Part shown: positions 1-64,000 of the stretch, piece after piece
How the letters are laid out: each line of letters begins with the position of its first letter
How positions within the stretch are numbered: the first letter of the stretch is position 1
IMG/VR virus record: IMGVR_UViG_3300011116_001125
Span: 1 to 64,000 of that record
Strand: one strand, 5' to 3'
Length of the DNA: 64,000 bases
From: a virus
Notes under the pieces: model-generated
Told to the model about the DNA's origin: nothing
Database searches by the model: none
The model's input: only the letters and a program-made list of their open reading frames with translations
Program-made: the position numbers and the translations under genes

Positions 1-161
1 TTAGCACAGCGAATACGACTAATACGCTGAATCTCCGCATCCTCGGTTTTGAAGACATTCCTAGCAGCAATGATGCTACTGTGGCAGGTCGCAACGCTAT
101 CGTGATGCTTAACAACCACTTCTACCGCTACTGTGCCAACGGCACGGGCGCGGGTGTGTAA
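1..161 (+). CDS. Head/decoration-like protein, C-terminal part (cut by window start)
   Basis: The frame begins at base 3 and ends with TAA at 159-161. It encodes the same C-terminus as the complete 205-residue gene at 57535-58152 (ending NGTGAGV). Only the last 52 residues are here because the window begins inside the gene. It lies 15 bp upstream of the major capsid gene, as its intact counterpart does, so a head-decoration or capsid-associated role is inferred from position. The first 127 bases are identical to the second copy. Confidence 0.85.
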   Translation, partial: STANTTNTLNLRILGFEDIPSSNDATVAGRNAIVMLNNHFYRYCANGTGAGV

Positions 162-176
162 GGGGAGCATTGAACA

Positions 177-1085
177 ATGGCTATTACTCGTTCCCAACTA
201 CTCAAAGAACTTGAGCCCGGACTCAATGCTCTTTTCGGCATGGAGTATGATCGCTACGACAACGAGCACACTGAAATTTTCGATACCGAATCTTCAGACC
301 GTGCTTTTGAAGAAGAAGTCATGCTCTCCGGCTTTGGTCAGGCTCCGGTCAAGGGCGAAGGCGCTGCCATCGCTTATGACACGGCAGGTGAAGCCTTCAC
401 AGCACGCTATACCCATGAAACAATCGCACTTGCGTTTGCTATCACGGAAGAAGCTGTGGAAGATAACCTGTACGACAAGTTGTCGAGCCGTTACACCCGT
501 GCGCTCGCACGTTCGATGTCCAACACCAAGCAGGTCAAGGCAGCGTCTGTTCTTAACAACGCTTTCTCTTCCTCTTATGTTGGCGGCGACGGCGTTTCGC
601 TCATCAACGCAAACCATCCGACGGTAGGTGGTGGTAACTGGTCAAATACGCTTGCAACGCAGGCTGACCTTAACGAAACTTCGCTCGAACAGGCTTTGAT
701 TGATATTGCAGCCTTCATCGACGAACGTGGCCTTAAGGTTGCTTTGCGCGGCATGAAGTTGATCATTCCGCCTGCATTGCAGTTTACTGCAGAGCGTATT
801 CTCAAGTCGGAACAGCGTGTTTCAACGGCGGATAACGATATCAATGCACTCAAGTCTGGTGGTTATATGCCACAGGGCTTTACGGTCAATCACTTCTTGA
901 CCGATCCGGATGCGTGGTTCGTTAAAACCGATGCGCCTAACGGCATGAAACACTTTGTCCGTAGCCCGATTAAAACGGCTATGGAAGGCGAATTTGAAAC
1001 AGGTAACGTGCGCTACAAGGCGCGTGAGCGTTACTCGTTCGGTTGGTCTGACCCGCGTGCCATGTATGGTTCGCAGGGCGCGTAA
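177..1085 (+). CDS. Major capsid protein (copy A)
   Basis: A 302-residue protein with the length and character of an HK97-fold capsid subunit: a helical N-terminus, a long acidic/amphipathic middle (AFAITEEAVEDNLYDKLSSR), and a β-rich C-terminal half ending in a basic/aromatic tail. It resembles capsid proteins of uncultured aquatic podovirus-like phages. The ATG follows an AGGGGAG ribosome site. It sits after the scaffold and decoration-like genes (best seen at 56-58 kb) and is followed by a hairpin terminator, which fits a highly expressed late gene. The second copy at 58168 differs at only four residues (for example Ala18 to Ser) despite many synonymous changes. The family call is by context and composition, not by a diagnostic motif. 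Confidence 0.8.
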   Translation: MAITRSQLLKELEPGLNALFGMEYDRYDNEHTEIFDTESSDRAFEEEVMLSGFGQAPVKGEGAAIAYDTAGEAFTARYTHETIALAFAITEEAVEDNLYDKLSSRYTRALARSMSNTKQVKAASVLNNAFSSSYVGGDGVSLINANHPTVGGGNWSNTLATQADLNETSLEQALIDIAAFIDERGLKVALRGMKLIIPPALQFTAERILKSEQRVSTADNDINALKSGGYMPQGFTVNHFLTDPDAWFVKTDAPNGMKHFVRSPIKTAMEGEFETGNVRYKARERYSFGWSDPRAMYGSQGA

Positions 1086-1111
1086 TTGCTGCCTTTGAAC
1101 AGCAGTAATGG

Positions 1112-1140
1112 AAGAGCGGGCCTTGTGTCCGCTCTTTTTC
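1112..1140 (+). terminator. Rho-independent terminator after capsid gene
   Basis: An 8-bp perfect stem (AAGAGCGG / CCGCTCTT) with a 9-nt loop is followed by a T-run. The same hairpin is conserved in copy B at 59104. Its place after the capsid gene would separate capsid expression from the downstream genes. Confidence 0.8.
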
Positions 1141-1142
1141 TA

Positions 1143-1171
1143 TTGTAACGTATGTTGTTCCTGACTGCTAA
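1143..1171 (+). promoter_or_regulatory. Candidate promoter between terminator and next gene
   Basis: TTGTAA and TGCTAA are separated by exactly 17 bp, directly after the terminator and 30 bp before the next ATG. The arrangement is kept in copy B although the spacer has changed. The -10 match is weak, so this is an inference. Confidence 0.35.
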
Positions 1172-1200
1172 GCAGACAACCCCAACGACAGGAGACCTAC

Positions 1201-1680
1201 ATGGGGACGACAACCTTTTCCGGACCGATTAAAGCGGGTCCGATTAAATTCACCACAGGTACCACACTTGGTCAAGACGTTGCTGACGTAGGTAACGTTG
1301 TGCTTTCGCAATCGAGCGCACTTACGCAAGCCACCAATGCAGGCTCGGCAGGCGTTTACAGCACTGGAATCGTTATTCCAGCGGGTTGCACCATTACTTC
1401 TATTCAGATTTTTGTAACGACAGCATGGTCTGGCGCAGCACAAACAATCAATGTGGGCACAAACTCCACGGCAACGCAACTTGCCGTTGCGGCAGACAAT
1501 GATCTTTCCACAACGCTCGGAATTAAAAACATTGTTCCTGGAAGCGATGCAACACGCACTGGCAAGTGGATCGATGTTGGTACAACAGATATTCGTATCT
1601 GGACAAAATCAACCAACACGGGTACGGGTGTGGGTGTGATTGTTGTCAACTACATCCAAAACGGCGCTATTAGCCCCTAA
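1201..1680 (+). CDS. Putative virion protein, β-rich, 159 aa (copy A)
   Basis: A Thr/Gly/Ala-rich, hydrophobic-alternating sequence without charged helices, typical of β-sandwich head-fibre or decoration proteins. The start follows ACAGGAG. It is the first gene after the capsid terminator and is followed by two more β-rich structural genes. No family is recognised with certainty. Copy B (59194) is one residue longer and differs mostly around residues 40-60 (TNAGSAG against KNGSNATG), which would suit an exposed loop. Confidence 0.6.
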   Translation: MGTTTFSGPIKAGPIKFTTGTTLGQDVADVGNVVLSQSSALTQATNAGSAGVYSTGIVIPAGCTITSIQIFVTTAWSGAAQTINVGTNSTATQLAVAADNDLSTTLGIKNIVPGSDATRTGKWIDVGTTDIRIWTKSTNTGTGVGVIVVNYIQNGAISP

Positions 1681-1696
1681 TACCTAGGAGGCTGAC

Positions 1697-2095
1697 ATGG
1701 CCGATGCGGTAACCACACAAACTATCTTCCAAGGCGATAAAACCCTTGTTATGAAGTTTACCAACATTTCAGATGGCACCGGAGAGTCCGGTGTCATCAA
1801 GGTAAACGTTGCTTCACTTGCTTCATACCAAGGTATGCCGTGTACTGCTGTCCAAATTGACAAGGTCTATGCCATGACGTATGGTATGGAAGTTAGACTT
1901 TATTGGGCAGCAACTAGCCCACAACTTATTATGACTATTCCACAAAACGTCATGAACACGCATAACTATGACGAGTTTGGGGGTATTGATAATAACGCAG
2001 GGGCGGGTAAAACGGGTAACATCACTTTTACAACGGCAGACGCCAGTGCAGGTGATATGTACACTATTATCCTTGTAATGCGTAAGCTGTATTAA
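1697..2095 (+). CDS. Putative virion protein, 132 aa (copy A)
   Basis: A small β-rich protein beginning MADAVTTQTIFQGDKT, with a strong AGGAGG ribosome site in the 16-bp gap after the previous gene. Position between capsid-proximal genes suggests a head or head-completion role. No known domain is recognised. The counterpart at 59693 is highly similar; differences cluster around residues 35-40 and 75-90. Confidence 0.6.
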   Translation: MADAVTTQTIFQGDKTLVMKFTNISDGTGESGVIKVNVASLASYQGMPCTAVQIDKVYAMTYGMEVRLYWAATSPQLIMTIPQNVMNTHNYDEFGGIDNNAGAGKTGNITFTTADASAGDMYTIILVMRKLY

Positions 2096-2106
2096 AAGAG
2101 ACGATA

Positions 2107-2895
2107 ATGACTCGACCCCCTTCCTCAGTAACTAGGACTGGTGCGTATGAGCCCTTTAACTTGCAGGTGGCACGGGGTCAAATTCCGTGGCACCAAAGTA
2201 TCGTTGTTTTTGGTTACAACTCTGACGTAGACACAAGTGTGGAAACTGTTTGGCCTTACGGCGGTATTCTTCCTTTTCCCAACAATGCTTTGCAGATGTC
2301 TGTTAGCTCAGATAACACTAACGACACAGCAGCAGGGACAGGCGCTAGAACCGTTTATATTCAAGGGCTGAACGCTAATCACGATACGATCAGCGAAACA
2401 GTTTCTTTAAATGGTCAGACTGCCGTACTTACGGCAAACTCTTATCTACACATAAATCAAGCCTATGTTGCAACCGCTGGGTCATTAAACAGCGCCGCAG
2501 GTAATATTTACTTTGGAACAGGCGCTTTAACTTTAGGCGTTCCAGCAACCGTTTATGATATCATTCAATACGACTATAACACCAGAGTTACTGGAAGTTA
2601 TACTATTCCATCTGGCTACACCGGATACTTAGAACAGGGCTTGTTTTCTTCTGGACAGGCTGGCGGTTCTAACGCTGTAACCGGACGTCTTATGACACGC
2701 GGTACGGATAATATTCGTAGGACAGCAGCGATTGTTACGCTAAATAATGGTGCTGCTGACTATGCGTTTGAGTATCCAGTTGTTATACCAGAAAAAACAA
2801 CTATTGAAGCTCAGGCCGTTGGCTCCTCAACAAACAACGCCTGCTCTAGCATGTTTATTATTGTTCTCATTAAAAATGACGCGGGGACTGCGTGA
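2107..2895 (+). CDS. Putative virion structural protein, 262 aa (copy A)
   Basis: A β-rich protein rich in Tyr, Thr, Ser and Gly with few charged residues; the N-terminus reads MTRPPSSVTRTGAYEPFNLQ. It follows the previous gene by 11 bp and its TGA overlaps the next ATG (TGATG), so translation is probably coupled. It is likely a head or tail surface protein by position and composition. The copy at 60103 contains a stretch of roughly 200 bp with almost no nucleotide change, unlike its flanks. Confidence 0.6.
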   Translation: MTRPPSSVTRTGAYEPFNLQVARGQIPWHQSIVVFGYNSDVDTSVETVWPYGGILPFPNNALQMSVSSDNTNDTAAGTGARTVYIQGLNANHDTISETVSLNGQTAVLTANSYLHINQAYVATAGSLNSAAGNIYFGTGALTLGVPATVYDIIQYDYNTRVTGSYTIPSGYTGYLEQGLFSSGQAGGSNAVTGRLMTRGTDNIRRTAAIVTLNNGAADYAFEYPVVIPEKTTIEAQAVGSSTNNACSSMFIIVLIKNDAGTA

Positions 2896-3179
2896 TGGCT
2901 AAGGGCATGGGCATAAAAACTTCGGTAAAATCAGGCAACTTTCGCCCCACAAAGGCAGGGGCGGGAATGACTGAAAAAGGCGTAAAAGCCTTCCGACGTG
3001 CCAATCCTGGATCAAAGTTAAGCACCGCAGTCACAGAAAAAAGTCCAACAGGAAAGCGCGCAGCACGTAAAAAATCGTTCTGTGCGCGTTCTGCTGGACA
3101 AATGAAAATGTTTCCTGAAGCTGCTAAAGACCCCAACAGCCGCCTTCGGCAAGCGCGTAAGCGTTGGAGGTGCAAATGA
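2895..3179 (+). CDS. Small basic Cys-containing protein, DUF6321-like (copy A)
   Basis: 94 residues, very rich in Lys and Arg. The second half (VTEKSPTGKRAARKKSFCAR, then a KDPNSRLRQARKRWRC ending) matches my recollection of the DUF6321 signature found in many phage genomes. The function of that family is not known; basic charge and two Cys suggest nucleic-acid or metal binding. The ATG at 2895 overlaps the upstream TGA by one base, which I prefer to the GTG three bases earlier. It ends in an ATGA overlap with the next gene. Confidence 0.65.
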   Translation: MAKGMGIKTSVKSGNFRPTKAGAGMTEKGVKAFRRANPGSKLSTAVTEKSPTGKRAARKKSFCARSAGQMKMFPEAAKDPNSRLRQARKRWRCK

Positions 3180-3454
3180 TTATAGATCTGCAAATGCTTT
3201 GGAATGGCCTTTTAACTCTTGTGTTGCTCCCGCTTGCTTGGATACTCGTGTATTTAAACACACGCATTACTGAAGCGGAAGAAAAATCGGCAACAACGTT
3301 TGACCGTATTTGGAAATCAATAGCAGAACACCGCGAAGATATTCCAAAAACCTACGTTACTAAAACCGACCTGTTGAATACTCATAACCAAATCATGAGT
3401 CGCTTTGATCGGTTAGAAGAAAAAATCGACCGCATTACGGGGATAGGCAAATGA
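3176..3454 (+). CDS. Small membrane-anchored coiled-coil protein (copy A)
   Basis: 92 residues: an N-terminal transmembrane helix at about residues 8-26 (LLTLVLLPLAWILVYL) and a charged, heptad-like C-terminal half ending DRLEEKIDRITGIGK. The ATG at 3176 sits in an ATGA overlap with the preceding stop and is preceded by TTGGAGG. The layout resembles small lysis accessory or haemolysin-XhlA-type proteins but with the membrane segment at the N-terminus; a function is not assigned. Confidence 0.65.
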   Translation: MIIDLQMLWNGLLTLVLLPLAWILVYLNTRITEAEEKSATTFDRIWKSIAEHREDIPKTYVTKTDLLNTHNQIMSRFDRLEEKIDRITGIGK

Positions 3455-3621
3455 AAGTACGTGCTAAAAATTCATTGCCTGTTCCGCGTGGTTCAAAAAT
3501 ACGCACGCCTTCTTTCGGGCTTAAAAAGGGTGGTGCTTTGGGTAAAACTAAAAAGCCCAAAGTTGGTATCGCGATTATGATCGCTGTTGGTAAGCCTAGA
3601 AAAGGAATGCGCAATGGTTAA
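3451..3621 (+). CDS. Small basic protein, 56 aa (copy A)
   Basis: A short reading frame beginning MKVRAKNSLPVPRGSK and ending GKPRKGMRNG. Its ATG overlaps the stop of the upstream gene (ATGA) and its end overlaps the next start by eight bases. Conserved in copy B (61447) with mostly synonymous changes, which supports it as a real gene. About a quarter of the residues are Lys/Arg. Function unknown. Confidence 0.65.
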   Translation: MKVRAKNSLPVPRGSKIRTPSFGLKKGGALGKTKKPKVGIAIMIAVGKPRKGMRNG

Positions 3622-4048
3622 GAAAATTTCTGAGTATGGCGGCATGGAAAAGTACTCTTCCAAAAAAGCTATGGGTAAACACGAAGGTAAAGAATCTTCA
3701 CGTGCAGAAGCAGGAGAAAAGTCAATGGCTATGAAGAAACGCGGCGGGGGCATGGCTACCCGTGGTATGGGTGCTGCTCTTAAAAAGGGGGGCAAGGTCA
3801 TGAAAAAAGCTATGGGGGGTGGTGTTAATACCCGTAATCCACCTGCACTTGGTAAACTTCCTATAAGACCCGTTCCTCGGGAACTTTATACTGGTGGTTC
3901 TAAAAATTTTGATGAATCCACAGGTACTTATCGTGGTCGTCCCGGTGGTGGCATGAATTACATTGGTGGTTCTAAAAAATTTGATGAAAGTGTAGGCCCT
4001 CGCAGAATGAAAAAAGGCGGCATGGCTAAAGGTCGTAAGGGCTGCTAA
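3614..4048 (+). CDS. Lys/Gly/Met-rich protein with GGS-FDES repeats (copy A)
   Basis: 144 residues, strongly basic, with several GGGM/KKGG runs, two copies of a short unit of the form GGS-x-x-FDES (residues about 93 and 117) and the C-terminus KKGGMAKGRKGC. The start at 3614 overlaps the preceding gene. The same unit occurs in the product of the gene at 4387. In copy B (61610, 148 aa) the segment order differs and only one such unit remains. Probably a virion-associated DNA-binding or internal protein; that is an inference from charge and position. Confidence 0.6.
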   Translation: MVKKISEYGGMEKYSSKKAMGKHEGKESSRAEAGEKSMAMKKRGGGMATRGMGAALKKGGKVMKKAMGGGVNTRNPPALGKLPIRPVPRELYTGGSKNFDESTGTYRGRPGGGMNYIGGSKKFDESVGPRRMKKGGMAKGRKGC

Positions 4049-4050
4049 CG

Positions 4051-4209
4051 ATGAAAAAAGAGGTTTGGGCCAAGCCACGTCCTAAAGGGTTGGGTAAGCC
4101 CAAGCCTCTTACTTCTAAGCAGAAAAGTTCTGCTAAAAAAGCGGCTAAGGCTGCGGGTCGGCCTTATCCTAATCTTGTAGACAATATGCGTGCTGCGAGG
4201 AAAAAATGA
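4051..4209 (+). CDS. Small basic protein, 52 aa (copy A)
   Basis: Reads MKKEVWAKPRPKGLGKPKPL, then a Lys/Ala-rich stretch ending NMRAARKK. Two bases after the upstream stop, and its TGA overlaps the next ATG (ATGA). Almost unchanged in copy B at 62056, two residues differing. No known family; strongly cationic. Confidence 0.65.
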   Translation: MKKEVWAKPRPKGLGKPKPLTSKQKSSAKKAAKAAGRPYPNLVDNMRAARKK

Positions 4210-4385
4210 AAAAGCCTACTAAAGCGCAAGCTAAAATTCGTACGGTGCTGCATGAGTTTAAGGTAGGTAAACTTCACTCGGGCAGCAAAAAAGGTCCAAC
4301 AGTTAAAAGTCGCCAACAGGCGATCGCTATTGCTCTTTCGCAAGCAGGTAAGTCGATGAGCAAAGCAAAGCGCAGGAGTAAGTAA
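4206..4385 (+). CDS. DUF6496-like small protein (copy A)
   Basis: 59 residues. The core HEFKVGKLHSGSKKGP followed by a QQAIAIALSQAGKS segment matches the DUF6496 signature known from many phage and some bacterial genomes (function unknown). The start overlaps the upstream stop (ATGA). The counterpart at 62211 has 55 residues; the C-terminal tail is where they differ. Confidence 0.7.
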   Translation: MKKPTKAQAKIRTVLHEFKVGKLHSGSKKGPTVKSRQQAIAIALSQAGKSMSKAKRRSK

Positions 4386-4386
4386 G

Positions 4387-5001
4387 ATGCCAAATACAAT
4401 GATGGGTTATGGTGGAGTTCAACCCCAACGCGCAGCCACTCCCGCTATGCCTATTCGGCAAGATTATGCAGGCCCCCTGCCTCAAGGTGGTGGCGGTCTT
4501 GGTAGAGGTGTTCCTCTTCCGCCAAAATTAGGTGGAGGCATGAATTACATCGGTGGCTCTCCCAATTTTGATGAAAGCCTTGGCGCATATCGTAACCCAC
4601 TAAAACCAATGCCTGATGGCGGGTTTATGATTCCCGGTCCGAATGATTTTAGCATGGGTCCAGGAGGTGCGATGACTAGGTATACTCCACCCGCACCCCC
4701 CACGCTTGGAATTACCCCTATCCGTGGTCCTTATGATGTACCTCCAACGTTTGGGGTTACTCCTACTCAAACGCCTGACCAAATGCAGGCTTTGCGTAAT
4801 GCTCATCTTGCGCAACAACAAGCGCAGTTGTTGATGGCGCAGCAACAAGCGCAACTATCTGCTCCTTTGGCCTATCGTCAAGCTGTGGCGCAACAACAGT
4901 ACATCCCGCCTAATGCAGGCATCGCTGCCTTGCCTATGAACCCTGCAATGATGCAACGTTTAGGTACTATCGCAAGCCTTGCAGGCGGAGTACGCAGATG
5001 A
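4387..5001 (+). CDS. Pro/Gln-rich variable virion-region protein (copy A, 204 aa)
   Basis: Low-complexity protein: a Gly/Pro-rich N-terminus carrying a GGGMNYIGGSPNFDESLGAY unit, a Pro/Thr-rich middle, and a Gln/Ala-rich stretch (about residues 138-170). Only the first dozen residues (MMGYGGVQPQ) and the last 20 (RLGTIASLAGGVRR) are shared with its counterpart at 62380, which has 288 residues and a different repetitive centre. It ends in an ATGA overlap with the next gene. Function unknown. Confidence 0.6.
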   Translation: MPNTMMGYGGVQPQRAATPAMPIRQDYAGPLPQGGGGLGRGVPLPPKLGGGMNYIGGSPNFDESLGAYRNPLKPMPDGGFMIPGPNDFSMGPGGAMTRYTPPAPPTLGITPIRGPYDVPPTFGVTPTQTPDQMQALRNAHLAQQQAQLLMAQQQAQLSAPLAYRQAVAQQQYIPPNAGIAALPMNPAMMQRLGTIASLAGGVRR

Positions 5002-5354
5002 AAAAACCTGTAAAGCGCCGCAAGTATGCTGACGGTGGGGATGTGCAAAATCCTGCCGCACCCCCTATCGGCACAACAGATCTTTCTGGTGCAGGGGCAC
5101 AAGCGCAAAACCAAGCGCAGCCGCCTTCTAGTCCGGGTCCGGGACAAACCTCTCCGTATTATTCGCCTTCAGACTATGGTACACCTGTCGGCGCGATGAA
5201 TACGCAGGGCAGTAGTTTGTACGTTCAAGACCGTATGTCAGGCCAAGGTGCAACGGCGCAGGGCTACGCAAAAGGCGGCATGGTCAACAAACGTGGTAAA
5301 GTTCGTGGTTGCGGGGTGGCTAAACGTGGGCTCACAAAAGGCAAGGTGTACTGA
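4998..5354 (+). CDS. Small protein with basic Gly/Cys C-terminal tail (copy A)
   Basis: 118 residues: a basic start (MKKPVKRRKYADGGDV), a Pro/Gln/Ser-rich middle, and the tail GGMVNKRGKVRGCGVAKRGL plus TKGKVY. The next gene product ends with nearly the same tail, so they share a short C-terminal module. Translation is coupled to the upstream gene by ATGA. Conserved at 63243. Likely a virion-associated protein; family unknown. Confidence 0.6.
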   Translation: MKKPVKRRKYADGGDVQNPAAPPIGTTDLSGAGAQAQNQAQPPSSPGPGQTSPYYSPSDYGTPVGAMNTQGSSLYVQDRMSGQGATAQGYAKGGMVNKRGKVRGCGVAKRGLTKGKVY

Positions 5355-5356
5355 TC

Positions 5357-5632
5357 ATGATAAAGCGTAAGAAAAAGTATGACCTACCTGTGCCACAATA
5401 CGATACTCCTTCCGGAGAAGAACAATATAAGAAAATACTAGAAGAAAATGCAAAGGCTTTGGATAAAACCAAAAGCACAGGTGATGTTACTTCTGAAGAG
5501 GAAGAAACGTTGCGTGAGACCATGCGTAAACAGGTTGAGGAAAGCAAGTACAAGCGCGGCGGCATGGTAAAGAGCAAAGCGCGTGGTTGCGGCGTAGCTG
5601 TTCGTGGCTTGACCAAAGGCAGGATGTATTGA
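5357..5632 (+). CDS. Small acidic/basic protein with the same Cys tail (copy A)
   Basis: 91 residues. Residues 1-65 are a charged helix-forming region (ETLRETMRKQVEESKYKRGG); the tail KARGCGVAVRGLTKGRMY repeats the module of the upstream protein. It begins two bases after the upstream stop. Conserved at 63602 (92 aa). Function unknown. Confidence 0.6.
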   Translation: MIKRKKKYDLPVPQYDTPSGEEQYKKILEENAKALDKTKSTGDVTSEEEETLRETMRKQVEESKYKRGGMVKSKARGCGVAVRGLTKGRMY

Positions 5633-5633
5633 T

Positions 5634-5906
5634 ATGGCAAAAGGTTCTGCTTCACCTACAGGGTTAATGAATATTGGTATGTGGGAAGATTCTCCTGCTG
5701 ATATTCGTGGGGATACCGCTATCAAAAAGCGTATGGGCAAGCAGGGCGTGTCAAAAGAAGCCTATGAAAGTTCTGCTGAAGACATCAAGCATGACATTCA
5801 AAAGTCTTCAAAAGGTATCGGTATGAAACGCGGTGGCGCGGTATACATGCCTTCTGAAAGCAAGGGTAAAAGCCGTAAACATACGCGGGGTTGCAAAATC
5901 TGCTGA
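5634..5906 (+). CDS. Small basic protein, 90 aa (copy A)
   Basis: Begins MAKGSASPTGLMNIGMWEDS and ends with a Lys/Arg-rich tail HTRGCKIC, a variant of the Cys-containing tails of neighbouring proteins. The stop overlaps the ATG of the following adaptor gene (TGATG). The same gene is cut by the right end of the window at 63882. Confidence 0.6.
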   Translation: MAKGSASPTGLMNIGMWEDSPADIRGDTAIKKRMGKQGVSKEAYESSAEDIKHDIQKSSKGIGMKRGGAVYMPSESKGKSRKHTRGCKIC

Positions 5907-6592
5907 TGGCTTATTCAGGCACAAAAACATTTGAACTCGACGTAGCCGAATATATCGAAGAGGCTTACGAGCGGTGCGGTATTGAAGTTCGTACAGGTTA
6001 CGATCAACGTACTGCACGCCGGAGTTTAAATCTTTTGTTGGCAGAATGGGCCAACCGTGGGCTCAACCAGTGGACGATTAAGCAACAAAGCATTACGATG
6101 ACGGTAGGTGTCAATGAGTACCCATTGGAAGCCTACGACATTGACGTTTTGGATGCTGTTTGCCGTTTTGCTCAAGGTGTTGATACTCAAAATCAACAAG
6201 ATCTAACAGTTGACCGTATCAGCCGTGAAGTTTATTTGGATATTCCTGCCAAGTTGCGGCGTGCGCGTCCTGTGCAGTATTTTGTAGATAGGCAAATAAC
6301 GCCCATCATCAAAGTATGGCCTACGCCAGATCAAACGTATTATTTGGTTATCAATAAACTTGTTCGGCTTGATGATGTGAATAGCTCTACTAATACGCTG
6401 CAACTGCCGTTTAGATTTTATCCTTGTTTGGCGGCAGGCTTGGCCTATTATATTTCTTTGAAAAAAGCACCTGAGCGCACACAAATGCTTAAGGCTATTT
6501 ACGAAGAAGAGTTTGATAAAGCCGCCGCTGAAGACCGTGATCGCGCTTCCTTGATGCTTACCCCCATGAGAAATTATTATGGTGTGGTGTAA
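5906..6592 (+). CDS. Putative head-tail adaptor (podovirus type)
   Basis: 228 residues, starting MAYSGTKTFELDVAEYIEEA. A predicted helical bundle with a central β-region, followed by helices rich in Tyr/Arg/Glu. This layout and the first 50 residues (IEEAYERCGIEVRTGYDQRT, then LLAEWANRGLNQWTI) are like the adaptor/head-completion proteins of podoviruses (P22 gp4 and T7 gp11 class) that bridge portal and tail. The 5906 ATG is preferred because it overlaps the upstream stop by one base. Family assignment rests on memory of related phage proteins. Confidence 0.6.
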   Translation: MAYSGTKTFELDVAEYIEEAYERCGIEVRTGYDQRTARRSLNLLLAEWANRGLNQWTIKQQSITMTVGVNEYPLEAYDIDVLDAVCRFAQGVDTQNQQDLTVDRISREVYLDIPAKLRRARPVQYFVDRQITPIIKVWPTPDQTYYLVINKLVRLDDVNSSTNTLQLPFRFYPCLAAGLAYYISLKKAPERTQMLKAIYEEEFDKAAAEDRDRASLMLTPMRNYYGVV

Positions 6593-6594
6593 GT

Positions 6595-6900
6595 ATGACG
6601 AAATTTGCAAATGGTACTCAGTCCAAAGCTATCTGCGATAGGTGCGGGTTTAAGTACTATTACCTCCAATTAAAAAAGGAGTGGACAGGGTTTAGAACCT
6701 GTATGGAGTGCTGGGAACCTAAGCACCCACAGCTAGACCCTATCTATCCCCCTACTGAGCCGCAGGCTTTGTATCAACCGCGACCTGATGTTATTATCAA
6801 TTACGATGCACCTGTGGCGGATGAAGTGTTTCCATTTTTGCCAATTAGTCTGTTACAGGGCATTACTCAAATTGGTATAGTGACTGTGGAGATTACATAA
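6595..6900 (+). CDS. Zinc-ribbon-like small structural-region protein
   Basis: 101 residues with CDRCGFKY at the N-terminus and CMECWEPKHPQ about 20 residues later, a CxxC...CxxC ribbon that could hold one zinc. The C-terminal half is Pro-rich and hydrophobic. It lies between two adaptor-like genes and is one base away from an overlap with the next start, so it belongs to the head-tail joining block. Similar small zinc-ribbon proteins occur beside adaptor genes in related phages; role unknown. Confidence 0.6.
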   Translation: MTKFANGTQSKAICDRCGFKYYYLQLKKEWTGFRTCMECWEPKHPQLDPIYPPTEPQALYQPRPDVIINYDAPVADEVFPFLPISLLQGITQIGIVTVEIT

Positions 6901-7538
6901 TGGGTTGGACCTATACCACTCTCACAACAGCAATCAAGGACTTTGTTCAGTCGTCTGAAACAACGTTCAATAACAATTTGAACGTTTTTATTCAAAACGC
7001 GGAAGAACGCATCTTTTTCTCGGTTAGTTTGGAATATTTTCGTAAGAACCAAACAGGTAACCTAACTTCGGGTAATCAATATCTAGCAAAGCCTTCTGAT
7101 TTTATGTCGGCCTATGCCTTATCGGTTACTGTTAGTGGTGAAAAAGTGTTCCTTTTGAATAAGGATGTTGAGTATCTACAAACTTATGATCCCACTGGTG
7201 CAACGGGTTCACCTAAGTATTACGGGTATTTTGACATTAACAACTTCATTATTGCCCCTGTTCCGGACAGTAACTATGCTGTTGAAATCCATTATTACTA
7301 CCGTCCAGAAAGCCTTGTGACACAAACAAGTGGTACATGGATTAGTAACAATGCGCAGCAAGCTCTGCTTTACGGCAGCTTGGTAGAGGCATATACCTTT
7401 CTTAAGGGCGAGCCTGATTTGTTAAACCTATACAATCAACGGTTTGTAGAATCGCTCACTCGCTTGAAAAACTTCGGTGAGGGTCTTGAAAACGTTGACG
7501 CTTACCGTGATGGTCTTGTTAGAGTTAAGGCTAACTAA
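6900..7538 (+). CDS. Adaptor/tail-tube-like protein (SU10 adaptor type)
   Basis: 212 residues. Begins MGWTYTTLTTAIKDFVQSSE with an Asn-rich helix (FNNNLNVFIQNAEERIFFSV), then a β-domain (YYGYFDINNFIIAPVPDSNY, IHYYYRPESL) and a C-terminal helical pair. This order is that of adaptor proteins of the phage SU10/phiEco32 type, which attach the tail nozzle to the portal. Overlaps the upstream stop by one base. Inferred role: second head-tail joining protein. Confidence 0.65.
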   Translation: MGWTYTTLTTAIKDFVQSSETTFNNNLNVFIQNAEERIFFSVSLEYFRKNQTGNLTSGNQYLAKPSDFMSAYALSVTVSGEKVFLLNKDVEYLQTYDPTGATGSPKYYGYFDINNFIIAPVPDSNYAVEIHYYYRPESLVTQTSGTWISNNAQQALLYGSLVEAYTFLKGEPDLLNLYNQRFVESLTRLKNFGEGLENVDAYRDGLVRVKAN

Positions 7539-7828
7539 TGTTTACACAAGCACTCAATACGGGCACTTTTAAAGTAGATGTAATGACTTCTAGTAATGGA
7601 GGTCACCCGCCTGAGTTTTGGGCAAAACGTGCGGCAGACCATATTGTAAAAGTTGCCGAAACTGCCCATCCCGCTATTCGCGATCAGGCTTTGGCCTTTC
7701 GAGATCAGGTAGAACACGTTATACTTCATCACATGAAACAAGCTATTTCGTGTGATCGGACCACGGTGGGCTCATACGTAGAAGAGGCAGGCCATCCTAA
7801 ACTGGCTGAACTTATAAGGAGGCCGTAA
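7538..7828 (+). CDS. Conserved small phage protein, 96 aa
   Basis: Has a GGHPPEFWAKRAADHIVKVA segment and AHPAIRDQALAFRDQ helix seen in a widespread family of small phage proteins encoded beside tail genes. Function unknown. Both ends overlap neighbouring genes by one base, so it is translated within the tail gene block. Mostly helical and without membrane segments. Confidence 0.6.
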   Translation: MFTQALNTGTFKVDVMTSSNGGHPPEFWAKRAADHIVKVAETAHPAIRDQALAFRDQVEHVILHHMKQAISCDRTTVGSYVEEAGHPKLAELIRRP

Positions 7829-8286
7829 TGGCGTTTACTGGTAACTATATGACAACGTCGTTCAAGCTCGACCTCTTGAACGGTAAGCAGGCCCTTGGTA
7901 CAACGGTTATTCGTGCTACAACAACAGCCGATACATATAAGATCGCGTTGTATACATCTTCTGCAACTCTTGGCGCAGCAACTACTGCGTACAGCGCGAC
8001 TAACGAAATTACTAATACCTCAGGCACAGCATATATAGCGGGTGGTCAAACGCTCACGGGCGCTACAACTACATCTTCAGGCACAACAGCCTATGCTGAT
8101 TTTGCAGATGCTTCATGGTCCTCTGCTTCATTTACTGCCCGTGGTGCGTTGATCTATAACTCAACGCAGTCAAATAGCTCAGTGGTAGTGCTTGATTTCG
8201 GTTCCGATAAAACGGCTTCCGCAGGTACTTTTACGGTTGTGTTCCCTACCAATGATGCTTCAAATGCTATCATAAGGATTGCTTAA
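7828..8286 (+). CDS. Putative tail/virion β-protein, 152 aa
   Basis: Thr/Ser/Ala-rich with the N-terminal YMTTSFKLDLLNGKQALGTT and a regular β-alternation, as in small tail or head-fibre proteins of aquatic podovirus-like phages. It starts at the stop of the preceding gene. Within the tail/fibre block, so a structural role is likely. No catalytic motifs. Confidence 0.55.
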   Translation: MAFTGNYMTTSFKLDLLNGKQALGTTVIRATTTADTYKIALYTSSATLGAATTAYSATNEITNTSGTAYIAGGQTLTGATTTSSGTTAYADFADASWSSASFTARGALIYNSTQSNSSVVVLDFGSDKTASAGTFTVVFPTNDASNAIIRIA

Positions 8287-8318
8287 TCCTTACTATTTTA
8301 ATGCGAAAGGTAGCATAA

Positions 8319-9287
8319 ATGGCTGATGCTATTGTCGCATTTCAAGGTTGGAATAGGTCACAAGGTTGGGGGCTCGGGCCTTTTGGCACGGGCTCCATTG
8401 ATATTGGCGTCGCAACAGGGGCTGTAGGAACTGTTAGCGTTCAGGGTGACGCTGTAGCTTCGGTAACAGGTGTATTTTCTACAGGCCAAGTTGGTACCGT
8501 AGACGTTTACTTAAACACATCTATTGACCTCACAGGTGTAGTGGCTACAGGTCAAGTTGGCGATATTACAGTTGTTGGTAACGCTATTGCGGATACCACA
8601 GGCGTTGCCGCTACAGGTCAAGTTGGCAGTGTTTCGATTGTTGTCGATGTAAATGTCGACGTTACGGGCATAGCTGCTATTGGTCAGGTTGGCACTGTAG
8701 ATATTTATCTATCGCCTAATGTTGCCGTAACAGGGGTAGAAGCTACAGGCCAAGTTGGCAATGTTACTGTTGCTCTTTCCGCTAATGTTTCTGTAACTGG
8801 ATTAGAAGCTACAGGCCAAGTTGGCGATGTTACTGTTAGTGGCAACGCAGTAGTTGATGTTGCGGGGTTATCTGCAACAGGTGAAGTTGGAACTGTAGAA
8901 GTTCAACTTTCGCCTAATGTAAGCGTTACTGGTGTATCTGCTACGGGTGAAATTGGCACCGTTTCGGTTGTGCTTGTTACAAATGTTTTTGTAACGGGTG
9001 TAGAAGCAACGGCTACGGTAGGCAGTGTTACTGTTTCACTTTCGCCTAACGCCTACGTTATAGGGGTAGAAGCCACTGGTTATGTAGGAACTGTCACCGT
9101 TTGGGGGCAAATTGTGCCGAGCCAAAACCCCGATTGGAATACCTTTGTTCCAGTAGATGTGCCCGCTTGGGCGGCTATGACCCCTGCAAATACACCAAAT
9201 TGGATACCGATTGCGCCTTCGGATGATCCAAGCTATACTCCGATCAACCCATCCCAAACGCCAAACTGGGAGCAGATAGCTGCGTAA
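8319..9287 (+). CDS. Repeat fibre protein with 22-residue TGQVGTV units
   Basis: 322 residues. Residues about 30-265 are some ten tandem copies of a 22-residue unit (form TGQVGTVxVxLSPNVxVTGVEA), in exact register. Residues about 270-320 are a second repeat of about 11 residues with the form P-N/D-W-x-x-I/F-x-P. Such regular short β-repeats fold as elongated fibres, so a tail or head fibre shaft is likely. The gene lies directly before the long tail-fibre gene. A single 16-residue unit of the same repeat recurs at the C-terminus of the protein encoded at 13556. Confidence 0.7.
   Translation: MADAIVAFQGWNRSQGWGLGPFGTGSIDIGVATGAVGTVSVQGDAVASVTGVFSTGQVGTVDVYLNTSIDLTGVVATGQVGDITVVGNAIADTTGVAATGQVGSVSIVVDVNVDVTGIAAIGQVGTVDIYLSPNVAVTGVEATGQVGNVTVALSANVSVTGLEATGQVGDVTVSGNAVVDVAGLSATGEVGTVEVQLSPNVSVTGVSATGEIGTVSVVLVTNVFVTGVEATATVGSVTVSLSPNAYVIGVEATGYVGTVTVWGQIVPSQNPDWNTFVPVDVPAWAAMTPANTPNWIPIAPSDDPSYTPINPSQTPNWEQIAA
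8400..9110 (+). repeat. In-frame tandem 66-bp repeats
   Basis: About ten degenerate copies of a 66-bp unit encode the 22-residue repeats. The most constant DNA part is ACAGGYCAAGTTGGC. The copies vary mainly by synonymous changes and at surface-type residues, so the array is old and kept at protein level. Confidence 0.75.
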
Positions 9288-9296
9288 AGGTGAAGC

Positions 9297-11483
9297 ATGG
9301 CAAGTACATATTCTGCTAATTTAAAACTTAATTTGATGGGTACGGGCGATCAGTCCGGCACATGGGGTGATACGACCAATACGAATTTAGGAACACTGCT
9401 CGAGCAGGCTATTGCGGGGTATACTACGCAGGCGCTCGCAGGTGCAGGCCCTACTGCATTAACTATTCCAGATGGTGCAACTGGTATCGGACGGTATTAC
9501 GTTATTGAGTTTACGGGCACTCCTACAGCAGGCCATCAGGTAACTGTTCCAGCGGTTCAAAAACCCTATATTTTCTACAATAATACCAATATCGCGGTTA
9601 CGGTCAAAGTAAGTGGTCAAACTGGTGTTACGATTGCCGTTGGTAAAAAAGCTATCGTATACAACAACGGCACTGATATTATTGAAGTTGCAAATGCTCC
9701 AGTAACGGAAGCAGGCACGCAAACCCTCACGAATAAAACGCTCACAAGCCCTACGCTTACGGCACCCGTATTAGGTACGCCTGCTTCTGGCACGCTTACT
9801 AACGCTACGGGCCTGCCTTTGACTACGGGTGTAACGGGCACTCTGCCCGTAGCTAATGGTGGAACGGGCATTACTTCGTTTGGTTCTGGTATCGCAACTT
9901 GGCTAGGCACCCCATCTAGCGCGAACCTTTTATCTGCTATGACAGATGAAACGGGTACGGGCCTACTGGTTTTTGCTACTTCACCATCGCTTACAACGCC
10001 TGCCCTTTCCGGTGAAACGTTTAGCACCTCGGCTACGGTTACGGCAGGAACAAACGCACAAGGGCAAGGCGCATTAACAAGCGATTATAATGTTATCACA
10101 ACGGCGGCTTCTAATCCTTCTGGTGTAACACTTCCTACTGCTACTACGGGTAGACGCATTGTTATTGTTAATAAGGGTGCAAATTCTGTAAACGTGTACC
10201 CTGCTACTGGCGCTGCGATTGATGCCTTGGCTGCAAACGCTTCTATTGCGTTGCCAGTTAGCGGCGTGATGATTTTTAACGCTTCTTCTACTACACAATG
10301 GTATTCTACTTATAATCTTACTCTTGCGGCTGCGGGGGTTACTTCTTTTAGTGCAGGTACCACAGGCTTTACGCCTTCAACCGCTACTACTGGTGCAGTT
10401 ACTCTTGCCGGAACATTAGGTACTGCAAATGGTGGCACAGGATTAACAACTTTTACGGCTGCCAATAATGCAATTTATTCTACATCTGCTTCTGCCGTTA
10501 CAGCAGGAACATTACCTGTTTTGGCGGGTGGAACAGGCGTAACAACAAGTACGGGCACAGGTTCCAATGTGCTTTCAACTTCTCCTGTTTTAACCACCCC
10601 TAATCTGGGCACGCCTTCTGCTGCAACGCTTACCAATGCTACAGGCTTACCCCTCACAACAGGGGTTACAGGCACCCTTCCTGTTGCAAATGGCGGGACA
10701 GGGGCAGCTACTCTTACTGCAAATAACGTATTGCTTGGTAACGGCACAAGTGCGCTACAGGTTGTTGCTCCTGGGACTAATGGTAATGTTCTTACTAGCA
10801 ATGGCACTACTTGGACAAGTTCTGCTCCTTCGTCTACTGGTCGACTTATCCGTGCGCCACAAATCCTGACATCTGGCACTTCATACACCACGCCTTCTAA
10901 CTGCACTGCGATCTACGTTGAACTTTGGGGTGCTGGTGGATCGGGTGGTCGTGGTAACTCTGGAAGCGGCGGCGGGGGCAGCGGTGCTTATTGCGCCAAG
11001 TATGCAACTGTTACTGGAAGCACGGCGTATACAATTGCGATTGGCTCTGGTGGTGCAGCTCCTACATCAAACAGTCAGAATGGTAACACTGGCGGTAGCA
11101 CCACCATTACTATTGGTGCAACGACCTATACAGCAGGCGGCGGTGGTGGTGGAAACGGTAACGCAGCAGATACTGGTGGAAGTGGTGGAACGGCTACAAA
11201 CGGGGATATAAACATCTCTGGACAACAAGGCGGTTTTTCTAAAAACGCTGGAACAGTAAATTTGCCACGCCCAGAACCTTGGGGCCAGTATTCAGGGGCT
11301 TCTGGAACAACATTTAGTGGTAATGGCGGCTCCACAGTTGGCCCCCTTGCTTGCCCAAGTGGAGGGCGCGCTGACGCCAGTGGCGCACCTACATTTTACG
11401 GTGCTGGATCAGGCGGCGTTGCGGCATCAGTAACGGCAAATGCTGGCTTTCAAGGTCTAATCCGTATCTGGGAGTACACATAA
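9297..11483 (+). CDS. Long tail fibre with glycine-rich tip
   Basis: 728 residues. The N-terminus (STYSANLKLNLMGTGDQSGT, then WGDTTNTNLGTLLEQAI) is the attachment-type start of many aquatic phage fibres. The shaft carries repeated TNATGLPLTTGVTGTLPVAN blocks, twice nearly identical, ending in GGTG. Residues about 545-720 are glycine-rich (GGGGSGAY, GGGGGGNGNAAD), the composition of receptor-binding tips with polyglycine sandwich domains. It begins nine bases after the repeat-fibre gene and overlaps the small gene at 11483. It very likely determines host binding. Confidence 0.8.
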   Translation: MASTYSANLKLNLMGTGDQSGTWGDTTNTNLGTLLEQAIAGYTTQALAGAGPTALTIPDGATGIGRYYVIEFTGTPTAGHQVTVPAVQKPYIFYNNTNIAVTVKVSGQTGVTIAVGKKAIVYNNGTDIIEVANAPVTEAGTQTLTNKTLTSPTLTAPVLGTPASGTLTNATGLPLTTGVTGTLPVANGGTGITSFGSGIATWLGTPSSANLLSAMTDETGTGLLVFATSPSLTTPALSGETFSTSATVTAGTNAQGQGALTSDYNVITTAASNPSGVTLPTATTGRRIVIVNKGANSVNVYPATGAAIDALAANASIALPVSGVMIFNASSTTQWYSTYNLTLAAAGVTSFSAGTTGFTPSTATTGAVTLAGTLGTANGGTGLTTFTAANNAIYSTSASAVTAGTLPVLAGGTGVTTSTGTGSNVLSTSPVLTTPNLGTPSAATLTNATGLPLTTGVTGTLPVANGGTGAATLTANNVLLGNGTSALQVVAPGTNGNVLTSNGTTWTSSAPSSTGRLIRAPQILTSGTSYTTPSNCTAIYVELWGAGGSGGRGNSGSGGGGSGAYCAKYATVTGSTAYTIAIGSGGAAPTSNSQNGNTGGSTTITIGATTYTAGGGGGGNGNAADTGGSGGTATNGDINISGQQGGFSKNAGTVNLPRPEPWGQYSGASGTTFSGNGGSTVGPLACPSGGRADASGAPTFYGAGSGGVAASVTANAGFQGLIRIWEYT

Positions 11484-11671
11484 TGCGTTGTGCTTTATTC
11501 CAAAACAGCAATAATACCGTCATCAATATCATCGTAGCTGATCCGGCAACGGACCCCACGCCAGAAGGTTGCACCATTGTAGGTCTTCCTGATGATTCAC
11601 CTGTTTCATTTGGTTGGATTTATAATCCCGCCACAGGACAATTTACTGATCCCAATCCGCCCCCTTCGTAA
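11483..11671 (+). CDS. Small protein behind the tail fibre
   Basis: 62 residues, starting at the stop of the tail fibre gene. It has a β-hairpin start (MRCALFQNSNNTVINIIVAD), PEGCTIVGLPD, and GWIYNPATGQF then a Pro-rich end. Small proteins of this pattern follow fibre genes in many phages and are taken to be fibre tips or assembly partners; the exact role is not known here. Confidence 0.6.
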   Translation: MRCALFQNSNNTVINIIVADPATDPTPEGCTIVGLPDDSPVSFGWIYNPATGQFTDPNPPPS

Positions 11672-11681
11672 GGGTTAAAAT

Positions 11682-13556
11682 ATGCCTTACCAAAAACTTC
11701 AGTTTAAGCCCGGATTTATTCGTGATCTTACCGCCTATACCAACAAAGGCGGTTGGTACGATGGCAATCTTGTTCGGTTTAGATTAGGTTTTCCTCAATC
11801 AATTGGTGGGTGGATTAAGTACACAACGGCACAGTTTCTTGGTACTTGCCGCGCAATTTTTCCTTGGAACACGCTTAGCGGCAAGTTTTTCAATGCTATA
11901 GGTACGAGTTTAAAATACTATGTAGAATACGGCGGGGCGTTCTATGATGTAACTCCACTACGTGATACAGTGGTATTAAATAACCCATTTACTGCGACAA
12001 ATGGTTCCTCTATTATCAATGTGTACGATGTTGCGCATGGTGCATTGGATAATGATTTTGTTACATTTAGTGGAGCAGCAAGTTTAGGTGGAAACATCAC
12101 TGCGGCAGTTCTTAATAAACAATTTCAAATCACTTATGTTGATGTCGATAACTACAAAATCACTGTTTCTGCTACTGCCAATAGTTCGGATACAGGTCAT
12201 GGTGGGGCAACCGTAACCACTGCATATCAAATCAACACGGGCATTAACTCCGCATTGGTCGGCGGTGGTTGGGGAGCAGGCACATGGGGGCGACTTACTT
12301 GGGGCAGTGCTATCCCCGTTACGGCTAATCTTTCTTTACGCCTATGGTTTCAAGATAACTTTGGTGAAATACTATTGTTTAATGTTTATAATGGTGGAAT
12401 TTATCTATGGAACCCTGCAAGCTCTTCTTTAACTACACCACCGTACACGTTTAATCGTGCAGTTACACTAGCTAGCCTTTCAACTGATGCAACTACGCCT
12501 ACGCTCGCTACGCAAGTCATGGTCTCTGATCGTGACAGGCACGTTATTGCTTTTGGTGCGAATATGGGTGGCTCTACTAGCCAAGATGCGTTGCTTATTC
12601 GGTTTAGCAACCAAGAAGATTATACAACATGGACTTCTACTGCCACGAACACGGCAGGTGACTTACGCCTTGGTACAGGTAGCCGCATTATCCGTGCGCT
12701 AGAAACAAAGCGTGAGATTTTAGTATGGACAGATTCAGCACTGTATTCAATGCAGTTTGTTGGACCACCCTATACGTTTGGTATTACCCAAATTTCTTCT
12801 GCCACTACCGTTATTAGCGCAAACGCTTTTGCAGCTATTGACGATACTGTGTATTGGATGGGTAACCAAAAATTTTACGTTTATGATGGTGCAGCTAAAG
12901 AACTTGTTTGCCCGATTAAAAACTATGTTTTCAACGGCATGAATGGCGCACAGGTTGAAAAAATAACAGTAGGTGTCAATTCTGAATTCAACGAAGTAAC
13001 GTGGTTTTATCCTTCAACCAACTCTTCTGATTGCGACCTATACGTTACTTATAATTATGCTGATCAAGCATGGACGTATGGTAGTTTGGCACGCACTGCA
13101 TGGGTAGACCGTGGGCAAGAAGGCTACCCGTTAGCTGCCGGAACAGACGGATATCTGTACTATCAAGAGTATGGTTCTAACGACGGTAGTACTAGCCCCG
13201 CTTCGCCATTAAATACGTATATTGAAAGTGCCCCGTTTGATATTGGCGAAGGCAATCAAATGTCTTTTGTCAAACAGCTTATTCCAGATGTTTCGTTTGT
13301 AGACTCCACAAACTCACCTAGCCTCAGCATGACGGTAAAGGTGCAAAACTATCCTGGAAGTAACTACAGCACTGCCCAAACAACTACTTCTGCTGTTACG
13401 CAAACGGCAACTGTTCCTATTGAACAGTATACTAACCAAGTTTCTTTGCGGCTACGGGGTAGGCAAGTCACATTTCGCGTTGAAAGCAATAAAACCGATA
13501 CAAGTTGGGTATTAGGTAGCCCTCGTTTGGACATACAACCTGATGGGCGTCGCTAA
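11682..13556 (+). CDS. Putative tail nozzle/hub protein
   Basis: 624 residues. Begins with YQKLQFKPGFIRDLTAYTNK and GGWYDGNLVRFRLGFPQSIG, a start shared by large podovirus tail proteins often annotated as P22 gp10-like or nozzle proteins. The remainder is β-rich with regularly spaced blades (for example SDRDRHVIAFGANMGGSTSQ and WTDSALYSMQFVGPPYTFG), as expected for a β-propeller nozzle. Between fibre and internal virion genes. The family is inferred by start, size and position. Confidence 0.6.
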   Translation: MPYQKLQFKPGFIRDLTAYTNKGGWYDGNLVRFRLGFPQSIGGWIKYTTAQFLGTCRAIFPWNTLSGKFFNAIGTSLKYYVEYGGAFYDVTPLRDTVVLNNPFTATNGSSIINVYDVAHGALDNDFVTFSGAASLGGNITAAVLNKQFQITYVDVDNYKITVSATANSSDTGHGGATVTTAYQINTGINSALVGGGWGAGTWGRLTWGSAIPVTANLSLRLWFQDNFGEILLFNVYNGGIYLWNPASSSLTTPPYTFNRAVTLASLSTDATTPTLATQVMVSDRDRHVIAFGANMGGSTSQDALLIRFSNQEDYTTWTSTATNTAGDLRLGTGSRIIRALETKREILVWTDSALYSMQFVGPPYTFGITQISSATTVISANAFAAIDDTVYWMGNQKFYVYDGAAKELVCPIKNYVFNGMNGAQVEKITVGVNSEFNEVTWFYPSTNSSDCDLYVTYNYADQAWTYGSLARTAWVDRGQEGYPLAAGTDGYLYYQEYGSNDGSTSPASPLNTYIESAPFDIGEGNQMSFVKQLIPDVSFVDSTNSPSLSMTVKVQNYPGSNYSTAQTTTSAVTQTATVPIEQYTNQVSLRLRGRQVTFRVESNKTDTSWVLGSPRLDIQPDGRR

Positions 13557-13852
13557 TGGATGTAAGGCTTGTTTTACCCGCCTTTCAAATAGCGCCTAAA
13601 GAATACAGCCAAGGCTATTTGAACAACTTGGTGAATATGCTCAACATTGCTTTTACGGCAATGCGTTCTCCTGGAGAAGGTAGGCAATCTACGTTGGTAA
13701 TCACCAATATGCCTTCAGATGGGTACAATTTAGAAACAGGAACGTTGTTTCAAATAAACGGGGTGGTATACGTTTCAACTTTAAACAGGGCGTATACTTA
13801 TGGACTTTCCGCTACAGGGGCAGTAGGCACCGTAACTGTAAGCATTGTTTAG
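13556..13852 (+). CDS. Small protein carrying one fibre repeat unit
   Basis: 98 residues. A helix-rich N-terminal part (SQGYLNNLVNMLNIAFTAMR) is followed by a β-segment and the C-terminus GLSATGAVGTVTVSIV, which is a single copy of the 22-residue unit of the fibre gene at 8319. Overlaps the nozzle-type gene by one base. It may dock the repeat fibre to the tail; this is inference. Confidence 0.6.
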   Translation: MDVRLVLPAFQIAPKEYSQGYLNNLVNMLNIAFTAMRSPGEGRQSTLVITNMPSDGYNLETGTLFQINGVVYVSTLNRAYTYGLSATGAVGTVTVSIV

Positions 13853-13853
13853 C

Positions 13854-13882
13854 TTGTGTTTTCTACAATGGGACAGTATGGT
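13854..13882 (+). promoter_or_regulatory. Candidate promoter before internal virion genes
   Basis: TTGTGT and TATGGT are spaced by exactly 17 bp in the 93-bp gap between 13852 and 13946. A GGGCC...GGCCC hairpin follows at about 13887-13908. This is the only sizeable gap between the nozzle-type gene and the endolysin, so it may start the internal-virion transcript. Confidence 0.45.
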
Positions 13883-13945
13883 GAAAGGGCCAAGTATCAG
13901 GTAGGCCCCTGCATAAAGTTCCATACAACTTAAGGGTATGCTCTT

Positions 13946-15412
13946 ATGCAAGGCATTGAATCACTTGTACCTGACCAAGCTGCTCCGATGGATGATAATT
14001 CTGCCATTGTTGAGCAAATAAAGGCGCAGCTTCCGCCTGAGTTGGTTAATGAACTGCAAGCCGTAATTACGCGGATTGCTAGTTTGCCCGTTGAAAATAT
14101 TCAAAAGTTTTTATCTATTTTGGATTATATTGACCAAAATAGCGATAACTATGATCAAGTTGTACAGCAACTTGTACAAAGCGGCGATATTCAACAAGGT
14201 GACCTGCCCCCGCAATACGACCCTTCTTTATTTTCTTCTATTAAAGAAGTTGCTAATCTTGCACTGCAAATAAAGCAGGGGGCAGGGGCAACTCCTGAAA
14301 TGCCGATGGAAATGGCTATGGGAGGCCTTGCTTCATACGGGCGCAACGGCGACACAATGTTGGCGCATATCAGCCCTTACGAAGCTAACATCCTACGTAG
14401 TTATGGCGGGGCAGGCACCATCAACCCACGCACAGGCTTGCGCGAATACGGTTTTGATTTCGGTAGTTTGTTTAAAAGTATCGCGCCTGTACTCGGTGCC
14501 GTTGTTGGCTCATTCTTGCCTTTTGGCAGTGTTATCGGCCCTGCTATCGGTAGTTTTGCTGCAAGTAAATTGGCGGGTAATTCTACAGAAGATGCTCTTT
14601 GGGGAGCTGCCGCTGCGGGTGGACTAGGCTATTTTGCAGGACAAACAACTGCCGCGCAACTCGGGGGCTACGGCACAGAAGGTACTTCACTTGGCTCGGC
14701 TGTTCTTAAAGGCATACAAGCTCCTGCCACACAGGGTGGGGGCATTGGTTCCTTGTTTAGTATGAACGCCCCTACTGTTCCACCACCGCAAGGTGCACCC
14801 GTTGGTGCGATGCCTACGGATGCGTCTAAAGTGTTTTCACCGCCACCAAGTGCCACAGCACCCGCAGCCGCCACAACTGGCTCTACAGCCACGGCTGGGG
14901 CCTTTGACCCGCGCACCTTTATTTCGGCTTCGCCTTCGCAACTGCAAGCAGCTAATCTTACTTCTGATCAGTTAAAACAAATTGTAGACCTTAAGGCTAA
15001 CTACAAAGCCTTGGGCCTTGCTACGGGGCCAAACGATTGGATGTCTGGGATTAGTAATTTTGTAACCCAAAATCCGTTGCCTACAGCTATGTTGCTTTCC
15101 ACAATAGCTTCATTGGATAGGCCAGAAGAAGATAATACCCCATTGGTCACAGCAGGCCAAAAATACCGTACAGACCCTAGCAAATATAATATCCTTGCAA
15201 AAGGCGGTATGCCAGTGAGCGAAGTTGATGCGCGTGTGGGTGGGCACTTACAGGGTCCAGGAACAGGCACAAGTGACAGTATTCCAGCGCGACTTAGCGA
15301 TGGTGAGTTTGTAATGACCGCAAAGGCTGTACGCGGCGCAGGTGATGGTGACCGTAAAGCGGGCGCACGCCGCATGTATCAGTTAATGCACGAATTTGAA
15401 AAAAGGGCCTGA
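13946..15412 (+). CDS. Internal virion/tail-associated protein with LAHI module
   Basis: 488 residues: helical N-terminus (residues 1-110), a GDTMLAHISPYEANILRSYG module (about 133-153) followed by GAGTINPRTGLREYGFD, a hydrophobic Gly/Ala-rich region (about 172-235), a Pro/Ala linker and a C-terminal region with GGHLQGPGTGTSDSIPARLS and DGEFVMTAKAVRGAGDGDRK. The last segment is common in phage proteins encoded beside ejection proteins. The LAHI module also occurs in the protein at 52040. Probably part of the ejection complex. Confidence 0.6.
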   Translation: MQGIESLVPDQAAPMDDNSAIVEQIKAQLPPELVNELQAVITRIASLPVENIQKFLSILDYIDQNSDNYDQVVQQLVQSGDIQQGDLPPQYDPSLFSSIKEVANLALQIKQGAGATPEMPMEMAMGGLASYGRNGDTMLAHISPYEANILRSYGGAGTINPRTGLREYGFDFGSLFKSIAPVLGAVVGSFLPFGSVIGPAIGSFAASKLAGNSTEDALWGAAAAGGLGYFAGQTTAAQLGGYGTEGTSLGSAVLKGIQAPATQGGGIGSLFSMNAPTVPPPQGAPVGAMPTDASKVFSPPPSATAPAAATTGSTATAGAFDPRTFISASPSQLQAANLTSDQLKQIVDLKANYKALGLATGPNDWMSGISNFVTQNPLPTAMLLSTIASLDRPEEDNTPLVTAGQKYRTDPSKYNILAKGGMPVSEVDARVGGHLQGPGTGTSDSIPARLSDGEFVMTAKAVRGAGDGDRKAGARRMYQLMHEFEKRA

Positions 15413-15415
15413 TAA

Positions 15416-17002
15416 ATGGCAACTACATTAACTCAACAACAGGTGTTAATGGACCCCGAAGTGGGGCCATACCTCATTGGTTTGATGGAAAGTGCCAAGA
15501 AACAAGGCACCCTTTCTAAAGATGTTAAAATACCTGAGTACAAATTTGCGGATTTTACGCCTAAGCAGAAGCAGGCGTTTGAAATGGCCCAACAAGGTAT
15601 TGGGTCATACGAACAGTTTTTTGATAAGTCAGGCAAACTTTACGATCAAGCAGCGGCTCAATTTGCGCAACTTCCGCAGTTTGGCGGTAAAGCAGTAGAA
15701 GCCGTGACCGCAGGTAAAGCTGCCGCTGAACCCCTTATGGGTACCGCAGCAGAAAAATATGGCGCAGTTAGCGATATTGCGGGCAAGGGTGTTTCTACTA
15801 CTGCCGCAGGTGCTGAAGCTGCCCAACCATTGTTGAAAACAGCCGCTGAAACGTATGGTGGCTTGCCTTCTTACGCTAAAGAAGCGGCGGCTACTACTGC
15901 CGCAGGACGCGCTGCTGCTTTAGGTAAAACAGCAGAAGCTGCCGCAGGATACGGTAGTTTAACTGACTATGGTAGTCAAGCTCAAAGGTTAGCCGCAGCC
16001 GGAGCAGCAGGGTTTGATCCTGCTAGCACCGCCAAATTTATGGACCCTTACCAACAACAAGTCATCCGTAATGCTATGGATGAAATGCGCCGCCAAAGCG
16101 ATATCAGCCAACAGGCTGCTGCCGCGCAGGCCGTCCGCGCAGGTGCTTTTGGTGGAAGTCGTTTTGGTGTGCAACAAGCAGAATTGGCGCGTAACCTTGC
16201 GCAGGCGCAAGACCAAAAAATCGCTGAGCTTATGTCACAAGGGTATTCGCAGGCACAAGCCACCGCGCTCACCGCTTTTGAAAATGAACAAAAGCGTAAG
16301 CAAGTGGAAGCAGGTACCGCGCTTAGTGCAGGTGAGCTAGCAGGCAAAGGTGCCAGTGGCATTGAAAGCCTTGCAGCTAAAGAGTTTGCAATGAGCGATG
16401 CAGAAGCTGCGCGCCAAGCCGCTATTGCAGATGCTGAAAAAGCAAAGGCCGCAGGCATTGCCAGTTTGGCAGGTGAAACTGCCGATATTGCCAAGGGCGT
16501 AGGCGCACAACAGCTCACTGCCGCACAGCTCGAAGGTACTGCCGCAAGCGGAATTGAAAGCCTTGCGGGTAAAGAGTTTGGCATGGGTAAAGACATCAGC
16601 AATACGCAACTTGCGGCGGGTGATCTTGCGGGCAGAAGCGCACAGGGCATAGCTAGCCTTGGTGAAACACAAGCTAATCTTGGCAAAGCCACACAGGCCG
16701 CAGGGCAGGCAGATGTCAGTTTCCTTGCTAACATTGGTGCGCAAGAACGTGCCGATCTTCAAGCAAGAGAAGATGCAAAACGTTTTCTTGAAGTGCAACA
16801 GCAAAATCAACCTTGGGATATTTTGGCTAAAGTTAGTGACATTTACAAAGGTGTTCCTAGCGGCTCTACTACAACAGGCGCTACAAGTACTCAAGCGCCA
16901 AGCACTGCTAGCCAGATTTTGGGTAATACCCTTTCTATCTACGGTGCGTTAAACCAAGCTAATCAACCAACTACATCCGGTTATGCAGGCTACAAGCAAT
17001 GA
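15416..17002 (+). CDS. Ala-rich internal virion protein
   Basis: 528 residues, Ala/Gly/Gln-rich, predicted nearly all α-helical. A conserved core reads FMDPYQQQVIRNAMDEMRRQ and RAGAFGGSRFGVQQAELARN, a segment I know from internal virion/ejection proteins of aquatic podovirus-like phages. Two near-repeated blocks LAAKEFAMSDAEAARQ / LAGKEFGMGKDISNTQ (residues about 318 and 382) show internal duplication. It begins three bases after the upstream stop and overlaps the next start by four. Confidence 0.6.
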   Translation: MATTLTQQQVLMDPEVGPYLIGLMESAKKQGTLSKDVKIPEYKFADFTPKQKQAFEMAQQGIGSYEQFFDKSGKLYDQAAAQFAQLPQFGGKAVEAVTAGKAAAEPLMGTAAEKYGAVSDIAGKGVSTTAAGAEAAQPLLKTAAETYGGLPSYAKEAAATTAAGRAAALGKTAEAAAGYGSLTDYGSQAQRLAAAGAAGFDPASTAKFMDPYQQQVIRNAMDEMRRQSDISQQAAAAQAVRAGAFGGSRFGVQQAELARNLAQAQDQKIAELMSQGYSQAQATALTAFENEQKRKQVEAGTALSAGELAGKGASGIESLAAKEFAMSDAEAARQAAIADAEKAKAAGIASLAGETADIAKGVGAQQLTAAQLEGTAASGIESLAGKEFGMGKDISNTQLAAGDLAGRSAQGIASLGETQANLGKATQAAGQADVSFLANIGAQERADLQAREDAKRFLEVQQQNQPWDILAKVSDIYKGVPSGSTTTGATSTQAPSTASQILGNTLSIYGALNQANQPTTSGYAGYKQ

Positions 17003-19032
17003 GCAAAGTACTTCAACGCGATTTGTTTAGGGGCAAAGCTCCACGGGCACCTGCCCATGGAACAGGGATCACTGCCTATTTCATGGATGACCGTCCTGGG
17101 TTTGCTGATGGCGAACTGGTCGATTACAACAAGTTGATGCAAGATTATCTTAGTAAGCCTGCTGCGCAAATGCCGGAAGCCCCTGCAAGTGATTTTGAAA
17201 CGCTTTTCAAAAACTATAGCGCGGTTGTTGGTAAATCGCTTGGGCCAGAACGTACGTATGATGATTTGCTAAAAGAGCGTATGCGAATTTTAGGGCCTAA
17301 CGTAGATAGCGAATCTGCACGTAACTATGCTCTTATGCAGTTGGGTAGCAAAATAGCAGCTACTCCTGGAGGGCTTGGTTTAGGTATTTCCGCCGGAATG
17401 CCAGAATACGCAGGCGTTATGAGCAAAGCAGAATCTGAGCGCCGTGCATTGGAACGTTCTGCAGGCGCTAGCGCATTGGAGGCTCTTGATAAAGATCGTG
17501 CTTTACGTCGTGGTGCCGAAACTGAAGCAGCTAAATACGCATTTACCGAATCTGAAGCGGCTAAAAAATCTGCTTATACTTCGGCAGTTGAAGCTGCAAA
17601 AGCAAGTGAAGAACGCAAGTTCAAAGCCCTACAAGATCTTGCTAAGTACCAAAACGAGCAACGCGATAAATATGGCGTGCTTGGAACTGAAAGTTTTGCC
17701 TTGGAGGATCCTACCTCTCCAGGAGGCTATAAAATCATTGGTGCGCGGCGCACACCACAGGGTTTGGTGCAAGTTGGGAATGGTCAGCCTGTTCCTCAAA
17801 ACGCTATTCCTGTTGGCGATTCGTTTATTTCTGAGCTTAAAAAACAGGGCCAAGCGAAAGAAGCTACCAATATCAGTATCCAAAATCCTGACGGAACCAC
17901 TTTTGGTAAGCCCATAGCGGCTATTCAAAAAGGCGATAAATTCTACGATGCGTCTACGGGTACAGTTATCGATAGACCGTTTAGAATTATGGATAAATCC
18001 GGTACGGCGGGCAGTGGTACAAGTTCATCTTACGTTATTCAAGATCCTAATTCTCCGTTTGGTGTGAAAGAAGTTATTGGTTTTACTGACCCAACAAGTC
18101 AACAAAACTACTACATGCAAAATGGTATTCGGTTTGATTTTGACAGCGGCAAAGGTATCAAAGCGAGCCTTGCTGACGTACTTAAATCAGATACCAAAGA
18201 TGGTGAAACTACAACTACGCCTAGCTTTGGTCCGTATGCAGGCAAGCCGTTTACTGTTTCTTCTGAAAAACGTAACGTGCAATTTAAACCGCCTGTTCCT
18301 AGTGAAGATCCTGCTTTGCTTGGCGGAGAAGTTAAACCTCAAGAAGGTGAAGCTCAGAAAAAAAGTGAAAAAGCTCCGATTGGCGCTATTACAGGTGAAG
18401 GCCCTGAACGGTATTTTATCAAGCCTGAGCCGTTTAAAAGCTCGCTTAGCTACTCACAACTTTCTGCACAAGATAAACAGGATTTGCGTGATTCTGTACA
18501 AGGCAGTGAGAAATTTCTAGCCAGTGCAGATGATGTTTTGAAAGCAATGCCGGAATCACTTGGGCCGCTTAGTAAAGTTAAGAGCCTTACCACCAACTAC
18601 ATCGGTCCGATTACGCCAAAAGCTATTGAACCTTATGTTACCTATCTTAAAACCGAAGCGGGCAAACAGCAGTTGCGTATCATGCGCCAAACGGCTCAGT
18701 TGGCCTTTGCTAAAAACCCACGGTTCCCGCAGGGTGAACTTAAGACCATCGATGAAATGATTGAAGATCCCGATGCGTTTTTTGCTGATCCTAAAGCAGG
18801 CATGACCCGTTACTCAACTTTGGTTCGTGAAGTACGTAATTCTTTAGAACGCGATCGTGCTATGATAGAGGGTCGCGATGCAAAGGTCATTGAACGTGTT
18901 CCCACAGGCAGTGCCAATGATCCTTTCTCCTTTGATAAAACGCCTTACTTGGTTGAGCTTAAAAACAGTGGCGTAAACCTCAAGGGCGTTTATTATAGGG
19001 ATCAACAAGGTAACCTCCGTCAAATTCCCTAA
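16999..19032 (+). CDS. Large internal virion protein, 677 aa
   Basis: The N-terminus is basic and contains GITAYFMDDRPGFADGELVD; residues about 150-220 are a long Ala/Glu/Lys coiled-coil region; the middle is β-rich with PNSPFGVKEVIGFTDPTSQQ; the C-terminal third is helical. No transglycosylase or protease motif was seen. Sits between two other large helical proteins ahead of the endolysin, as ejection proteins do in podoviruses. Inferred to be injected or to form the ejection channel. Confidence 0.55.
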   Translation: MSKVLQRDLFRGKAPRAPAHGTGITAYFMDDRPGFADGELVDYNKLMQDYLSKPAAQMPEAPASDFETLFKNYSAVVGKSLGPERTYDDLLKERMRILGPNVDSESARNYALMQLGSKIAATPGGLGLGISAGMPEYAGVMSKAESERRALERSAGASALEALDKDRALRRGAETEAAKYAFTESEAAKKSAYTSAVEAAKASEERKFKALQDLAKYQNEQRDKYGVLGTESFALEDPTSPGGYKIIGARRTPQGLVQVGNGQPVPQNAIPVGDSFISELKKQGQAKEATNISIQNPDGTTFGKPIAAIQKGDKFYDASTGTVIDRPFRIMDKSGTAGSGTSSSYVIQDPNSPFGVKEVIGFTDPTSQQNYYMQNGIRFDFDSGKGIKASLADVLKSDTKDGETTTTPSFGPYAGKPFTVSSEKRNVQFKPPVPSEDPALLGGEVKPQEGEAQKKSEKAPIGAITGEGPERYFIKPEPFKSSLSYSQLSAQDKQDLRDSVQGSEKFLASADDVLKAMPESLGPLSKVKSLTTNYIGPITPKAIEPYVTYLKTEAGKQQLRIMRQTAQLAFAKNPRFPQGELKTIDEMIEDPDAFFADPKAGMTRYSTLVREVRNSLERDRAMIEGRDAKVIERVPTGSANDPFSFDKTPYLVELKNSGVNLKGVYYRDQQGNLRQIP

Positions 19033-19042
19033 GGGGCAGTAA

Positions 19043-22000
19043 ATGGCTAATGATGTAGATCCGTTAGGTGGCGTTTTAGTAGAAAAAGCCACTAATGAAA
19101 CGCCTAATGCCTCGCAAGCAGATGTTCAACTCCCGCCTATGGAAGCAGGTGGGCCACAAATGGTTGCGCCAGAAGAAGCGTACCTTCCTGGACGTAAAGT
19201 AAGCGAAGGTGACCTTGGTTTGCAACGGGCATACTTCGGTGCATTCAATAATATGGTTTTGGCATTGCCTGATGCTGCATTGAATGCAGGGGCTTTTGCT
19301 GCTGAAAAAGCAGGATTGCTTAGTCGGACTTCAGATAATCCACAAGAAAACCGTGACATTCTTACGCGGTTTTTTAATGCCGCTAATTACCCTGAACGCG
19401 ATAGGCTATTGGGCATCTTCAGCCTTGGTAAAGGTGAACAGATAAAGCCTGAGACTATTGGAGAAAAAATTGCGGCGGGTACGGGTGAAGCCACAGTATT
19501 AGCCACTGCTTTTCCGTCTATGGCGGCAGCAGCCACTAAAGAAGGTGCTTACCTCGCCGCTCCAATGGTAGAAGGTATCGAGCAACGTTACCTCACCCAA
19601 ACAGGAACAAAGGCCCTTGGACCAATGTTTCAAAAAGCGGCGCAGGAATATGTTACTGCGTTTAAAAATGCGCCTGCTCGAGTATTGGCATCCGAAATCG
19701 CAGGTGGAGCAGCTTCAGGTGCATTGGGTACTACAGAACAAGAACTTACAGGATATCGCACAGGCTTTGGTGATCTTGCGGGCGGCATGGTTCCTGCGGT
19801 AGCTCCGGCAGTGGCTAAGTTTATTTATAAATGGAGCCCAACAAGAAACATTATTTCTTGGGGTTACCGAATGATTCCGGGTTCAGCTGGTGAGGCTAAT
19901 ATGCGCCGCGAAGCTGAAACTGAAATTGGTAACGAAATGCTTAAGGCTTTTAAAGAGGCACGCAAAGCAGGCCGCCTACAAGAAGCCGAAGATATAATGA
20001 ACCAATTTAGGGAAGCAGGCTACTCGCTTGAGTTAAGCCCTGCTGAAATGACGCAAGATCCTAGTTTGCGTGTTGCTCAAGAAGCTGCTCAGCGAAGTGC
20101 CGCAGGCGATAAAGCACGCGCTTTTCGTGAACGCACCGAGGGCAATGTTTCACGGATCATTAACTATTCTAACGATGCTAATCTTGTAGATACATCTGCC
20201 CCTACTGCTGTAGTAAAGCAGTTGCAGTCATCTGCGGAAACAGAAGCCCAACTTCAACAAATTGGGTTGGAAGAGCTTAGCACTTATGGTGAAAACGTTG
20301 CTGCTCGTTTGCCAATGGCGCGTAACCGTGCAGAAGAAGGGGCTATTATCCGTAAAGCCCTTATTGATGCTAAAGAAGCAAAGAAAAAAGAGCTAGATGC
20401 GTTTGCAGATGAAATTGGCATTAACGAAGCCAATCCCGGAACTTTAATGAACCCCGTTAAGAAAATGGTTCGGGATAAGTATTTTCTTGATAACGATACT
20501 GACCGTTATTTGCCCAAGGTCATTCGTGACTTTGCAACATCAGAAGATAACGTGATTAACTTCCAAACTTGGAAACGTTATCGCGATAAAGTTTCTGATG
20601 AACTTTCTGCGGCTATTGCTAACAAGCAATCTAGCGATATTGTCAATTTAACCAAGTTCAAAGAAGATCTTGATCAATTCGGCAATATGTTTTACGGCAC
20701 CAACAAAAATTGGAATACGTTCAAGACCCGTTACGCAGATGAATACGCTAAGCCCTTTGAGCGGGGTGTAGCCTATGAGGTTACAACGCCAAGCCCTGCT
20801 TCACGTCCAGGAGATGTTCGTTACCTAACAAGTGATGAAGCTGTAGCCGATGCGTTTACTCGTAACGTTGAAAACGCAAAAGACTTTATGAATTTGTACC
20901 GTGATAAACCTGAAGCGGTAAATTCCATGCGCAACGTTATTTTAGATGGAGCACGTGAACGGGTTATTGGTAAATCAGGCCCTTATGAAGGTACAGTTGA
21001 TCCAACTAAACTGCAAACGTTTCTTAACCAAAATCGTGAAGTATTGGATACGTTGGGTTTAAAAGATGAATTGGAAAATATTCAAAACCTTTCCAAATTG
21101 TTTGGAATGCGCTCTGCCCAACTTAAAGATAGAGCCGCAGCCATTGGTCGCGATAAAGCTAACCGTTTGTTAAACAATATTACGGACGGAACGTACTCGC
21201 CTGAAGAATTTATTGATGCGGCGATTAAAGATCCTAAAATGATGAAAACAATTACGGATCGCGCCTCACAGGCAGAAGATCCTAATTTAACAGAAGCTAT
21301 TAAACGTGCTGTGTGGACGCGTGCGTTTGAAACGAATGATATTCGTGATCCAGGAAAGTTTATGGAGTTTGCAAAAACTCATGAACGCTCATTAAGAATG
21401 GCAATGGGCGATGAGCACTATAACCGCATGATGACTACGGCTAAGGGCATGGGTCTCGCGCTTTACGCGCAAGAAGGTTTGGATGGTATGCCTTTAGAAG
21501 CTATGAGCGGATTGGAAAAGTTTGCAAAATACACGGGTATCACTGCTGCAAGTTTAGCGAACGCCGTTGCCGCAGCAGGGCGTGGTCAGGTAAAAGAAAG
21601 TTACTTAGCTCTGGCTTTTGGCGGTAAACTTCTTAGCACGCGTCAACGTGCAGCCTACAACAAAGTTATGAGTGAAGTTCTTGTTGATAGCACTTTGGCC
21701 CGTGACCTTGCAGAACGTTCTGCAGGCGATGGTATGCCTACGCAAAAACAAGCTAACCGCATGAAGGCTTGGATGCTAAGTGTTGGTCTACAACCAGACG
21801 GCAAGCCTTACGAAGAAGAGCGGCCTGTTGAAGATGTTCCAATACCCAAGGAACTTTTCTTGCCACAAGGCGCAACTCGTACCCCTACAGGGCCTAGTGA
21901 TATAAATTCACTTCCACCGTTTTTGAATGAGCCGCTTCCGCAAAAGGCTACACCGAATGTTACTGTTACATTCCCTGACTCTGACCCTAGCCCAAGTAAC

Positions 22001-22123
22001 CCATTCAATCAGCCCGCACCTGCTGCACCAGCTCCACAAGGTGGAGCAGGCAGGGTCGATTATCCATCACTGTTTCCTAATGATCCATTAGGTACAGCAA
22101 TCAGCAACCGTAGTGCGCAATAA
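19043..22123 (+). CDS. Largest internal virion/ejection protein, 1026 aa
   Basis: The longest gene of the unit. Mostly α-helical and rich in Ala, Glu, Arg and Lys, with a small number of hydrophobic helices (about residues 65-85 and 215-245) and a Pro-rich C-terminal tail (about 925-1026). Order and size match the last ejection protein of podoviruses (T7 gp16 position), but no lysozyme-type catalytic motif was found. It ends in a one-base overlap with the endolysin start, linking late lysis to the internal virion operon. Confidence 0.6.
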   Translation: MANDVDPLGGVLVEKATNETPNASQADVQLPPMEAGGPQMVAPEEAYLPGRKVSEGDLGLQRAYFGAFNNMVLALPDAALNAGAFAAEKAGLLSRTSDNPQENRDILTRFFNAANYPERDRLLGIFSLGKGEQIKPETIGEKIAAGTGEATVLATAFPSMAAAATKEGAYLAAPMVEGIEQRYLTQTGTKALGPMFQKAAQEYVTAFKNAPARVLASEIAGGAASGALGTTEQELTGYRTGFGDLAGGMVPAVAPAVAKFIYKWSPTRNIISWGYRMIPGSAGEANMRREAETEIGNEMLKAFKEARKAGRLQEAEDIMNQFREAGYSLELSPAEMTQDPSLRVAQEAAQRSAAGDKARAFRERTEGNVSRIINYSNDANLVDTSAPTAVVKQLQSSAETEAQLQQIGLEELSTYGENVAARLPMARNRAEEGAIIRKALIDAKEAKKKELDAFADEIGINEANPGTLMNPVKKMVRDKYFLDNDTDRYLPKVIRDFATSEDNVINFQTWKRYRDKVSDELSAAIANKQSSDIVNLTKFKEDLDQFGNMFYGTNKNWNTFKTRYADEYAKPFERGVAYEVTTPSPASRPGDVRYLTSDEAVADAFTRNVENAKDFMNLYRDKPEAVNSMRNVILDGARERVIGKSGPYEGTVDPTKLQTFLNQNREVLDTLGLKDELENIQNLSKLFGMRSAQLKDRAAAIGRDKANRLLNNITDGTYSPEEFIDAAIKDPKMMKTITDRASQAEDPNLTEAIKRAVWTRAFETNDIRDPGKFMEFAKTHERSLRMAMGDEHYNRMMTTAKGMGLALYAQEGLDGMPLEAMSGLEKFAKYTGITAASLANAVAAAGRGQVKESYLALAFGGKLLSTRQRAAYNKVMSEVLVDSTLARDLAERSAGDGMPTQKQANRMKAWMLSVGLQPDGKPYEEERPVEDVPIPKELFLPQGATRTPTGPSDINSLPPFLNEPLPQKATPNVTVTFPDSDPSPSNPFNQPAPAAPAPQGGAGRVDYPSLFPNDPLGTAISNRSAQ

Positions 22124-22635
22124 TGAAAGATAATTTTGAACAATGCTTGGCCTTGGTGCTTAAACACGAAGGCGGTTATGTTAATAACCCAAAAGATCCA
22201 GGAGGCATGACTAACCTCGGCGTTACCAAAAAAGTTTGGGAAGAATGGGTTGGTCATACGGTAGACGAAGCAGCAATGCGAGCGTTGGGGCCAACAGATG
22301 TCGCGCCGCTCTACAAGAAAAACTACTGGGACCGTGTCCGTGGAGATGATCTACCGACAGGTGTTGACTATTCTGTGTTTGATCTTGCTGTTAATAGTGG
22401 TGTTAGCCGTGCCGTCAAGTTTTTACAGGCCGCTTGTGGTGTTGCTCAAGATGGCGCTATCGGACCAGCGACATTAGCCGCAGTTGCACAACAACACCCA
22501 CGCGAACTTGCTACCGCTGTGTGTGAAAAACGGTTAGCATTTCTTCAATCATTGCCAACGTGGAATACATTTGGCAGGGGGTGGAACAAGCGTGTAGCCG
22601 AAGTAGAAGAAGCTGCTTTTAAGATGGTCGGCTAA
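22123..22635 (+). CDS. Endolysin, GH108-type muramidase
   Basis: 170 residues. The catalytic signature KHEGGYVNNPKDPGGMTNLG (Glu16) is that of glycoside hydrolase family 108, which cleaves peptidoglycan glycan strands. A C-terminal segment GAIGPATLAAVAQ with an ATAVCEKRLAFLQSL helix fits the peptidoglycan-binding domain 3 usual in the family; the length is typical. No signal peptide is evident, so release would depend on a holin, for which the gene at 54950 is the candidate. It converges with the leftward helicase gene, overlapping it by four bases. Confidence 0.9.
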   Translation: MKDNFEQCLALVLKHEGGYVNNPKDPGGMTNLGVTKKVWEEWVGHTVDEAAMRALGPTDVAPLYKKNYWDRVRGDDLPTGVDYSVFDLAVNSGVSRAVKFLQAACGVAQDGAIGPATLAAVAQQHPRELATAVCEKRLAFLQSLPTWNTFGRGWNKRVAEVEEAAFKMVG

Positions 22636-24071
22636 ACAATCCACTGTTTGTAATCTTCGTTCAGCACTTGCGTAGCAAGGTTAATCTTGTTGCGCAGTGC
22701 CTTTAATATTTTTTCTTCTACGGTATTTTCCGTAATGATATCTACGTAGGTAACGTTGTTTTTCTGCCCAATGCGGTGCGCACGGTCTTCGCTTTGCAAC
22801 CTTATTTCAAGGTCGTAGTTGTTACTGTAGTAGATCACAGTTTTGGCTAGTGTCAACGTTAATCCGTAGCCGCCCGTACGGGGTTGCCCAACAAAAAACC
22901 TCAGTGGATGGGCAACGTTTTGAAAGTTTTTCACTGTTTGTTGGCGCTGCTCTACATCAGTATCACCGTAGTACAGGGCCACTGAATCATTACCGTATTC
23001 TTCTTTGAGCATCTTTTCAATTTCCAACAGATCATTGGTAAATGTAGCCCATATGATTACCTTACCATCGACTTCTTCTAACGTAGCTTTTAGCTCGTTC
23101 AGTTTATTGGTTGGAAACCGTTTTGTGGTGCCATCATCCATACGCACAAAACCGCTACACACTTGTTGGAGCCGCAGTATTTGGGTGAGCACATTAGGGG
23201 CCGTTGCCAACTGACCTTCTAGCTCAGCCAAAGCTAGATTTTTCATTTGGGCATATATACGGGCCTGCTCATCGGTAAACTCTACCGTGCGGCGGGTATA
23301 AATTTTATCAGGTAAATCTAAACAATCTTCTTTACGCACACGGTAGCTAAACTCTTCAATCTTTTTGCTTAGCTCATCAAGGTTCTGATAGCCTACAATT
23401 TGATTAAAACTATGCGTGCCAAGCGAACGTTTAACCATACGGGCGTATCTGCTTTGGAAAGCCCAATAGCTGTTATAGCCCAAGGCCCATGGATCAAGAA
23501 ACTCGCACTGGCTGTACAGGTCCAACGGGCTTTGCGTAACGGGCGACCCTGTAGCAATACGCCGATAGATTGCCTTGGTGCCTAGTTTCACAAGGCTTTT
23601 GGTTCGTTTGGCAGTGCGGTTTTTGATTGTTGTGCTTTCATCTACTGCCATAAGCACTTTTTTCAATTTAAGAAACGTTTCTGCAAAAGTGCAACCTTTT
23701 TCGGTACTAAATGCTTCTACGTTCATAACTACCAATTTAAGTGATTCGTCGCGCTCGAACGCTCGCTCAAGATCTTTCTTTTTCTTTTGAGTTTGCTCAG
23801 GCGACCATGTAATGATTTGCGCATCAATATGCGTGGGCAAATGCTCAGGTAATTCTTTTTGCTCCCAATTTTTATACACGCCTTTGGGAGCTACAATCAA
23901 AGCGCCTTCAATACGACCTTCATCGTAGAGCATGGCTATTGTATCAATAATGATCTTACTTTTGCCTGTTCCCATTTCTAAAAACAGGGCGTATTCGGGG
24001 CGTTCCCAACTACGTTCAAGTGCCGTTAATTGATGCGCATACGGCTGATGCTTAAATTTGTAACGTAACAT
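22632..24071 (-). CDS. SNF2-family DEAD/H-box helicase
   Basis: 479 residues on the minus strand. Motif I is EMGTGKSK (about residue 32), motif II VDEST in place of DEAH, motif III ATGSPVTQSPLDLY, and motif VI QSEDRAHRIGQ near residue 430, all SNF2-type. Compact, without accessory domains, as in phage SNF2 helicases thought to act in replication or recombination. The only leftward gene of the unit. A good promoter (TTGTCC, 17 bp, TAATAT) and an AAGAAAGGG ribosome site precede it. The DEST variant of motif II should still bind magnesium through Asp-Glu. Confidence 0.9.
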   Translation of the reverse strand: MLRYKFKHQPYAHQLTALERSWERPEYALFLEMGTGKSKIIIDTIAMLYDEGRIEGALIVAPKGVYKNWEQKELPEHLPTHIDAQIITWSPEQTQKKKKDLERAFERDESLKLVVMNVEAFSTEKGCTFAETFLKLKKVLMAVDESTTIKNRTAKRTKSLVKLGTKAIYRRIATGSPVTQSPLDLYSQCEFLDPWALGYNSYWAFQSRYARMVKRSLGTHSFNQIVGYQNLDELSKKIEEFSYRVRKEDCLDLPDKIYTRRTVEFTDEQARIYAQMKNLALAELEGQLATAPNVLTQILRLQQVCSGFVRMDDGTTKRFPTNKLNELKATLEEVDGKVIIWATFTNDLLEIEKMLKEEYGNDSVALYYGDTDVEQRQQTVKNFQNVAHPLRFFVGQPRTGGYGLTLTLAKTVIYYSNNYDLEIRLQSEDRAHRIGQKNNVTYVDIITENTVEEKILKALRNKINLATQVLNEDYKQWIV

Positions 24072-24101
24072 GTACCACTGCCCTTTCTTACGGCTGTGAC
24101 T

Positions 24102-24130
24102 ATATTACCACTGTTCAACCCCATGGACAA
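24102..24130 (-). promoter_or_regulatory. Promoter for the leftward helicase
   Basis: Read on the minus strand: TTGTCC, 17 bp, TAATAT, followed about 20 bp later by an AAGAAAGGG ribosome site and the helicase ATG. It belongs to the TTGTC-N17 promoter set that recurs in the small-gene region. Confidence 0.6.
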
Positions 24131-24181
24131 CTTTACTATTAGGCGGGTTTTTCCAAGGCTATGCTACACAAACAACCTCGC

Positions 24182-24207
24182 ACGCGTGCGCGGGGGGCGA
24201 AAAAGTG
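24182..24207 (+). repeat. 26-bp GC-rich element, left copy
   Basis: Sequence pattern: ACGCG(T)GCGC, six G, CGAAAAAGTG. It matches 25 of 26 positions with the reverse complement of 45751-45776. These are the only two copies I found. They lie at either end of the early region and face each other. Confidence 0.75.
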
Positions 24208-24277
24208 GTCAGATAGCGATATAGTCAGATATTGTATAGTGGCGCAAAAATAAATTTGTTGTGTTCCATTTTAAAAT

Positions 24278-24306
24278 TTGGACCTATTAAGCAAAGTGCT
24301 TGCTAT
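24278..24306 (+). promoter_or_regulatory. Candidate rightward early promoter
   Basis: TTGGAC and TGCTAT are separated by 17 bp, 45 bp before the first early start codon. The -10 hexamer is poor. Included because the early operon needs a start here and no better match is visible. Confidence 0.35.
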
Positions 24307-24350
24307 CCTAGTTTCTATGGCCCATAGTAGTTGGGCATGGGGAGAAAGCC

Positions 24351-24662
24351 GTGACCGTTTACATCACTCAAGAAGTTCGTGGGCGGGATCTTACCGATGC
24401 TTTGGGCTTTGGTGACCTAGACATACTTGTTCCTGCCAAGGAGCAAATTGCCTTATCATCAGGACCACTGGTTAAGCGTATGGAGCGAAAGTTATCCAAG
24501 TTCACAGATAATGATTTCCTTATGCTTGCAGGTGACCCCGTTTGTATTGGGGTTGCGTGCGCACTTGCGGCAGTCAGTAACAATGGTCGTTTTAAGGTAC
24601 TTAAATGGGACCGTTTGGAGCAAAGGTATTACCCGATAAATGTCAACCTGTATCAAAAGTAG
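24351..24662 (+). CDS. Early conserved hypothetical protein, 103 aa
   Basis: First gene of the rightward early operon. A GTG start at 24351 follows GGGAGAAAGCC. It reads MTVYITQEVRGRDLTDALGF with a later FTDNDFLMLAGDPVCIGVAC segment; small proteins of this pattern head early operons in several phages, with unknown function. A mixed α/β protein without Cys clusters or membrane helices. Confidence 0.6.
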   Translation: MTVYITQEVRGRDLTDALGFGDLDILVPAKEQIALSSGPLVKRMERKLSKFTDNDFLMLAGDPVCIGVACALAAVSNNGRFKVLKWDRLEQRYYPINVNLYQK

Positions 24663-24670
24663 GAGGCTGA

Positions 24671-25219
24671 ATGTTAGATTTTGAACAAACGGCTGACGAA
24701 CTTAGCAAGCTAGGCGATGATGCTATAGGCCGCATTGCTAAACTGGTTAAGATGCAACTTGCCTTGGAAGCAAGGCTAGCTCAACTAGAAGAAGAGCAAA
24801 AAGATGTTGCACGTCAGTTACGTGAAATAGCTGAAGAAGAGCTGCCTTCCGCAATGGAAGAGCATGGCGTAAGCCAATTAAAAATGGGTGACGGTAGTGA
24901 AATCACTGTAAGCACGTTTTACAGTGCCTCAATACCAAAGGATGAAACTGAGCGTGCGTTCGATTGGTTGCGCGATAATAGGTTTGGTGACCTCATTAAA
25001 AATGTTGTTTCCACAACCTTTGGGCGCAACGACGATGCTAAGGCTAAAGCACTTGTCAATACGCTGTCTGACAGTGGTTATAGCGTAAATCAGAAGCAGT
25101 GGGTTGAACCAATGACCCTCAAGGCTTTTGTTAAGGAACAAGTTGAAAAGGGGGCACCGCTTCCTATGGATTTGTTTGGTGTATATATTGGTAAAAAAGC
25201 CAAAGTAAGGAGAAAGTAA
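24671..25219 (+). CDS. Coiled-coil early protein, 182 aa
   Basis: Residues about 20-62 form a Glu/Arg/Leu-rich coiled coil (LALEARLAQLEEEQKDVARQ), followed by an α/β region with KMGDGSEITVSTFYSASIPK. Domain order resembles Gp157-type phage proteins but I cannot claim that family. The AGGAGG ribosome site is strong, and the stop overlaps the start of the SSB-like gene, so a role with replication proteins is likely. Confidence 0.55.
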   Translation: MLDFEQTADELSKLGDDAIGRIAKLVKMQLALEARLAQLEEEQKDVARQLREIAEEELPSAMEEHGVSQLKMGDGSEITVSTFYSASIPKDETERAFDWLRDNRFGDLIKNVVSTTFGRNDDAKAKALVNTLSDSGYSVNQKQWVEPMTLKAFVKEQVEKGAPLPMDLFGVYIGKKAKVRRK

Positions 25220-26031
25220 TGGCTAAAACATCAGTTGCGGTTGCGGAAACCAAAAACACTGCACTTGCTACGGCAAGCGATCTATCAGGCTTTGAAGAGT
25301 TTGCAGGCTTGGGTATGCAAGAAGTTACTGCCGCAGATATGGCAGTGCCGTTTTTGCGTATTCTGGCACAACTTAGCCCACAGGTGAATAAGCGTGATGG
25401 TGCTTATGTGCAGGGCGCAGAACCCGGAATGATCTACAATACTGTGGCTAACGAAGTTTACAGTGGTGAAGAAGGTATTTTGGTAGTTCCTTGTTACACT
25501 AATACTCGTTTTGTTGAATGGAAGCCCCGTGAAAAGGGCGGCGGTTATGTGGCGAGCTATATGGGTACCGACCCTATTGTAAACACAACTCGCAAGGATG
25601 ACCGTGGGCAGGATATCTTGCCTAATGGCAACTTGCTCAGCAAAACGGCGCAGTGGTTCGTATTGTTGTTGCACCCTGAAAACGGTGCGCAACGTTGCCT
25701 CATTACCATGAGCAGTACACAGCTTAAGAAAAGCCGTAGTTGGGTGACCACTACACGTAGCATCATGGGCAAAGGTGCAAACGGCCCGTTTGTAATGCCT
25801 ATCATGTCACAGGTTTACCGCCTTAAAACTACTGAAGAGCGCAACGATAAAGGTAGTTGGTTTGGGTGGGATATCGCACGTGAACGCCAGTTGGTGTTGG
25901 AAAATCGTGACGATAGTGACCTCTACCGTATGGGTGTTGAGTTTAGCAAAAGCATTTCAGCGGGTGAAGTCAAGGTTAAAGATGAACACCCTGATATGTC
26001 CTCCGAAGATAATGGTTCTTCACCGTTTTAA
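25219..26031 (+). CDS. Single-stranded DNA-binding-like protein
   Basis: 270 residues. A short disordered N-terminus, a β-rich core with aromatic residues (TRFVEWKPREKGGGYVASYM; SWFGWDIARERQLV) and an acidic C-terminal tail DMSSEDNGSSPF ending in Phe, as phage SSB proteins have. No sequence motif proves the OB fold. Position directly before primase and helicase genes supports a replication role; it could alternatively be a recombination mediator. Confidence 0.5.
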   Translation: MAKTSVAVAETKNTALATASDLSGFEEFAGLGMQEVTAADMAVPFLRILAQLSPQVNKRDGAYVQGAEPGMIYNTVANEVYSGEEGILVVPCYTNTRFVEWKPREKGGGYVASYMGTDPIVNTTRKDDRGQDILPNGNLLSKTAQWFVLLLHPENGAQRCLITMSSTQLKKSRSWVTTTRSIMGKGANGPFVMPIMSQVYRLKTTEERNDKGSWFGWDIARERQLVLENRDDSDLYRMGVEFSKSISAGEVKVKDEHPDMSSEDNGSSPF

Positions 26032-26043
26032 TTTAGGTGATTG

Positions 26044-26066
26044 GGCGGGGGCATATAGCCTCCGCC
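26044..26066 (+). promoter_or_regulatory. Hairpin in the leader of the primase gene
   Basis: A 9-bp stem with one G-T pair (GGCGGGGGC / GCCTCCGCC) and an ATATA loop, 19 bp upstream of the ATG at 26085. No T-run follows, so it is not a terminator; it may affect translation or mRNA stability. Confidence 0.5.
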
Positions 26067-26084
26067 AACCATACGGGGGTGGTA

Positions 26085-27608
26085 ATGCAAGAACATGCAA
26101 AGCAGTTTTTTGCTCTGTTCAAAGGTAATGACAGGGCACACGGAACATTTAGCGTTAACAAAAGTCGTGATGATGGCAAGAAAACGGGTATTGCTAAAAT
26201 CCTACGGGAAGAAACTACGCTTGACCATTGGGTCAATCACCTTGAGGGTGAGGTTGGCTTGGGCGTTATTCCTATTATGGACGACAACCATTGCCATTGG
26301 GGTGCTATTGATATTGATAGCTACGATTTAGATCACAAGGCACTGTTAAAGAAACTTGGCTCACTGAACATTCCTGCGGTGGTGTGCCGTAGTAAGAGCG
26401 GCGGTGCCCATGTGTTTTTCTTCTTTGAAGAACCTATCGATGCAGAAGATGTGCAGGGCAAGTTGAATGAAGTTGCCGCTATCACAGGATTTGCAGGTAG
26501 TGAAATTTTTCCTAAGCAAAGCAAGTTACTTGTTGAGCGTGGCGATACAGGCAACTTCCTTAACATGCCGTATTTCGGTGGGGATAACACCACCCGCTAC
26601 GCTTTTGATGAAGGTGCCCAAAGCCTGAGTGTAGAAGCGTTCCTTACGCACGCCTTCACACGTAGGCTGAGCAAGGAAAAGTTTTTAGGGCTTAAGTTCA
26701 ACAATAAGAAAACAGGCACCGAACTATTACCTAATGGTCCACCCTGTTTGCAACATCTATGCGCACAGGGCTTTGGTGAAGGTAGTAGGAACAATGCGCT
26801 ATTTAATCTTGGTGTGTATGCCCGTATGTCAGATAGTGACCATTGGGAGCAGTTAGTTGCCAAATATAATCTAGATTACTTGAAACCACCGCTAGGCCAT
26901 AATGAAGTAGGGGCCATTATCAAACAGTTGCAGAAAAAAGATTACTTCTACAAGTGCGAAGACCAACCTATATCCAGCTTCTGCAATAAAGCTGTGTGCA
27001 TGACGCGCAAGTTTGGCGTTGGTCCTGGACAGTTGAACAATGACCTTAGCAGTTTAACTAAAATAGACGGTGACCCACCTATATGGATATTGAATGTTGA
27101 CGGTAGGCGCGTTGAGTTGAGTACTGAAAGTTTGGTAACGCAGAGTGCTTTCCAAAAAGAGTGCGTTGCACAAATCAATAAGTTCCCTATCACAGTTAAT
27201 CAACGTGCATGGCAAACACGTATGCAATCTTTGTTAGACAACTTAACGGTTGTAGAAGTGCCGCCAGATGCTACCATTAAAGGTGAGTTTGAGGATTTGC
27301 TTGCGAGCTTTTGTTGCGACCGTGCGCGGGGTGATACACGTGATGAGATACTACAAGGCATTGCTGTATGGGTTGATGAGCGTGTGTATTTCCAAATCAA
27401 AGACGTACGGAAACATCTGCAAGTAAACAACTTCACGCATTACACTAGCAACAAGATAACGCTACGCTTGACTGATCTAAAAGCGGAAAAGATGTTTTGG
27501 CGTGTGAAGGGTAAGGGTATTCACGTGTGGAGTTTGCCACAAACATTCTTTGCCACGCAGATGGAAACATTGGATTTGCCACCGCTTGTGCCTAAAGATG
27601 TAATCTAA
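26085..27608 (+). CDS. Archaeo-eukaryotic-type primase (TOTE-like)
   Basis: 507 residues. The AEP catalytic pattern is clear: GAIDIDS with Asp76 and Asp78 (metal binding), SKSGGAHVFFF with His109, and LNMPYFGGDN further on. This order matches the primase of TOTE-type elements, found in many phages as a replicative primase. The C-terminal 200 residues are helical and probably bind DNA. I prefer the ATG at 26085 with a GGGGGTGG ribosome site over the upstream in-frame GTG at 26037, since the hairpin lies between them. It overlaps the helicase start by one base. Confidence 0.8.
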   Translation: MQEHAKQFFALFKGNDRAHGTFSVNKSRDDGKKTGIAKILREETTLDHWVNHLEGEVGLGVIPIMDDNHCHWGAIDIDSYDLDHKALLKKLGSLNIPAVVCRSKSGGAHVFFFFEEPIDAEDVQGKLNEVAAITGFAGSEIFPKQSKLLVERGDTGNFLNMPYFGGDNTTRYAFDEGAQSLSVEAFLTHAFTRRLSKEKFLGLKFNNKKTGTELLPNGPPCLQHLCAQGFGEGSRNNALFNLGVYARMSDSDHWEQLVAKYNLDYLKPPLGHNEVGAIIKQLQKKDYFYKCEDQPISSFCNKAVCMTRKFGVGPGQLNNDLSSLTKIDGDPPIWILNVDGRRVELSTESLVTQSAFQKECVAQINKFPITVNQRAWQTRMQSLLDNLTVVEVPPDATIKGEFEDLLASFCCDRARGDTRDEILQGIAVWVDERVYFQIKDVRKHLQVNNFTHYTSNKITLRLTDLKAEKMFWRVKGKGIHVWSLPQTFFATQMETLDLPPLVPKDVI

Positions 27609-29125
27609 TGAACATCATACTTGGTCCTCCAGGAACTGGCAAAACAACGCGGTTACTGTCGTTGGTCGAGTATCACATTGAACAAGGCGTAGCACCAGAA
27701 CGTATTGGATATTTTGCTTTTACGAAAGTTGCCGCACGCGAAGCAATGTTGCGTGCGATGGGGCGCTTTAGGCTGAGCGAAAAGCAGTTACCGTTTTTCC
27801 AAACGCTACATAGCCTTGCGTATCATCAAATGGGTATTACCCAAAACCAAATGATGACCAAAGATGGTTATGCCGAAGCCGCTGAGTGGTTAAAGGTCGG
27901 TGGTTTTGTGTTGAACAGTGAAAGTACCGATGGCCCACATTTAGATTTTGGTTACGGCGATAAGTTTTTAGAAATAATAAATATCGCACGTATTCTGCGT
28001 AAGCCGCTCAAGGGTATCTACAACGCTAGCACCGTTCCGCTAAAAACTGATTGGCAACGTGTTGATTATGTGGATAGAGGGTTGCGCCACTTTAAAGAAA
28101 CAATGCAGTTGTTTGATTTTACCGACCTGCTTGAGCAGTTTGTACTGCGGAAGCTAAGCCCACGGTTAGAAGTGGTATTGATAGATGAAGCCCAAGACCT
28201 CAGCCCGCTACAGTGGGAGATGGTGCGTCAGCTTACGGTAAATGTTCCGCATGTATACATCGCAGGCGATGATGACCAAGCTATCTACCGTTGGGCAGGG
28301 GCCGATGTACAACAGTTCATTGCGTTAGAAGGCAACGTAGAAGTGTTGGGCCAAAGTTACAGAATACCTTTGCGCCACCATGAGGTCAGCCAACGTGTTG
28401 TCAGCCGCATACCATTGCGCCGTGATAAACCGTTTGCTCCACGTGCAGAAGAAGGCACTGTGCAGTGGCACCGCCACAGCGAAGAAGTAAACTTGGACCA
28501 AGGCCAATGGCTCTTGCTTAGCCGCACGCGCAAGGGTGCAATAAGATTAGAACAAGAAGTACGTCAGCGCGGTCACCTTTATACATTTAATGCTAGCCGT
28601 AGCGTGGATCCTGAGATGTTGCAGGCTATTCGTGTGTGGGAGGCATTGCGTAGTGGGGAGCGTATGCAAGCTAAAGATGTTAGGACAGCATTTAAGTTTA
28701 TGACGATGAATACGCAGGTAGCGTATGGAAATAAGACGTTGCCTAATGTTAAGGATGATGTGTTCTTGACCATTGGTGATTTGTTAAGCAATCATGGGTT
28801 GTTGCATACGCTCCCGTGGGAAGAAGGCTTAGGTCGTATCAGTGAAGAAAATAGGCGTTACATCAAGGCTTGCTTCAAGAAAGGTGAATCGCTTGATAGC
28901 AAACCACGGATAACAATTAGCACTATTCATGCCAGTAAAGGTGCCGAGGCTGAAAATGTACTGTTGACCACTGATAGTGGTGGCAAGTTTCAAAGTATGT
29001 GGCGCAAATCAGAGTTTGATGCTGAAGATGAAACACGGGTGTTCTATGTGGGGCTTACTCGTGCTAAGAAGGGCCTGCATCTAATCCACCCGATGTACAC
29101 GTCTGGTTACCCCATACCGCATTAG
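27608..29125 (+). CDS. UvrD/Rep-type superfamily 1 helicase
   Basis: 505 residues. Motif I LGPPGTGKTTR (Lys12), FAFTKVAAREAM (Ia), IDEAQDLSPLQWEMV (Walker B), GDDDQAIYRWAGAD (III), QSYRIP (IV), and ISTIHASKGAEAENVLL with VFYVGLTRAKKGL (V/VI) mark an SF1A helicase. It is short for a UvrD protein and lacks large 1B/2B insertions. With the SSB-like protein, primase and PolA it forms the replication set. Its start overlaps the primase stop. Confidence 0.9.
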   Translation: MNIILGPPGTGKTTRLLSLVEYHIEQGVAPERIGYFAFTKVAAREAMLRAMGRFRLSEKQLPFFQTLHSLAYHQMGITQNQMMTKDGYAEAAEWLKVGGFVLNSESTDGPHLDFGYGDKFLEIINIARILRKPLKGIYNASTVPLKTDWQRVDYVDRGLRHFKETMQLFDFTDLLEQFVLRKLSPRLEVVLIDEAQDLSPLQWEMVRQLTVNVPHVYIAGDDDQAIYRWAGADVQQFIALEGNVEVLGQSYRIPLRHHEVSQRVVSRIPLRRDKPFAPRAEEGTVQWHRHSEEVNLDQGQWLLLSRTRKGAIRLEQEVRQRGHLYTFNASRSVDPEMLQAIRVWEALRSGERMQAKDVRTAFKFMTMNTQVAYGNKTLPNVKDDVFLTIGDLLSNHGLLHTLPWEEGLGRISEENRRYIKACFKKGESLDSKPRITISTIHASKGAEAENVLLTTDSGGKFQSMWRKSEFDAEDETRVFYVGLTRAKKGLHLIHPMYTSGYPIPH

Positions 29126-29154
29126 TTGTCATTTAAAACATCGCGTGGCACATT
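29126..29154 (+). promoter_or_regulatory. Weak TTGTC-type promoter candidate
   Basis: TTGTCA, 17 bp, CACATT in the 54-bp gap after the helicase gene. The -35 fits the recurrent TTGTC series, but the -10 is poor. Confidence 0.3.
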
Positions 29155-29179
29155 ATGGTTACTGCAACGGGAGTACTAC

Positions 29180-29455
29180 ATGTCAATTGAAATAGCCTAT
29201 TTTACCAAAGCGAGTTTGATCAAGGCCAACAACCTTGCCATCAAACACAACCTTAACAGGATGCTTAACCCCGATATGTTAAAGCAACTTCCTGCGGGGT
29301 ACCGCTTTCCGATTAGCAGTATTGTATCGCACAATGACCACGTTCGGGCGTGCGTTGTGTTAAGTGAAGAAGGCCAAACGGCGTGGCTTGACATGCCGTG
29401 GGAAGTATACGAAAAGCTACCACGTATTGCTGCGGAGCAGCGTACTTTACATTAA
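29180..29455 (+). CDS. Small early protein, 91 aa
   Basis: Starts at the ATG at 29180 behind CGGGAG, not at the TTG at 29126. It reads MSIEIAYFTKASLIKANNLA and ends in a charged tail. A small α/β protein without recognised family. Between the helicase and the DUF932 gene. Confidence 0.55.
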   Translation: MSIEIAYFTKASLIKANNLAIKHNLNRMLNPDMLKQLPAGYRFPISSIVSHNDHVRACVVLSEEGQTAWLDMPWEVYEKLPRIAAEQRTLH

Positions 29456-29485
29456 CCAACTAGCCAACTGATAGGAGAAAGTATC

Positions 29486-30517
29486 ATGGCGCACCTTATT
29501 GAAACTATGGCTTATGCAGGCGAAGTTCCTTGGCATGGGCTTGGCACTCAGGTTGATAGCAACATGTCACCTGAACAAATGCTTGTAGCCGCAGGCTTGG
29601 ATTGGACGGTTAGCAAACGTCCTGCCTATTTTGCCGCTGAAAAGTTTGTACCTAATTTGTACGCACCCGAGCTTAACAGCAACATGATGCTTGTTGAGGA
29701 TAACTTCTTTGTAGTGCGCGATACCGATAACAAGGTACTCAGCCATGCAGGTACAGGGTACAACCCTTTCCAAAACCGCGATGTAATGTCGTTCTTTAAA
29801 AAGTTCACCGAAGCAGGTGATATGTTTATGGAAACGGCAGGTAGCCTAAAGGAAGGCCAAGAAATTTGGGGCCTTGCCAAGTTAAAAGACGGCTTCCAGC
29901 TTGCGGGTGGTGATGAGGTAAAAGGTTACCTTTTGCTCAACAATAGCCACAAGGTCGGCAAAGCTATGACTGTTATGTTCACGCCTATTCGTGTGGTATG
30001 TAACAATACGCTCACCTTGGCCCTTAACGATGCGGGGGCTAACAAGTTCCGCATTTTGCACCTGCAAATGTTTGATCAAGAAATTATGCAGGCCGCAGAG
30101 GAGGCCCTTGGCCTGAGTAGCACCCGCATGGCGCAGTTCAAAGAGCAGTCTGAGTTCCTTGCTTCCAAACGTGCCAAAACACTGGATGTTGATAACTTCA
30201 TAGCCGAAATGTTCCAAAAGGATACGTTATTGGAACGTGGCAAAGCCGCCAACCAGAACGAGTTGCCACCGTTACGCGACGAGTTCAAACGTACCGCATT
30301 GGCAGTAGCCGAGGCTTACGAAGTAAGTCCAGGAAGCACCCTTGCTTCTGCCAAGGGCACATGGTGGGGCGCACTCAATGCCGTCACCTACGTGGTTGAC
30401 CACCCGCGCCGCGCAAGCAGTGAAGGCGGTAGCCTCTACAGCGCATGGTTCGGCAACGGTGCCAACGTCAAGCGCCGCGCTATGGAAAAGGCTTTGGAGT
30501 ACGCGCAAGCCGCGTAA
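29486..30517 (+). CDS. DUF932 / TIGR03299 phage-plasmid protein
   Basis: 343 residues. The N-terminus MAYAGEVPWHGLGTQVDSNM, then PFQNRDVMSFFKKF and GYLLLNNSH..., VVCNNTLTLAL, is the pattern of the DUF932/TIGR03299 family found in phages and plasmids. The biochemical function is unknown; the family often lies among replication genes, as here. Length is usual. Start behind ATAGGAGAAAG. Confidence 0.85.
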   Translation: MAHLIETMAYAGEVPWHGLGTQVDSNMSPEQMLVAAGLDWTVSKRPAYFAAEKFVPNLYAPELNSNMMLVEDNFFVVRDTDNKVLSHAGTGYNPFQNRDVMSFFKKFTEAGDMFMETAGSLKEGQEIWGLAKLKDGFQLAGGDEVKGYLLLNNSHKVGKAMTVMFTPIRVVCNNTLTLALNDAGANKFRILHLQMFDQEIMQAAEEALGLSSTRMAQFKEQSEFLASKRAKTLDVDNFIAEMFQKDTLLERGKAANQNELPPLRDEFKRTALAVAEAYEVSPGSTLASAKGTWWGALNAVTYVVDHPRRASSEGGSLYSAWFGNGANVKRRAMEKALEYAQAA

Positions 30518-30534
30518 TCTAACACTTGCAATGG

Positions 30535-30560
30535 TGGAGTCAGTGGTTAAACTGGCTCCA
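30535..30560 (+). promoter_or_regulatory. Intergenic hairpin after DUF932 gene
   Basis: A 10-bp stem with one wobble pair (TGGAGTCAGT / ACTGGCTCCA) and a 6-nt loop. No T-run, so possibly an RNA processing or stability element. Confidence 0.45.
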
Positions 30561-30591
30561 CTACCCACCTTGCCATAGAAAGGCGCAAGAT

Positions 30592-31164
30592 ATGTATTAC
30601 GTGATTGCTGAAGGCCCCCCTGCTTCACAGGGCAAGCCTTATCACATTTTAAAGTTCAAAACGCTACGTGACATGAAAGAGTGCCCTTTGATCGACAAAG
30701 GCACCATTGTGTATAGCGAAGTTACCCAATTAGACGAGTTTTGTACAAAGGCCGAGTTGGAAGCCATTTGGCACACTCTTAACCTGAGTTCAAAGGCACC
30801 GCAGAACAAGCGCATTACCGCAGGGCTTCTGCATGAGTATGTTGTGGAAAACGCAACGGTTTGGAAACAAGGAGACACCAAAATGACTGAAGTTAAAGTT
30901 TCGGCACCTGCCGCTAAAACTGCTCCGAAAGAGAAAAAGGAAAGTGCCCGCACACGTATCCCCAAGGAAGCAAAAATCGTAGTGCTTAAGCAGTTTGAAG
31001 GTCGCGCCGGAACCACGCGTGCCGAAGCCTTAAAAATTGCTCTTGCCGCACCAACGGTTGAAAAGGCCCTTGCCGATATGCGTGCCGCAGGATTTACAGC
31101 GGCAGTTGCCTCATCGACCATTAAGTTCGCCATTGCCGAAAAACTTATAACGGTAAAGATCTAA
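30592..31164 (+). CDS. Two-part hypothetical protein, 190 aa
   Basis: Start at 30592 behind AGAAAGG. Residues 1-100 are α/β (MYYVIAEGPPASQGKPYHIL); then a Lys/Ala-rich linker (about 105-125); residues 125-190 form a basic helical domain (RIPKEAKIVVLKQFEGRAGT) with a winged-helix-like pattern that could bind DNA. An ATG at 30883 with a good AAGGAGA could give the C-terminal part alone. Function unknown. Confidence 0.5.
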   Translation: MYYVIAEGPPASQGKPYHILKFKTLRDMKECPLIDKGTIVYSEVTQLDEFCTKAELEAIWHTLNLSSKAPQNKRITAGLLHEYVVENATVWKQGDTKMTEVKVSAPAAKTAPKEKKESARTRIPKEAKIVVLKQFEGRAGTTRAEALKIALAAPTVEKALADMRAAGFTAAVASSTIKFAIAEKLITVKI

Positions 31165-31165
31165 C

Positions 31166-32020
31166 ATGAACGGCGAAGGGCAGTTCTTTTATTGGATAAA
31201 TGAGCGCCATTCTATCTATTTGTCTAAGGCGGCGGGTAATCCAAAACCTTGGACAAGTGATAGTATTTTCCAACAGTACAAGTTTACGAACCCTTTTAGG
31301 GAGCTAGACAAAACAACTGTATGGATGCGCGAACATTTGACCAATCCCAACAAAAATGCCCCCATAGCCGAAACCCTGTTCAACTGTTGCGTGTTCCGCA
31401 TGTTTGGCACGATGGAAATGGGCGAGGCTTTGGGTTGGATAAAGCAGTGGGATCCTGAATATGTGAAAAGTCTTGCCCGTGGTCGGTTGAGCATGGGGCT
31501 TAAAGTATTCACAGGGGCATACATTATCACTAACCAAGGGTTGAAAAACCCAAAGGAAGAGGTAGTATGCGATATGTTTCTGACCCCCGTATGGAAAGCC
31601 CGTGATCAGTTAGCCGAGTGCATTGAGCAAACAAATAGTTTGGAAGCACTGCACAAGGAACTTGGCAAGTTTGCAGGATGGGGCGGCGGGGGCTTTATGG
31701 CCTACGAAGTAGTAACCGATCTTAACCATACTAGCGCCATGCCAGAGCCAGTTGATAGGTTTACGTGGGCCAATGCAGGTCCAGGAGCAAAGCGGGGTCT
31801 TAACCGTTTGCATGGTCGCCCCTTGGATAAAGCCAATGGCGTAGACTGGAATAGCGAAATGCAACAGCTATTGGAGCTCGCCCCAAAATACTGTGACCCC
31901 GAAGTATTAGCTCAAGTTGTAGATATGCGCACGATAGAGCATAGCCTGTGCGAATGGGATAAGTACCAACGGGTACTACTCGGCCAAGGTAAACCACGAA
32001 GCCTGTACAAAGGAATTTAG
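31166..32020 (+). CDS. HMUDK_hel / aGPT-PPlase-like DNA base modification protein
   Basis: 284 residues. The start GEGQFFYWINERHSIYLSKA, GNPKPWTSDSIFQQYKFTNP, FRELDKTTVWMREHL is the pattern of the helical domain shared by 5-hydroxymethyldeoxyuridine DNA kinases and the α-glutamyl/putrescinyl-thymine pyrophosphorylase group (PF18723). These act on hydroxymethyl-uracil in phage DNA, activating it for further substitution. No separate P-loop domain is fused here, so this protein would be the helical/pyrophosphorylase type only. It begins a tight run of five genes with a radical SAM enzyme, a glycosyltransferase-like protein and a thymidylate synthase homologue, which strongly supports a role in DNA hypermodification. 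Function itself is inferred. Confidence 0.7.
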   Translation: MNGEGQFFYWINERHSIYLSKAAGNPKPWTSDSIFQQYKFTNPFRELDKTTVWMREHLTNPNKNAPIAETLFNCCVFRMFGTMEMGEALGWIKQWDPEYVKSLARGRLSMGLKVFTGAYIITNQGLKNPKEEVVCDMFLTPVWKARDQLAECIEQTNSLEALHKELGKFAGWGGGGFMAYEVVTDLNHTSAMPEPVDRFTWANAGPGAKRGLNRLHGRPLDKANGVDWNSEMQQLLELAPKYCDPEVLAQVVDMRTIEHSLCEWDKYQRVLLGQGKPRSLYKGI

Positions 32021-32021
32021 T

Positions 32022-33020
32022 ATGTCATACGTACAAGACCCACCCTACTGCATCCAAGTAGAATTAACTGAAGGATGCAACTTGGGTTGTAGCTTCTGCG
32101 GGTTGCAACACATTCGTGATAACGGTGCCAATGGCCCCGAAGATAAACACGGTAAAGCCTCCTTTATGAAGTTTTTAACCGTGGAAAATGCGGAGGTTAT
32201 TGCAAGCCGTATAGCCGAAGCTAAATGGACCCCCCGTATTGAGTTTGCCATGCACGGCGAGCCAACCATGAACCCTAATTACATTGAAATTGTAGGGGTG
32301 TTCCGTAAGAATTTACCGAAAGCCAGTTTGCAGTTGACCAGTAATGGCGGCGGGCTACTCAAAGGCCAAGGGTTCAGTAGCAATATCAACGCGCTTATGG
32401 AAGCGGGCCTGAACATACTTAGTTTAGATAACTACGATGGCATACGTATCGTTGATAAAATTTTGCAAGGATACAATGGGCCACATCGCGTATGGAAATA
32501 CCCGCAAGAAATTATGGGCAACCCTCATCGCCGCCGCAAGCCGCATGAACACGATATTGTAGTTATTCAAGATATTGAAGCCGCTACCAAAGGCAATCAC
32601 AGTATACTCAGCAACCACACAGGCGGGAGCTTTCCGCTTAATGATAAAATGGCAGGGAAGCGTTGTGCAAAGCCCTTCCGTGAACTTAGCGTGCGTTGGG
32701 ATGGCAACGTAGCGATGTGCTGTAACGACTGGCCCGGACGCTACAAAATCGGCAACTTGTTAGAAACAGCAATAAGTGAGCTTTGGCTAGGTGAAGCCTT
32801 CCAAGCCGCTAGACAAGCCTTGTATCATGGACAACGGACATTCACACCTTGTAAAGGTTGTGACCATGTAAGTTACCGTCCAGGATTGTTGCCTGATGCC
32901 AAGGGTAAAGAAACATTACCAAAGCCTGATGCGCAAACGTGGGCAGTAATAGAAAAATACACAAGTGGTGAGCCTTACACTCCAAAAGTAAAAAGGCCGT
33001 GGGATGGAGTAATTAAGTGA
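32022..33020 (+). CDS. Radical SAM enzyme with SPASM-type C-terminus
   Basis: 332 residues. The radical SAM iron-sulphur motif is Cys19-x3-Cys23-x2-Cys26 (EGCNLGCSFCGLQH), followed by an HGEPTMNP motif (the GGE-type SAM-binding loop). The C-terminus has further Cys (215, 233, 234, 277, 280; KRCAKPF, AMCCNDW, CKGCD) as in SPASM/twitch domains with auxiliary clusters. It starts two bases after the preceding gene and overlaps the next by four. Radical SAM enzymes are known in predicted phage thymine hypermodification systems; the substrate here (a modified base in DNA or its nucleotide) is inference. Queuosine-type QueE is unlikely, given the SPASM region and lack of other queuosine genes. Confidence 0.85.
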   Translation: MSYVQDPPYCIQVELTEGCNLGCSFCGLQHIRDNGANGPEDKHGKASFMKFLTVENAEVIASRIAEAKWTPRIEFAMHGEPTMNPNYIEIVGVFRKNLPKASLQLTSNGGGLLKGQGFSSNINALMEAGLNILSLDNYDGIRIVDKILQGYNGPHRVWKYPQEIMGNPHRRRKPHEHDIVVIQDIEAATKGNHSILSNHTGGSFPLNDKMAGKRCAKPFRELSVRWDGNVAMCCNDWPGRYKIGNLLETAISELWLGEAFQAARQALYHGQRTFTPCKGCDHVSYRPGLLPDAKGKETLPKPDAQTWAVIEKYTSGEPYTPKVKRPWDGVIK

Positions 33021-33979
33021 ACGTCGATCTATTTTATCTTAGCCCTAACCCGTATGGTGGATGGGTTACCTTCACCGCGCATTTGGTTGAGGCTTTGAAA
33101 ACGGTTGGTATCAAACCAAACTTGTATCGTATTAGGCCGCGCAGTGAAAAGAAACCACGGCCCTTTGGTTACGATCTGCATTACACAAACATCAGTTTGC
33201 AAGATGCTTTGCGTAGCCCGAACAAGAAGTTGATTGTAGCCGCCGCTAAAAACTTTGCGGAGGAAACTTCGGCGCTGTACTCAGCGGGTGCCGCGCTTGT
33301 AGTGCATGATCCTACCGAAATCAAAAACCTACCACCGTTAGATGGCAAGATCATTGTTATTCGGCAGATTGGTTTAACGTATCTGCCAAAAGCCGTGTTC
33401 ATACGGCACCCGTATCAACGTAGGCCCGAGTATGAAATATTCAACCGTACAACACGGGCTATCAGCACTTCGCGTATTGACTTTGACAAGCATACCGCGC
33501 TGATACTTGATGCAAATAGGTTAGTGCCCGATGAAGTTAAGTGCAGGATATATGGTTTTGAAAACCGCATCTACACACGATTTAAGATAGTACCTCATTA
33601 CCCTGAATGGGAACAAAGCAAAGCGGCTTATCCCCGCAGTAAAGAAGCCGCGTTTAAGTTGCTTTCTTACGCGCAACTTGCCGTGGATATGAGCCTTATT
33701 AAAGGTGATGGCGGTGGTACTCAATACACAACACTGGAAGCATGGGATGCAGGTGCAGTTCCGGTTATCCAACGTGCGTGGCTAATGCCCAAAGATGATA
33801 TGGTTGAAAACCAAAACTGTTTTGCAGTAGGTAACGCCGATGAGTTAGCCGCATTGTTATCAGACGTAGGGAATACTTCATACTTGGATAACTACCGCGA
33901 GTATGGATATAAGCAGTTGGCGCTCCACCATCCCAAGGTTATTGGTGAACGCTATAAAGCCGTTTTAGAAGCTATTTGA
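33017..33979 (+). CDS. GT-B type glycosyltransferase-like protein
   Basis: 320 residues with a two-lobed GT-B layout: NPYGGWVTFTAHLVEAL at the start (glycine loop of GT4 enzymes), and in the C-terminal lobe GGGTQYTTLEAWDAGAVPVI and ENQNCFAVGNADELAALLSD, the nucleotide-sugar-binding side. It overlaps the radical SAM gene and is followed by the thymidylate synthase-family gene after 17 bp. Could glycosylate a hydroxymethylated or otherwise activated base in phage DNA. Start codon GTG at 33017. Confidence 0.7.
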   Translation: MNVDLFYLSPNPYGGWVTFTAHLVEALKTVGIKPNLYRIRPRSEKKPRPFGYDLHYTNISLQDALRSPNKKLIVAAAKNFAEETSALYSAGAALVVHDPTEIKNLPPLDGKIIVIRQIGLTYLPKAVFIRHPYQRRPEYEIFNRTTRAISTSRIDFDKHTALILDANRLVPDEVKCRIYGFENRIYTRFKIVPHYPEWEQSKAAYPRSKEAAFKLLSYAQLAVDMSLIKGDGGGTQYTTLEAWDAGAVPVIQRAWLMPKDDMVENQNCFAVGNADELAALLSDVGNTSYLDNYREYGYKQLALHHPKVIGERYKAVLEAI

Positions 33980-33996
33980 TAATAGTAGGGCATACC

Positions 33997-34986
33997 ATGT
34001 ACACAATAAAGGTTAGAAACGTTTCTGAGGCCCTCTACGTTGGTCTAGGTGCTATCAAAAGTACGGGGGCTAAAATACAAAGCCGCGCAGGTGAAACCCT
34101 TGAAATGCCTGCTCCTGTATGCACAACGTACAGTCACCCTATGGAGCGTGTGTTGTTCTACCCGCAACGTGACGCTAACCCGTTTTTCCACTGCTTAGAA
34201 GCACTGTGGATGTTGGCAGGGCGCAACGATGTGGAGTTCCTTAAGCGTTACAACAAACGCATGGAAACATATAGCGATGGCAATGATATATTGCACGGAG
34301 CTTATGGGCACAGATGGCGTAATTGGTTTGGCATTGACCAGTTGGATATCGCTGTAAAACGGTTGAAAAAATACCCCAACGATAGACGCACCGTCGTGCA
34401 AATGTGGGATAGTGAAAATGATTTGTATGAAGGTAACCAGTTAAAAGATATCCCTTGTAACACGCAAATATACTTTAAGGTGCGTGAAGGGCGTTTGAAC
34501 ATGATGGTTACATGCCGTAGTAATGATATGATATGGGGCGCGTATGGCGCAAACGCAGTTCACTTTTCAATGTTACAAGAATACGTTGCCGCTAGAGTAG
34601 GTGTGCCCGTAGGGACGTATCACCAAGTGAGCGATAGCTTCCATGCTTATACGGACGTGCTTACTAAGTTGGATAACTTGGTTGCCGATTATGACCCCTA
34701 CTATGAGTTCGATTACTTGGTGCAACCTTTGGTAACGGATGCTGCCAAGTTTGATGAAGAACTTCGTAGGTTTTTTGATTCATCGCCACTTACACGTGTC
34801 TACCGCAATATGTTTCTTGGCAATGTAGCCGACCGTATGCGTGCGGCCCATGCACTATGGCGCAGTGGCGATATGGACGAAGCCCTGAGTATGGCGGGTG
34901 CTATCACTGCGCCGGATTGGCGTAAGGCTTGTGTAGAATGGTTGGAACGCAGGAGAAAGAGCGATGAGCAAGACATTAGAAAATAA
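33997..34986 (+). CDS. Thymidylate synthase-family protein, hydroxymethylase candidate
   Basis: 329 residues. Family motifs: HGAYGHRWRNW, DRRTVVQMWD, IPCNTQIYF with the catalytic Cys154, CRSNDMIWGAYGANAVHFSM and YHQVSDSFHAY. Three features depart from classical ThyA: Asn instead of His after the catalytic Cys, a one-residue longer nucleotide loop (GAYGAN), and a different C-terminus without the conserved ThyA end. This subgroup occurs in phages with modified bases as dUMP or dCMP hydroxymethylase. The loop Asn favours dUMP, hence 5-hydroxymethyl-dUMP as product. Start at 33997. Its cluster position supports hydroxymethylase; plain thymidylate synthesis remains possible. Confidence 0.75.
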   Translation: MYTIKVRNVSEALYVGLGAIKSTGAKIQSRAGETLEMPAPVCTTYSHPMERVLFYPQRDANPFFHCLEALWMLAGRNDVEFLKRYNKRMETYSDGNDILHGAYGHRWRNWFGIDQLDIAVKRLKKYPNDRRTVVQMWDSENDLYEGNQLKDIPCNTQIYFKVREGRLNMMVTCRSNDMIWGAYGANAVHFSMLQEYVAARVGVPVGTYHQVSDSFHAYTDVLTKLDNLVADYDPYYEFDYLVQPLVTDAAKFDEELRRFFDSSPLTRVYRNMFLGNVADRMRAAHALWRSGDMDEALSMAGAITAPDWRKACVEWLERRRKSDEQDIRK

Positions 34987-35278
34987 TTTGGCTGAGTTAG
35001 CAAAAGCCGATGTAGAAGGTTTAATGCGTGCGCAAATCAGCTATGGCAATAGTTGGAAGCGTAGAGGTGGCGTTGGTGCGTTTATGATGTTAGCCCGTAA
35101 GTGGGACCGCATAAGCAATCAATGCAAGAAGGTTGGTTGGGATGTATTCAAAGCCATAGAAAATGACCCAAGTGATACAGGTATTTTAGATGACATACGT
35201 GACCTACGCAGATACCTTTTGTTAGTACACGAGGAAATGCAACGTAATGGATATAAAGATCCCGGATCACTTGATTGA
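34964..35278 (+). CDS. Nmad1/DUF1599-like nucleotide-modification-associated protein
   Basis: 104 residues, all helical. ISYGNSWKRRGGVGAFMMLA, RKWDRISNQ and DDIRDLRRYLLL follow the pattern of nucleotide modification associated domain 1 (DUF1599), which is repeatedly found beside thymidylate-synthase homologues and hypermodification genes in phages. Enzymatic activity is not established; a MazG-like nucleotide-handling role has been suggested for the fold class. Overlaps the preceding gene by 23 bases. Confidence 0.65.
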   Translation: MSKTLENNLAELAKADVEGLMRAQISYGNSWKRRGGVGAFMMLARKWDRISNQCKKVGWDVFKAIENDPSDTGILDDIRDLRRYLLLVHEEMQRNGYKDPGSLD

Positions 35279-35462
35279 GGCCGTGTGTGAGTGTGGCAAA
35301 GAAAAGCGCACGCTCACCATGCGTAAACTAAAGAACAAATGGCCCTTTTGTCAGTGCCGTCAAGCAATGAAAGTTTATGATGAGCAACCTATGGATGAAC
35401 AAGGAGTGGGTGATGCCAGAGGCATTGCCGAGCTTCTCCGACGCGGCAGAAATATCCATTGA
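35247..35462 (+). CDS. Small zinc-finger-like protein overlapping PolA start
   Basis: 71 residues with CECGKEKRTL and FCQCRQ, a CxC...CxC pair that could bind zinc. It overlaps the upstream gene by 32 and the PolA gene by 50 bases, which is unusual, but a GAGGA ribosome site precedes the ATG at 35247. Function unknown. Confidence 0.45.
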   Translation: MDIKIPDHLIEAVCECGKEKRTLTMRKLKNKWPFCQCRQAMKVYDEQPMDEQGVGDARGIAELLRRGRNIH

Positions 35463-37314
35463 CCTTGAAACATACGACCCCCGCCTAACTACACATGGCA
35501 GTGGATGGGCACGTAAGGAAGGTGAAATTATTGGCGTTGCCGTAGCTGTTGATGGCGAGGCTATGTATGTTCCTGTGCGCCATAAAAACGGGCAGAATAT
35601 TGATTGGCGACGTGTGCATTATTGGTTGAAAACAATATGCGGAAACCCTAACCGTGATTATGTATTTCACAACGCCATGTACGACGTTGGTTGGTTATGG
35701 TCCGAGGGTATTGAAATCAAAGGCCGCATTGTTGATACAATGGTTGCCGCGCCGTTAATCGATGAGAACCGTTATAGTTACTCGCTCAATGCGCTTAGTA
35801 AAGACTACTTAGGCGAAACTAAAAATGAATACCTGCTAAAAGAAGCCGCCGCTCAATTTGGCGTGAACCCAAAAGCAGGGATGCACTATCTACCCGCACA
35901 GTTCGTTGGGCCTTATGCTGAGCAAGACGCTGCCCTTACACTGAAACTATGGCAACACTTCAAAAACATTATCATTCGCGATGAGTTGCAGGATATTTTT
36001 GACCTTGAGTTGCGCGTTCTACGTGTGTGTATTGAAATGCGTAAGAAAGGTGTGCGCGTAGATGTTGAGCGTGCCGAGCAAATAAAGCGCGATTTAGAAA
36101 AGCGTGAGCAAGCTATATTAGGTGGTTTGAAAAAGGAATATGGCGTAGCGGTCGATATCTGGGCGGCGGCGAGTATTGCCAAAGCGTTTGATGCCGTAGG
36201 CTTGGAATATGAGCGCACGGAAAAAACCAATGCGCCGAGCTTTACCAAAAACTTTCTTGCTAACCATCAACACGCACTGCCCCGAGCAGTTGTGCAAGCG
36301 CGTGAGCTCAACAAAGCACGCACTACGTTTATTGATACGATATTAGGCCATCAGCATAATGGGCGTATCCATGCTGAAATGCACCAGTTGCGCAGTGATG
36401 ATGGCGGTACGGTTACAGGGCGATTCAGCTACAGCAACCCGAACTTGCAACAAATTCCCGCACGTAACCAAGAAATCGGGCCACTGATACGTGGCTTGTT
36501 TTTACCCGAAGAAGGTGAGTTGTGGGGCGCGTTTGACTACAGTAGCCAAGAACCACGCATCGTTGTTCATTATGCTTCGTTGCTTGATTTCACAGGTGCC
36601 GCAGACTTTGTTGAACAGTACGCAAAAGATGCACGCACGGACTTCCACCAACTTGCGGCGGATATTGTTGGTGTGCCCCGCAAGAAAGCCAAAGACATCA
36701 ATTTGGGTTTGTTCTATGGCATGGGGCAGAAAAAGCTAGCCGACCAGTTAGGCTTGGAGCTTGAAGATGCCAAGGAACTGTTTACCTTGTATCACAACAA
36801 AGTGCCTTTCGTGCGGCAGTTAAGTGATTACGCAATGAACCGTGCGAATAGCAGAGGGATTATTCGTACTTTATTAGGTAGGCGTTGCCGCTTTGATATG
36901 TGGGAACCTATGAAGTACGGTTTGCACAAGCCCTTGCGTCACGCAGAAGCGTACGCGGAACATGGCCCACAGATTAAACGTGCGTTCACTTACAAAGCAC
37001 TTAATCGATTAATCCAAGGCAGTGCTGCAGACCAAACGAAGTTGGCTATGGTAACAGCGTACGAAGCTGGATACTTGCCACTGATACAAGTGCATGATGA
37101 GTTGGATTTTAGTGTGGCAAGTGAACTTGATGCAAAGCGCATCGCCGAAATAATGGAAAGCTGTGTGGGCCTTGCTGTACCGAGCGTAGTGGATGCGGAG
37201 TTCGGTCTAACATGGGGCGAAGCAAAGCAAACATTTACCGATAAACCTTGGACCCGTGGTTTGAAGCATAACCACTCAACAATGGAAACAAACAATGATC
37301 ACACAGCTGAATAG
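35413..37314 (+). CDS. polA: DNA polymerase, family A
   Basis: 633 residues. 3'-5' exonuclease domain at the N-terminus (IDLET, Asp17/Glu19; later AEQDAALTLKL), then the polymerase domain: GRFSYSNPNLQQIPARNQ, motif A DYSSQEPR (Asp375), motif B KDINLGLFYGMG (Lys427), motif C VHDELDF (His561, Asp562). No 5'-3' exonuclease domain. The residue matching E. coli Pol I Phe762 is Leu431. The ATG at 35413 behind AAGGAGTGGGTG is preferred over two upstream in-frame ATGs inside the previous gene. Replicative polymerase of this phage. Confidence 0.95.
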   Translation: MPEALPSFSDAAEISIDLETYDPRLTTHGSGWARKEGEIIGVAVAVDGEAMYVPVRHKNGQNIDWRRVHYWLKTICGNPNRDYVFHNAMYDVGWLWSEGIEIKGRIVDTMVAAPLIDENRYSYSLNALSKDYLGETKNEYLLKEAAAQFGVNPKAGMHYLPAQFVGPYAEQDAALTLKLWQHFKNIIIRDELQDIFDLELRVLRVCIEMRKKGVRVDVERAEQIKRDLEKREQAILGGLKKEYGVAVDIWAAASIAKAFDAVGLEYERTEKTNAPSFTKNFLANHQHALPRAVVQARELNKARTTFIDTILGHQHNGRIHAEMHQLRSDDGGTVTGRFSYSNPNLQQIPARNQEIGPLIRGLFLPEEGELWGAFDYSSQEPRIVVHYASLLDFTGAADFVEQYAKDARTDFHQLAADIVGVPRKKAKDINLGLFYGMGQKKLADQLGLELEDAKELFTLYHNKVPFVRQLSDYAMNRANSRGIIRTLLGRRCRFDMWEPMKYGLHKPLRHAEAYAEHGPQIKRAFTYKALNRLIQGSAADQTKLAMVTAYEAGYLPLIQVHDELDFSVASELDAKRIAEIMESCVGLAVPSVVDAEFGLTWGEAKQTFTDKPWTRGLKHNHSTMETNNDHTAE

Positions 37315-37819
37315 AATTTGGCATTTACGCAGGGCAGGATACATTAAGCGTTATCATACAGTGCCTACAGTTGGGGATAGTCAAACCGTGAGTGCGCATT
37401 CTTGGGGCGTTGCAACACTAATCAATGAAATATGGCCCGATGCCAGTAAGCAAGTATTACTCGCTAGTTTGTATCACGATGTTGCCGAAGTGTTGATAGG
37501 TGATACCCCTGCAACAGTGAAGTGGAAGTACGCCGATTTTGCCGCCGCAATCGAAAAAGTAGAAAAAGAAGCGGAAGAAGAATTAGAACTGGAATTTGCG
37601 CTATCCCTGAGAGAGAAGCGCCAGTTGAAAATTGCCGATTTGTTAGAGCTGATGCTTTACGCAGGCGAACAAATAAAGATAGGAAACATGCACTTTAAAG
37701 AAGTACTGAATAACGGAAAAGAATACTTGCAAGTGAAATATGGAAATACCCCTGAGTTTAACGAAGCCTTCCCCATGTTCAACTATGCGCTAACAAGGCT
37801 TAGTCATTCTACCATGTAG
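37295..37819 (+). CDS. YfbR-like HD-domain 5'-nucleotidase
   Basis: 174 residues. HD-domain residues His35 (VSAHSWGV), His61-Asp62 (LYHDVAEVLIGD), Glu65 and Asp70 followed by TPATVKW match the deoxynucleotide 5'-nucleotidase YfbR group. Such enzymes dephosphorylate dNMPs; in a phage this could steer nucleotide pools, possibly away from an unmodified base. It overlaps the PolA end by 20 bases. Confidence 0.85.
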   Translation: MITQLNRIWHLRRAGYIKRYHTVPTVGDSQTVSAHSWGVATLINEIWPDASKQVLLASLYHDVAEVLIGDTPATVKWKYADFAAAIEKVEKEAEEELELEFALSLREKRQLKIADLLELMLYAGEQIKIGNMHFKEVLNNGKEYLQVKYGNTPEFNEAFPMFNYALTRLSHSTM

Positions 37820-37829
37820 GTGTTATAAT
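37801..37829 (+). promoter_or_regulatory. Promoter of small-gene region
   Basis: TAGTCA, 17 bp, perfect TATAAT, overlapping the end of the nucleotidase gene; AGAAAGGA ribosome site and GTG start follow at 37857. Confidence 0.6.
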
Positions 37830-37856
37830 TAAAGTGTTCATAGAAAGGAACAACAC

Positions 37857-38318
37857 GTGAACATATTCGCCTTACACACTGATCCTGTAATTGCGGCGCA
37901 ATGGCATTGCGATAAGCACGTTGTCAAAATGCCGTTAGAAACTGCTCAGATGCTTTGCACGGTGCATCACCATTACGGCTTTGATGCGCCCTATAAGCCT
38001 GCTCATGCTAACCATCCTTGTACTGTGTGGGCGGGCCAAACGATTGAAAATTACAAGTGGCTCTGGCGCTTAGGCATTGCCCTATGCGAGGAGTATACCC
38101 ACCGATACAACAAAACTCATGCCTGCGAGCAAGTGTTAGCGATAGTGCGTTGCGCTCCACCTACACTCACGGCACGGGGTTACACAAAATTCGCGCAGGC
38201 CATGCCTGACGAATACAAGCACCACGATACACAAATAGCTTATCAACAATATTATCGCGGTGCAAAATACCAGTTGGCTGTGTACACGAAACGTGAACCA
38301 CCGCCGTTCATGCAATAG
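37857..38318 (+). CDS. Conserved phage protein with CDKHVVKM signature, 153 aa
   Basis: GTG start behind AGAAAGGA. Starts MNIFALHTDPVIAAQWHCDK followed by HVVKMPLETAQMLCTVHHHY; many His, Trp and Tyr residues. I recall the same pattern (hCDKHVVKM-x-LE-x-AQ-x-L, and later KWLWRLGIALCEEYTHRY) in many T4-like and aquatic phages as a conserved protein of unknown function. The His/Cys content suggests a metal or nucleotide site. Confidence 0.65.
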   Translation: MNIFALHTDPVIAAQWHCDKHVVKMPLETAQMLCTVHHHYGFDAPYKPAHANHPCTVWAGQTIENYKWLWRLGIALCEEYTHRYNKTHACEQVLAIVRCAPPTLTARGYTKFAQAMPDEYKHHDTQIAYQQYYRGAKYQLAVYTKREPPPFMQ

Positions 38319-38329
38319 AAAGGCATACC

Positions 38330-38827
38330 ATGCGAAAACATAAAATACCCTTTGACCGTAAACCAATGTTCCTATTGGTTGATGCTTACCGCAAAGCGGG
38401 AGGTGTTACGGAGTTAGCTGAACATCTTGAAATGAGCGATAGCGCCATATATAATTGGTTTGACGGCATTCATGCTCCTAGCTATGAAAGTATTGAGGCG
38501 TTGCGCTATTATCTGTACGGTGAGGAAGAGGCACGGCCCGCACCGAAACCTGTTAAAAAGCAAGAGTTATATGCCAAGCCTTTTGATAAACCGAACACGG
38601 TTAAAAAGGTTGTGCGTGTGGATAGGATTTTTCTTGGTGGTTCGGGCAATTTTGTTGGCTTCGGCACCGTGGAAAACTGTTCAGTGTTCATTACACCTTT
38701 ATGTGTAAAGAAAATTACTGAGCACATGGGTAGTATCTACGAAGGCGATGAGTACGAATTTGAACTCATGGTTGATATTACCAAACGCAGTGACTATATC
38801 ACCCATCGTTACGTAAAACCAGTATAG
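38330..38827 (+). CDS. HTH-containing putative regulator
   Basis: 165 residues. Residues about 20-60 (GGVTELAEHLEMSDSAIYNW) form a Cro/C1-type helix-turn-helix, followed by a Lys/Pro linker and a β-rich C-terminal domain (VRVDRIFLGGSGNFVGFGTV) that resembles an OB or cold-shock-type fold. It could bind DNA as a regulator of the small-gene region. Its ATG follows an AGAAAGG site. Confidence 0.6.
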   Translation: MRKHKIPFDRKPMFLLVDAYRKAGGVTELAEHLEMSDSAIYNWFDGIHAPSYESIEALRYYLYGEEEARPAPKPVKKQELYAKPFDKPNTVKKVVRVDRIFLGGSGNFVGFGTVENCSVFITPLCVKKITEHMGSIYEGDEYEFELMVDITKRSDYITHRYVKPV

Positions 38828-38841
38828 TAGGAGGAAGGACT

Positions 38842-39213
38842 ATGAACACTCGTGAAAACTTACTCAAACAAGCTAATACCGCTATCACCAACGTTGACCG
38901 TGCAGGTGGCACAGAATTATTTGTGAAAACTGCCGTTATTGCATCCGCAATGTGCGACGAAACCATTACACCCTATACGGTTTCAATTGTGCTGAGCAGT
39001 ATGCAAATGGCGCTGATTTCGTGCAAACAGTTCGGGCAAGCAACTGAAGCTGATTGGGCCAATTTGGTCAAGGACATTAGCTATGCGGCTTCGTTTGCAA
39101 CTAATGCACCACAAAACGTTCGTGTTTCCACCGCAGGAATGCCAAAGGTAGACTTTAACTTGGAAGACGTTGCCGTTAAAATGGCAGACCAACTTGGAGT
39201 GAATAAGGCATGA
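38842..39213 (+). CDS. Hypothetical protein, 123 aa
   Basis: Mostly helical, Ala/Thr-rich (TAVIASAMCDETITPYTVSI). It follows the regulator by 14 bp behind AGGAGGAAGG and overlaps the next gene by four bases. No family recognised; no membrane segment. Confidence 0.55.
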   Translation: MNTRENLLKQANTAITNVDRAGGTELFVKTAVIASAMCDETITPYTVSIVLSSMQMALISCKQFGQATEADWANLVKDISYAASFATNAPQNVRVSTAGMPKVDFNLEDVAVKMADQLGVNKA

Positions 39214-39401
39214 CCAAGGTTAAAAAAGTGAAATACGAATTTGTAGATGTAGGTAGCCCTGCTTATCAGCGTGTGATGAAGCATGTCAGCAAAGCCCTGC
39301 GCGAAAACAAGCGCGTGGTGATGAAAATGGGAACACGGGAAACAATTTCTAAAGCCCGTAATCCATTGGGCCATTACATCAACGTGAGTATTGAGCTTTG
39401 A
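39210..39401 (+). CDS. Small basic protein, 63 aa
   Basis: Lys/Val-rich (MTKVKKVKYEFVDVGSPAYQ), with a β-α-β pattern and a C-terminal KARNPLGHYINVSIEL. Coupled to the preceding gene by an ATGA overlap. Function unknown. Confidence 0.55.
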   Translation: MTKVKKVKYEFVDVGSPAYQRVMKHVSKALRENKRVVMKMGTRETISKARNPLGHYINVSIEL

Positions 39402-39502
39402 CACCTTTAGAGGCATATGCCGCGTTAGCAGTTGTCATGGCACTATTGGCGACTATGTTTGTTCTAATGTTTGTTAGAGCATACAAAACGTTTGAGAAGT
39501 AA
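39398..39502 (+). CDS. Mini membrane protein, 34 aa
   Basis: A TTG start overlaps the previous TGA. The product is one transmembrane helix (AALAVVMALLATMFVLMFVR) with a short basic tail. It fills the gap up to the next ATG, which supports its being real, but the start is weak. Confidence 0.45.
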   Translation: MTPLEAYAALAVVMALLATMFVLMFVRAYKTFEK

Positions 39503-39503
39503 A

Positions 39504-39710
39504 ATGAACAGGCACGCAGATCCTTTAACCTTGGACCATGTGATAGAGTTACGTAAGCGGATAGCCGAGTTGGAACGTCAAGTAGCTAACTTGGGTGATG
39601 CAAACGTAACGTTATGGAAAGAGAATAAAGAACTGCGTGCCGAAATTATCATGCAAACAGGAGAGCAAAATGACTGGGCAGACCTCCAAAATAGAAGATA
39701 CACAGGATAA
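39504..39710 (+). CDS. Coiled-coil protein, 68 aa
   Basis: Residues 15-55 form a Leu/Glu/Lys heptad region (IELRKRIAELERQVANLGDA). The start at 39504 follows the mini membrane gene by one base. Might pair with a membrane partner; unknown function. Confidence 0.55.
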   Translation: MNRHADPLTLDHVIELRKRIAELERQVANLGDANVTLWKENKELRAEIIMQTGEQNDWADLQNRRYTG

Positions 39711-39873
39711 ACGTTCGATTTATGCGCTATTTCCTGATGAGTGTCAGCAATGTGGCAATTTCGGGCTGACCTTTACCACGAGTTCCGATTACGCAAGTGC
39801 TGTCTGTGGCGACTGTATGGTTGATTTTATTGTCAGTGCCAAAGAACAGTTGAAAAAGCAGGTGGAAAAGTAG
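39670..39873 (+). CDS. Zinc-ribbon small protein, 67 aa
   Basis: ATG at 39670 behind AGGAGAGC. CQQCGNFGLTF and CGDCMVDF form a CxxC...CxxC ribbon. Overlaps the preceding gene by 41 bases. No further domain. Confidence 0.55.
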   Translation: MTGQTSKIEDTQDKRSIYALFPDECQQCGNFGLTFTTSSDYASAVCGDCMVDFIVSAKEQLKKQVEK

Positions 39874-39935
39874 GGCTTGTCTAGGGTGTATCGTGCCCTA
39901 AACTATAATTGTAACGCTCAAAGAAAGGGGCAACC

Positions 39936-40121
39936 ATGATCAAGTTGACAAAGCCACAACGCCGAGCGCTCAAGCGTGTGTACGATAAACAGGCGATATA
40001 TACCAACTACAGACAGTTTCGCAAAAGCGTGATGGGTACCATCGGCATGGATAATGCCGTCGTAGTTAATTGGGCAGGAATGTTTTTAGCTATTGAACGT
40101 GATGGGTATACGCACACATGA
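39936..40121 (+). CDS. Small basic protein, 61 aa
   Basis: A helical, Lys/Arg/Tyr-rich protein (MIKLTKPQRRALKRVYDKQA). Preceded by a 62-bp leader with TATAAT at 39904 and AGAAAGGGG. Ends with ATGA overlap to a possible mini gene. Function unknown. Confidence 0.55.
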   Translation: MIKLTKPQRRALKRVYDKQAIYTNYRQFRKSVMGTIGMDNAVVVNWAGMFLAIERDGYTHT

Positions 40122-40174
40122 TGTTGTTTGCAGTCGCGGTATTTATCGTTTTAGTTTACTTCCTTAGTGACTAA
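40118..40174 (+). CDS. Possible micro membrane peptide, 18 aa
   Basis: MMLFAVAVFIVLVYFLSD, coupled to the previous stop by ATGA. Purely hydrophobic. Very short, so it may be chance, but three similar mini membrane genes occur in this region. Confidence 0.3.
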   Translation: MMLFAVAVFIVLVYFLSD

Positions 40175-40195
40175 CCAAAGGCAGGAGAAAGTGCC

Positions 40196-40456
40196 ATGAG
40201 TAATATGTTGTTAGAGTCCGCCAAAGATGCAGGGCGTAGTATGGAGTTCATTGCGGGGTATATCACTGCCCTTGAACAACGCATCCGTGCCCTTGAAAAC
40301 ATTATGATGCCCCTTAACGTGGATACCACCATAGTGGACAGGTTGTTGCAAATTGAACAACGTGTGGATGAGGTAGACAGAACTATTGACCAAACGGTGG
40401 ATAGTTCCATTTACCATTACTTCACCAACAACAAATTCAAGTTGGAGGCTTACTAA
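40196..40456 (+). CDS. Helical small protein, 86 aa
   Basis: Residues 20-75 show a helix/coiled-coil pattern (ITALEQRIRALENIMMPLNV; QIEQRVDEVDRTIDQTVD). Start behind CAGGAGAAAG. Function unknown. Confidence 0.55.
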   Translation: MSNMLLESAKDAGRSMEFIAGYITALEQRIRALENIMMPLNVDTTIVDRLLQIEQRVDEVDRTIDQTVDSSIYHYFTNNKFKLEAY

Positions 40457-40458
40457 CC

Positions 40459-40746
40459 ATGAACAAAGTACTTACAGAAGTATCGGTTGTTGATGAGCCT
40501 TTGAGCAATTTTTTCCAGCCGTTTGAAAGCATCAGAATTTTTGGAGTGGGCACTAAGGTAGTGGTACGCCGCCGCAATCCAAAGGTGCCGTACGAGAATC
40601 TATTGGGTGTTGTAGAACGTGTGAGCACCCGCAAGCTATACGTGCGTATGCTCATAACCGGAAAACTGCGTATGTTTGACAGTGAGGACTTGGAAATACT
40701 GCCCAATAAAAAACCTCCGGCAAGGAGCCAAATGCCGGAGGCTTAG
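40459..40746 (+). CDS. Small β-rich protein, 95 aa
   Basis: KVVVRRRNPKVPYENLLGVV and RKLYVRMLITGKLRMF suggest a small β-barrel. The last ten codons (PPARSQMPEA) coincide with a perfect hairpin that reads as a terminator on the other strand. Function unknown. Confidence 0.55.
   Translation: MNKVLTEVSVVDEPLSNFFQPFESIRIFGVGTKVVVRRRNPKVPYENLLGVVERVSTRKLYVRMLITGKLRMFDSEDLEILPNKKPPARSQMPEA
40705..40741 (-). terminator. Antisense rho-independent terminator
   Basis: A perfect 9-bp stem (CCTCCGGCA / TGCCGGAGG). Read leftward, it is followed by TTTTTTATT, a proper T-run; read rightward, there is none. It would stop leftward transcription, though no leftward gene is seen nearby. Confidence 0.7.
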
Positions 40747-40823
40747 TAGGAAGGGGAGGACCACTCATGTAGGACGTAATATGTCAACCCCTTGAGCTTA
40801 ACACTTTTGAGTAAGAAGGCAAC

Positions 40824-40988
40824 ATGAAAAAGAAACGCGACCTAACCGACCGTGAGCTAAAAACTAAAGAAGAAAAAGCGCGTGAAATTGCACGTCAGCA
40901 TCGCATAAGTAGTGACATGATGGTCACCAAGGGGCAACGGCCCAAGGTCAGTTTACCAAGGTTCAGCTGGGACAAGGAGAAAGAGTGA
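40824..40988 (+). CDS. Small basic protein, 54 aa
   Basis: MKKKRDLTDRELKTKEEKAR then a Lys/Arg/Glu-rich tail ending FSWDKEKE. Start behind GAAGGC. The stop overlaps the next ATG. Function unknown. Confidence 0.5.
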   Translation: MKKKRDLTDRELKTKEEKAREIARQHRISSDMMVTKGQRPKVSLPRFSWDKEKE

Positions 40989-41077
40989 TGACTGAACTCG
41001 TTGCGTTTTTGGAAAACCATTACATCAGCCTATGGATCTTGGCGTTTCTTTGCTCGATACACGTTGGAGTAAAATGA
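40988..41077 (+). CDS. Mini membrane protein, 29 aa
   Basis: MTELVAFLENHYISLWILAF then LCSIHVGVK: one short hydrophobic helix. Coupled to both neighbours by stop/start overlaps and preceded by GGAGAAAGAG. Confidence 0.45.
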   Translation: MTELVAFLENHYISLWILAFLCSIHVGVK

Positions 41078-41286
41078 TGACTGATATCGTTGATTGGTTA
41101 CGATATGTTGCTAGCGAACATAATATGTATCGTTGTGATGAAGCCGCCGACGAGATTGAGCGGCTGCGAAATGTTGTGGCATTACTGATTGAGTATGAAG
41201 AGCACGATAAAAACATCCTCAAAGGCGCGGTAATGTGGGAGGCGCTTATTGAGGCAGCACATCGCGCTTTAATGGAGAAAGAGTGA
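41077..41286 (+). CDS. EAADEIERLR family small protein, first copy
   Basis: 69 residues: MTDIVDWLRYVASEHNMYRC followed by DEAADEIERLRNVVALLIEY. This N-terminal pattern is frequent in small phage proteins of unknown function. The ATG at 41077 has better ribosome-site spacing than the one three bases earlier. A paralogue lies at 41423. Confidence 0.6.
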   Translation: MTDIVDWLRYVASEHNMYRCDEAADEIERLRNVVALLIEYEEHDKNILKGAVMWEALIEAAHRALMEKE

Positions 41287-41423
41287 TGAGTTTTCCACAA
41301 TTCAATTACACGCTTGGGGAGCCAATGCCGCGACCGCCATCGATGAACAACTCGACAAAAAATAAACCGCAACGCAAAACGCAGTCAGGTGTTCCAGCGA
41401 TACCGCTAAAGGAGAAAGAGTGA
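41286..41423 (+). CDS. Small Pro/Lys-rich protein, 45 aa
   Basis: MSFPQFNYTLGEPMPRPPSM and a Lys-rich end with PLKEKE. One-base overlaps with both neighbours support it as translated. Function unknown. Confidence 0.45.
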   Translation: MSFPQFNYTLGEPMPRPPSMNNSTKNKPQRKTQSGVPAIPLKEKE

Positions 41424-41671
41424 TGGACATAGTTGAGCGGTTGCGCCTTGATCGTCCGTGTATATCGGATGTTGATTGTTGCGGAGATATTTGCATCGAA
41501 GCCGCCGACGAGATTGAACGGTTGCGGGAGGCGATGGTTGAAATCGTTTATCTTATTGGTGACCGTGACCGCCGTCAAGAAGTTATGGATATTGCCAAGC
41601 CCTACGCGATTCAACAACTCGCATTAAAAGGCAATAAACCCCACGTTTATCTTTTAGATGAAGAAGCCTGA
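41423..41671 (+). CDS. EAADEIERLR family small protein, second copy
   Basis: 82 residues: MDIVERLRLDRPCISDVDCC, then EAADEIERLREAMVEIVYLI. Same N-terminal layout as the product at 41077, so probably an ancient duplication. Contains a Cys-rich insertion (CCGDIC). Confidence 0.6.
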   Translation: MDIVERLRLDRPCISDVDCCGDICIEAADEIERLREAMVEIVYLIGDRDRRQEVMDIAKPYAIQQLALKGNKPHVYLLDEEA

Positions 41672-41681
41672 CAAAGGCCAG

Positions 41682-41710
41682 TTGTCAATAACCTATCTGG
41701 CATTACTGTA
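41682..41710 (+). promoter_or_regulatory. TTGTC-type promoter, leader cassette 1
   Basis: TTGTCA, 17 bp, ACTGTA, then after four bases TATGGCAACTTGTAGAAAGG leading to an ATG at 41744. Nearly the same leader occurs at 43571. Confidence 0.6.
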
Positions 41711-41743
41711 TGTGTATGGCAACTTGTAGAAAGGAGTTACGCC

Positions 41744-41989
41744 ATGACCGAACAAGAATTTGCTATTCATTACCGCGTGCTCAAGGCCCACATGGCCGAT
41801 ATGACTGATTGGTTTCAGGAAGAAATACGCGATGTTTTGTATTGCCTGAAGCAGGATGTGCATAAGTATCACCAAGGCGGCAAAGAGCCTGATTGGCAAG
41901 ACTACGCCGATAGCATCAACGAAATTTTGCGTGAGGATGGTATGCCTGCGTTGTTCGCAAGCGTTAACGAAGAGGTGTACGATGACTGA
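41744..41989 (+). CDS. Small acidic protein, 81 aa
   Basis: Helical, His/Asp/Glu-rich (MTEQEFAIHYRVLKAHMADM, DWFQEEIRDVLYCLKQDVHK). Overlaps the next start by 8 bases. Function unknown. Confidence 0.55.
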   Translation: MTEQEFAIHYRVLKAHMADMTDWFQEEIRDVLYCLKQDVHKYHQGGKEPDWQDYADSINEILREDGMPALFASVNEEVYDD

Positions 41990-42218
41990 GTACACATTGA
42001 TGATACGTAGCCAACCCCTTATCTACGTTCCAGGATTTTTTGCATGGGTGGAAAACGCCATCCGCACAGATATGCAGGAGGCAAAAATAAATGACTTTCT
42101 CGACGCTCTTGGAATACCTACCCATCTATGGGAAAAGGTTAAAGCAGGCAAATATGAAAAAAGCACCGAAGGTGAAGATTTGGTCTTGGTATTCAAAAAC
42201 CACTCTAGCGAGGATTAA
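41982..42218 (+). CDS. Small protein, 78 aa
   Basis: ATG at 41982 behind GAGG. Reads MTEYTLMIRSQPLIYVPGFF, then a charged helix-rich part. Function unknown. Confidence 0.5.
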   Translation: MTEYTLMIRSQPLIYVPGFFAWVENAIRTDMQEAKINDFLDALGIPTHLWEKVKAGKYEKSTEGEDLVLVFKNHSSED

Positions 42219-42223
42219 GTAAC

Positions 42224-42553
42224 ATGGACTTTGGTGAGCAGTTCGATGAACACTTTGCAAAATTGCAAATTAAGGAAATTCCGTATGGTGGTTTGACGCT
42301 ACGCCCACCGATGCACTGCACGGATGGCAGTACGTTCAGCATACAGGCTTCTGCTGTGCATTACTGCTCACCAAAGAACAACACTGGCCCCTATACTCAC
42401 TACGAAGTTGGATTTCCACAAGACGCCAAAGGTGATGCTTTACAGGAGCCGTTGTTAGCTGAGTATGGTGACTACCCCGTATACGGATATGTGCCAAAAG
42501 AGGTTATTATTCAAATACTTGAAAATCACGGAGGACTGACCAATGCCCATTGA
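42224..42553 (+). CDS. Small protein, 109 aa
   Basis: Pro/Tyr/Gly-rich α/β protein (LTLRPPMHCTDGSTFSIQAS, then NNTGPYTHYEVGFP). Overlaps the next gene by 11 bases. Function unknown. Confidence 0.5.
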   Translation: MDFGEQFDEHFAKLQIKEIPYGGLTLRPPMHCTDGSTFSIQASAVHYCSPKNNTGPYTHYEVGFPQDAKGDALQEPLLAEYGDYPVYGYVPKEVIIQILENHGGLTNAH

Positions 42554-42755
42554 AATACACCACCTACGAGCCAGTTTGCTGACCACAAATGGCTGTGAAA
42601 TGCACGCTCGTTTTATGCCCAATGACCTTGAACTTTGCCTACGCGGCGACTTCAATTTTACGTGGTCTTACGGCGTAGAGGATATCGAAGAAACGATTGA
42701 GTTTTTGTTGCACATGAAAAGTTTATTGCAAACGCGCAAGCAGAAGGAGGCTTAA
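42543..42755 (+). CDS. Small protein, 70 aa
   Basis: MPIEIHHLRASLLTTNGCEM with a Phe/Glu-rich C-terminal helix. Directly joined to the next gene. Function unknown. Confidence 0.5.
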   Translation: MPIEIHHLRASLLTTNGCEMHARFMPNDLELCLRGDFNFTWSYGVEDIEETIEFLLHMKSLLQTRKQKEA

Positions 42756-43049
42756 ATGGGAGCGCAGGAGTTTGTAGTATCGCGTAAAAAAGCAGGTCAA
42801 ACCGCCAGTGAGGCGTTTAGTGACGCCCGTGCCGGAGCTTTGTACGATTACGGGCACCGAGGCTATACAGGCACGATAGCTGAAAAAGCAGCTTTTAAGA
42901 TGTTACCAGTGGTAGAAGGCAAAACCGCTGAAGAGAGTGCTTGGCACTACTTGGATGAGGACCACCCCGCCATACGCGATAAATGGGGTCCGGCGGGATG
43001 TATTGAGGCCGAGGATAAGTACGTGTTCTTTGGGTGGGCCTCGGCGTAG
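42756..43049 (+). CDS. Conserved small phage protein, 97 aa
   Basis: Contains YDYGHRGYTGTIAEKAAF and a WASA C-terminus, a pattern known in small proteins of many unrelated phages; function unknown. It starts right after the previous stop. Ends just before a TTGTC-type promoter. Confidence 0.55.
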   Translation: MGAQEFVVSRKKAGQTASEAFSDARAGALYDYGHRGYTGTIAEKAAFKMLPVVEGKTAEESAWHYLDEDHPAIRDKWGPAGCIEAEDKYVFFGWASA

Positions 43050-43078
43050 TTGTCTTAACCTGCTCATGTTTTACTGTT
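43050..43078 (+). promoter_or_regulatory. TTGTC-type promoter, leader cassette 2
   Basis: TTGTCT, 17 bp, ACTGTT, with TATGGC and AGAAAGGAG downstream at the same relative positions as in cassettes 1 and 3. Confidence 0.55.
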
Positions 43079-43112
43079 AAACTATGGCTACTAGCAGAAA
43101 GGAGTGCGCCAT

Positions 43113-43568
43113 ATGACTATTTATCCACAGACCCAACAAGAAGTCTTTGATACTGTTGCTACCCATCTTTTCAAGCAGGGGATGCAAAGCCGTGGTAACG
43201 ATGGTTGTGCGTATCGCGCCATTGCAAACATCAACAACCAAGAAGTTGTGCTCAAATGCGCGGTCGGTGCGCTTATACCCGACCATCTGTATACCGAAAG
43301 CATGGAAGGTGAGAGCGTCCATGGCTTGCTCAGTAGTTTTGATAAAAGCACAGATGTGCCTACCGAGGCTGAGCAAGAGCTCTACGAGTTTCTAGCCGAC
43401 CATGAAGATCTGCTTACTGCTTTGCAAGAAGCTCACGACCACAAAATGGAGCATAGTTTAGGCGTCAATGACCATAGTTTCCTTGCAACCATGTTAGCCA
43501 TCGCGCACCGCTTCGGCCTTAATGAAATCGCCTTACGTGCGGCGCATCAGGCTTATATCAAAGGGTAG
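43113..43568 (+). CDS. Paralogous pair member 1, 151 aa
   Basis: MTIYPQTQQEVFDTVATHLF, then KCAVGALIPDHLYTESMEGE: the same layout as the next gene (43631). The ATG at 43113 is chosen over the GTG at 43104 by leader position. Mostly helical, with a conserved CAVGxxIPDxxYTxxMEG core. Function unknown; the pair has identical promoter/leader cassettes. Confidence 0.6.
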   Translation: MTIYPQTQQEVFDTVATHLFKQGMQSRGNDGCAYRAIANINNQEVVLKCAVGALIPDHLYTESMEGESVHGLLSSFDKSTDVPTEAEQELYEFLADHEDLLTALQEAHDHKMEHSLGVNDHSFLATMLAIAHRFGLNEIALRAAHQAYIKG

Positions 43569-43570
43569 GG

Positions 43571-43599
43571 TTGTCACTATTAAGTCCTACCTTACACTG
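43571..43599 (+). promoter_or_regulatory. TTGTC-type promoter, leader cassette 3
   Basis: TTGTCA, 17 bp, ACACTG, followed by TATGGCACTTGTAGAAAGGA, almost identical to cassette 1. It starts two bases after the upstream stop. Confidence 0.55.
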
Positions 43600-43630
43600 T
43601 AGTTATGGCACTTGTAGAAAGGAGTTAGCC

Positions 43631-44068
43631 ATGAACACACAGCAAGTATTCAACCGAGTTGTCACACATCTTTATACGCAAAAGCGTCGTAGCTATGGCG
43701 ATCTGCCTGAAAGCGAAAATGTTGGTTATAACGGGTGTCTGTACCGTGGGCCAGATAACACGAAATGTGCTGTCGGCATTTTTATTCCTGACCAAAACTA
43801 CACTACCGAAATGGAGGGTAAGGGTGCCACCGAGCTCTTTGAAACGTTTGGCGATAGATTGCCCAAGTACCTCGCTAACAGTGTTCCTTTGTTAGAAAGT
43901 TTGCAACAAGTTCATGACAACATGGCCGACCTTGAAGATGCGTATCACGGAACTGTGAATTATGGTGCGCGTAACCAACTTATGAGTAGTCTTTTGCATG
44001 TATGCAGAATGTACGATCTTGACGATGAAGTTGTATGGAAACACCATCACCAAAAACAGGAGGCATGA
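43631..44068 (+). CDS. Paralogous pair member 2, 145 aa
   Basis: MNTQQVFNRVVTHLYTQKRR, NGCLYRGPDNTKCAVGIFIP and DQNYTTEMEGKGATELFETF align with the product at 43113. The C-termini are more divergent. Gene duplicated together with its promoter. Function unknown. Confidence 0.6.
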   Translation: MNTQQVFNRVVTHLYTQKRRSYGDLPESENVGYNGCLYRGPDNTKCAVGIFIPDQNYTTEMEGKGATELFETFGDRLPKYLANSVPLLESLQQVHDNMADLEDAYHGTVNYGARNQLMSSLLHVCRMYDLDDEVVWKHHHQKQEA

Positions 44069-44476
44069 ATGGGTTTAGATATGTACGCATGGTCAGTGTT
44101 GAACGTTGAAATCCCCGCCGATATGCAGGTAGACCCCACCGAAGAACAGATGGAGTTATGGCATGAGGATGGCGGTATGCAAGAAATCTGGTATTGGCGC
44201 AAACACCACGACCTCCACGGTTGGATGGAAAAGTTGTACAGAGAAAAAGGCGGCAAAGACCCTAATTTCAACTGCAACTATGTACGCCTCACCGAAGAAG
44301 ACCTAAAACGGCTAGAGGAGGATTTGTTAAAGGATAAGTTGCCACCGACCAAGGGGTTCTTTTTTGGCAACAATCCGCCCAACGCCGAAAGTATCGAAGA
44401 CGACAAGCGGTTCCTGCAACGGGCACGCGAAGAACTAAGCCACGGGCACGCCGTGTTCTACAGCAGTTGGTGGTAG
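44069..44476 (+). CDS. Conserved phage protein, MGLDMYAW type, 135 aa
   Basis: Starts MGLDMYAWSVLNVEIPADMQ, with WYWRKHHDLHGWMEKLYREK and a C-terminal HGHAVFYSSWW. The pattern (MGLDM, WRKH-x-x-LHGWM, SSWW) is that of a widespread phage protein of unknown function that is sometimes misannotated by chance matches. Confidence 0.65.
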   Translation: MGLDMYAWSVLNVEIPADMQVDPTEEQMELWHEDGGMQEIWYWRKHHDLHGWMEKLYREKGGKDPNFNCNYVRLTEEDLKRLEEDLLKDKLPPTKGFFFGNNPPNAESIEDDKRFLQRAREELSHGHAVFYSSWW

Positions 44477-44547
44477 GATTAAATCAGAGGCGCTCAGAGG
44501 CTTTTGTTTGTGGTGGCGGGTAGGGTACCCAAGGCCCATGGACAATG

Positions 44548-44568
44548 GCCTCTGAGGGGCTTTATTTT
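44548..44568 (+). terminator. Terminator-like hairpin
   Basis: A short stem GCCTC / GGGGC is followed by TTTATTTT; an alternative longer pairing joins CTCAGAGGC (44493) with GCCTCTGAG (44548). In the 106-bp gap before the methyltransferase gene. Confidence 0.5.
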
Positions 44569-44582
44569 AACAGGAGGTACGC

Positions 44583-45185
44583 GTGAGTAATGGTAACGTC
44601 TTTATTGACATTTACAAAAACAATCGTTGGGAAGACGGCGGCTCGGGTATCGGGTCGGCGGTGACGTATAGCCGTAAGTACATTGATTACGTCAAACCCC
44701 TGATAAAAGGGAAAAAGGTACTCGACCTCGGGTGCGGCGATTTTAGAATTGGTGCAGAGTTGCATGCAGAGGCCGCTGAATACGTAGCCGTAGACGTAGT
44801 GAGTGGGTTGTTCACTGTTCCTGACGAAGTAAAATTCATTGTGGCAGATTTTTCTGCGCAGGGGGTTATCGGGCAAGTGTTCATGGCCCATGGACCTTTT
44901 GATGTTGTTTTGTTGAAAGACGTGCTGATGCACTGGTCCGACGAAGAGATCAAACCCTTCGCACAGGAGCTCGCCACTCTGCCTTGGAAAACGCTACTTG
45001 TGGCGAACAAGTACAAATACGTCCGCAAGCCGGAGTACAACGGTCGCCCACGCAACCCCAGAGCAAACAAGTATAGCATGAGTCCATTACCCTGCGACCA
45101 CGAAAGCCTTGCCGCACTCCAGCTGAAACCCGTGCTCTACTACCCATCCGTATCGTGCGTACAACTCGCGCGGCAGGATAAATAG
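44583..45185 (+). CDS. Class I SAM-dependent methyltransferase
   Basis: 200 residues. GTG start behind CAGGAGGTACGC. Motif I is KVLDLGCGDFRIG (about residues 45-57), the acidic end of strand 2 is AVDVVSG, and motif IV region FDVVLLKDVLMHWSD. The set is of a small-molecule or general Rossmann methyltransferase, not of a classical DNA methylase (no DPPY/NPPF). Substrate unknown. Confidence 0.8.
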   Translation: MSNGNVFIDIYKNNRWEDGGSGIGSAVTYSRKYIDYVKPLIKGKKVLDLGCGDFRIGAELHAEAAEYVAVDVVSGLFTVPDEVKFIVADFSAQGVIGQVFMAHGPFDVVLLKDVLMHWSDEEIKPFAQELATLPWKTLLVANKYKYVRKPEYNGRPRNPRANKYSMSPLPCDHESLAALQLKPVLYYPSVSCVQLARQDK

Positions 45186-45189
45186 GGGG

Positions 45190-45218
45190 TTGTCCATTAA
45201 CCATCTGGCAATACAGTG
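45190..45218 (+). promoter_or_regulatory. TTGTC-type promoter, leader cassette 4
   Basis: TTGTCC, 17 bp, ACAGTG, with TATTGGC and CAGAAAGGG at the corresponding downstream places. Confidence 0.5.
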
Positions 45219-45251
45219 TGTGTATTGGCAAGCCACAGAAAGGGCAGAGCA

Positions 45252-45353
45252 ATGGACTTACTAGCTGACATTTGGGTTATCTACATCACGTATGCGCCAT
45301 GGGTATTCATCATCGGGGCCGCCATGCTGATTACTTGGGTAACGGAGTGGTGA
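45252..45353 (+). CDS. Mini membrane protein, 33 aa
   Basis: MDLLADIWVIYITYAPWVFI then IGAAMLITWVTEW: one long hydrophobic helix with acidic ends. Behind AGAAAGGGCAGAGC and leader cassette 4. Next start is two bases after its stop. Confidence 0.55.
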   Translation: MDLLADIWVIYITYAPWVFIIGAAMLITWVTEW

Positions 45354-45354
45354 A

Positions 45355-45537
45355 ATGGTTACCTATCATCGCGAAGCCGACGGTGTGTATACGGTCACCA
45401 AACACGGGGCCGTCTACGCTTGGGTGAACTACAGCCGACCACGGAAGCAATGGCGGCTTGTGACGGTTAAGGGGCGGCTGACCTTTTACCTTTCGCTAAC
45501 AGGGGCAATTCAGGCCGTTGAAAGGGCCGATGTATAG
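45355..45537 (+). CDS. Small basic β-protein, 60 aa
   Basis: MVTYHREADGVYTVTKHGAV with further β-strands and a C-terminal helix. Last gene of the early/accessory region. Function unknown. Confidence 0.5.
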   Translation: MVTYHREADGVYTVTKHGAVYAWVNYSRPRKQWRLVTVKGRLTFYLSLTGAIQAVERADV

Positions 45538-45750
45538 TTTTCCTTATAGGGTCTTAATGATATTAGAGTAAGTTATTGAAAAACAATAAGATAAAATTAT
45601 AGGGATGGCAAAGGACGTTTTTTGGTTTGTGTTTTATCGTCCATTTTCCAGTATCTGAGTATCTTTGTTTAGTTTCAATGGGTTAGTCCAGTATCTATAT
45701 CATATCTCATTTATCAGGTTTCATTGTCTGTTATTTAGTCAGTTTTAGTT

Positions 45751-45776
45751 CACTTTTTCGCCCCCCGCGCGCGCGT
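45751..45776 (-). repeat. 26-bp GC-rich element, right copy (inverted)
   Basis: The reverse complement matches 24182-24207 at 25 of 26 positions. It points left, towards the other copy, so that the two enclose the early region of about 21.5 kb. Confidence 0.75.
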
Positions 45777-45844
45777 ACCCCTCTTCTTCAAAATTTTTTT
45801 CATAACCCCTACCCCCCCCCTATTAAGAAAAGTCCGAAGCAGGG

Positions 45845-45873
45845 TTGTCTTTGGTCGGCGGGAGCGCCATTGT
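45845..45873 (+). promoter_or_regulatory. Candidate promoter before terminase genes
   Basis: TTGTCT, 17 bp, CATTGT, 25 bp upstream of the small-terminase ATG. It shares the -35 of the other TTGTC promoters. Confidence 0.45.
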
Positions 45874-45898
45874 AGGCGCACATCGTCGGAGAAAGCGG

Positions 45899-46534
45899 AT
45901 GCCAAAAGGCCAATACGATCGTAAATTAGCGAAGGCTCGTCACGGTAAACCTCTTGCGGCTATGCCCTACGACCACATCGATGTTCAACGGATTAAGCCC
46001 GTAGTTAACCCTCTACATGAAAAGGGCTTGACACAAAGGCAGGAAAAGTTCTGCAAGCTCTACGCTACCGAAAACTACACGGTGAGCGAATGCGTGGTGA
46101 TGGCAGGGTATAGCACCGACCAGAACGCCGTATGGTCTATGGGAAGCAAACTGCTCAACGGGCGGGACTACCCGAATGTGGTGGCCCGTATCCGTGAGCT
46201 CAAGCAGGAGATGGCGGGTAAGTACGAGGTAAACTTTGATAACCACGTAAGGAGGCTAGCGGAGATCCGAGACGCCGCTGTGGCTACGGGCAACTATGCC
46301 GCCGCTGTAACTGCTGAAAAGGCTCGAGGACAAGCTGCGGGGCTCTACGTAACGAGGCAGGAAATTCTCGTTGGCAAAATAGATCAGATGTCCAAGGAAG
46401 AGCTTATTGAAGAGATAGCCAAGCTGAACAAAGAATATCCCGCATTGATAGAGCTCAGCGCTAACCCCGTATTGGAACTCACTGCAAATGACGCCAGAAG
46501 CAAGGTTGTGGAACCTAGTAAAAGAAAAGACTGA
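45899..46534 (+). CDS. terS: Terminase small subunit
   Basis: 211 residues from the ATG at 45899 behind GGAGAAAGCGG. GLTQRQEKFCKLYATENYTV and VMAGYSTDQNAVWSMGSKLL, then RIRELKQEM, form the DNA-binding domain of the Terminase_2 type that recognises the packaging site. The C-terminal half is a helical oligomerisation region. Upstream of a nuclease gene and of TerL by 1.5 kb. Confidence 0.85.
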   Translation: MPKGQYDRKLAKARHGKPLAAMPYDHIDVQRIKPVVNPLHEKGLTQRQEKFCKLYATENYTVSECVVMAGYSTDQNAVWSMGSKLLNGRDYPNVVARIRELKQEMAGKYEVNFDNHVRRLAEIRDAAVATGNYAAAVTAEKARGQAAGLYVTRQEILVGKIDQMSKEELIEEIAKLNKEYPALIELSANPVLELTANDARSKVVEPSKRKD

Positions 46535-46904
46535 ACGGCTTGTTGAATGGACAAGGATTGAGGCGCGTGTTGGGGCAGGAATACCCGACTTAAACGGGGT
46601 TCTTTGCATAGATGCAAGCAAAGAGGTCTGGTTGGAGCTTAAGGTTTGCAAGACAAAACGCTTCTCAGTTAAAAACCTCTGGCGTCCTGCCCAAATTGCT
46701 TGGCAGACAAAGCGTAGCCGCAGACTAAGTAATGTTTTCAACTTGGTCAGCCATCCGTCCGGAGGGGTTTTTTATATTTATTCAGCCGCCAAACTGCAGA
46801 AATTAGTGGAGGAAGGTCCGTTGTCCGTGGTCCCAGACCTGACGATGCACGGTAAAATTGACGTGGCGATGATGCTTGATTATATACAATCCGTGGCCGA
46901 TTGA
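46488..46904 (+). CDS. PD-(D/E)xK nuclease, VRR-NUC-like
   Basis: 138 residues. RIEARVGAGIPDLNGVLCID and VWLELKVCK give the G-x-PD...ELK core of VRR-NUC/Holliday junction resolvase-type nucleases; a Gln-containing helix (RPAQIAWQTK) follows as in VRR-NUC. Such enzymes resolve branched DNA before packaging. Overlaps TerS by 47 bases, so translation is probably coupled. Confidence 0.8.
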   Translation: MTPEARLWNLVKEKTERLVEWTRIEARVGAGIPDLNGVLCIDASKEVWLELKVCKTKRFSVKNLWRPAQIAWQTKRSRRLSNVFNLVSHPSGGVFYIYSAAKLQKLVEEGPLSVVPDLTMHGKIDVAMMLDYIQSVAD

Positions 46905-47235
46905 CCAAGAACATTCGAATAATCCGCTATCGCCTGATGAGAAACATTCGAAAAAACCGCTATCCACTGATGAGTGGCTCTTCGCGCACGGTCATCGTCG
47001 CATCTTCCTCTGCTCATGTATCATGGTCCTCGTCTGATCGGATCGTCGTCTCGTCTTACTTTTCGTCAGGTGATCTTACTCATCGGCAGGTCGTCTGACC
47101 AGGTCTCTTGAGCTATGCACCAGACGCAGGTCAGCTATGCGTTTTTGTGGATGGTCTTTTGGCTGTCTGGTCCTAGAATGGTTTCCATGGTTGAGCAATG
47201 GTGCTTCGCCATAGACCACAGAAAGGGTCAACGTC
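46905..47235. other. Gene-free stretch with direct repeats and TCGTC-rich DNA
   Basis: 331 bp. Contains the tandem repeat at 46911-46974, a CCACT-GATG-AGTGG hairpin, a stretch rich in TCGTC words (46985-47100), a GGTCGTCTGACC inverted repeat and an AGAAAGGG ribosome site for the next gene. One 65-codon reading frame here looks like chance. Confidence 0.5.
46911..46974 (+). repeat. Tandem direct repeat, 31 bp, period 33
   Basis: Two copies (46911-46941 and 46944-46974) of a unit with the pattern ACATTCGAA-x-AA-x-CCGCTATC followed by CTGATGAG; 27 of 31 positions agree. Downstream of the nuclease gene; role unknown. Confidence 0.7.
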
Positions 47236-47739
47236 ATGCTTAATACTCAAAACACAACAAAGTCCTCCAAGGGTGTCAGCCTCGCAAAGTCAGCCAAAGC
47301 GCCAGTCGTTGCCAAAGAAACTGTTCCTGTCGTGTCACCTGCTCAGGCATTTGACCTCAGCAATGGTCACCCATTCACCAAAGCGTCGCTCGTCGCATGG
47401 TGTAATGCGAACGTCGGTGGATGGTCCATGGCGAACTTGGACAAGGTCAAGGTCACCGTTCTGCCGACCGTGAACACTTCGGGCAATCCGGACCTCTACA
47501 AGGGTCACAAGCTCCCGTTCGGTTATGGCAAGCTCGGCGGTTCCCGAGCATTTTATCAGGACGCTCTGCTCGCCGCTCCTACGCTCGGCGCGTTCATCAA
47601 AGCGGTCGCAGGCAAGCAAAAGGGATACAACGAGTTCTCCACGCCGCACACTGTCATCGCTCTGCTCAATGGCGGGTACGGTCCGCTCTGTCGGGCAGGA
47701 TACTTCGGCACCCCGTTCATCAGCCTCAGCGTCGCGTAA
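47236..47739 (+). CDS. Moron-like hypothetical protein, 167 aa
   Basis: Unrecognised. A Lys/Ala/Val-rich N-terminus (about 1-40), then an α/β core with NGHPFTKASLVAWCNANVGG, GYGKLGGSRAFYQDALLA and PHTVIALLNGGYG. Codons end mainly in C or G (CTC, GTC, GCG), unlike neighbours, and it has its own gap and terminator. This suggests recent acquisition. Function unknown. Confidence 0.65.
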   Translation: MLNTQNTTKSSKGVSLAKSAKAPVVAKETVPVVSPAQAFDLSNGHPFTKASLVAWCNANVGGWSMANLDKVKVTVLPTVNTSGNPDLYKGHKLPFGYGKLGGSRAFYQDALLAAPTLGAFIKAVAGKQKGYNEFSTPHTVIALLNGGYGPLCRAGYFGTPFISLSVA

Positions 47740-47767
47740 TTACCGCATCGCACAATAAGTTCGTCGG

Positions 47768-47797
47768 CCCGTGTTGCAATGCAACACGGGTCTTTTT
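47768..47797 (+). terminator. Strong rho-independent terminator
   Basis: A perfect 10-bp stem (CCCGTGTTGC / GCAACACGGG) with a 3-nt loop, followed by TCTTTTT. It ends the moron-like gene transcript before TerL. Confidence 0.9.
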
Positions 47798-48078
47798 GCG
47801 TCGCACCATGTTCGTCCGCGCGTCGTCCGCTGACGTTACGTAACTCTAGGTACCCTTGGTCCGCGCATCAAGATCAATCGTCCGACGAAGATCGCGACCC
47901 CCCCTTTTTAGGCCCCGCGTTTGCCACAACACCTAAAACCAGATTTTTCACAGTTCAATAGCAAAATTCAAAATTTATGACCCCCTAAATGAGAAAAGGG
48001 TCTTAAGGTACCCCGATTGCCGTATCGATATATATTTGTTAATGATCAGTGATCCATGGTTCGCGGACGAAAGGCCCC
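47798..48078. other. Gene-free leader of TerL
   Basis: 281 bp after the terminator. GC-rich first, with seven C followed by TTTTT (47898-47910), then AT-rich. A candidate promoter TTGCCG-N17-TAATGA lies at 48017-48045. No RNA gene was recognised. Confidence 0.4.
48017..48045 (+). promoter_or_regulatory. Candidate promoter for TerL-portal operon
   Basis: TTGCCG, 17 bp, TAATGA, 34 bp upstream of the TerL ATG. The AT-rich spacer favours it; hexamers are only moderate. Confidence 0.4.
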
Positions 48079-49554
48079 ATGCAGAATCTTGTAGCCCAAT
48101 TACAAAATGTGCCCCGCGAAAAGTTGGTGGAGCGTCTAAAGGCTGAGCAGCGGTTGGTGAAGCTAGCGCAGCAGGATAAGGCCCGTGATAATTTTCTAGA
48201 TTTTGTAAAGTTGGTTTGGCCCGGATTTATTGCGGGGCGGCACCATAAAATTGTGGCCGAGCATTTTGAGGCGATAGCAAAGGGTGAAACGCGCCGTTTG
48301 ATTATCAATATGCCGCCGCGCCATACAAAGTCTGAGTTTGCGAGTTATTTGTTTCCGGCGTGGATGGTGGGCAGGCGCCCCGAGTTAAAGATTATGCAGG
48401 CTACCCATACAGCGGACCTTTCAATACGGTTCGGGCGTAAGGTGAAAACCCTTATGGAAACCGAAGAGTATCGTAATGTGTTCGGGGTAAAGTTGCGTAG
48501 TGATAGTAAGGCTGCGTATCGGTGGGAAACTGATGGTGGCGGTGAATACTATGCGGCGGGTGTGGGCGGTAGTATCGCGGGCCGTGGCGCTGATCTGTTT
48601 ATCGTAGATGACCCGCATTCAGAACAAGATGCTATGAGTCCGGCGGCGTTGGAAAGTGCATGGGAATGGTACCAAGGTGGTCCGCGCCAACGTTTGCAAC
48701 CCGGAGGTGCAATCGTGGTGGTTATGACTCGGTGGTCCGAGCTTGACCTTACCGCCAAGTTGCTGAAGCAAAGTGCTATGGATGCAAAGGCCGATAAGTG
48801 GGAATTGGTAGAGTTTCCTGCTATTATGCCAAGTGGCGAACCTTTGTGGCCTGAGTTTTGGAAGTTGGAAGAGCTCGAGGGTGTTAAGGCCAGTATCCAA
48901 CTAAGCAAGTGGCAGGCGCAGTATATGCAAGCGCCAACGGCTGATACGAGTAGCATCATTAAACGGGGTTGGTGGCAGCGGTGGCAAACTGAAAAAATAC
49001 CCAAGCTGCAATACGTGATGCAAACATACGACACTGCTTTTCTTAAAACGCAAACGGCGGATTTTAGCGCCATACAAACGTGGGGCGTGTTTTATCCAAG
49101 CGAGGATAAAGGGCCGAACATCATATTGCTAGATGCTAAAAAGGGGCGGTGGGAATTTCCTGAGCTTAAGCGCATAGCATTGGAAGAGTATCAGTACTGG
49201 GAGCCCGAAACAGTATTGATTGAAAGTAAGGCGGCAGGTACGCCCCTAACCCAAGAGCTACGGTCCATGGGCATTCCTGTGGTTAACTTCAGCCCGAGTA
49301 GGGGTAACGATAAAATCAGTAGGGCAAATGCCGTGGCCCCGTTGTTTGAAAGCGGTATGGTCTGGGCACCCGAGGCCAGTTGGGCCGAGGAAGTGATAGA
49401 GGAATGTGCGGCCTTTCCTTTTGGCGAGCATGATGATATGGTAGACGCCATGACTCAGGCGCTTATGCGTTTTAGGCAGGGTGGATTTATAACTCACCCC
49501 GAGGATTACCAAGATAACTACGAGGGGCCTCCCTCTAATAGGGTATACTACTAA
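48079..49554 (+). CDS. terL: Terminase large subunit
   Basis: 491 residues from ATG 48079 behind GAAAGG. ATPase part: a Walker A-like loop NMPPRHTKS (about residues 77-85), ATHTADLSIRFGRKV, Walker B LFIVDDPHS, and a coupling motif MTRW. Nuclease part: YDTAFLKTQTADFSAIQTWG, VLIESKAAGTPL and GEHDDMVDAMTQAL carry the acidic RNase H-type triad. This drives genome packaging; the Terminase_6-type arrangement is common in podovirus-like aquatic phages. It ends flush with the portal gene. Confidence 0.95.
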   Translation: MQNLVAQLQNVPREKLVERLKAEQRLVKLAQQDKARDNFLDFVKLVWPGFIAGRHHKIVAEHFEAIAKGETRRLIINMPPRHTKSEFASYLFPAWMVGRRPELKIMQATHTADLSIRFGRKVKTLMETEEYRNVFGVKLRSDSKAAYRWETDGGGEYYAAGVGGSIAGRGADLFIVDDPHSEQDAMSPAALESAWEWYQGGPRQRLQPGGAIVVVMTRWSELDLTAKLLKQSAMDAKADKWELVEFPAIMPSGEPLWPEFWKLEELEGVKASIQLSKWQAQYMQAPTADTSSIIKRGWWQRWQTEKIPKLQYVMQTYDTAFLKTQTADFSAIQTWGVFYPSEDKGPNIILLDAKKGRWEFPELKRIALEEYQYWEPETVLIESKAAGTPLTQELRSMGIPVVNFSPSRGNDKISRANAVAPLFESGMVWAPEASWAEEVIEECAAFPFGEHDDMVDAMTQALMRFRQGGFITHPEDYQDNYEGPPSNRVYY

Positions 49555-52038
49555 ATGGTCAAAAAGCCCTACAGCAACGTTGAGCGCACACAGCCCACCA
49601 ATATGTTTCCCCTAGAAGGGGAAACAGATGCGGTGCCCATGTCAGGCCAACCCGTAGGCGATATTGAAGTGGCGGCGGGTCCAGGAGTAAACCCAGCGGA
49701 TGCTGAACCACTGCCCGAGGATTCCAACGTAACAATGACCGAGGATGGCGGGGCCATCGTCGATCTGAATGAAGATCAAAATGTCATGATCAGCTTGGGT
49801 TTCGGCGATAACATTGCTGAAATGCTAAGCGATACTGAGTTAGGGCATTTAAGCAGTGAGCTTAGCCAGTTAATCGAGGATGATGACGAAGGCCGTGAAG
49901 AATGGCGCGATATGTATGAAAAGGGGTTAAAGCTCCTTGGCTTAACATACGAAGAGCGCACCGAACCTTTCCAAGGGGCTACGGGTGTTACGCACCCCAT
50001 TCTTAATGAGGCCGTTACACAGTTTCAGGCGCAGGCTTATAAGGAATTGCTACCTCCTGGAGGGCCAGTACGTACACGTATCTGGGGTAAGGCAACACCG
50101 GAGCTCGAGGCTAAGAGCCAACGGGTAAAGGAATTCATGAACTTTCAGATTACGGAAGTCATGGAAGAGTATGACCCCGAATACGACCAGATGTTGTACT
50201 ATACAGGGTACGGTGGCAGCACCTTTAAAAAGGTTTACTACGATGGCTATTTGGGTCGCGCCACAAGCCCTGTGATTTTCCCTAAGGATCTTATTGTTCC
50301 TTACAATGCAAAGGATCTAATGACAGCGGAGCGTGTAACGCATGTTCTGCACATGTCAAAGAACGATTTGCGTAAGGCGCAGCTAAGCGGGTTCTACCGT
50401 GATGTTGATGTCGGTGAGCCGAGCTTAGAAGAAAAAGAAGATATCCAGCAGGAAACAAATAAAATTACGGGCGTAGAACCCGGAGCGATTAGCGATAACT
50501 ACACGTTATACGAGTGCCATTGTAACTGGGAAATTCCAGGATTTGAGCACGAAGATGAAAACGGCGAGCCTACAGGGCTCAAAATGCCGTACATCATTAC
50601 TATCGAACGCGATTCAGGGTTGATTCTTTCCATACGCCGTAACTACAAGGAAGATGATCCTAAGCGTCGTAAGAAACAATACTTCGTACACTACAAGTTC
50701 CTTCCGGGACTTGGGTTCTATGGTTTCGGGCTTGTACACTTGCTCGGCAATCTTAGCCGTACAGCCACAAGTTTGCTGCGGCAGTTGGTAGATGCAGGCA
50801 CCTTGGCTAACTTGCCTGCGGGGTTCAAGGCCAAGGGCCTACGTATTCAGGACATGGATAGTCCGTTACAACCCGGAGAGTGGCGCGATGTCGACGCTCC
50901 TGGAGGTAATCTGCGCGAAAACCTGTTACCCCTGCCCTATAAAGACCCCAACGCAACGCTTTTCTCACTGCTTGGGTTCGTTATCAGCTCGGCGGAAAAG
51001 TTTATTGGTACAACTGACTTAGGTTTAAGTGACAGTAACCAAGAAATTCCGGTTGGTACCACAATAGCCGTGCTTGAGCGTGGCGGCAGAGTAATGTCAG
51101 CGGTGCATAAACGGTTGCACTATGCCCAAAAGCAGGAACTTAAGCTCCTTGCTGAGGTGTTTGCAGACTATTTGCCCGAGGAATACCCCTACGATGTGGT
51201 AGGCGGTGATAAAACCATCAAGAAAAGCGACTTTGACGAGCGTATTGACGTTGTTCCGGTAAGCGACCCGAACATCTTCAGCATGACGCAACGTATTACA
51301 CTTGCCCAAGAGCAGTTGAAATTGGCTCAAGCGGATCCGGCAAGCCATAATATGCAAGAGGCTTACCGCCGTATGTATGCCGCGCTCGGTGTGCAGGACG
51401 TTGAAAGCCTGTTACAGCCCCCGCAACAGCCGCAACCGATGGGTCCGGCGACTGAAAATGCGCAAGCGTTGAACATCCCTAATGGTGCGCCGCAACTTCA
51501 AGCCTTTCCGGAGCAAGATCATGCAGCTCATATCGAAAGTCACGTCACTTTTGCAAAACTCCCCTTGGTACAAAGCACTCCAGCAGTTATGGCAGGCATT
51601 TTGGCGCACATTTTCCAACATGTTGGCTTCGCTGCGGAGCAAATTGTAAGAAAACAGAACCCCCAGATCGAGCAGCAAGCTCAACAAGGGCAGCAGCCTA
51701 ATCCAAATCAGCAACCGCAAGGCCAACAGCAAGCCCCGTTGCCTCCTGAGCTCGTTGCTCAAGCTGCAAAGATCGAAGCTCAGCTAACAGCCCAGATTTT
51801 GCAGGATTTTGGTGGTCAGCAAGGCAGTGATGACCCGCTTGTGGCCCTCAAAGGTCGCGAATTGGATATCCGTGAGCAGGATAATGCTCGTAAAGCGGCA
51901 GAAGCGCAGCAACAGTTCCAGTTGGATACTCGTAAGCTGGAAGAAAAGCAGGCAACGGACCGTGAGCGTATTGCAACAACGCAAGATATTGCCACAATGC
52001 GCGTGCATGCTCAACTTATGAAAAACGGGTTGATGTAA
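49555..52038 (+). CDS. Portal protein
   Basis: 827 residues immediately after TerL, as portals are. An acidic N-terminal extension (1-100), then the portal core with FQGATGVTHPILNEAVTQFQ, MLYYTGYGGSTFKKVYYDGY and LVDAGTLANLPAGFKAKGLR segments known from podovirus-type portals, and a Gln-rich C-terminus (about 690-740) followed by a coiled coil. It forms the dodecameric DNA gate. Large for a portal because of both extensions. Confidence 0.85.
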   Translation: MVKKPYSNVERTQPTNMFPLEGETDAVPMSGQPVGDIEVAAGPGVNPADAEPLPEDSNVTMTEDGGAIVDLNEDQNVMISLGFGDNIAEMLSDTELGHLSSELSQLIEDDDEGREEWRDMYEKGLKLLGLTYEERTEPFQGATGVTHPILNEAVTQFQAQAYKELLPPGGPVRTRIWGKATPELEAKSQRVKEFMNFQITEVMEEYDPEYDQMLYYTGYGGSTFKKVYYDGYLGRATSPVIFPKDLIVPYNAKDLMTAERVTHVLHMSKNDLRKAQLSGFYRDVDVGEPSLEEKEDIQQETNKITGVEPGAISDNYTLYECHCNWEIPGFEHEDENGEPTGLKMPYIITIERDSGLILSIRRNYKEDDPKRRKKQYFVHYKFLPGLGFYGFGLVHLLGNLSRTATSLLRQLVDAGTLANLPAGFKAKGLRIQDMDSPLQPGEWRDVDAPGGNLRENLLPLPYKDPNATLFSLLGFVISSAEKFIGTTDLGLSDSNQEIPVGTTIAVLERGGRVMSAVHKRLHYAQKQELKLLAEVFADYLPEEYPYDVVGGDKTIKKSDFDERIDVVPVSDPNIFSMTQRITLAQEQLKLAQADPASHNMQEAYRRMYAALGVQDVESLLQPPQQPQPMGPATENAQALNIPNGAPQLQAFPEQDHAAHIESHVTFAKLPLVQSTPAVMAGILAHIFQHVGFAAEQIVRKQNPQIEQQAQQGQQPNPNQQPQGQQQAPLPPELVAQAAKIEAQLTAQILQDFGGQQGSDDPLVALKGRELDIREQDNARKAAEAQQQFQLDTRKLEEKQATDRERIATTQDIATMRVHAQLMKNGLM

Positions 52039-52039
52039 G

Positions 52040-54265
52040 ATGGTTAATCGCGGCGGCATTGGTGATTTGTTGGTAGGCCGTAAAATGGCAGGTTTGCCAA
52101 CAGTGCAGGATGTGCAGACCTATGCCCAAGGCGGCGAAACTACCATTGAAATGCCGAAGTCGCTTAAAGAGTTGCAAAACTGGAATAAAACGCACCCCGA
52201 CAAAAACCTCATGGATCAGATTTTTACTGACCGTAGGGTCGGTGTCGAAGGTGCTGAACCCATAGCTATGCCTGCCAATGTGGATGAGCTGACTGCTTTT
52301 ATGAAAGCTAAACGTCAGGGCTACTCACACGGTGGCGAAACAAAGGCAATGGCCCATCACCTGCAAAGCATGGGGCAAGATGGGGATACAATACTGGCCC
52401 ATATCAACCCAGAAGAAGCAGGTATTCTTAAAGCACTTGGGGGGTCGGGCAAGCCTAATCCACATACAGGGTTGCCTTCTTTTGGTGTGGATAATGGCCC
52501 CGAAGCAGGAGCAACAGGTTCTTTTTCGGCTAACCGCGCTGCAGAGGCAGCTTCCGTACGCGGAGGTGATACTGTAAGTGGTGCTTCTACCTCTTTTGGT
52601 GGTGGTGGCGGTGGTGGCGGTGGCGGCGGTGGCGGTGGCGGTCGTGACGAAAGCTCGTACTCAGGGCCTATATCACGTTTTGGTACCGATGTTACCAATG
52701 CCAACATACAGGCAACACAACCTTCCACCGTTTCGCCTATGGGCAATTTTGATATCTATGGTGGCCTTGGTGGGGGCAGTAATCTTGTTTCGCCTGTACC
52801 TGCACCTAGTTTTACTTCCACTGATTTTTCAGCAGATCCGTTTAAGGGGCCGTATGTAAGCCCTTTAATGACGGTTGCCCGTATGCAGGATAACCCTGTT
52901 TCTTCCACTTTTAATGAAAAAGCTATGGAAAGCCTTAACCCTTGGTTTCAAACCAAGGCAGCGGCGCTTCTTGATAGCATGATGGATAAGGGGTTAACTC
53001 CTTATTTTTCTTCGGGCAGCCGTACTGTTGCTCAACAAGCAGACATTTATGCTAACCCTTCGCCTTATGGGGCGGCACCTCCTGGAATGTCAGCGCACAA
53101 CTTTGGGCAGGCTTTTGATATCGGAGGCCTTACCAACAAGCAGATGATCGACGCAGGCTTGATGGCCGAATCACAAGGCATGGGTTGGGGTGGGCGGTTT
53201 GCTACCTATGATCCGGTGCATTTTCAAGAAATGCCAAGTTCCGCTAGCCCTGCAAAATACGCGGCCTCAGTAGGGGTACCGATGTATAAAGGCGTTTCTG
53301 TTGGCGGGGTAGAAACAGCAGGTGCCACACGGCCTGAGCCATTTGATATGGGCAAGGCTATTACAGACCGCCTTTCTAGCGTGTTTACTCCAGGAGGCAT
53401 TGGGTCGTTGGTTCTTGGAGCAGCCGTACCGCCTCTTGGAGCGTATGATCTAGCTGCAAATGTTGTGAATATGGCAGGGGGCACCCTGCCCACAACCTCC
53501 AATATGATCAACCAAAGTCTTGGCGTTCCTGTAGCGGAACCTGCGCAAGTACCTGTTGTTCCGCCGATGCAACCTAGCCGTCCTATAACACCAACACCTT
53601 CTACGGCAGTGGCAGACATCTATACACCTGCAAGTGGCCCGACTACACGTGGCACGTATGATGCGTTAGCCAATGTTGAATACACCTCCGGTGGTCCACC
53701 TACACGCGCAACTACGCCTGCTTCTATGCAAGTTGCTGATGCTTCCGGTAGCATTGTGCCAACACAAACTGCCCCTGCCGCACCGCAAGAACAAGGGTGG
53801 TGGGATAAGCTGTTTAACAATCCAGAAGCTGTGCAAAAGGTTTTGGAAACGGAAAATACGTACAATCCTGGATATGCCAATACTACAAGTGGCCTAACTA
53901 AAGAAGAATGGGCCAGTGAAATGCAAGTAGACCCCGATACGGTAAAAGCTCGCATTACCACTATGAACGGCGTGCCTCAAGTAGATTGGTATACTAAAGG
54001 TCTAGATGAGGCCCTTGCTGAAATGGTAACAGGGCCGTTTAAAGCAATCGGCAGTGCTTTAGGGTTCGGCAAAGGTACGGCGGATGCAACACAAGTAACG
54101 CCTTATATTCCAACAGGCGGTATTGGTGATCATCAAACGGCTGTAGCGCAAACTATGTTCGGCGGTTTCGAAGAAGAAATACCCCCTAAGAAAAAATCAA
54201 TTTACGAAATATGGCCTACTGATGCAGAAGGTTATACAGGGCCGTATAGCAAGTATCTCGTTTAA
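52040..54265 (+). CDS. Virion protein with M15-type peptidase domain
   Basis: 741 residues. N-terminal YAQGGETTIEMPKSLKELQN and a GDTILAHINPEEAGILKALG module (about 114-134) shared with the protein at 13946. A run of 14 Gly at about 188-202. Residues about 320-397 carry SSGSRTVAQQADIY, PGMSAHNFGQAFDI (His and Asp) and WGGRFATYDPVHFQEM (His), the zinc site pattern of M15 D-Ala-D-Ala/L-Ala-D-Glu peptidases. It probably cuts peptidoglycan during DNA entry. The C-terminal half is Pro/Thr-rich and probably flexible. Confidence 0.75.
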   Translation: MVNRGGIGDLLVGRKMAGLPTVQDVQTYAQGGETTIEMPKSLKELQNWNKTHPDKNLMDQIFTDRRVGVEGAEPIAMPANVDELTAFMKAKRQGYSHGGETKAMAHHLQSMGQDGDTILAHINPEEAGILKALGGSGKPNPHTGLPSFGVDNGPEAGATGSFSANRAAEAASVRGGDTVSGASTSFGGGGGGGGGGGGGGGRDESSYSGPISRFGTDVTNANIQATQPSTVSPMGNFDIYGGLGGGSNLVSPVPAPSFTSTDFSADPFKGPYVSPLMTVARMQDNPVSSTFNEKAMESLNPWFQTKAAALLDSMMDKGLTPYFSSGSRTVAQQADIYANPSPYGAAPPGMSAHNFGQAFDIGGLTNKQMIDAGLMAESQGMGWGGRFATYDPVHFQEMPSSASPAKYAASVGVPMYKGVSVGGVETAGATRPEPFDMGKAITDRLSSVFTPGGIGSLVLGAAVPPLGAYDLAANVVNMAGGTLPTTSNMINQSLGVPVAEPAQVPVVPPMQPSRPITPTPSTAVADIYTPASGPTTRGTYDALANVEYTSGGPPTRATTPASMQVADASGSIVPTQTAPAAPQEQGWWDKLFNNPEAVQKVLETENTYNPGYANTTSGLTKEEWASEMQVDPDTVKARITTMNGVPQVDWYTKGLDEALAEMVTGPFKAIGSALGFGKGTADATQVTPYIPTGGIGDHQTAVAQTMFGGFEEEIPPKKKSIYEIWPTDAEGYTGPYSKYLV

Positions 54266-54279
54266 CAGGAGTAAAAACG

Positions 54280-54468
54280 ATGGGTTATCCTATTCCGCGC
54301 ACTAAAACACAAACGCCTGCCGTTTCAACAGAGCAGGAAATTGTAAACCAAGGCAGTGTTCCATTGGCACAACCAATGTCGGCAAGCATTCCGCCTGCTC
54401 CTAAAGGTAGACAAAAGCCACGCGGCTTTGGTGCTATGATGCGCCCACAGAGCTTTCTTGTTCGCTAA
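54280..54468 (+). CDS. Small Pro/Gln-rich protein, 62 aa
   Basis: Disordered-looking (MGYPIPRTKTQTPAVSTEQE; PPAPKGRQKPRGFGAMMRPQ). Behind ACAGGAG. Between the peptidase protein and lysis-type genes. Function unknown. Confidence 0.5.
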   Translation: MGYPIPRTKTQTPAVSTEQEIVNQGSVPLAQPMSASIPPAPKGRQKPRGFGAMMRPQSFLVR

Positions 54469-54479
54469 AGAACTGTTTT

Positions 54480-54950
54480 GTGGATCCGTTTACAATTTTG
54501 GCAGGTGCCACTGCTATCTATAACGGCTTAAAATCTGCTGTAAGTGCAGGTGAGGACGTTGTAGATACAGCTCGCCGTGTTAGTAGCCTCATGTCAGAGG
54601 TTGCTAAGGTTGTACAACTTGTTTCGCTGCCACGAAAAAAGAAGTTGTTTCAGTCTACGCATGACTTTGAAGCGGAGGCTATGAAACTTTTTAGTGCCAA
54701 GGCTAAAGCAAACCAGTTGGCGCTTGATGCTAAAAACCTGTTTATATCACAACACGGTAAAAGTGCTTGGGACTATATACAAAAGCAGGTAGCTGAAATG
54801 AAAAAAGAAGCGGCACGTCAAGCTAGACTAGAAGCTGAAGCCGCAGAAGAAGCAAGAAAAGATGCAATCTTTGTGGGTAGCATTGTTGGTGGGCTTATTT
54901 TGGCTATTGGTGTTATTGGGCTAGTGTTAGTGATTCGCGGAGCGCATTGA
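54480..54950 (+). CDS. Coiled-coil protein with C-terminal membrane helix
   Basis: 156 residues from a GTG start. A long charged helical region (60-128) and a transmembrane helix at about 131-152 (VGSIVGGLILAIGVIGLVLV). Adjacent to a holin candidate with which its stop overlaps, so a lysis accessory or spanin-like role is possible. The helix is at the C-terminus, unlike typical spanins. Confidence 0.55.
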   Translation: MDPFTILAGATAIYNGLKSAVSAGEDVVDTARRVSSLMSEVAKVVQLVSLPRKKKLFQSTHDFEAEAMKLFSAKAKANQLALDAKNLFISQHGKSAWDYIQKQVAEMKKEAARQARLEAEAAEEARKDAIFVGSIVGGLILAIGVIGLVLVIRGAH

Positions 54951-55477
54951 TGGATCTTCTTAAAACGTTTGGCCCGTTGATCGGGTCTGTTGCCCCTACT
55001 ATCGCTACGGCGTTAGGTGGGCCTGTTGCAGGAATGGCAGTTAAAGCTATCTCTGGCGCTTTATTTGGGCATGAAGGTGCTACTCAAGACGATATTATGA
55101 CGGCACTTGCTAACCCTACAGGGGAGCAACTTGCTGCGTTGAAAAAGATCGATGCTGATTTTGCTGTGCAAATGAAAGCATTAGATATCGATCTTGAACG
55201 TATTATGGCAGGTGACCGTGCTTCTGCGCGTGATATGCAAAAAGAAACAAAAGATTGGATACCCCGTGCTTTAGCAGTTGGTGTTACTTTTGGGTTCTTT
55301 GGTATTTTATTCTACATGCTTATTTTCGGGCTACCCACAACAGGTAATGAAGCAATGTTACTGATGTTGGGTGCTTTGCAAACAGCATGGACAAGTATTA
55401 TAGCTTTTTTCTTTGGCGCGTCGTCTACCGATGCAGCACGGGATAAGATGCTCTATAATTCAAAGCCACTGGAGTAA
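54950..55477 (+). CDS. Holin, 3TM GTA-holin type
   Basis: 175 residues. An N-terminal hydrophobic region (8-36), a charged helical middle (40-103), and two transmembrane helices at about 106-128 and 134-157. This and GPLIGSVAPTIATALGGPVA, FGHEGATQDDI match the three-TM holin family seen in gene transfer agents and phages. It would form lesions for endolysin release. ATG at 54950 overlaps the upstream stop. Confidence 0.75.
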   Translation: MDLLKTFGPLIGSVAPTIATALGGPVAGMAVKAISGALFGHEGATQDDIMTALANPTGEQLAALKKIDADFAVQMKALDIDLERIMAGDRASARDMQKETKDWIPRALAVGVTFGFFGILFYMLIFGLPTTGNEAMLLMLGALQTAWTSIIAFFFGASSTDAARDKMLYNSKPLE

Positions 55478-55479
55478 GT

Positions 55480-55680
55480 ATGGACGGCTTGTACATGGTG
55501 GAAGCCATGCTTAAAATGATTCGGGAGCGGCGGCAGGTTGTCGTTGAAGCAATCACAGGGAGTTCAGTTCAGGACTTCGCCGCTTACCGCCATCTTCGTG
55601 GAAAATACGAAGTATGGAATGAAATGGAATCTGAACTGCGCTCCCTGCTAAAAAGAATGGAAACCCTAGACGATGAGTAA
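55480..55680 (+). CDS. Small helical protein, 66 aa
   Basis: Charged helices (VEAMLKMIRERRQVVVEAIT; EMESELRSLLKRMETL). Overlaps the next gene by 8 bases. Such small helical proteins often lie between holin and co-chaperonin genes in related phages; function unknown. Confidence 0.55.
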   Translation: MDGLYMVEAMLKMIRERRQVVVEAITGSSVQDFAAYRHLRGKYEVWNEMESELRSLLKRMETLDDE

Positions 55681-56143
55681 ACTCGTCCTGCCTGAGCATC
55701 TTGTAGAAAAACTGAATGCTCCTCCAAAAGAAGAAACGTCGGCGCTAGAAAGTGCCTATGTCGCACCTGAAAAAGTAGTTCTTGATCCTAGCAAAATTGA
55801 AGCAAGCGTTCTTGAACGTATGCCACAACCTTCGGGTTGGCGGCTTTTGATCCTGCCCTACAAAGGATCAGCAAAAACTAAGGGTAACGTATTTCTTCCT
55901 GAAGAATATGTTGAACGTCAATCACTCGCTACAGTTGTGGCGTATGTGCTTGCTGTTGGCCCCGATGCCTATAAGGACCAAGCAAAATTCCCTAATGGCC
56001 CGTGGTGCAAGAAGGGTGATTGGGTAATGATTGGTCGTTATGCAGGCGCACGTTTCCGCATAGAAGGCGGCGAAGTGCGTATTATCAACGATGACGAAGT
56101 TATCGCAACAATCATTGAACCGTCAGATGTTCTGACGCTTTGA
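55673..56143 (+). CDS. GroES-like co-chaperonin
   Basis: 156 residues. After an N-terminal extension of about 50 residues comes a Cpn10 domain: MPQPSGWRLLILPYKGSAKT, GNVFLPEEYVERQSLATVVA, VLAVGPDAY, KKGDWVMIGRYAGARFRIEG and INDDEVIATI. It works with host GroEL to fold capsid proteins (T4 gp31-like role). Position just ahead of scaffold and capsid genes fits. Confidence 0.85.
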   Translation: MSKLVLPEHLVEKLNAPPKEETSALESAYVAPEKVVLDPSKIEASVLERMPQPSGWRLLILPYKGSAKTKGNVFLPEEYVERQSLATVVAYVLAVGPDAYKDQAKFPNGPWCKKGDWVMIGRYAGARFRIEGGEVRIINDDEVIATIIEPSDVLTL

Positions 56144-56158
56144 TGCAGGAGTAATACC

Positions 56159-57070
56159 ATGTCAGAAGAAAAAGTATCTGCACCTGAAGAAGATGTAGTA
56201 GAGGTAGAAGTTACCGACGATGGTAAAGAAACCAAAGCGGTAATTGTTGAAGCAAAGCCAGAACCCGAACCTGCAAAACCTTCATCAGAAGAAGATGAAT
56301 TAGCGGGTTATAGTGAAGGCGTCAAACGGCGTATTGAAAAACTTACGTTTAAAATGCGTGAGGCTGAGCGCCGTGAGCAAGCTGCACTGGAATACGCTAA
56401 GAGTGTAAAAAGCCAAATGGATGTAGCCAATTTGCGTACTGCGCAGATTGACCTCACACTAAGCAGTGAAGCTGAAAATCGTGTTAAACTACAAGAGCAG
56501 TTAATCAAAGATCGGTTACGCACTGCTATTGACCGTGGCGATATCGATGGTCAAGTACAAGCACAACGTGATCTAGCAGAACTTGCTGTAGAAAATGATC
56601 GTGTACGGGCTAACCGCGCACGTAGCGAAGCAGCAGGCCAAGAAATTTATCGTCAGGCTGTTAACCCGCAACCGCAGGTTCAACAGGTGCAACAACCCGC
56701 ACCACGTAGGCCCGACCCCAAGGCAGAAACTTGGGCAGAGAAAAATACTTGGTTTGGCGCAGATGAACCTATGACAATTACGGCCTTTAGCCACCACAAA
56801 AGCCTTGTGGAGCGTGAAGGTTTTGACCCCACCAGTGATGATTACTATGAGGAACTGGACAGACGTATGCGCAAAGATTTTCCGCATAAGTTTCAACCAA
56901 GCCGTGCCCCTTCCCAAGCTGTTGGGTCAGCACGGTCTTCAGCACGTCCAGAAAACAGCTCACGTATTCGTCTAACACCTAGCCAAGTAGCTATTGCCAA
57001 GAAACTCGGCATTAGTGTAGAACAGTATGCACGGCAGGTGAAACTCCTTGGAGAGAGCAATGATCGATAA
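56159..57070 (+). CDS. Capsid scaffolding protein
   Basis: 303 residues, highly charged. An acidic N-terminus, a long coiled coil (about 50-165), Gln/Pro linker (PQPQVQQVQQPAPRRPDP), and a C-terminal helical basic end (SSRIRLTPSQVAIAKKLGIS). This profile and the place between GroES-like and capsid genes are those of podovirus scaffold proteins, which guide procapsid assembly and then leave. Confidence 0.8.
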   Translation: MSEEKVSAPEEDVVEVEVTDDGKETKAVIVEAKPEPEPAKPSSEEDELAGYSEGVKRRIEKLTFKMREAERREQAALEYAKSVKSQMDVANLRTAQIDLTLSSEAENRVKLQEQLIKDRLRTAIDRGDIDGQVQAQRDLAELAVENDRVRANRARSEAAGQEIYRQAVNPQPQVQQVQQPAPRRPDPKAETWAEKNTWFGADEPMTITAFSHHKSLVEREGFDPTSDDYYEELDRRMRKDFPHKFQPSRAPSQAVGSARSSARPENSSRIRLTPSQVAIAKKLGISVEQYARQVKLLGESNDR

Positions 57071-57518
57071 GACTTCTCGTTCTACGGGCACCCGTGCCGC
57101 CACTTCACGTGTCACTACGTGGAAACCCCCGTCCTCTTTGGACGCACCTCCCCCGCCGGAGGGTTATGTACACCGTTGGATTCGTGTAGAATCGTCTGGT
57201 GTTGATGATCGGAAAAACCTATCCGCTAGACTTCGCGAAGGATTTGAACTCGTTCGCGCCGAGGAATACCCTGACTTTGAAGCACCTACAGTCCAGGATG
57301 GTCGCCATGCTGGAGTGATTGGTGTAGGGGGCTTGGTACTCGCTCGTATTCCTGTTGAAATTGTTGCCCAACGTCGGGCTTATTACAATAAGCAAACGAG
57401 CGAACAGCTCAGTGCTGTTGATAATGACTTGATGCGGGAACAACATCCTTCAATGCCGATTATTAAACCTGAACGGCAATCTCGAGTCACTTTTGGCGGA
57501 AATCGTTCCGCCGAATAA
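57060..57518 (+). CDS. Conserved protein between scaffold and capsid, 152 aa
   Basis: Starts at the ATG at 57060, inside the scaffold end. Basic/Ser-rich N-terminus, then EGYVHRWIRVESSGVDDRKN and ARIPVEIVAQRRAYYNKQTS. Related phages have the same gene at this place; a head morphogenesis role is assumed but unproven. Confidence 0.65.
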   Translation: MIDKTSRSTGTRAATSRVTTWKPPSSLDAPPPPEGYVHRWIRVESSGVDDRKNLSARLREGFELVRAEEYPDFEAPTVQDGRHAGVIGVGGLVLARIPVEIVAQRRAYYNKQTSEQLSAVDNDLMREQHPSMPIIKPERQSRVTFGGNRSAE

Positions 57519-57534
57519 CCAAAGGATCTAAGCA

Positions 57535-58152
57535 ATGGCAAACATCAATGCCGCGTTCGGACTTCGTCCGTACAACATGCTTGGAAGCGGTGCTAACACC
57601 AACGGCGATTCTGTATTCGTTATTCAATCAGCGGATACGGCAGGTACGTCTAGCGCGATTTATAACGGCTCGCCCGTTATTCCGCTCGCTAACGGCTTGA
57701 TCGACATCGTCGGCGCAGCAGCGGGTGGTACAGTTCCGATTCTGGGCGTTTTCATTGGCTGCAATTACATTGACCTTACGGGTAAACCCCGTTGGTCGCC
57801 ATATTGGCCTGGAACTGCTTCGGTTAAGGCAAACACTGTTGCTACGGCAATGGTTGTTGCTAATCCGGATGCAGTATTCACGATCAATTGTGACGCAGCC
57901 GCAGCAGATAGCCTTATTCATGCTAACGCAAACTTCTCGACGGCAACGTCGGGCAGCACTACGTCGGGCCAGTCCTCGGCGCAGCTTGCAGTTAGCACAG
58001 CGAATACGACTAATACGCTGAATCTCCGCATCCTCGGTTTTGAAGACATTCCTAGCAGCAATGATGCTACTGTGGCAGGTCGCAACGCTATCGTGATGCT
58101 TAACAACCACTTCTACCGTTACTGTGCCAACGGCACAGGCGCGGGCGTGTAA
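57535..58152 (+). CDS. Head/decoration-like protein (complete)
   Basis: 205 residues. Begins MANINAAFGLRPYNMLGSGA and is β-rich, with Ala/Thr/Ser/Asn-rich loops and few charges. Directly before the capsid gene. Such proteins sit beside the capsid gene in aquatic podovirus-like phages and probably decorate or stabilise the head. The strain-to-strain junction inferred for this window falls inside this gene (after 58118). Confidence 0.7.
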   Translation: MANINAAFGLRPYNMLGSGANTNGDSVFVIQSADTAGTSSAIYNGSPVIPLANGLIDIVGAAAGGTVPILGVFIGCNYIDLTGKPRWSPYWPGTASVKANTVATAMVVANPDAVFTINCDAAAADSLIHANANFSTATSGSTTSGQSSAQLAVSTANTTNTLNLRILGFEDIPSSNDATVAGRNAIVMLNNHFYRYCANGTGAGV

Positions 58153-58167
58153 GGGGAGCATTGAACA

Positions 58168-59076
58168 ATGGCTATTACTCGTTCCCAACTACTCAAAGAA
58201 CTTGAGCCCGGACTCAATTCTCTTTTTGGCATGGAGTATGATCGCTACGACAACGAGCACACTGAAATTTTCGATACCGAATCTTCAGACCGTGCTTTTG
58301 AAGAAGAAGTCATGCTTTCCGGCTTTGGTCAGGCTCCGGTCAAGGGCGAAGGTTCTGCCATCGCTTACGACACGGCAGGTGAAGCCTTCACAGCACGCTA
58401 CACCCATGAAACGATCGCACTTGCGTTCGCTATCACGGAAGAAGCTGTGGAAGACAACCTGTATGACAAGTTGTCAAGCCGCTACACCCGTGCGCTCGCA
58501 CGTTCGATGTCCAACACCAAGCAGGTCAAGGCCGCATCTGTTCTTAACAATGCGTTCTCGTCCTCTTATGTCGGCGGCGACGGCGTTTCGCTCATTAACT
58601 CTGCTCACCCGACAGTAGGTGGCGGTAACTGGTCAAACACGCTTGCAACGCAGGCTGACCTTAACGAAACTTCGCTCGAACAGGCTTTGATTGATATCGC
58701 AGCCTTCATCGACGAACGTGGCCTTAAGGTTGCTTTGCGCGGCATGAAGTTGATCATTCCGCCTGCCTTGCAGTTTACTGCAGAGCGTATTCTCAAGTCG
58801 GAACAGCGTGTTTCAACGGCGGATAACGACATCAACGCACTCAAGTCGGGCGGATACATGCCGCAGGGCTTTACGGTCAACCACTTCTTGACCGATCCGG
58901 ATGCGTGGTTCGTTAAAACCGATGCGCCTAACGGCATGAAACACTTTGTCCGTAGCCCAATTAAAACGGCTATGGAAGGCGAATTCGAAACAGGTAACGT
59001 GCGCTACAAGGCGCGTGAGCGTTATTCGTTCGGTTGGTCTGACCCGCGCGCCATGTATGGTTCGCAGGGCGCATAA
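58168..59076 (+). CDS. Major capsid protein (copy B)
   Basis: 302 residues; the same protein as at 177-1085 with four substitutions (Ala18Ser, one Ala to Ser in the KGEG segment, and two in SLINSAHPTV). Most nucleotide differences are silent, which shows strong purifying selection between two real strains and not random sequencing error. Confidence 0.8.
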   Translation: MAITRSQLLKELEPGLNSLFGMEYDRYDNEHTEIFDTESSDRAFEEEVMLSGFGQAPVKGEGSAIAYDTAGEAFTARYTHETIALAFAITEEAVEDNLYDKLSSRYTRALARSMSNTKQVKAASVLNNAFSSSYVGGDGVSLINSAHPTVGGGNWSNTLATQADLNETSLEQALIDIAAFIDERGLKVALRGMKLIIPPALQFTAERILKSEQRVSTADNDINALKSGGYMPQGFTVNHFLTDPDAWFVKTDAPNGMKHFVRSPIKTAMEGEFETGNVRYKARERYSFGWSDPRAMYGSQGA

Positions 59077-59103
59077 TTACTGCTTTCGCAACGGCAGTAA
59101 AGG

Positions 59104-59132
59104 AAGAGCGGGCCTTGTGTCCGCTCTTTTTC
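59104..59132 (+). terminator. Terminator after capsid gene (copy B)
   Basis: The same 8-bp stem, loop and T-run as at 1112-1140, unchanged, although the bases just before it differ. Confidence 0.8.
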
Positions 59133-59193
59133 TATTGTAACGTGCATTGTTCCTGACTGCTAAGGCAGACAACCCCAACGACAGGAGACTCAC

Positions 59194-59676
59194 ATGGGGA
59201 CGACAACTTTTTCCGGACCAATTAAAGCGGGTCCGATTAAATTCACCACAGGCACTACACTTGGTCAAGATGTTGCTGACGTAGGTAATGTGGTTCTTTC
59301 ACAGTCAAGCGCACTTACGCAGGCTAAGAATGGCAGCAACGCAACGGGTGTGTACAGCACGGATATTGTTATTCCGGCAGGCAGCACCATTACATCTATT
59401 CAAATTTTTGTAACGGCGGCGTGGTCGGGTGCAGCACAAACAATCAATGTGGGCACTGATTCAACTGCAACGCAGCTTGCTGTTGCCGCAGATAACGATC
59501 TTTCCACAACGCTTGGTTTGAAAACAATCGTTCCAGGAAGTGATGCAACACGTACAGGCAAGTGGATTACAGTTGGAACAAACGATGTTCGCATTTGGAC
59601 AAAGTCAACCAACACGGGCACTGGCGTAGGCGTGATGGTTGTTAACTACATCCAAAACGGCGCAATTAGCCCCTAA
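59194..59676 (+). CDS. Putative virion β-protein (copy B)
   Basis: 160 residues; counterpart of 1201-1680 with a three-base insertion near residue 48 (KNGSNATGVYSTD). Same ribosome site and position. Structural protein of unknown fold. Confidence 0.6.
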   Translation: MGTTTFSGPIKAGPIKFTTGTTLGQDVADVGNVVLSQSSALTQAKNGSNATGVYSTDIVIPAGSTITSIQIFVTAAWSGAAQTINVGTDSTATQLAVAADNDLSTTLGLKTIVPGSDATRTGKWITVGTNDVRIWTKSTNTGTGVGVMVVNYIQNGAISP

Positions 59677-59692
59677 TACCTAGGAGGCTAAT

Positions 59693-60091
59693 ATGGCCGA
59701 TGCGGTAACAACACAAACTATCTTCCAAGGCGATAAAACCCTTGTAATGAAGTTTACCAACATTTCAGATGGCACCGGAGAGTCCGGTGTCATCAAAGTA
59801 AACGTTGGTGCGCTTACTTCTTACCAAGGTATGCCGTGTACTGCTGTTCAAATTGACAAAGTCTATGCCATGACGCATGGTATGGAAGTTAGGCTTTATT
59901 GGGCAGCTACTACTCCGCAACTTATTATGACCATACCCGCTAATATTATGAATACCCAAAACTATGATGAGTTTGGTGGAATTGATAATAATGCAGGGGC
60001 AGGTAAAACAGGTAATATCACTTTTACAACTGCGGATGCTTCTTCAGGTGATATGTATACAATCATCTTAGTAATGCGTAAGCTGTATTAA
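59693..60091 (+). CDS. Putative virion protein, 132 aa (copy B)
   Basis: Counterpart of 1697-2095, same length. Amino-acid changes are concentrated at VGALTSYQGM and TTPQLIMTIPANIMNTQN; the rest is nearly unchanged. Confidence 0.6.
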   Translation: MADAVTTQTIFQGDKTLVMKFTNISDGTGESGVIKVNVGALTSYQGMPCTAVQIDKVYAMTHGMEVRLYWAATTPQLIMTIPANIMNTQNYDEFGGIDNNAGAGKTGNITFTTADASSGDMYTIILVMRKLY

Positions 60092-60102
60092 AAGAGACGA
60101 TA

Positions 60103-60891
60103 ATGACTCGACCCCCTTCCTCAGTAACTAGGACTGGCGCGTATGAGCCTTTTAACTTGCAGGTAGCGCGGGGCCAAATTCCGTGGCACCAAAGTATCGT
60201 TGTTTTTGGTTATAACCCAGACGTAGATACAAGTGTTGAAACTGTTTGGCCTTACGGGGGTATTCTTTCCTTTCCCGACAATGCTTTGCGGATGTCTGTT
60301 AGTTCAGATAATACTAACGACACAGCAGCAGGGACAGGCGCTAGAACCGTTTATATTCAAGGGCTGAACGCTAATCACGATACGATCAGCGAAACAGTTT
60401 CTTTAAATGGTCAGGCTGCCGTACTTACGGCAAACTCTTATCTACACATAAATCAAGCCTACGTTGCAACCGCTGGATCATTAAACAGCGCCGCAGGTAA
60501 TATTTACTTTGGAACAGACGCTTTAACTTTAGGCGTTCCAGCAACCGTTTATGATATTATTCAATACGACTATAACACCAGAGTTACTGGAAGTTATACT
60601 ATTCCATCCGGCTACACCGGATACTTAGAACAGGGCTTGTTTTCTTCTGGGCAGGCTGGCGGTTCTAACGCTGTGACCGGACGTCTTATGACACGCGGTA
60701 CGGATGATATTCGTAGGACAGCAGCGATTGTTACGATAAATAATGGTGCTGCTGACTATGCGTTTGAGTATCCCGTTGTTATACCAGAAAAAACAACTAT
60801 TGAGGCTCAAGCAATAGGTTCCTCTAACAACAATGCTTGCTCCAGTATGTTTATTCTTGTGCTCATAAAAAATGATGCGGGGACTGCGTGA
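60103..60891 (+). CDS. Putative virion structural protein, 262 aa (copy B)
   Basis: Counterpart of 2107-2895, same length. A central stretch (about 60300-60630) is almost identical at DNA level to copy A while the flanks show more changes, as expected from recombination between strains. Confidence 0.6.
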   Translation: MTRPPSSVTRTGAYEPFNLQVARGQIPWHQSIVVFGYNPDVDTSVETVWPYGGILSFPDNALRMSVSSDNTNDTAAGTGARTVYIQGLNANHDTISETVSLNGQAAVLTANSYLHINQAYVATAGSLNSAAGNIYFGTDALTLGVPATVYDIIQYDYNTRVTGSYTIPSGYTGYLEQGLFSSGQAGGSNAVTGRLMTRGTDDIRRTAAIVTINNGAADYAFEYPVVIPEKTTIEAQAIGSSNNNACSSMFILVLIKNDAGTA

Positions 60892-61175
60892 TGGCTAAGG
60901 GCATGGGCATAAAAACTTCGGTAAAATCAGGCAATTTCCGGCCCACAAAATCAGGTGCCGGAATGACTGAAAAGGGTGTAAAAGCCTTTCGTCGTGCCAA
61001 TCCTGGATCAAAGTTAAGCACCGCAGTTACAGAAAAAAGTCCTACCGGAAAGCGTGCAGCACGCAGAAAATCGTTCTGTGCGCGTTCCGCTGGGCAAATG
61101 AAAATGTTCCCTGAAGCTGCTAAAGACCCTAACAGCCGCCTCCGGCAAGCGCGTAAGCGTTGGAGGTGCAAATGA
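60891..61175 (+). CDS. DUF6321-like small basic protein (copy B)
   Basis: 94 residues, two differences from copy A (Ala to Ser near residue 21, Lys to Arg near residue 58). TGATG overlap upstream and ATGA downstream are retained. Confidence 0.65.
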   Translation: MAKGMGIKTSVKSGNFRPTKSGAGMTEKGVKAFRRANPGSKLSTAVTEKSPTGKRAARRKSFCARSAGQMKMFPEAAKDPNSRLRQARKRWRCK

Positions 61176-61450
61176 TATTAGATCTGCAAATGCTTTGGAA
61201 TGTACTCTTAACACTCGTGTTGCTTCCACTTGCTTGGATACTTGTGTATTTGAACACACGTATTTCAGAAGCAGAGGAAAAGTCTTTGGCTACTTTTGAA
61301 CGTGTTTGGAAATCAATATCCGAACACCGTGAAGATATTCCAAAAACCTACGTTACTAAAACTGACCTATTAAATACTCATAATCAAATTATGGGCCGTT
61401 TTGATCGGTTAGAAGAAAAAATTGATCGCATTACTGGAGTAGGCAAATGA
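61172..61450 (+). CDS. Membrane-anchored coiled-coil protein (copy B)
   Basis: 92 residues; counterpart of 3176-3454. The membrane helix (LLTLVLLPLAWILVYL) is unchanged, while the charged middle (EEKSLATFERVWKSISEHRE) varies. Confidence 0.65.
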   Translation: MILDLQMLWNVLLTLVLLPLAWILVYLNTRISEAEEKSLATFERVWKSISEHREDIPKTYVTKTDLLNTHNQIMGRFDRLEEKIDRITGVGK

Positions 61451-61617
61451 AAGTACGCGCTAAAAATTCCTTGCCTGTGCCACGCGGATCAAAAATGCGT
61501 ACGTCTCCTTTTGGCATGAAAAAAGGTGGCGCTTTGGGTAAAACCAAGAAACCTAAAGTTGGTATAGCAATTATGATTGCTGTCGGTAAGCCTAGAAAAG
61601 GAATGCGTAATGGCTAA
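61447..61617 (+). CDS. Small basic protein, 56 aa (copy B)
   Basis: Counterpart of 3451-3621: MKVRAKNSLPVPRGSKMRTS, with the same overlaps to both neighbours. Conservation of length and frame supports coding. Confidence 0.65.
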   Translation: MKVRAKNSLPVPRGSKMRTSPFGMKKGGALGKTKKPKVGIAIMIAVGKPRKGMRNG

Positions 61618-62056
61618 GAAGGAAACCTCAATGGTTATGAAAAAACGTGGTGGTGGCATGGCTACCCGTGGTATGGGCGCGGCTTATAAAAAAGGCGGTC
61701 CAATTTTAGAATACGGTGGCAAGGAAAAATATTCTTCCCGTGCTTCAATGAAAAAGCATGAGGGTAAAGAGTCTATGAGCGCTGAGGCAGGCGAAAAGGC
61801 TATGCGCGGTGGCGGTATTGCTACCCGTGGAAAAGGTATTGCCCTTGCAGGAGGTGGCATGATGCCAAAGAAACCTGCGGTAAACCCATTTGGCCCCCGT
61901 GGTGGGCGTCCTGCTCCGAAAAAACTTTACATTGGTGGTTCTCGAAGGTTTGATGAAAACACTGGTTCTTATGGAAACGGTAGACCAGCAATCGATCCTT
62001 TACCTACCCGTAGAGCAAAAGGCGGGATGGCTAAAGGTCGTAAGGGCTGCAAGTAA
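61610..62056 (+). CDS. Lys/Gly/Met-rich protein (copy B)
   Basis: 148 residues; counterpart of 3614-4048 with rearranged segments. MKKRGGGMATRGMGAAYKKG comes first here and EYGGKEKYSS second, the reverse of copy A. One GGS-x-x-FDE unit instead of two. Ends KGGMAKGRKGCK. Confidence 0.6.
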   Translation: MAKKETSMVMKKRGGGMATRGMGAAYKKGGPILEYGGKEKYSSRASMKKHEGKESMSAEAGEKAMRGGGIATRGKGIALAGGGMMPKKPAVNPFGPRGGRPAPKKLYIGGSRRFDENTGSYGNGRPAIDPLPTRRAKGGMAKGRKGCK

Positions 62057-62214
62057 TGAAAAAAGAGGTTTGGGCCAAGCCACGTCCTAAAGGGTTGGGT
62101 AAGCCCAAGCCTCTTACTTCTAAGCAGAAAACTTCTGTTAAAAAAGCTGCTAAGGCTGCGGGGCGTCCTTATCCTAACCTTGTTGATAATATGCGTGCTG
62201 CGAGGAAAAAATGA
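62056..62214 (+). CDS. Small basic protein, 52 aa (copy B)
   Basis: Counterpart of 4051-4209 with two substitutions (QKTSVKK for QKSSAKK). One-base overlap with the upstream stop, ATGA overlap downstream. Confidence 0.65.
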   Translation: MKKEVWAKPRPKGLGKPKPLTSKQKTSVKKAAKAAGRPYPNLVDNMRAARKK

Positions 62215-62378
62215 AAAAGCCAACAAAAGCACAAGCTAAAATTCGTACTGTGCTACACGAGTTTAAGGTGGGCAAACTTCATTCGGGCAGCAAAAAAGGT
62301 CCAACTGTTAAAAACCGCCAACAGGCGATTGCTATAGCTCTTTCGCAAGCTGGTAAGTCGAAAGGCAGGAGTAAATAA
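62211..62378 (+). CDS. DUF6496-like small protein (copy B)
   Basis: 55 residues; HEFKVGKLHSGSKKGP core unchanged, C-terminal tail four residues shorter than copy A (AGKSKGRSK). Confidence 0.7.
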   Translation: MKKPTKAQAKIRTVLHEFKVGKLHSGSKKGPTVKNRQQAIAIALSQAGKSKGRSK

Positions 62379-62379
62379 A

Positions 62380-63246
62380 ATGGTAAGTCCTATGATGGGT
62401 TATGGTGGTGTGCAACCACAAAATGCTGTTAATCCTGCGCAACCATTGAATCAAGCGCAACCGCAGCAAGCTATGCCGCCTCAACAAGGGTATCCACAAA
62501 CGCAGCAAAGCGCGCAAGTTCAACAGGCATACCCGCAAACGCAACAAGGGTATCCGCAAACGCAGCAAAGCGCGCAAGTTCAGCAAGCCTATACGAAACC
62601 TGCTTACCCCGCTTCTGGAATAGCTAGTGCTATAGGTGCGCCCCTACCTCCAAATATGTTTGCTTCTCCACTCCCTCCACCTCCAAATATGGTTGCTTCT
62701 CCACTTCCTCCGCCTCCTTCTGGTGCGCAAACAACGTATCAAAACGTGCTAATGAGCCCTAAATTCCAAGGGTTACCGCCGGAAGACCAGCAAAGAGTCC
62801 TGTCTTCGATTCAAATATATGCGCAACAACCTATGCAAATGCAGCAGCCATCCCCTCTGACTCTGCCTCCGCCTCCGCCTCCTTCCTTAGACGCGGTGCG
62901 TTCTGATGCGCAAACCTCGTATCAAAAAATGCTAATGGACCCTAATTTCCAAGGGTTACCGCCGGAAGAGCAGCAAAAATTTCAATCTTCGTACCAACAG
63001 TATATGCAAAATTTGCCATCTGCCTACGCTCAAAATCAACAGCAGTATGCACAAATGATGGCGCAACAACCCATGCAAATGCAGCAGCCAAGCACATCAA
63101 ATCCTTCTGACATGGCAGCGTTACGAAGGGCACACCTTGATAATGCACGTCGTCAACAAGTAGGGATTGCAGGGCTAGGCATGGATCCTGATAGAATGCG
63201 TCGGTTAGCTAGTATCGCTAGCCTTGCAGGTGGAGTGCGCAGATGA
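62380..63246 (+). CDS. Pro/Gln-rich variable protein (copy B, 288 aa)
   Basis: Shares only the termini with the product at 4387. The centre holds a perfect-period Gln-rich repeat (PQTQQSAQVQQAYPQTQQGY), Pro runs (PLPPPPNMVASPLPPPP) and two copies of a segment with the form YQNVLMSPKFQGLPPEDQQ. Such turnover suggests a surface-exposed or fast-evolving protein. Function unknown. Confidence 0.6.
   Translation: MVSPMMGYGGVQPQNAVNPAQPLNQAQPQQAMPPQQGYPQTQQSAQVQQAYPQTQQGYPQTQQSAQVQQAYTKPAYPASGIASAIGAPLPPNMFASPLPPPPNMVASPLPPPPSGAQTTYQNVLMSPKFQGLPPEDQQRVLSSIQIYAQQPMQMQQPSPLTLPPPPPPSLDAVRSDAQTSYQKMLMDPNFQGLPPEEQQKFQSSYQQYMQNLPSAYAQNQQQYAQMMAQQPMQMQQPSTSNPSDMAALRRAHLDNARRQQVGIAGLGMDPDRMRRLASIASLAGGVRR
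62482..62594 (+). repeat. 60-bp tandem repeat in variable gene
   Basis: Nearly two copies with exact 60-bp period; the second differs from the first at only a few positions. Absent from copy A. Confidence 0.8.
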
Positions 63247-63599
63247 AAAAAGCCGTAAAACGCCGTAAGTATGCAGATGGGGGCAATGTGCAGGATCCTG
63301 CTACGCCCCCTATCGGAACCACAGATCTTTCCGGTGCAGCAACACAAAGCCAAGCACAAACTTCTTCTGACACTGGTCCTGGTCCAGGACAAGTTTCTCC
63401 GTATTATTCGCCTTCTGATTATGGTACACCTACGGGAGCGATGGATACGCAGAAAAGAAATTTGTATACGCAAGACCGTATGACAGGCCAAGGTTCATCA
63501 ACTGAGGGCTATGCAAAAGGTGGCATGGTCAACAAACGGGGTAAAGTTCGTGGTTGTGGTGTGGCTAAACGTGGGCTCACAAAAGGCAAGGTGTACTGA
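63243..63599 (+). CDS. Small protein with basic Gly/Cys tail (copy B)
   Basis: 118 residues; counterpart of 4998-5354. N-terminus and tail unchanged, Pro/Gln-rich middle altered. Confidence 0.6.
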   Translation: MKKAVKRRKYADGGNVQDPATPPIGTTDLSGAATQSQAQTSSDTGPGPGQVSPYYSPSDYGTPTGAMDTQKRNLYTQDRMTGQGSSTEGYAKGGMVNKRGKVRGCGVAKRGLTKGKVY

Positions 63600-63601
63600 A
63601 C

Positions 63602-63880
63602 ATGCTTAAGCGTAAAAAGAAACCTATTTCTCCGCCACCACCTGAGTACGATACCCCTTCTGGTGAAGAGCAGTACAAGAAAACTCTGGAAGAAAACAGA
63701 AAGCAGCTGGGAGAACCTAAAACAGCTGACGAAGTTACTCCAGAAGAGGAAAAAACTTTACGTGAAACCATGCGTAAGCAGGTGGAAGAAAGCAACTATA
63801 AACGCGGCGGCATGGTCAAAAGCAAAGCCCGTGGTTGTGGCATTGCAGTGCGCGGTTTAACCAAAGGCAGGATGTATTGA
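63602..63880 (+). CDS. Small protein with the same Cys tail (copy B)
   Basis: 92 residues; counterpart of 5357-5632, more variable in residues 5-50 (SPPPPEYDTPSGEEQYKKTL). The tail ARGCGIAVRGLTKGRMY is kept. Confidence 0.6.
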   Translation: MLKRKKKPISPPPPEYDTPSGEEQYKKTLEENRKQLGEPKTADEVTPEEEKTLRETMRKQVEESNYKRGGMVKSKARGCGIAVRGLTKGRMY

Positions 63881-63881
63881 C

Positions 63882-64000
63882 ATGACAAAAGGTTCTGCTT
63901 CACCTACAGGGTTAATGAATATTGGTATGTGGGAAGATTCCCCTGCTGATATTCGTGGTGATACCGCTATTAAAAAGCGTATGGGCAAGCAGGGCATGTC
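63882..64000 (+). CDS. Small basic protein, cut by window end (copy B)
   Basis: First 39 residues only (MTKGSASPTGLMNIGMWEDS...), counterpart of 5634-5906. Runs off the right edge. Confidence 0.6.
   Translation, partial: MTKGSASPTGLMNIGMWEDSPADIRGDTAIKKRMGKQGM

Follow-up and report, generated by a model that had tools for sequence, protein, structure and literature searches.

A GC-rich element paired in two intergenic control regions of an environmental phage: candidate replication-origin or control sites

Two gene-free regions and the element they share

The stretch of DNA analyzed here (the window) comprises bases 1-64000 of a virus record of 75,636 bases (IMG/VR record IMGVR_UViG_3300011116_001125). 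The genome unit has ~57,991 bases; from position 57,992 the record repeats its start, at 91% and then mostly at 75-84%, and it amounts to ~1.3 genome lengths. Since the overrun (57992-64000 of the window, continuing in the record to 75636) is mostly only 75-91% alike to the first ~16 kb, two related strains are joined in the record, either by chimeric assembly or as a mixed concatemer. The terminase of the phage resembles that of HTVC027P-type pelagiphages, and its helicase-early gene block is also like that of Pam3 and Mesyanzhinovviridae. Direct repeats are present within the late region at 8524-9101 (inside ORF 8319-9287) and at 62718-63090.

Two intergenic regions are considered (Table 1): the divergent region between the helicase and the early genes (left), and the region upstream of terS, the gene for the terminase small subunit (right). 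Each contains one copy of a 26-bp GC-rich element, called E. The two copies, 21.5 kb apart and inverted, differ at a single position of the 26; the coordinates, orientation and 25/26 agreement given in the original prediction were all confirmed on the sequence, as were the gene-free flanks of both copies.

Table 1. Features of the two control regions and genes mentioned in the text (window coordinates)
Feature	Position	Strand	Remark
SNF2/HepA-type helicase gene	22632-24071	-	left neighbour of left region
P-like motif CCTAATAGTAAAGT	24130-24143	-	one base short; faces helicase gene; counterparts in G001, G002, G014, G016
Left E, ACGCGTGCGCGGGGGGCGAAAAAGTG	24182-24207	+	conserved in G011, G023
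AT-rich iteron-like stretch, GTCAGATAGCGATATAGTCAGATATTGTATAGTGGC	24208-24243	+	beside left E; similar stretches in G002, G012, G018, G020
Least stable 100-bp window of left region	24218-24317		candidate DNA-unwinding element; lowest 0.2% of genome
Motif P, CCTATTAAGCAAAGT	24283-24297	+	53 bp before first early + gene
First early + gene (Pam3 gp32-like, phrog_5888)	24351-24662	+	right neighbour of left region
HMUDK helical domain	31166-32020
Thymidylate-synthase-like enzyme	33976-34986
YfbR-like 5'-deoxynucleotidase	37295-37819
Least stable 100-bp window of whole 58-kb unit	45529-45628		right region; candidate DNA-unwinding element
P-like motif CCCTATAAGGAAAA	45538-45551	-	outward-facing, inverted to right P; clear counterparts in G014, G016
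Imperfect dyad, right region	45559-45695		arms 45559-45581 / 45673-45695; TAAGTTATTGAA / TAACCCATTGAA iterons
Right E	45751-45776	-	25/26 identical to left; conserved in G011
Motif P, CCTATTAAGAAAAGT	45819-45833	+	~65 bp before likely terS ATG
terS	45845-46534	+	right neighbour of right region; probable start ATG 45899

The sequence GGGGGGCGAAAAAGTG has exactly two matches with up to two mismatches, where 0.04 are expected from shuffles. The 25/26 agreement is that of the best 26-mer between both intergenic regions, whereas 100 dinucleotide shuffles of the left region gave no more than 19/26. In a ranking of all distant repeats in the 58-kb unit the E pair comes third; in the near-identical relative G011 it comes first. 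Rfam and tRNA searches made while following up E gave no match and no tRNA, respectively.

E lies at the core of a control region that is larger than the 26-mer and occurs twice. The flanks of the two copies had been described as unrelated, and direct identity does end at the 26-mer; still, AT-rich words of the AGATA type and a second motif, P, are common to both sides. The AGATA-type words, also part of the original prediction, are indeed found beside both copies, and taken alone they are weakly enriched in the window; clear iterons are seen in the distant phages CN1 and LKO4. Motif P (consensus CCTATTAAG(C/A)AAAGT) is on the plus strand in both control regions. In records that have the left E, the two regions account for 21 of 24 matches to P, which often form outward-facing pairs; where the left E is missing, there are almost no matches. 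P is likely to be a phage promoter or to belong to one complex with E.

Duplex stability was computed per 100-bp window. The genome-minimum window lies in the right region in 7 of the 12 records, the one analyzed here among them, and none of the 12 right regions falls outside the lowest 0.4%. Left regions of records with the left E fall in the lowest 0.4%, with the exception of G014 (1.5%); in records lacking it the left-region percentile is 0.6-14%. The right-region dyad of the window is weak and is the positional counterpart of strong dyads in several relatives (G003, G005, G008 and G015 among them, as well as G004 and G012), with arms of 44-73 bases that lie around or near the GC-rich core and are far above shuffles. 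Sequences of the arms vary between phages and their self-complementarity is maintained. In the terS-upstream region of G004 (12526-12785, oriented) the inverted arms are 66 nt long and consist of TCACAGGGTT repeats, which sets them apart from those of other relatives. GC and third-position skews have no sign switch at either site; GC/AT skew was rejected as an origin signature, being ambiguous once gene strand is considered.

Conservation and co-variation among related phages

Under the original prediction, the element would be refuted by its absence from close relatives whose intergenic regions are otherwise conserved. The closest relatives do carry it: the core pair of 16 bases is retained in G011 (helicase 98% identical), with one mismatch in the left core, and the fragment G023 has the left copy. 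A 20-base query against the viral collection gave one further contig only, so the exact sequence of E is restricted to close relatives. A match with four mismatches in contig L025, located downstream of terS, was within chance expectation and was rejected.

In more diverged relatives the corresponding intergenic regions have matching pairs with letters of their own. The left and right copies of G018, inverted, are identical at 24 of 24 positions (AAAATGTCGCGCGGCCAGTCAAAG) and differ in letters from those of the window. G013 and G014 have a pair in direct orientation (TCCGATAT...CTGTCCGCGCG), G016 has its own matching pair (TCCGATATA) and G012 one found by eye (CAACGGAACTT); weaker matches are present in G001 and G002. 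Read together, the copies suggest a layout that would consist of CGCGCG, a phage-variable block of 5-6 bases, (C/G)AAAGT and AT-rich words of the AGATAT type.

To quantify the pairing we compared whole intergenic regions of the E-positive genomes, every left with every right; the pairing of each left region with the right region of its own genome was the best of 5040 permutations. This comparison replaced one of hand-picked 31-mers (p = 0.0006), because the choice of 31-mers was not independent. The same permutation test in genomes lacking the left E gave p = 0.017, and part of the pairing signal may thus come from genome-specific composition. A match within genomes combined with turnover between them is what would be expected of two sites for one fast-changing DNA-binding protein.

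The left copy is flipped in one subgroup, G013, G014 and G016 (3 of 12 scored loci), and the right copy is uniformly oriented among records read by eye. The inverted arrangement, in which the copies had been described as pointing to each other, is therefore incidental; some pairs in other phage groups are direct as well (see below). The left E is absent from a nested clade and from HTVC027P-type phages, so that two sites are not obligatory. In records without it (G003, G005, G008, G015 and others) the GC-rich core upstream of terS is mostly still there.

We also searched distant phages that have the helicase-early block, few in number and chosen by relatedness, using self-BLAST or local alignment. 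Direct pairs were found in LKO4 (501-651/35584-35733, 69%), CN1 (495-631/34946-35082, 80%) and Pam3 (upstream of the helicase gene and upstream of terS, 86%), and inverted pairs in PaMx11 (350-715/28241-28605, 74%) and JeffCo (upstream of the primase gene and at the end of the record, ahead of the terminase genes). The CN1 pair consists of AGGTAAGTAAGTTAAGTAAGTTAAG followed by AT-rich DNA: iterons plus a likely unwinding element. Kokobel2 and PSA28 match more loosely: a repeat ahead of their primase operon is paired with gaps several kb before the terminase region. Paired repeats were sought and not found in HTVC027P, DSL-LC04, ct3Et533 and the partial 023Pt_psg01 record. Apart from iteron words common to LKO4 and CN1, no sequence likeness was noticed between pairs of different groups; the homology is thus mainly one of position, not of sequence.

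Candidate binding proteins and other readings of the pair

Of the E-positive records, only G011, G012 and G001 have recognizable relatives of the HTH protein encoded at 38330, originally suggested for a gel shift; it is therefore not the obvious common binder. The gene at 30526-31164 is found only in E-positive records and evolves fast; it was tried as a binder and rejected, as Pfam and PDB searches gave nothing and the AlphaFold model (mean pLDDT 70, pTM 0.41) had no credible fold match. Only G004 (7630-7824) and G012 (24913-25083, below the curated cut-off) encode proteins in which DnaA domain IV was recognized; these are candidate initiators for their lineages. A small protein encoded at 34964-35278, between thymidylate synthase and PolA, is 50% identical over part of its length to a Pam3 protein, and the neighbouring Pam3 product, Pam3_55, is annotated as DnaA. 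Part of the small protein matches designed coiled coils in the PDB, which makes the DnaA label look doubtful.

Genes resembling those of thymine hypermodification occupy 29486-38318 (Table 1); this cassette also includes DUF932 and a pyrimidine-dimer glycosylase-like protein. The whole cassette is absent from the nested clade that also lacks the left E, and across the whole clade of this phage left E and cassette co-occur perfectly. We rejected this link as causal evidence, since presence or absence of the left E takes only about two evolutionary changes on the trees and a pair is present in JeffCo, where the cassette is missing.

Among functional roles, E could be a transcriptional operator or enhancer. 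A phage regulator bound at both places would then co-ordinate transcription from the P promoters, of helicase and replication genes early and of terminase and structural genes late. Both sites lie between outward-facing P motifs, one at the head of the early transcription unit and the other at that of the late one, so their position suits a transcriptional role equally well; the left region yielded no sigma70-like promoter. However, the order and distance of E and P are unlike at the two sites and the orientation of E flips in relatives; in the window the leftward P-like motif of the right site has no leftward gene ahead of it; and long dyads together with the genome-minimum duplex stability exceed what an operator needs. 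We regard a purely transcriptional role, the main rival of the origin reading, as possible but rather unlikely; replication and transcription control could also be combined at the E sites.

A packaging role, with right E as a cos or pac site and left E as a decoy or second cut site, is improbable. The cos site of phage lambda lies upstream of terS; right E has the same location, immediately upstream of terS, with a GC-rich core and repeats nearby, and the GC-rich cores and dyads resemble sites of the cosN type. In contrast to a lambda-type cos, E is duplicated 21.5 kb away and is traversed by contigs: the 75,636-base record, which exceeds one genome length, crosses both sites, as do G011 and other contigs, which disfavours fixed-cut packaging. 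Several relatives self-close with near-identical ends of 114-138 bases at differing places, hence no fixed genome end is indicated and a cos site is unlikely. Related Mesyanzhinovviridae are described as circularly permuted headful packagers (PMC11946847). A pac site restricted to the right region would be compatible with this packaging evidence.

An inverted recombination site, such as one for inverting the 21.5-kb early segment, is a very improbable reading of E: the window pair is inverted with a near-identical core, but pairs are direct in G013/G014 and in LKO4, CN1 and Pam3, so orientation is not conserved, and relatives have a constant gene order with no inverted early segment. Chance or low-complexity likeness of GC-rich promoter DNA, which the simple runs in the core (CGCG, GGGGGG, AAAAA) might suggest, can be dismissed given the shuffles described above, and is refuted by relatives that retain altered yet still matching pairs. 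Thus, of the functions originally listed for E, recombination and fixed-cut packaging are not favoured, and an origin or regulator binding site is well supported by the conservation of the pair, the co-evolution of its copies and their position.

Candidate replication-control sites and comparison with known systems

The balance of probability lies modestly with E marking paired replication-origin or control sites that would be bound by a co-evolving phage protein and work like oriL and oriR of phage SPP1. Each control region has three components: a GC-rich core, easily melted AT-rich DNA in which iteron-like words occur, and P motifs that resemble promoters and face outward. The left copy lies where the early (replication) genes have their divergent promoter region, and the right copy directly upstream of the terminase and late genes. 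The AT-rich melting DNA, the dyads and the iterons of CN1 and LKO4 point to replication initiation. One sequence-specific phage protein would bind both sites as origins or initiator-binding sites. One site would start theta replication; the other might serve as a second origin, a fork block or a late-phase start, ahead of concatemer packaging.

More tentatively, and on balance less probably, a two-site co-evolving replicator may be an unrecognized general feature of several tailed-phage lineages, with copies at the head of the replication operon and at the early/late boundary, the partner usually lying directly upstream of the terminase genes. Initiator/site pairs would then be lineage specific, with fast sequence turnover and the pairing kept. 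We found no reports of such paired sites in the open-access papers searched, which is weak evidence of novelty. Origins are unmapped in most environmental phages; the strongest distant non-coding repeat that both heads a replication operon and precedes the terminase genes would nominate origin or control sites from sequence alone. The SPP1 idea of two origins and a theta-to-concatemer switch becomes testable in the culturable phages LKO4, PaMx11 and Bordetella CN1.

Iteron plasmid origins (e.g. those of RK2 and P1) have repeats adjoining AT-rich melting DNA. They are single and located beside their own rep gene, whereas here there are two sites and no rep gene was recognized. SPP1 has two origins, with direct repeats and AT-rich DNA, ~13 kb apart (PMC6316719), for which a switch from theta to concatemer replication has been proposed (PMC6316719, PMC3485210). 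Like oriL and oriR, which are bound by G38P, the two sites described here lie apart in the genome, have repeated sequence in common and contain AT-rich DNA; one belongs to the replication gene region and the other to a non-coding gap elsewhere, an arrangement that fits headful concatemer packaging (PMC6316719, PMC3485210). The systems differ in that SPP1 oriL is inside the initiator gene 38, whereas both E sites are intergenic and neither is inside an initiator gene; the replication genes are different (AEP-type primase and PolA here), the sequences are unrelated and the right E site adjoins terS.

Follow-up and report, generated by a model that had tools for sequence, protein, structure and literature searches.

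Thymine hypermodification in phages has so far been known mainly as kinase and amino-acid chemistry. In phage M6, Yuavirus and Abidjanvirus (Mesyanzhinovviridae) and in Pseudanabaena phage Pam3, a thymidylate synthase (TS)-family hydroxymethylase and an HMUDK_hel (HEL) protein are encoded near a family A DNA polymerase and an HD deoxynucleotidase, and 5-hydroxymethyldeoxyuridine (5-hmdU) is modified post-replicatively. Kinetoplastid base J (glucosylated 5-hmdU) bears its sugar at the hydroxymethyl group and arises when JBP oxidizes T within DNA; to our knowledge, glucosylated 5-hmdU was unreported in phages as of 2019. The T-even phages combine a TS-family hydroxymethylase (dCMP hydroxymethylase in T4) with post-replicative DNA glycosyltransferases (GTs) that modify 5-hydroxymethylcytosine (5-hmC), the alpha- and beta-GT in T4 and TAGT in T6, the latter probably adding a second glucose onto 5-hmC (PMC13390438). 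In the available excerpts of a 2022 paper, uncultivated HTVC023P-type pelagiphages are described as carrying a TS, aG/PT-PPlase1 and a putative beta-glucosyl-HMC-alpha-glucosyltransferase near PolA (PMC9599517).

The window analyzed here, 64,000 nucleotides of a 75.6-kb virus record (IMG/VR IMGVR_UViG_3300011116_001125), contains five genes on the + strand at 31166-35278 that lie 1-17 bp apart or overlap by 4-23 bp, as the initial annotation had placed them (Table 1). As in the M6-type phages, relatives of the TS-family hydroxymethylase and of HEL lie by a family A polymerase and an HD deoxynucleotidase, the latter possibly serving nucleotide pool control, and post-replicative modification of 5-hmdU is predicted from the genes. 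Unlike those phages, the window lacks the PF18748 kinase, PF18724, a PLP enzyme, the M6-type radical SAM enzyme and Nmad5, their place being taken by a GT and a radical SAM enzyme of the SPASM type. The HTVC023P-type pelagiphages share the HEL/TS/GT/deoxynucleotidase/polymerase neighbourhood; in the excerpts mentioned above, the GT is of another type, no radical SAM enzyme is described and an exclusion between GT and kinase is not stated. The likeness to the T-even phages is in the TS-family hydroxymethylase and the post-replicative DNA GT, whereas the TS of the window is of the uracil type, not the cytosine type, and is accompanied by HEL and a radical SAM enzyme. The predicted product would resemble base J in its sugar on the hydroxymethyl group, but the nucleotide pool would be the expected source of its 5-hmdU.

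Table 1. Genes of the cassette and of the adjoining replication module in the window.
Feature	Coordinates	Strand	Evidence and proposed role
Gene 1, HMUDK_hel protein (alias aGPT-Pplase1)	31166..32020	+	PF18723, phrog_2396; proposed 5-hmdU-DNA recognition partner
Gene 2, radical SAM with C-terminal SPASM/twitch-type domain	32022..33020	+	Pfam, cysteines; proposed sugar tailoring
Gene 3, GT-B glycosyltransferase	33017..33979	+	AlphaFold2/Foldseek; proposed 5-hmdU DNA glycosyltransferase
Gene 4, thymidylate-synthase-family protein	33997..34986	+	PF00303, phrog_5131; proposed dUMP hydroxymethylase
Gene 5, conserved 104-aa orphan directly 3' of TS	34964..35278	+	Local HMM family; conserved motif
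Family A DNA polymerase, same module	35377..37314	+	Pfam DNA_pol_A 5e-57; 36-39% to M6/Ab19 polymerases
HD/YfbR-like 5'-deoxynucleotidase, same module	37295..37819	+	Pfam YfbR-like 5e-16; homologous to M6 gp59, Ab19 gp15

Profile searches of the five products confirmed the families of genes 1, 2 and 4 and gave no known-family match for genes 3 and 5. Gene 1 matched Pfam HMUDK_hel PF18723 (E 1.7e-49) and phrog_2396 (4e-56) and showed 36% identity to phage M6 gp55/SN1 'aGPT-Pplase1', in line with its first description as HMUDK_hel/aGPT-PPlase-like. Its AlphaFold2 model (pLDDT 93) was all-helical, with no significant fold match in the PDB; weak matches (E>1) to helix-hairpin-helix DNA glycosylases and a queuosine-salvage enzyme are a lead only. 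Homology of HEL to the amino-acid:DNA transferase (M6 gp51) was rejected by hhalign (probability 1%). Gene 2 matched the Radical_SAM (1.4e-8) and full-length SPASM (2.3e-12) profiles of Pfam and has all the cysteines expected of the radical SAM enzyme with auxiliary Cys that had been proposed, namely a CxxxCxxC motif (C19/C23/C26) and auxiliary C215, C233/C234, C277 and C280, all kept in the family alignment.

The GT-B-like character ascribed to gene 3 is carried by structure prediction: no Pfam, PHROG or NCBIfam match was obtained in profile searches and no relative was found in 50,697 cultured phage records, while the AlphaFold2 model (pLDDT 86) predicted a GT-B fold with Foldseek matches of 3e-10 to 1e-7 to GT-B enzymes including SenB, PimA and the T4 alpha- and beta-glucosyltransferases (AGT, BGT). 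The family has an invariant motif, GDGGGTQY..LEA. Small-molecule enzymes are also among the GT-B matches, and no profile-level relative of known substrate was found.

The TS-family assignment of gene 4, for which ATG 33997 is the better placed start, agreed with the matches to PF00303 (4.9e-24) and phrog_5131 (1e-111); identity to M6 gp58 was 47-49% and the best PDB match was the CMP 5-hydroxymethylase MilA (8e-23). Cys154 and Asn186 of gene 4 correspond to Cys146 and Asn177 of Escherichia coli TS. Asn was found at position 177 in 12 of 12 aligned relatives, including the enzyme of the 5-hmdU phage M6. Asp at this position, the T-even-type residue of cytosine specificity, is present in MilA and was absent from the window and from all aligned relatives. 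From its sequence, gene 4 is proposed to encode a dUMP hydroxymethylase. The target base, initially given as thymine or cytosine, is narrowed to thymine because the TS has Asn at the 177 site and because HEL and TS are both related to 5-hmdU pathway genes of M6. A glycosylated 5-hmC made from cytosine in T-even style is very unlikely. TAGT and the matched T4 GTs are best known for 5-hmC glucosylation, and the radical enzyme of gene 2 is also found beside Tet_JBP-type oxygenases and TAGT-like proteins (L029/L034), Tet_JBP proteins being able to act on 5-methylcytosine, but the conserved Asn and the membership of HEL in the 5-hmdU pathway argue against cytosine.

No 5-hmdU DNA kinase (PF18748 or gp54-like P-loop) was detected at E<=10 anywhere along the 75.6-kb record, and local HMMs from kinase loci also found none there. 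The rest of the genome was also searched for a P-loop kinase that might be hidden or diverged, and none was found, the only + strand Walker A motif among ORFs of at least 80 aa being that of the helicase at 27608. For the amino-acid:DNA transferase (PF18724), local HMMs of the M6 gp51 and Ab19 gp09 families matched nothing in the record. The lack of both enzymes, first noted for the five genes, thus holds over the whole record. The assignment of gene 5 to DUF1599/Nmad1 had to be abandoned, as PF07659 matched none of 10 family members and gave no hit at E<=10 across the record. Gene 5 belongs to a conserved orphan family, of which a local HMM found 133 homologous ORFs in the loci fetched, with the motif SYGxSWxxRGGxGAFMMLARKWDR.

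The gene neighbourhoods of 149 non-redundant viral HEL loci were searched in all six frames; these loci were collected by HEL similarity, with the best 80 of at least 600 matches kept in scans, and their counts are therefore no census. Genes 1, 2, 3 and 4 recurred together in the same replication module, a clustering far above chance. Among the matches listed, 101 loci had only a GT, 36 only a kinase, one had both and 11 had neither, and the amino-acid:DNA transferase was present in 18 of the 149, 17 of them with a kinase and none with a GT. At least 16 GT/kinase changes were placed on the HEL tree; among its 6 independent supported pairs, GT and kinase went opposite ways in about 5.6 (p ~0.03). 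Among the environmental loci sampled, the sugar branch outnumbered the kinase branch; it is nearly absent from cultured phages. This is a modular system, in which the GT replaces the kinase/amino-acid-transferase branch. The putative island for DNA base hypermodification of the initial annotation, with its uncommon combination of enzymes and its lack of a kinase and an amino-acid transferase, is supported by profiles, structure prediction and these loci. The combination, which that annotation did not recognize, is no one-off; the cassette is one state of the modular system.

The GTs near HEL and TS belong to several non-homologous families, with about 21 family changes. One exchanged family is TAGT/phrog_842, the beta-glucosyl-HMC-alpha-glucosyltransferase, which exceeds the Pfam cut-off in the locus with the nearest HEL relative of the window (L044). 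The position of gene 3 and its exchange with TAGT/phrog_842 suggest that it would glycosylate a hydroxymethyl pyrimidine of the DNA, and sugar-type accessories (an FkbM methyltransferase and a cytidylyltransferase-cupin) were also found in the cassette. Many GT4-like enzymes use LPS or small sugars as substrates, some of the top structural matches among them, and the GT and radical SAM enzyme could act on a host surface glycan or small molecule in superinfection exclusion or host takeover, lying in the replication module by chance. We give this little credence, since the GT shares its strand with HEL in 94 of 94 loci, lies between the HEL and TS genes in 56 of 88, repeatedly takes the place of the kinase branch, and in one swapped family is a known DNA-base GT.

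The SPASM radical enzyme was present in 35 of the 149 HEL loci (among the matches listed), with a GT in 35/35 and a kinase in 0/35, an association that is not significant once phylogeny is considered. It co-occurs with three GT families, and in one locus (L033) a single protein joins TAGT to a radical SAM-SPASM domain. Two loci (L004/L005) have HEL-GT-TS without the radical enzyme, suggesting that sugar tailoring would be optional. The nearest solved protein to gene 2 by sequence is BtrN (3.5e-9), a radical SAM 2-deoxy-scyllo-inosamine dehydrogenase, aligned chiefly over residues 192-286, where the auxiliary cysteines of the C-terminal half correspond; unlike the substrate proposed for gene 2, that of BtrN is a small aminocyclitol. 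The radical enzyme might instead act on the base, oxidizing the 5-hydroxymethyl group (e.g. to 5-formyl), making a radical of it in some other way or building a C-C bond on it, with the GT using the product. The BtrN-type enzymes are alcohol oxidizers with matching auxiliary cysteines, and M6-type cassettes also hold a radical SAM enzyme in the pathway, although a different one. This alternative is nevertheless unlikely, given the restriction of the enzyme to GT loci, its occurrence with three GT families and fusion to one, and the many GT cassettes without it, as expected of a late, optional step.

HEL may act as a recognition partner common to the kinase and glycosyltransferase routes. The purified M6 5-hmdU kinase is active on DNA in vitro (PMC6449724), so a partner enzyme may not strictly require HEL. 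The invariant polar residues of HEL (R14, D48, D185, C262, E263, D265 and K266) could be catalytic or DNA-binding, and a pyrophosphorylase annotation exists for the family; HEL could thus be catalytic, a transferase or activating enzyme installing a group on which the GT acts. We rate this as rather improbable, because HEL is common to two chemically different branches and recognition fits better than one chemistry.

Taken together, these results make it fairly probable that the cassette serves to produce a glycosylated, radical-tailored 5-hmdU, a thymine derivative, and to place it in the phage's own DNA. The enzyme families, the order of the genes, the exclusivity of GT and kinase and the constant association of the radical enzyme with a GT are seen in the sequences and their comparison, from which each chemical step, the sugar, the part played by HEL and the order of glycosylation and tailoring are inferred. 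The TS-family enzyme would convert dUMP to 5-hydroxymethyl-dUMP, which would be raised to the triphosphate and put into DNA as 5-hmdU by the phage polymerase. Once in DNA, the 5-hydroxymethyl group would receive a sugar from the GT-B enzyme, with a nucleotide sugar as donor. HEL would serve as the partner that recognizes 5-hmdU-DNA, as it would beside the kinase in M6-type phages. In a subsequent step the radical SAM-SPASM enzyme would alter the attached sugar, most likely by BtrN-like alcohol oxidation or epimerization. The product would protect phage DNA against host nucleases. A bolder reading, to which we attach somewhat less than even confidence, is that the radical enzyme rebuilds a sugar that 5-hmdU already carries within polymeric DNA, which would give abundant uncultivated phages a tailored glyco-thymine not seen before, and that HEL is a general 5-hmdU-DNA reader whose partner may be a kinase or any of several unrelated GTs.

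The sugar route is a new variation on 5-hmdU-based thymidine hypermodification, part of whose neighbourhood is noted in the excerpts of the 2022 pelagiphage paper (PMC9599517). The Pfam name of HMUDK_hel implies a link to a kinase that fails for most of the loci sampled here, and the sugar branch gives this protein a role open to testing. The branch is also a possible source of new DNA-labelling enzymes. It predicts a glyco-thymine mass, a GT needing 5-hmdU DNA and a radical enzyme needing the glycosylated product. The data suggest that the thymine hypermodification pathway has a second branch, one that uses sugars.

The five genes that the initial annotation had put forward as a DNA base hypermodification island are listed below. 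This cassette was recurrent in a neighbourhood survey of 149 sampled HMUDK_hel loci, with a glycosyltransferase (GT) in place of the 5-hmdU DNA kinase, and its chemistry is predicted from sequence.

Genes of the putative hypermodification cassette
Gene	Coordinates	Strand	Basis
HMUDK_hel	31166-32020	+	PF18723, E 1.7e-49
Radical SAM + SPASM	32022-33020	+	Profile matches to both domains
GT-B glycosyltransferase	33017-33979	+	AlphaFold2 model and Foldseek; no match in profile searches
TS-like protein	33997-34986 (start best at 33997)	+	Thymidylate synthase (TS) family
Conserved orphan	34964-35278	+	Directly 3' of TS

The full IMG/VR record has 75,636 bases, of which the window is bases 1-64000. 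The record start (1-5752) recurs from 57992 (57992-64000 in the window) with about 91% identity, dropping to about 81% further on; the record appears to join one complete phage genome of about 58 kb to the opening part of a related genome or strain, the repeat probably being an assembly concatenation and not a true duplication. The genome encodes terminase, portal, primase, a UvrD-like helicase and a family A polymerase, and no tRNA genes were found. Homologues of gp33 and gp34 of cyanophage Pam3 (DUF7307, Pam3_Gp34) are kept in the same replication module (24671-25219, 25219-26031), and an ORF at 8319-9287 has internal direct repeats (spacing about 66 and 198 bp, identity 67-71%). As the phage genome around the cassette is essentially complete, gene absence is meaningful: neither the kinase nor the amino-acid:DNA transferase was found across the whole 75.6-kb record, bearing out the absence first noticed in the window.

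In the thymidine hypermodification cassettes of Pseudomonas phage M6 and of SN1, Ab19, Sonora and Pam3, HMUDK_hel and TS are grouped with a P-loop kinase and an amino-acid:DNA transferase near the polymerase gene, sometimes with added PLP, radical SAM and Nmad5 genes. The window shares with them homologous polymerase, HD, TS and HMUDK_hel genes. M6 gp54 scored over the Pfam cut-off for the kinase family (PF18748) and the Ab19 kinase under it; the transferase, labelled aGPT-Pplase2 in some records, was verified as PF18724 for M6 and Ab19. In phage records the kinases M6 gp54 and Ab19 gp12 are annotated 'terminase small subunit', the name carried by phrog_800, which hides the pathway. The window HMUDK_hel, an unambiguous family member as first called, is 36% identical to M6 gp55, whose counterpart in the near-identical SN1 is named aGPT-Pplase1. 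Its confident model (pLDDT 93) had no significant match in the PDB, so only context bears on its role; its retention in both kinase and GT branches suggests that it may recognise or present 5-hmdU in DNA to the next-acting enzyme, kinase or GT.

The comparison loci (L003-L038, L042-L121 and L122-L280) came from IMG/VR scans that used the GT, the radical enzyme and three alignments of HMUDK_hel as queries. HMMs built up iteratively from seed sequences served to assign families, and all six frames were then re-searched. Among the 149 HMUDK_hel loci (mutual identity <80%; GT and kinase scored within 7 kb), 101 had only a GT, 36 only a kinase, one both (L205) and 11 neither, most of the last also lacking TS and three having under 3 kb of sequence on one side. 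The amino-acid:DNA transferase was present in 18 of the 149 loci (17 with kinase, none with GT), the M6-type radical SAM gene in 10, all with kinase, and the SPASM-type in 35, all with GT and none with kinase. Fisher's test of GT against kinase gave 1e-23, a value inflated by relatedness of the loci. In a phylogeny of HMUDK_hel (116 proteins) the GT and kinase states change at least 16 times and the GT family switches about 21 times; on supported branches GT was opposite to kinase in a mean of 5.6 of six independent pairs (median p 0.03). The radical enzyme and GT went together in 3.6 pairs with none against, which is below significance. No literature report of GT/kinase exclusivity or of a SPASM radical enzyme in this context was found, the main pathway paper (Lee et al. 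2022) lying outside the coverage. In locus L108 (8698-9288 and 10969-11652) a kinase occupies the site of the GT in related cassettes and a sulfotransferase-domain protein is also present, and the protein at L020:7304-8011 has a sulfotransferase-like P-loop, judged by eye.

In gene picks made before the six-frame re-search, the GT shared the strand of HMUDK_hel in all 94 loci and had HMUDK_hel on one side and TS on the other in 56 of 88. Three GT types occurred: TAGT (PF20691; phrog_842, beta-glucosyl-HMC-alpha-glucosyltransferase), the window's GT-B type with its GT45 relatives (weak Glycos_transf_1 or Glyco_transf_4 matches), and another GT-B-like type, matched weakly by Glyco_trans_1_2. For T6 TAGT, addition of the second glucose to 5-hmC is considered likely (PMC13390438). 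No relatives of the window GT were found in cultured phage records. Its AlphaFold2 model, built from a 12-sequence alignment (pLDDT 86), fell in Foldseek among GT-B enzymes (SenB, PimA, T4 alpha- and beta-glucosyltransferases), the T4 alpha-glucosyltransferase matches including complexes with hydroxymethyluracil-containing DNA; the predicted structure thus favours the GT-B-like assignment made earlier. The nearest HMUDK_hel relative among sampled loci (L044, 71%) has the gene order of the window, but TAGT replaces the radical SAM and GT-B genes. In L004 and L005, whose GT is 87% identical, the radical enzyme is missing and an FkbM methyltransferase gene lies upstream. In L033 a single protein fuses TAGT to radical SAM-SPASM. 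Other cassettes (in L007-L012) contain a cytidylyltransferase-cupin protein; in L007, L010 and L012 this cytidylyltransferase-like protein with a mannose-6-phosphate-isomerase-type cupin lies between HMUDK_hel and GT, and the nucleotide sugar is possibly made by the phage.

The radical SAM assignment, including its auxiliary cysteines, held: the SAM-cluster (C19-x3-C23-x2-C26) and auxiliary-cluster cysteines (C215, C233/C234, C277, C280) all showed little or no variation among 24 aligned family members, and the auxiliary ones match in position the auxiliary cysteines of the radical SAM alcohol dehydrogenase BtrN. In L022, L023, L029, L034 and the Actinomadura rayongensis locus L283, members of the same enzyme family lie next to an oxygenase of Tet_JBP type (Pfam 1.3e-19 for L022; HMM 5e-94 for L283), and TAGT-like proteins are also present in L029 and L034. 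L283 is a bacterial contig that may be prophage. The HMUDK_hel and Tet_JBP contexts would have in common a hydroxymethylated pyrimidine in DNA, mostly with a GT, hence the proposed place of the radical enzyme after glycosylation.

The closest solved relative of the TS-like protein was the CMP 5-hydroxymethylase MilA, above every thymidylate synthase. Cys146 and Asn177 of E. coli TS correspond to Cys154 and Asn186, and His147 to Asn155. MilA has Asp opposite Asn186, and Asn or Asp at this position corresponds to uracil or cytosine as substrate (PMC8670742). The fifth gene had been taken as DUF1599/Nmad1-like, and DUF1599 was unsupported by every test run. Its family (100-150 aa; homologues in L003-L121) immediately follows TS in most cassettes, also occurs in the kinase-type locus L108, carries the motif YGxSWxxRGGxGAFMMLARKWDR...DDIxDLRRYLLLVE and had no match in Pfam, PHROG or NCBIfam.

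From the observed gene families and associations we infer a pathway in which dUMP would be hydroxymethylated, 5-hmdU incorporated into DNA, a sugar placed on it by the GT and the attached sugar altered by the radical SAM enzyme. We hold glycosylation with moderate to good confidence and the exact radical SAM step with lower confidence. Cassettes of this type form a genuine and repeatedly occurring branch of hypermodification based on 5-hmdU, so far under-described, and are a variant of the known pathway.

Follow-up and report, generated by a model that had tools for sequence, protein, structure and literature searches.

The radical SAM gene (rSAM) in the middle of this viral DNA encodes a predicted BtrN-like twitch enzyme and lies in an operon for DNA-base hypermodification. 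The explanation that best accounts for it, which we think probable though far from assured, is that it is an optional tailoring enzyme acting on a sugar that has been placed on 5-hydroxymethyluracil (hmU) in DNA. The window, meaning the whole stretch of DNA that was analysed, is 64,000 nucleotides long. DNA hypermodification protects many phages against restriction, CRISPR and defences that use base-specific glycosylases. Its amino-acid branch, at thymidine, is known to include radical SAM enzymes, and its sugar branch glycosyltransferases. A role for the enzyme in DNA modification is well supported, and we infer its substrate and chemistry. The case draws on the family, cysteine set and fold of the enzyme, on its operon, on a constant association with predicted glycosyltransferases that includes a natural fusion, and on the missing amino-acid pathway.

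The open reading frame belongs to the radical SAM superfamily, with a CxxxCxxC motif and matches over cut-off to Pfam Radical_SAM (PF04055, aa 13-135, E 1.4e-8) and Pfam SPASM (PF13186, aa 215-281, E 2.3e-12). The initial annotation had drawn attention to this motif and to five cysteines near the C-terminus, and both are real: C19, C23 and C26 make up the first, and C215, C233, C234, C277 and C280 the second. Conservation was assessed over 115 homologue rows, which are redundant, and in a separate 23-member alignment. All of these cysteines are invariant over the 115 rows except C215, which is kept in 114, so the set of eight is unlikely to be a product of chance. The same annotation took the C-terminal set for SPASM-type auxiliary clusters, and this was half right. 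The PF13186 match is there, but that model spans one-cluster and two-cluster forms alike, and a full two-cluster SPASM domain is ruled out by the cysteine count (five C-terminal cysteines, not the seven-Cys motif). The spacing C-x17-CC-x42-C-x2-C, with no cysteine past residue 280, is that of a one-cluster, BtrN-like twitch domain, and alignment and conservation together point to four of these cysteines as ligands of a single predicted auxiliary cluster.

Table 1. Coordinates in the window of the rSAM gene, its motifs and the neighbouring genes.
Feature	Coordinates	Strand	Basis
HMUDK_hel (helical subunit of 5-hmdU DNA kinase), lone, without P-loop partner	31166..32020	+	PF18723, E 1.7e-49
rSAM / twitch enzyme	32022..33020	+	332 aa, ATG start, uninterrupted ORF
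CxxxCxxC motif (C19/C23/C26), predicted ligands of the SAM-binding [4Fe-4S] cluster	32076..32099	+	kept in 115/115 rows
Predicted twitch (half-SPASM) domain, aa 215-281	32664..32864	+	PF13186, BtrN alignment, conservation
GT-B (GT4-like) glycosyltransferase	33017..33979	+	AF2 fold; no Pfam match
TS homologue, pyrimidine-hydroxymethylase type	33976..34986	+	phrog_5131, E 1e-111
Family A DNA polymerase	35377..37314	+	tblastn: annotated DNA polymerase A in relatives of up to 56% identity
YfbR-like HD nucleotidase	37295..37819	+	PF12917, E 5e-16

The closest fold to the AlphaFold (AF2) model of the rSAM (pLDDT 83, pTM 0.86) is that of BtrN (PDB 4M7T), with a Z score of 25.6 and an rmsd of 2.6 Å over 238 aa at 24% identity. 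The runner-up, ChlB, is far below at Z 15.3, and the sugar-acting radical SAM enzymes SpeY and DesII align at Z 14.4 and Z 13.6. BtrN performs the two-electron oxidation of 2-deoxy-scyllo-inosamine and contains one fully Cys-ligated auxiliary cluster (PMC9012708). It resembles the rSAM in combining a radical SAM core with a one-cluster twitch domain whose cysteines align, and its substrate is sugar-like; it differs in that this substrate is a small free aminocyclitol with no link to DNA. When residue correspondences are counted off the printed alignment, C215, C233, C277 and C280 fall on the four C-terminal cysteines of BtrN. The extra invariant cysteine, C234, is aligned with Phe188, which directly follows the cysteine aligned to C233, and His199, found in 111 of the 115 homologue rows, is aligned with Arg152, an active-site residue of BtrN. 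These two substitutions suggest a substrate or chemistry unlike that of BtrN, and the change at Arg152 led us to reject an identity with BtrN proper (2-DOIA dehydrogenase). A viperin-type antiviral was also rejected, as the PADLOC pVip match is weak (E 3e-5, to the radical SAM core) and viperins reach Z 12.7 or less against 25.6 for BtrN. In the neomycin epimerase NeoN a cysteine, Cys249, donates hydrogen (PMC10991966), which is a possible parallel to Cys234. NeoN and the twitch dehydrogenase SpeY are radical SAM enzymes that act on sugars, as proposed here, although their substrates are antibiotics.

The gene had previously been described as lying among DNA-modification genes with no precursor-peptide gene adjacent, and we agree on both counts. 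The genes of 30583-34986 are consecutive, with gaps of +1, +1, -4 and -4 bp, and the last gap of the module is -23 bp, which leaves no precursor-peptide gene between the operon genes. The gapless order is HMUDK_hel, rSAM, GT-B glycosyltransferase, TS homologue; the glycosyltransferase had gone unnamed in the initial annotation. HMUDK_hel is approximately 36% identical to ORF055 of phage M6, and a PDB sequence search with it gave no match. Neither its usual partner, the P-loop kinase PF18748, for which the control phages are positive, nor M6 gp54 has a match in the 75.6 kb record, and the lone protein may serve as a subunit for DNA or hmU recognition or for site selection. The AF2 model of the glycosyltransferase (pLDDT 92) has the two-domain GT-B fold and matches GT-B/GT4 glycosyltransferases at Z 22-25 (HepE, Z 25.1), as well as the T4 alpha-glucosyltransferase in complex with HMU DNA (Z 22.7); the modelled fold predicts an enzyme that puts a sugar on hmU in DNA.

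The TS homologue is 47% identical to its counterpart in the thymidine-hypermodifying phage M6. It is closer to hydroxymethylases than to thymidylate synthase, its best solved relative in the PDB being the CMP 5-hydroxymethylase MilA. In the TS family an asparagine marks the uracil type, and the homologue has Asn, as does thymidylate synthase, where MilA has Asp; dUMP is thus its likely substrate, and we predict a dUMP hydroxymethylase. The family A DNA polymerase downstream probably incorporates hmdUTP. The HD nucleotidase, whose profile matches the HD protein of phage Lydia (E 1.3e-41), is predicted to be a nucleotide-pool partner of the TS homologue, which such a nucleotidase also adjoins in Mesyanzhinovviridae. 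A small gene at 34964-35278 was rejected as a gp1.7-like nucleotide kinase, its profile having no match to the phage Lydia protein annotated as such. Just past the module, 37857-38318 contains a weak pyrimidine-dimer DNA glycosylase domain (PF03013, E 5e-6).

A first viral scan found 33 loci with relatives of the rSAM, and a second scan, run with an alignment against viral metagenomes, found at least 190 relatives in its first 600 candidate stretches. Among 50,697 GenBank phage records there was a single weak match, and none when a more distant family member was the query; species genomes gave two matches in 84,980. Judged from these counts, the family is in essence a viral one that sequenced isolates hardly ever carry. 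Just one close match came from the species genomes, a contig of Actinomadura rayongensis that carries the rSAM, TET/JBP and the glycosyltransferase type, and is possibly a prophage.

To describe the neighbourhood we used 40 divergent loci, with rSAM identity below 80% and 4 kb or more of sequence to either side. The initial annotation had proposed co-occurrence with the TS homologue as a check, and this is borne out in 35 of the 40; the partner that is never missing, however, is a predicted glycosyltransferase, present in all 40, with four weak calls and with profiles that were seeded from rSAM-neighbouring genes. Two of the weak calls (L032 and L096) are TAGT-like with Pfam E values of 0.001-0.002, below cut-off, and two (L008 and L095) are of GT-B type in family c20, whose Pfam match is marginal (E 0.025). 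In the redundant set of loci, the 130 glycosyltransferase ORFs are all found no farther than 4.5 kb from the rSAM; the 491 kb of sequence outside that distance contain none. These glycosyltransferases belong to unlike families, both GT-B types and the GT-A-like TAGT (PF20691, TET-associated glycosyltransferase), and one locus carries a natural fusion of TAGT and rSAM of 579 aa (L028:3324-5060). HMUDK_hel is found in 36 of the 40 loci and TET/JBP in three, while two have neither the TS homologue nor TET/JBP. TET/JBP, rSAM and TAGT are consecutive in L024, the same three kinds of gene are held by L029 and L032, and L018 combines TET/JBP and rSAM with a GT-B type. HMUDK_hel tracks the TS route: of the five loci that have no TS homologue, four also lack HMUDK_hel (35/1 versus 0/4, Fisher p 5e-5), which is not seen where TET/JBP stands in for the TS homologue. 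This suggests a role in choosing among hmU sites when incorporation of hmU is general.

A search in the reverse direction, by glycosyltransferase family, found the rSAM in 17 of 36 divergent full loci and not in the other 19, most of which retain HMUDK_hel with the TS homologue or TET/JBP. Glycosyltransferases thus occur without the rSAM but the rSAM always occurs with a glycosyltransferase, as expected if it acts after that enzyme. The most telling example is provided by two loci, L126 and L146 (about 5107-8046), where an HMUDK_hel-glycosyltransferase-TS operon of 81-83% nucleotide identity to the window has no rSAM. The match ends with HMUDK_hel at 32019 of the window and resumes at 32991, so that nucleotides 32020-32990 of the rSAM are cleanly absent. 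The multiple alignment of the L126 junction misplaces part of it, and by eye the bases that lead up to the start of the glycosyltransferase look like the final, 3' part of the rSAM gene; L126 may therefore have lost the gene. An FkbM-type methyltransferase lies upstream of the operon in L126.

Other genes occupy sister modules of the rSAM. One contains an FkbM methyltransferase (L023), a second a cytidylyltransferase/MannoseP_isomer-like gene (L002:6021-6980) and a third a sulfotransferase-like gene that was read from the sequence by eye and has no significant Pfam match (L015:7304-8008). The last two suggest further sugar tailoring, and the absence of the rSAM from L126 and L146 together with these genes looks, in terms of gene content, like a pattern of interchangeable tailoring.

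The sequence of events that we propose starts with the TS homologue, which would make 5-hydroxymethyl-dUMP that the phage then incorporates into DNA. The kinase-less HMUDK_hel would help to pick hmU sites and the adjacent GT-B enzyme would glycosylate the hydroxymethyl group. The rSAM, dependent on SAM, would then use its 5'-deoxyadenosyl radical to abstract a hydrogen from a sugar carbon. In the version that we prefer because of the fold of the rSAM, the auxiliary [4Fe-4S] cluster would serve to oxidise the sugar radical to a keto sugar, as in BtrN. Epimerisation is a serious alternative, since Cys234 is invariant, adjoins a cluster ligand and recalls the cysteine hydrogen donor of NeoN; the radical would in that case be quenched by hydrogen from Cys234 to give an epimer. 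We lean slightly towards the more specific statement that a virus-borne rSAM family remodels the hmU-linked sugar of glycosylated DNA, the product being a keto- or epi-sugar base not yet described. Glycosyltransferases that act on DNA, TAGT among them, are already known, and TAGT of the T6 type attaches a second sugar (PMC13216743). The proposal has in common with TET/JBP plus TAGT systems and with T-even phages a hydroxymethyl base in DNA that is glycosylated by a GT-B enzyme or TAGT. It differs from them, and from T-even hydroxymethylcytosine, in that the base is predicted to be uracil and the sugar, once attached, would undergo a further radical SAM step.

The co-occurrence itself fits a DNA-linked sugar, a nucleotide sugar or a base equally. 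The initial annotation had suggested a base or nucleotide as the substrate. Its placement of the enzyme in DNA-base hypermodification stands, but the constant predicted glycosyltransferase and the replacement of the TS homologue by TET/JBP in some phages make the sugar on the hydroxymethyl base, not the bare base or nucleotide, the most likely substrate. An action on the base side, in which the CH2OH of hmU would become 5-formyluracil or acquire a new bond at C5-CH2 while the glycosyltransferase uses the product or other hmU sites, is in our view unlikely. BtrN-type enzymes do oxidise alcohols, hmU is an alcohol, and the makers of CH2OH bases, the TS homologue or TET/JBP, are nearly always present. 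An enzyme that consumes the hydroxymethyl group would however compete with the glycosyltransferase, yet a glycosyltransferase is predicted in every rSAM locus and is fused to the rSAM in one, and an rSAM of this kind would need no dependence on a glycosyltransferase at all.

It is also improbable, to much the same degree, that the substrate of the rSAM is a nucleotide sugar or a free sugar, altered before transfer to supply a special donor for the glycosyltransferase. SpeY and BtrN use small free molecules, and the L002 operon holds the cytidylyltransferase/mannose-6-phosphate-isomerase-like gene described above. Against this, very different glycosyltransferase folds (GT-B and TAGT/GT-A) are paired with the same rSAM, the L028 fusion puts the rSAM at the transfer step, and most loci have no nucleotide-sugar synthesis genes nearby.

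A DNA radical SAM isomerase of the amino-acid thymidine pathway, of the type of M6 gp53, is very unlikely, although M6 too has HMUDK_hel, a TS homologue and a radical SAM gene side by side. Thymidine hypermodification in M6 and ViI involves a 5-hmdU kinase, an amino-acid:DNA transferase (ADDT), a PLP enzyme and the radical SAM protein gp53, and radical SAM isomerases in this branch were reportedly described by Lee et al. in 2022. The window shares with these phages a TS homologue predicted to make 5-hmdU, the HMUDK_hel subunit and a radical SAM tailoring enzyme. Unlike them it has a glycosyltransferase in place of the P-loop kinase and ADDT, and its rSAM shows no detectable homology to gp53 beyond the superfamily, hhalign giving a probability of 0.6%. 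In 14 records (that of the window and 13 related ones) the kinase (PF18748) is absent from beside HMUDK_hel and from the record altogether, as is the ADDT (PF18724), while both were detected in the control phages M6 and Sonora. Neither an M6-like PLP enzyme nor an M6-like radical SAM enzyme was found in any locus retrieved through the rSAM. The end of the window repeats its start (57992-61620 matches 1-3624 at 91% identity, with more matches of 62017-62361 to 4012-4356 and 63196-64000 to 4951-5752), and the 75.6 kb record is probably a genome of approximately 58 kb running on into a second strain variant. The record is thus probably a whole genome and the absence of the kinase and transferase is meaningful, so a gp53-type enzyme was rejected as already largely refuted by the missing pathway. 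One further locus (L160:4936-11196) has HMUDK_hel and a GT-B type beside M6-like radical SAM and PLP genes, and may combine the amino-acid pathway with the sugar pathway.

A peptide or protein maturase (RiPP- or anSME-like) is scarcely credible and was rejected: SPASM/twitch enzymes often act on peptides, and ChlB and anSME are among the structural matches at Z 14-15, but BtrN is ten Z units nearer, the gapless operon leaves a precursor gene no room, no conserved small ORF was seen within the module of the relatives, no NCBIfam maturase model is over cut-off for the rSAM, and the rSAM is tied to DNA-base genes across unrelated operons.

In the open-access literature that we searched, no paper dealt with a radical SAM enzyme that works on glycosylated DNA, and one published elsewhere is possible. 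There is a fair chance that the rSAM of the window performs an enzyme chemistry that is new on DNA. The window and L126 carry the same operon, one with the rSAM and the other lacking it, a natural comparison that makes the question directly testable. If the proposal is true, the amino-acid and sugar branches of hypermodification would meet in a radical SAM reaction on a sugar attached to DNA, which would predict DNA bases that have not yet been seen.
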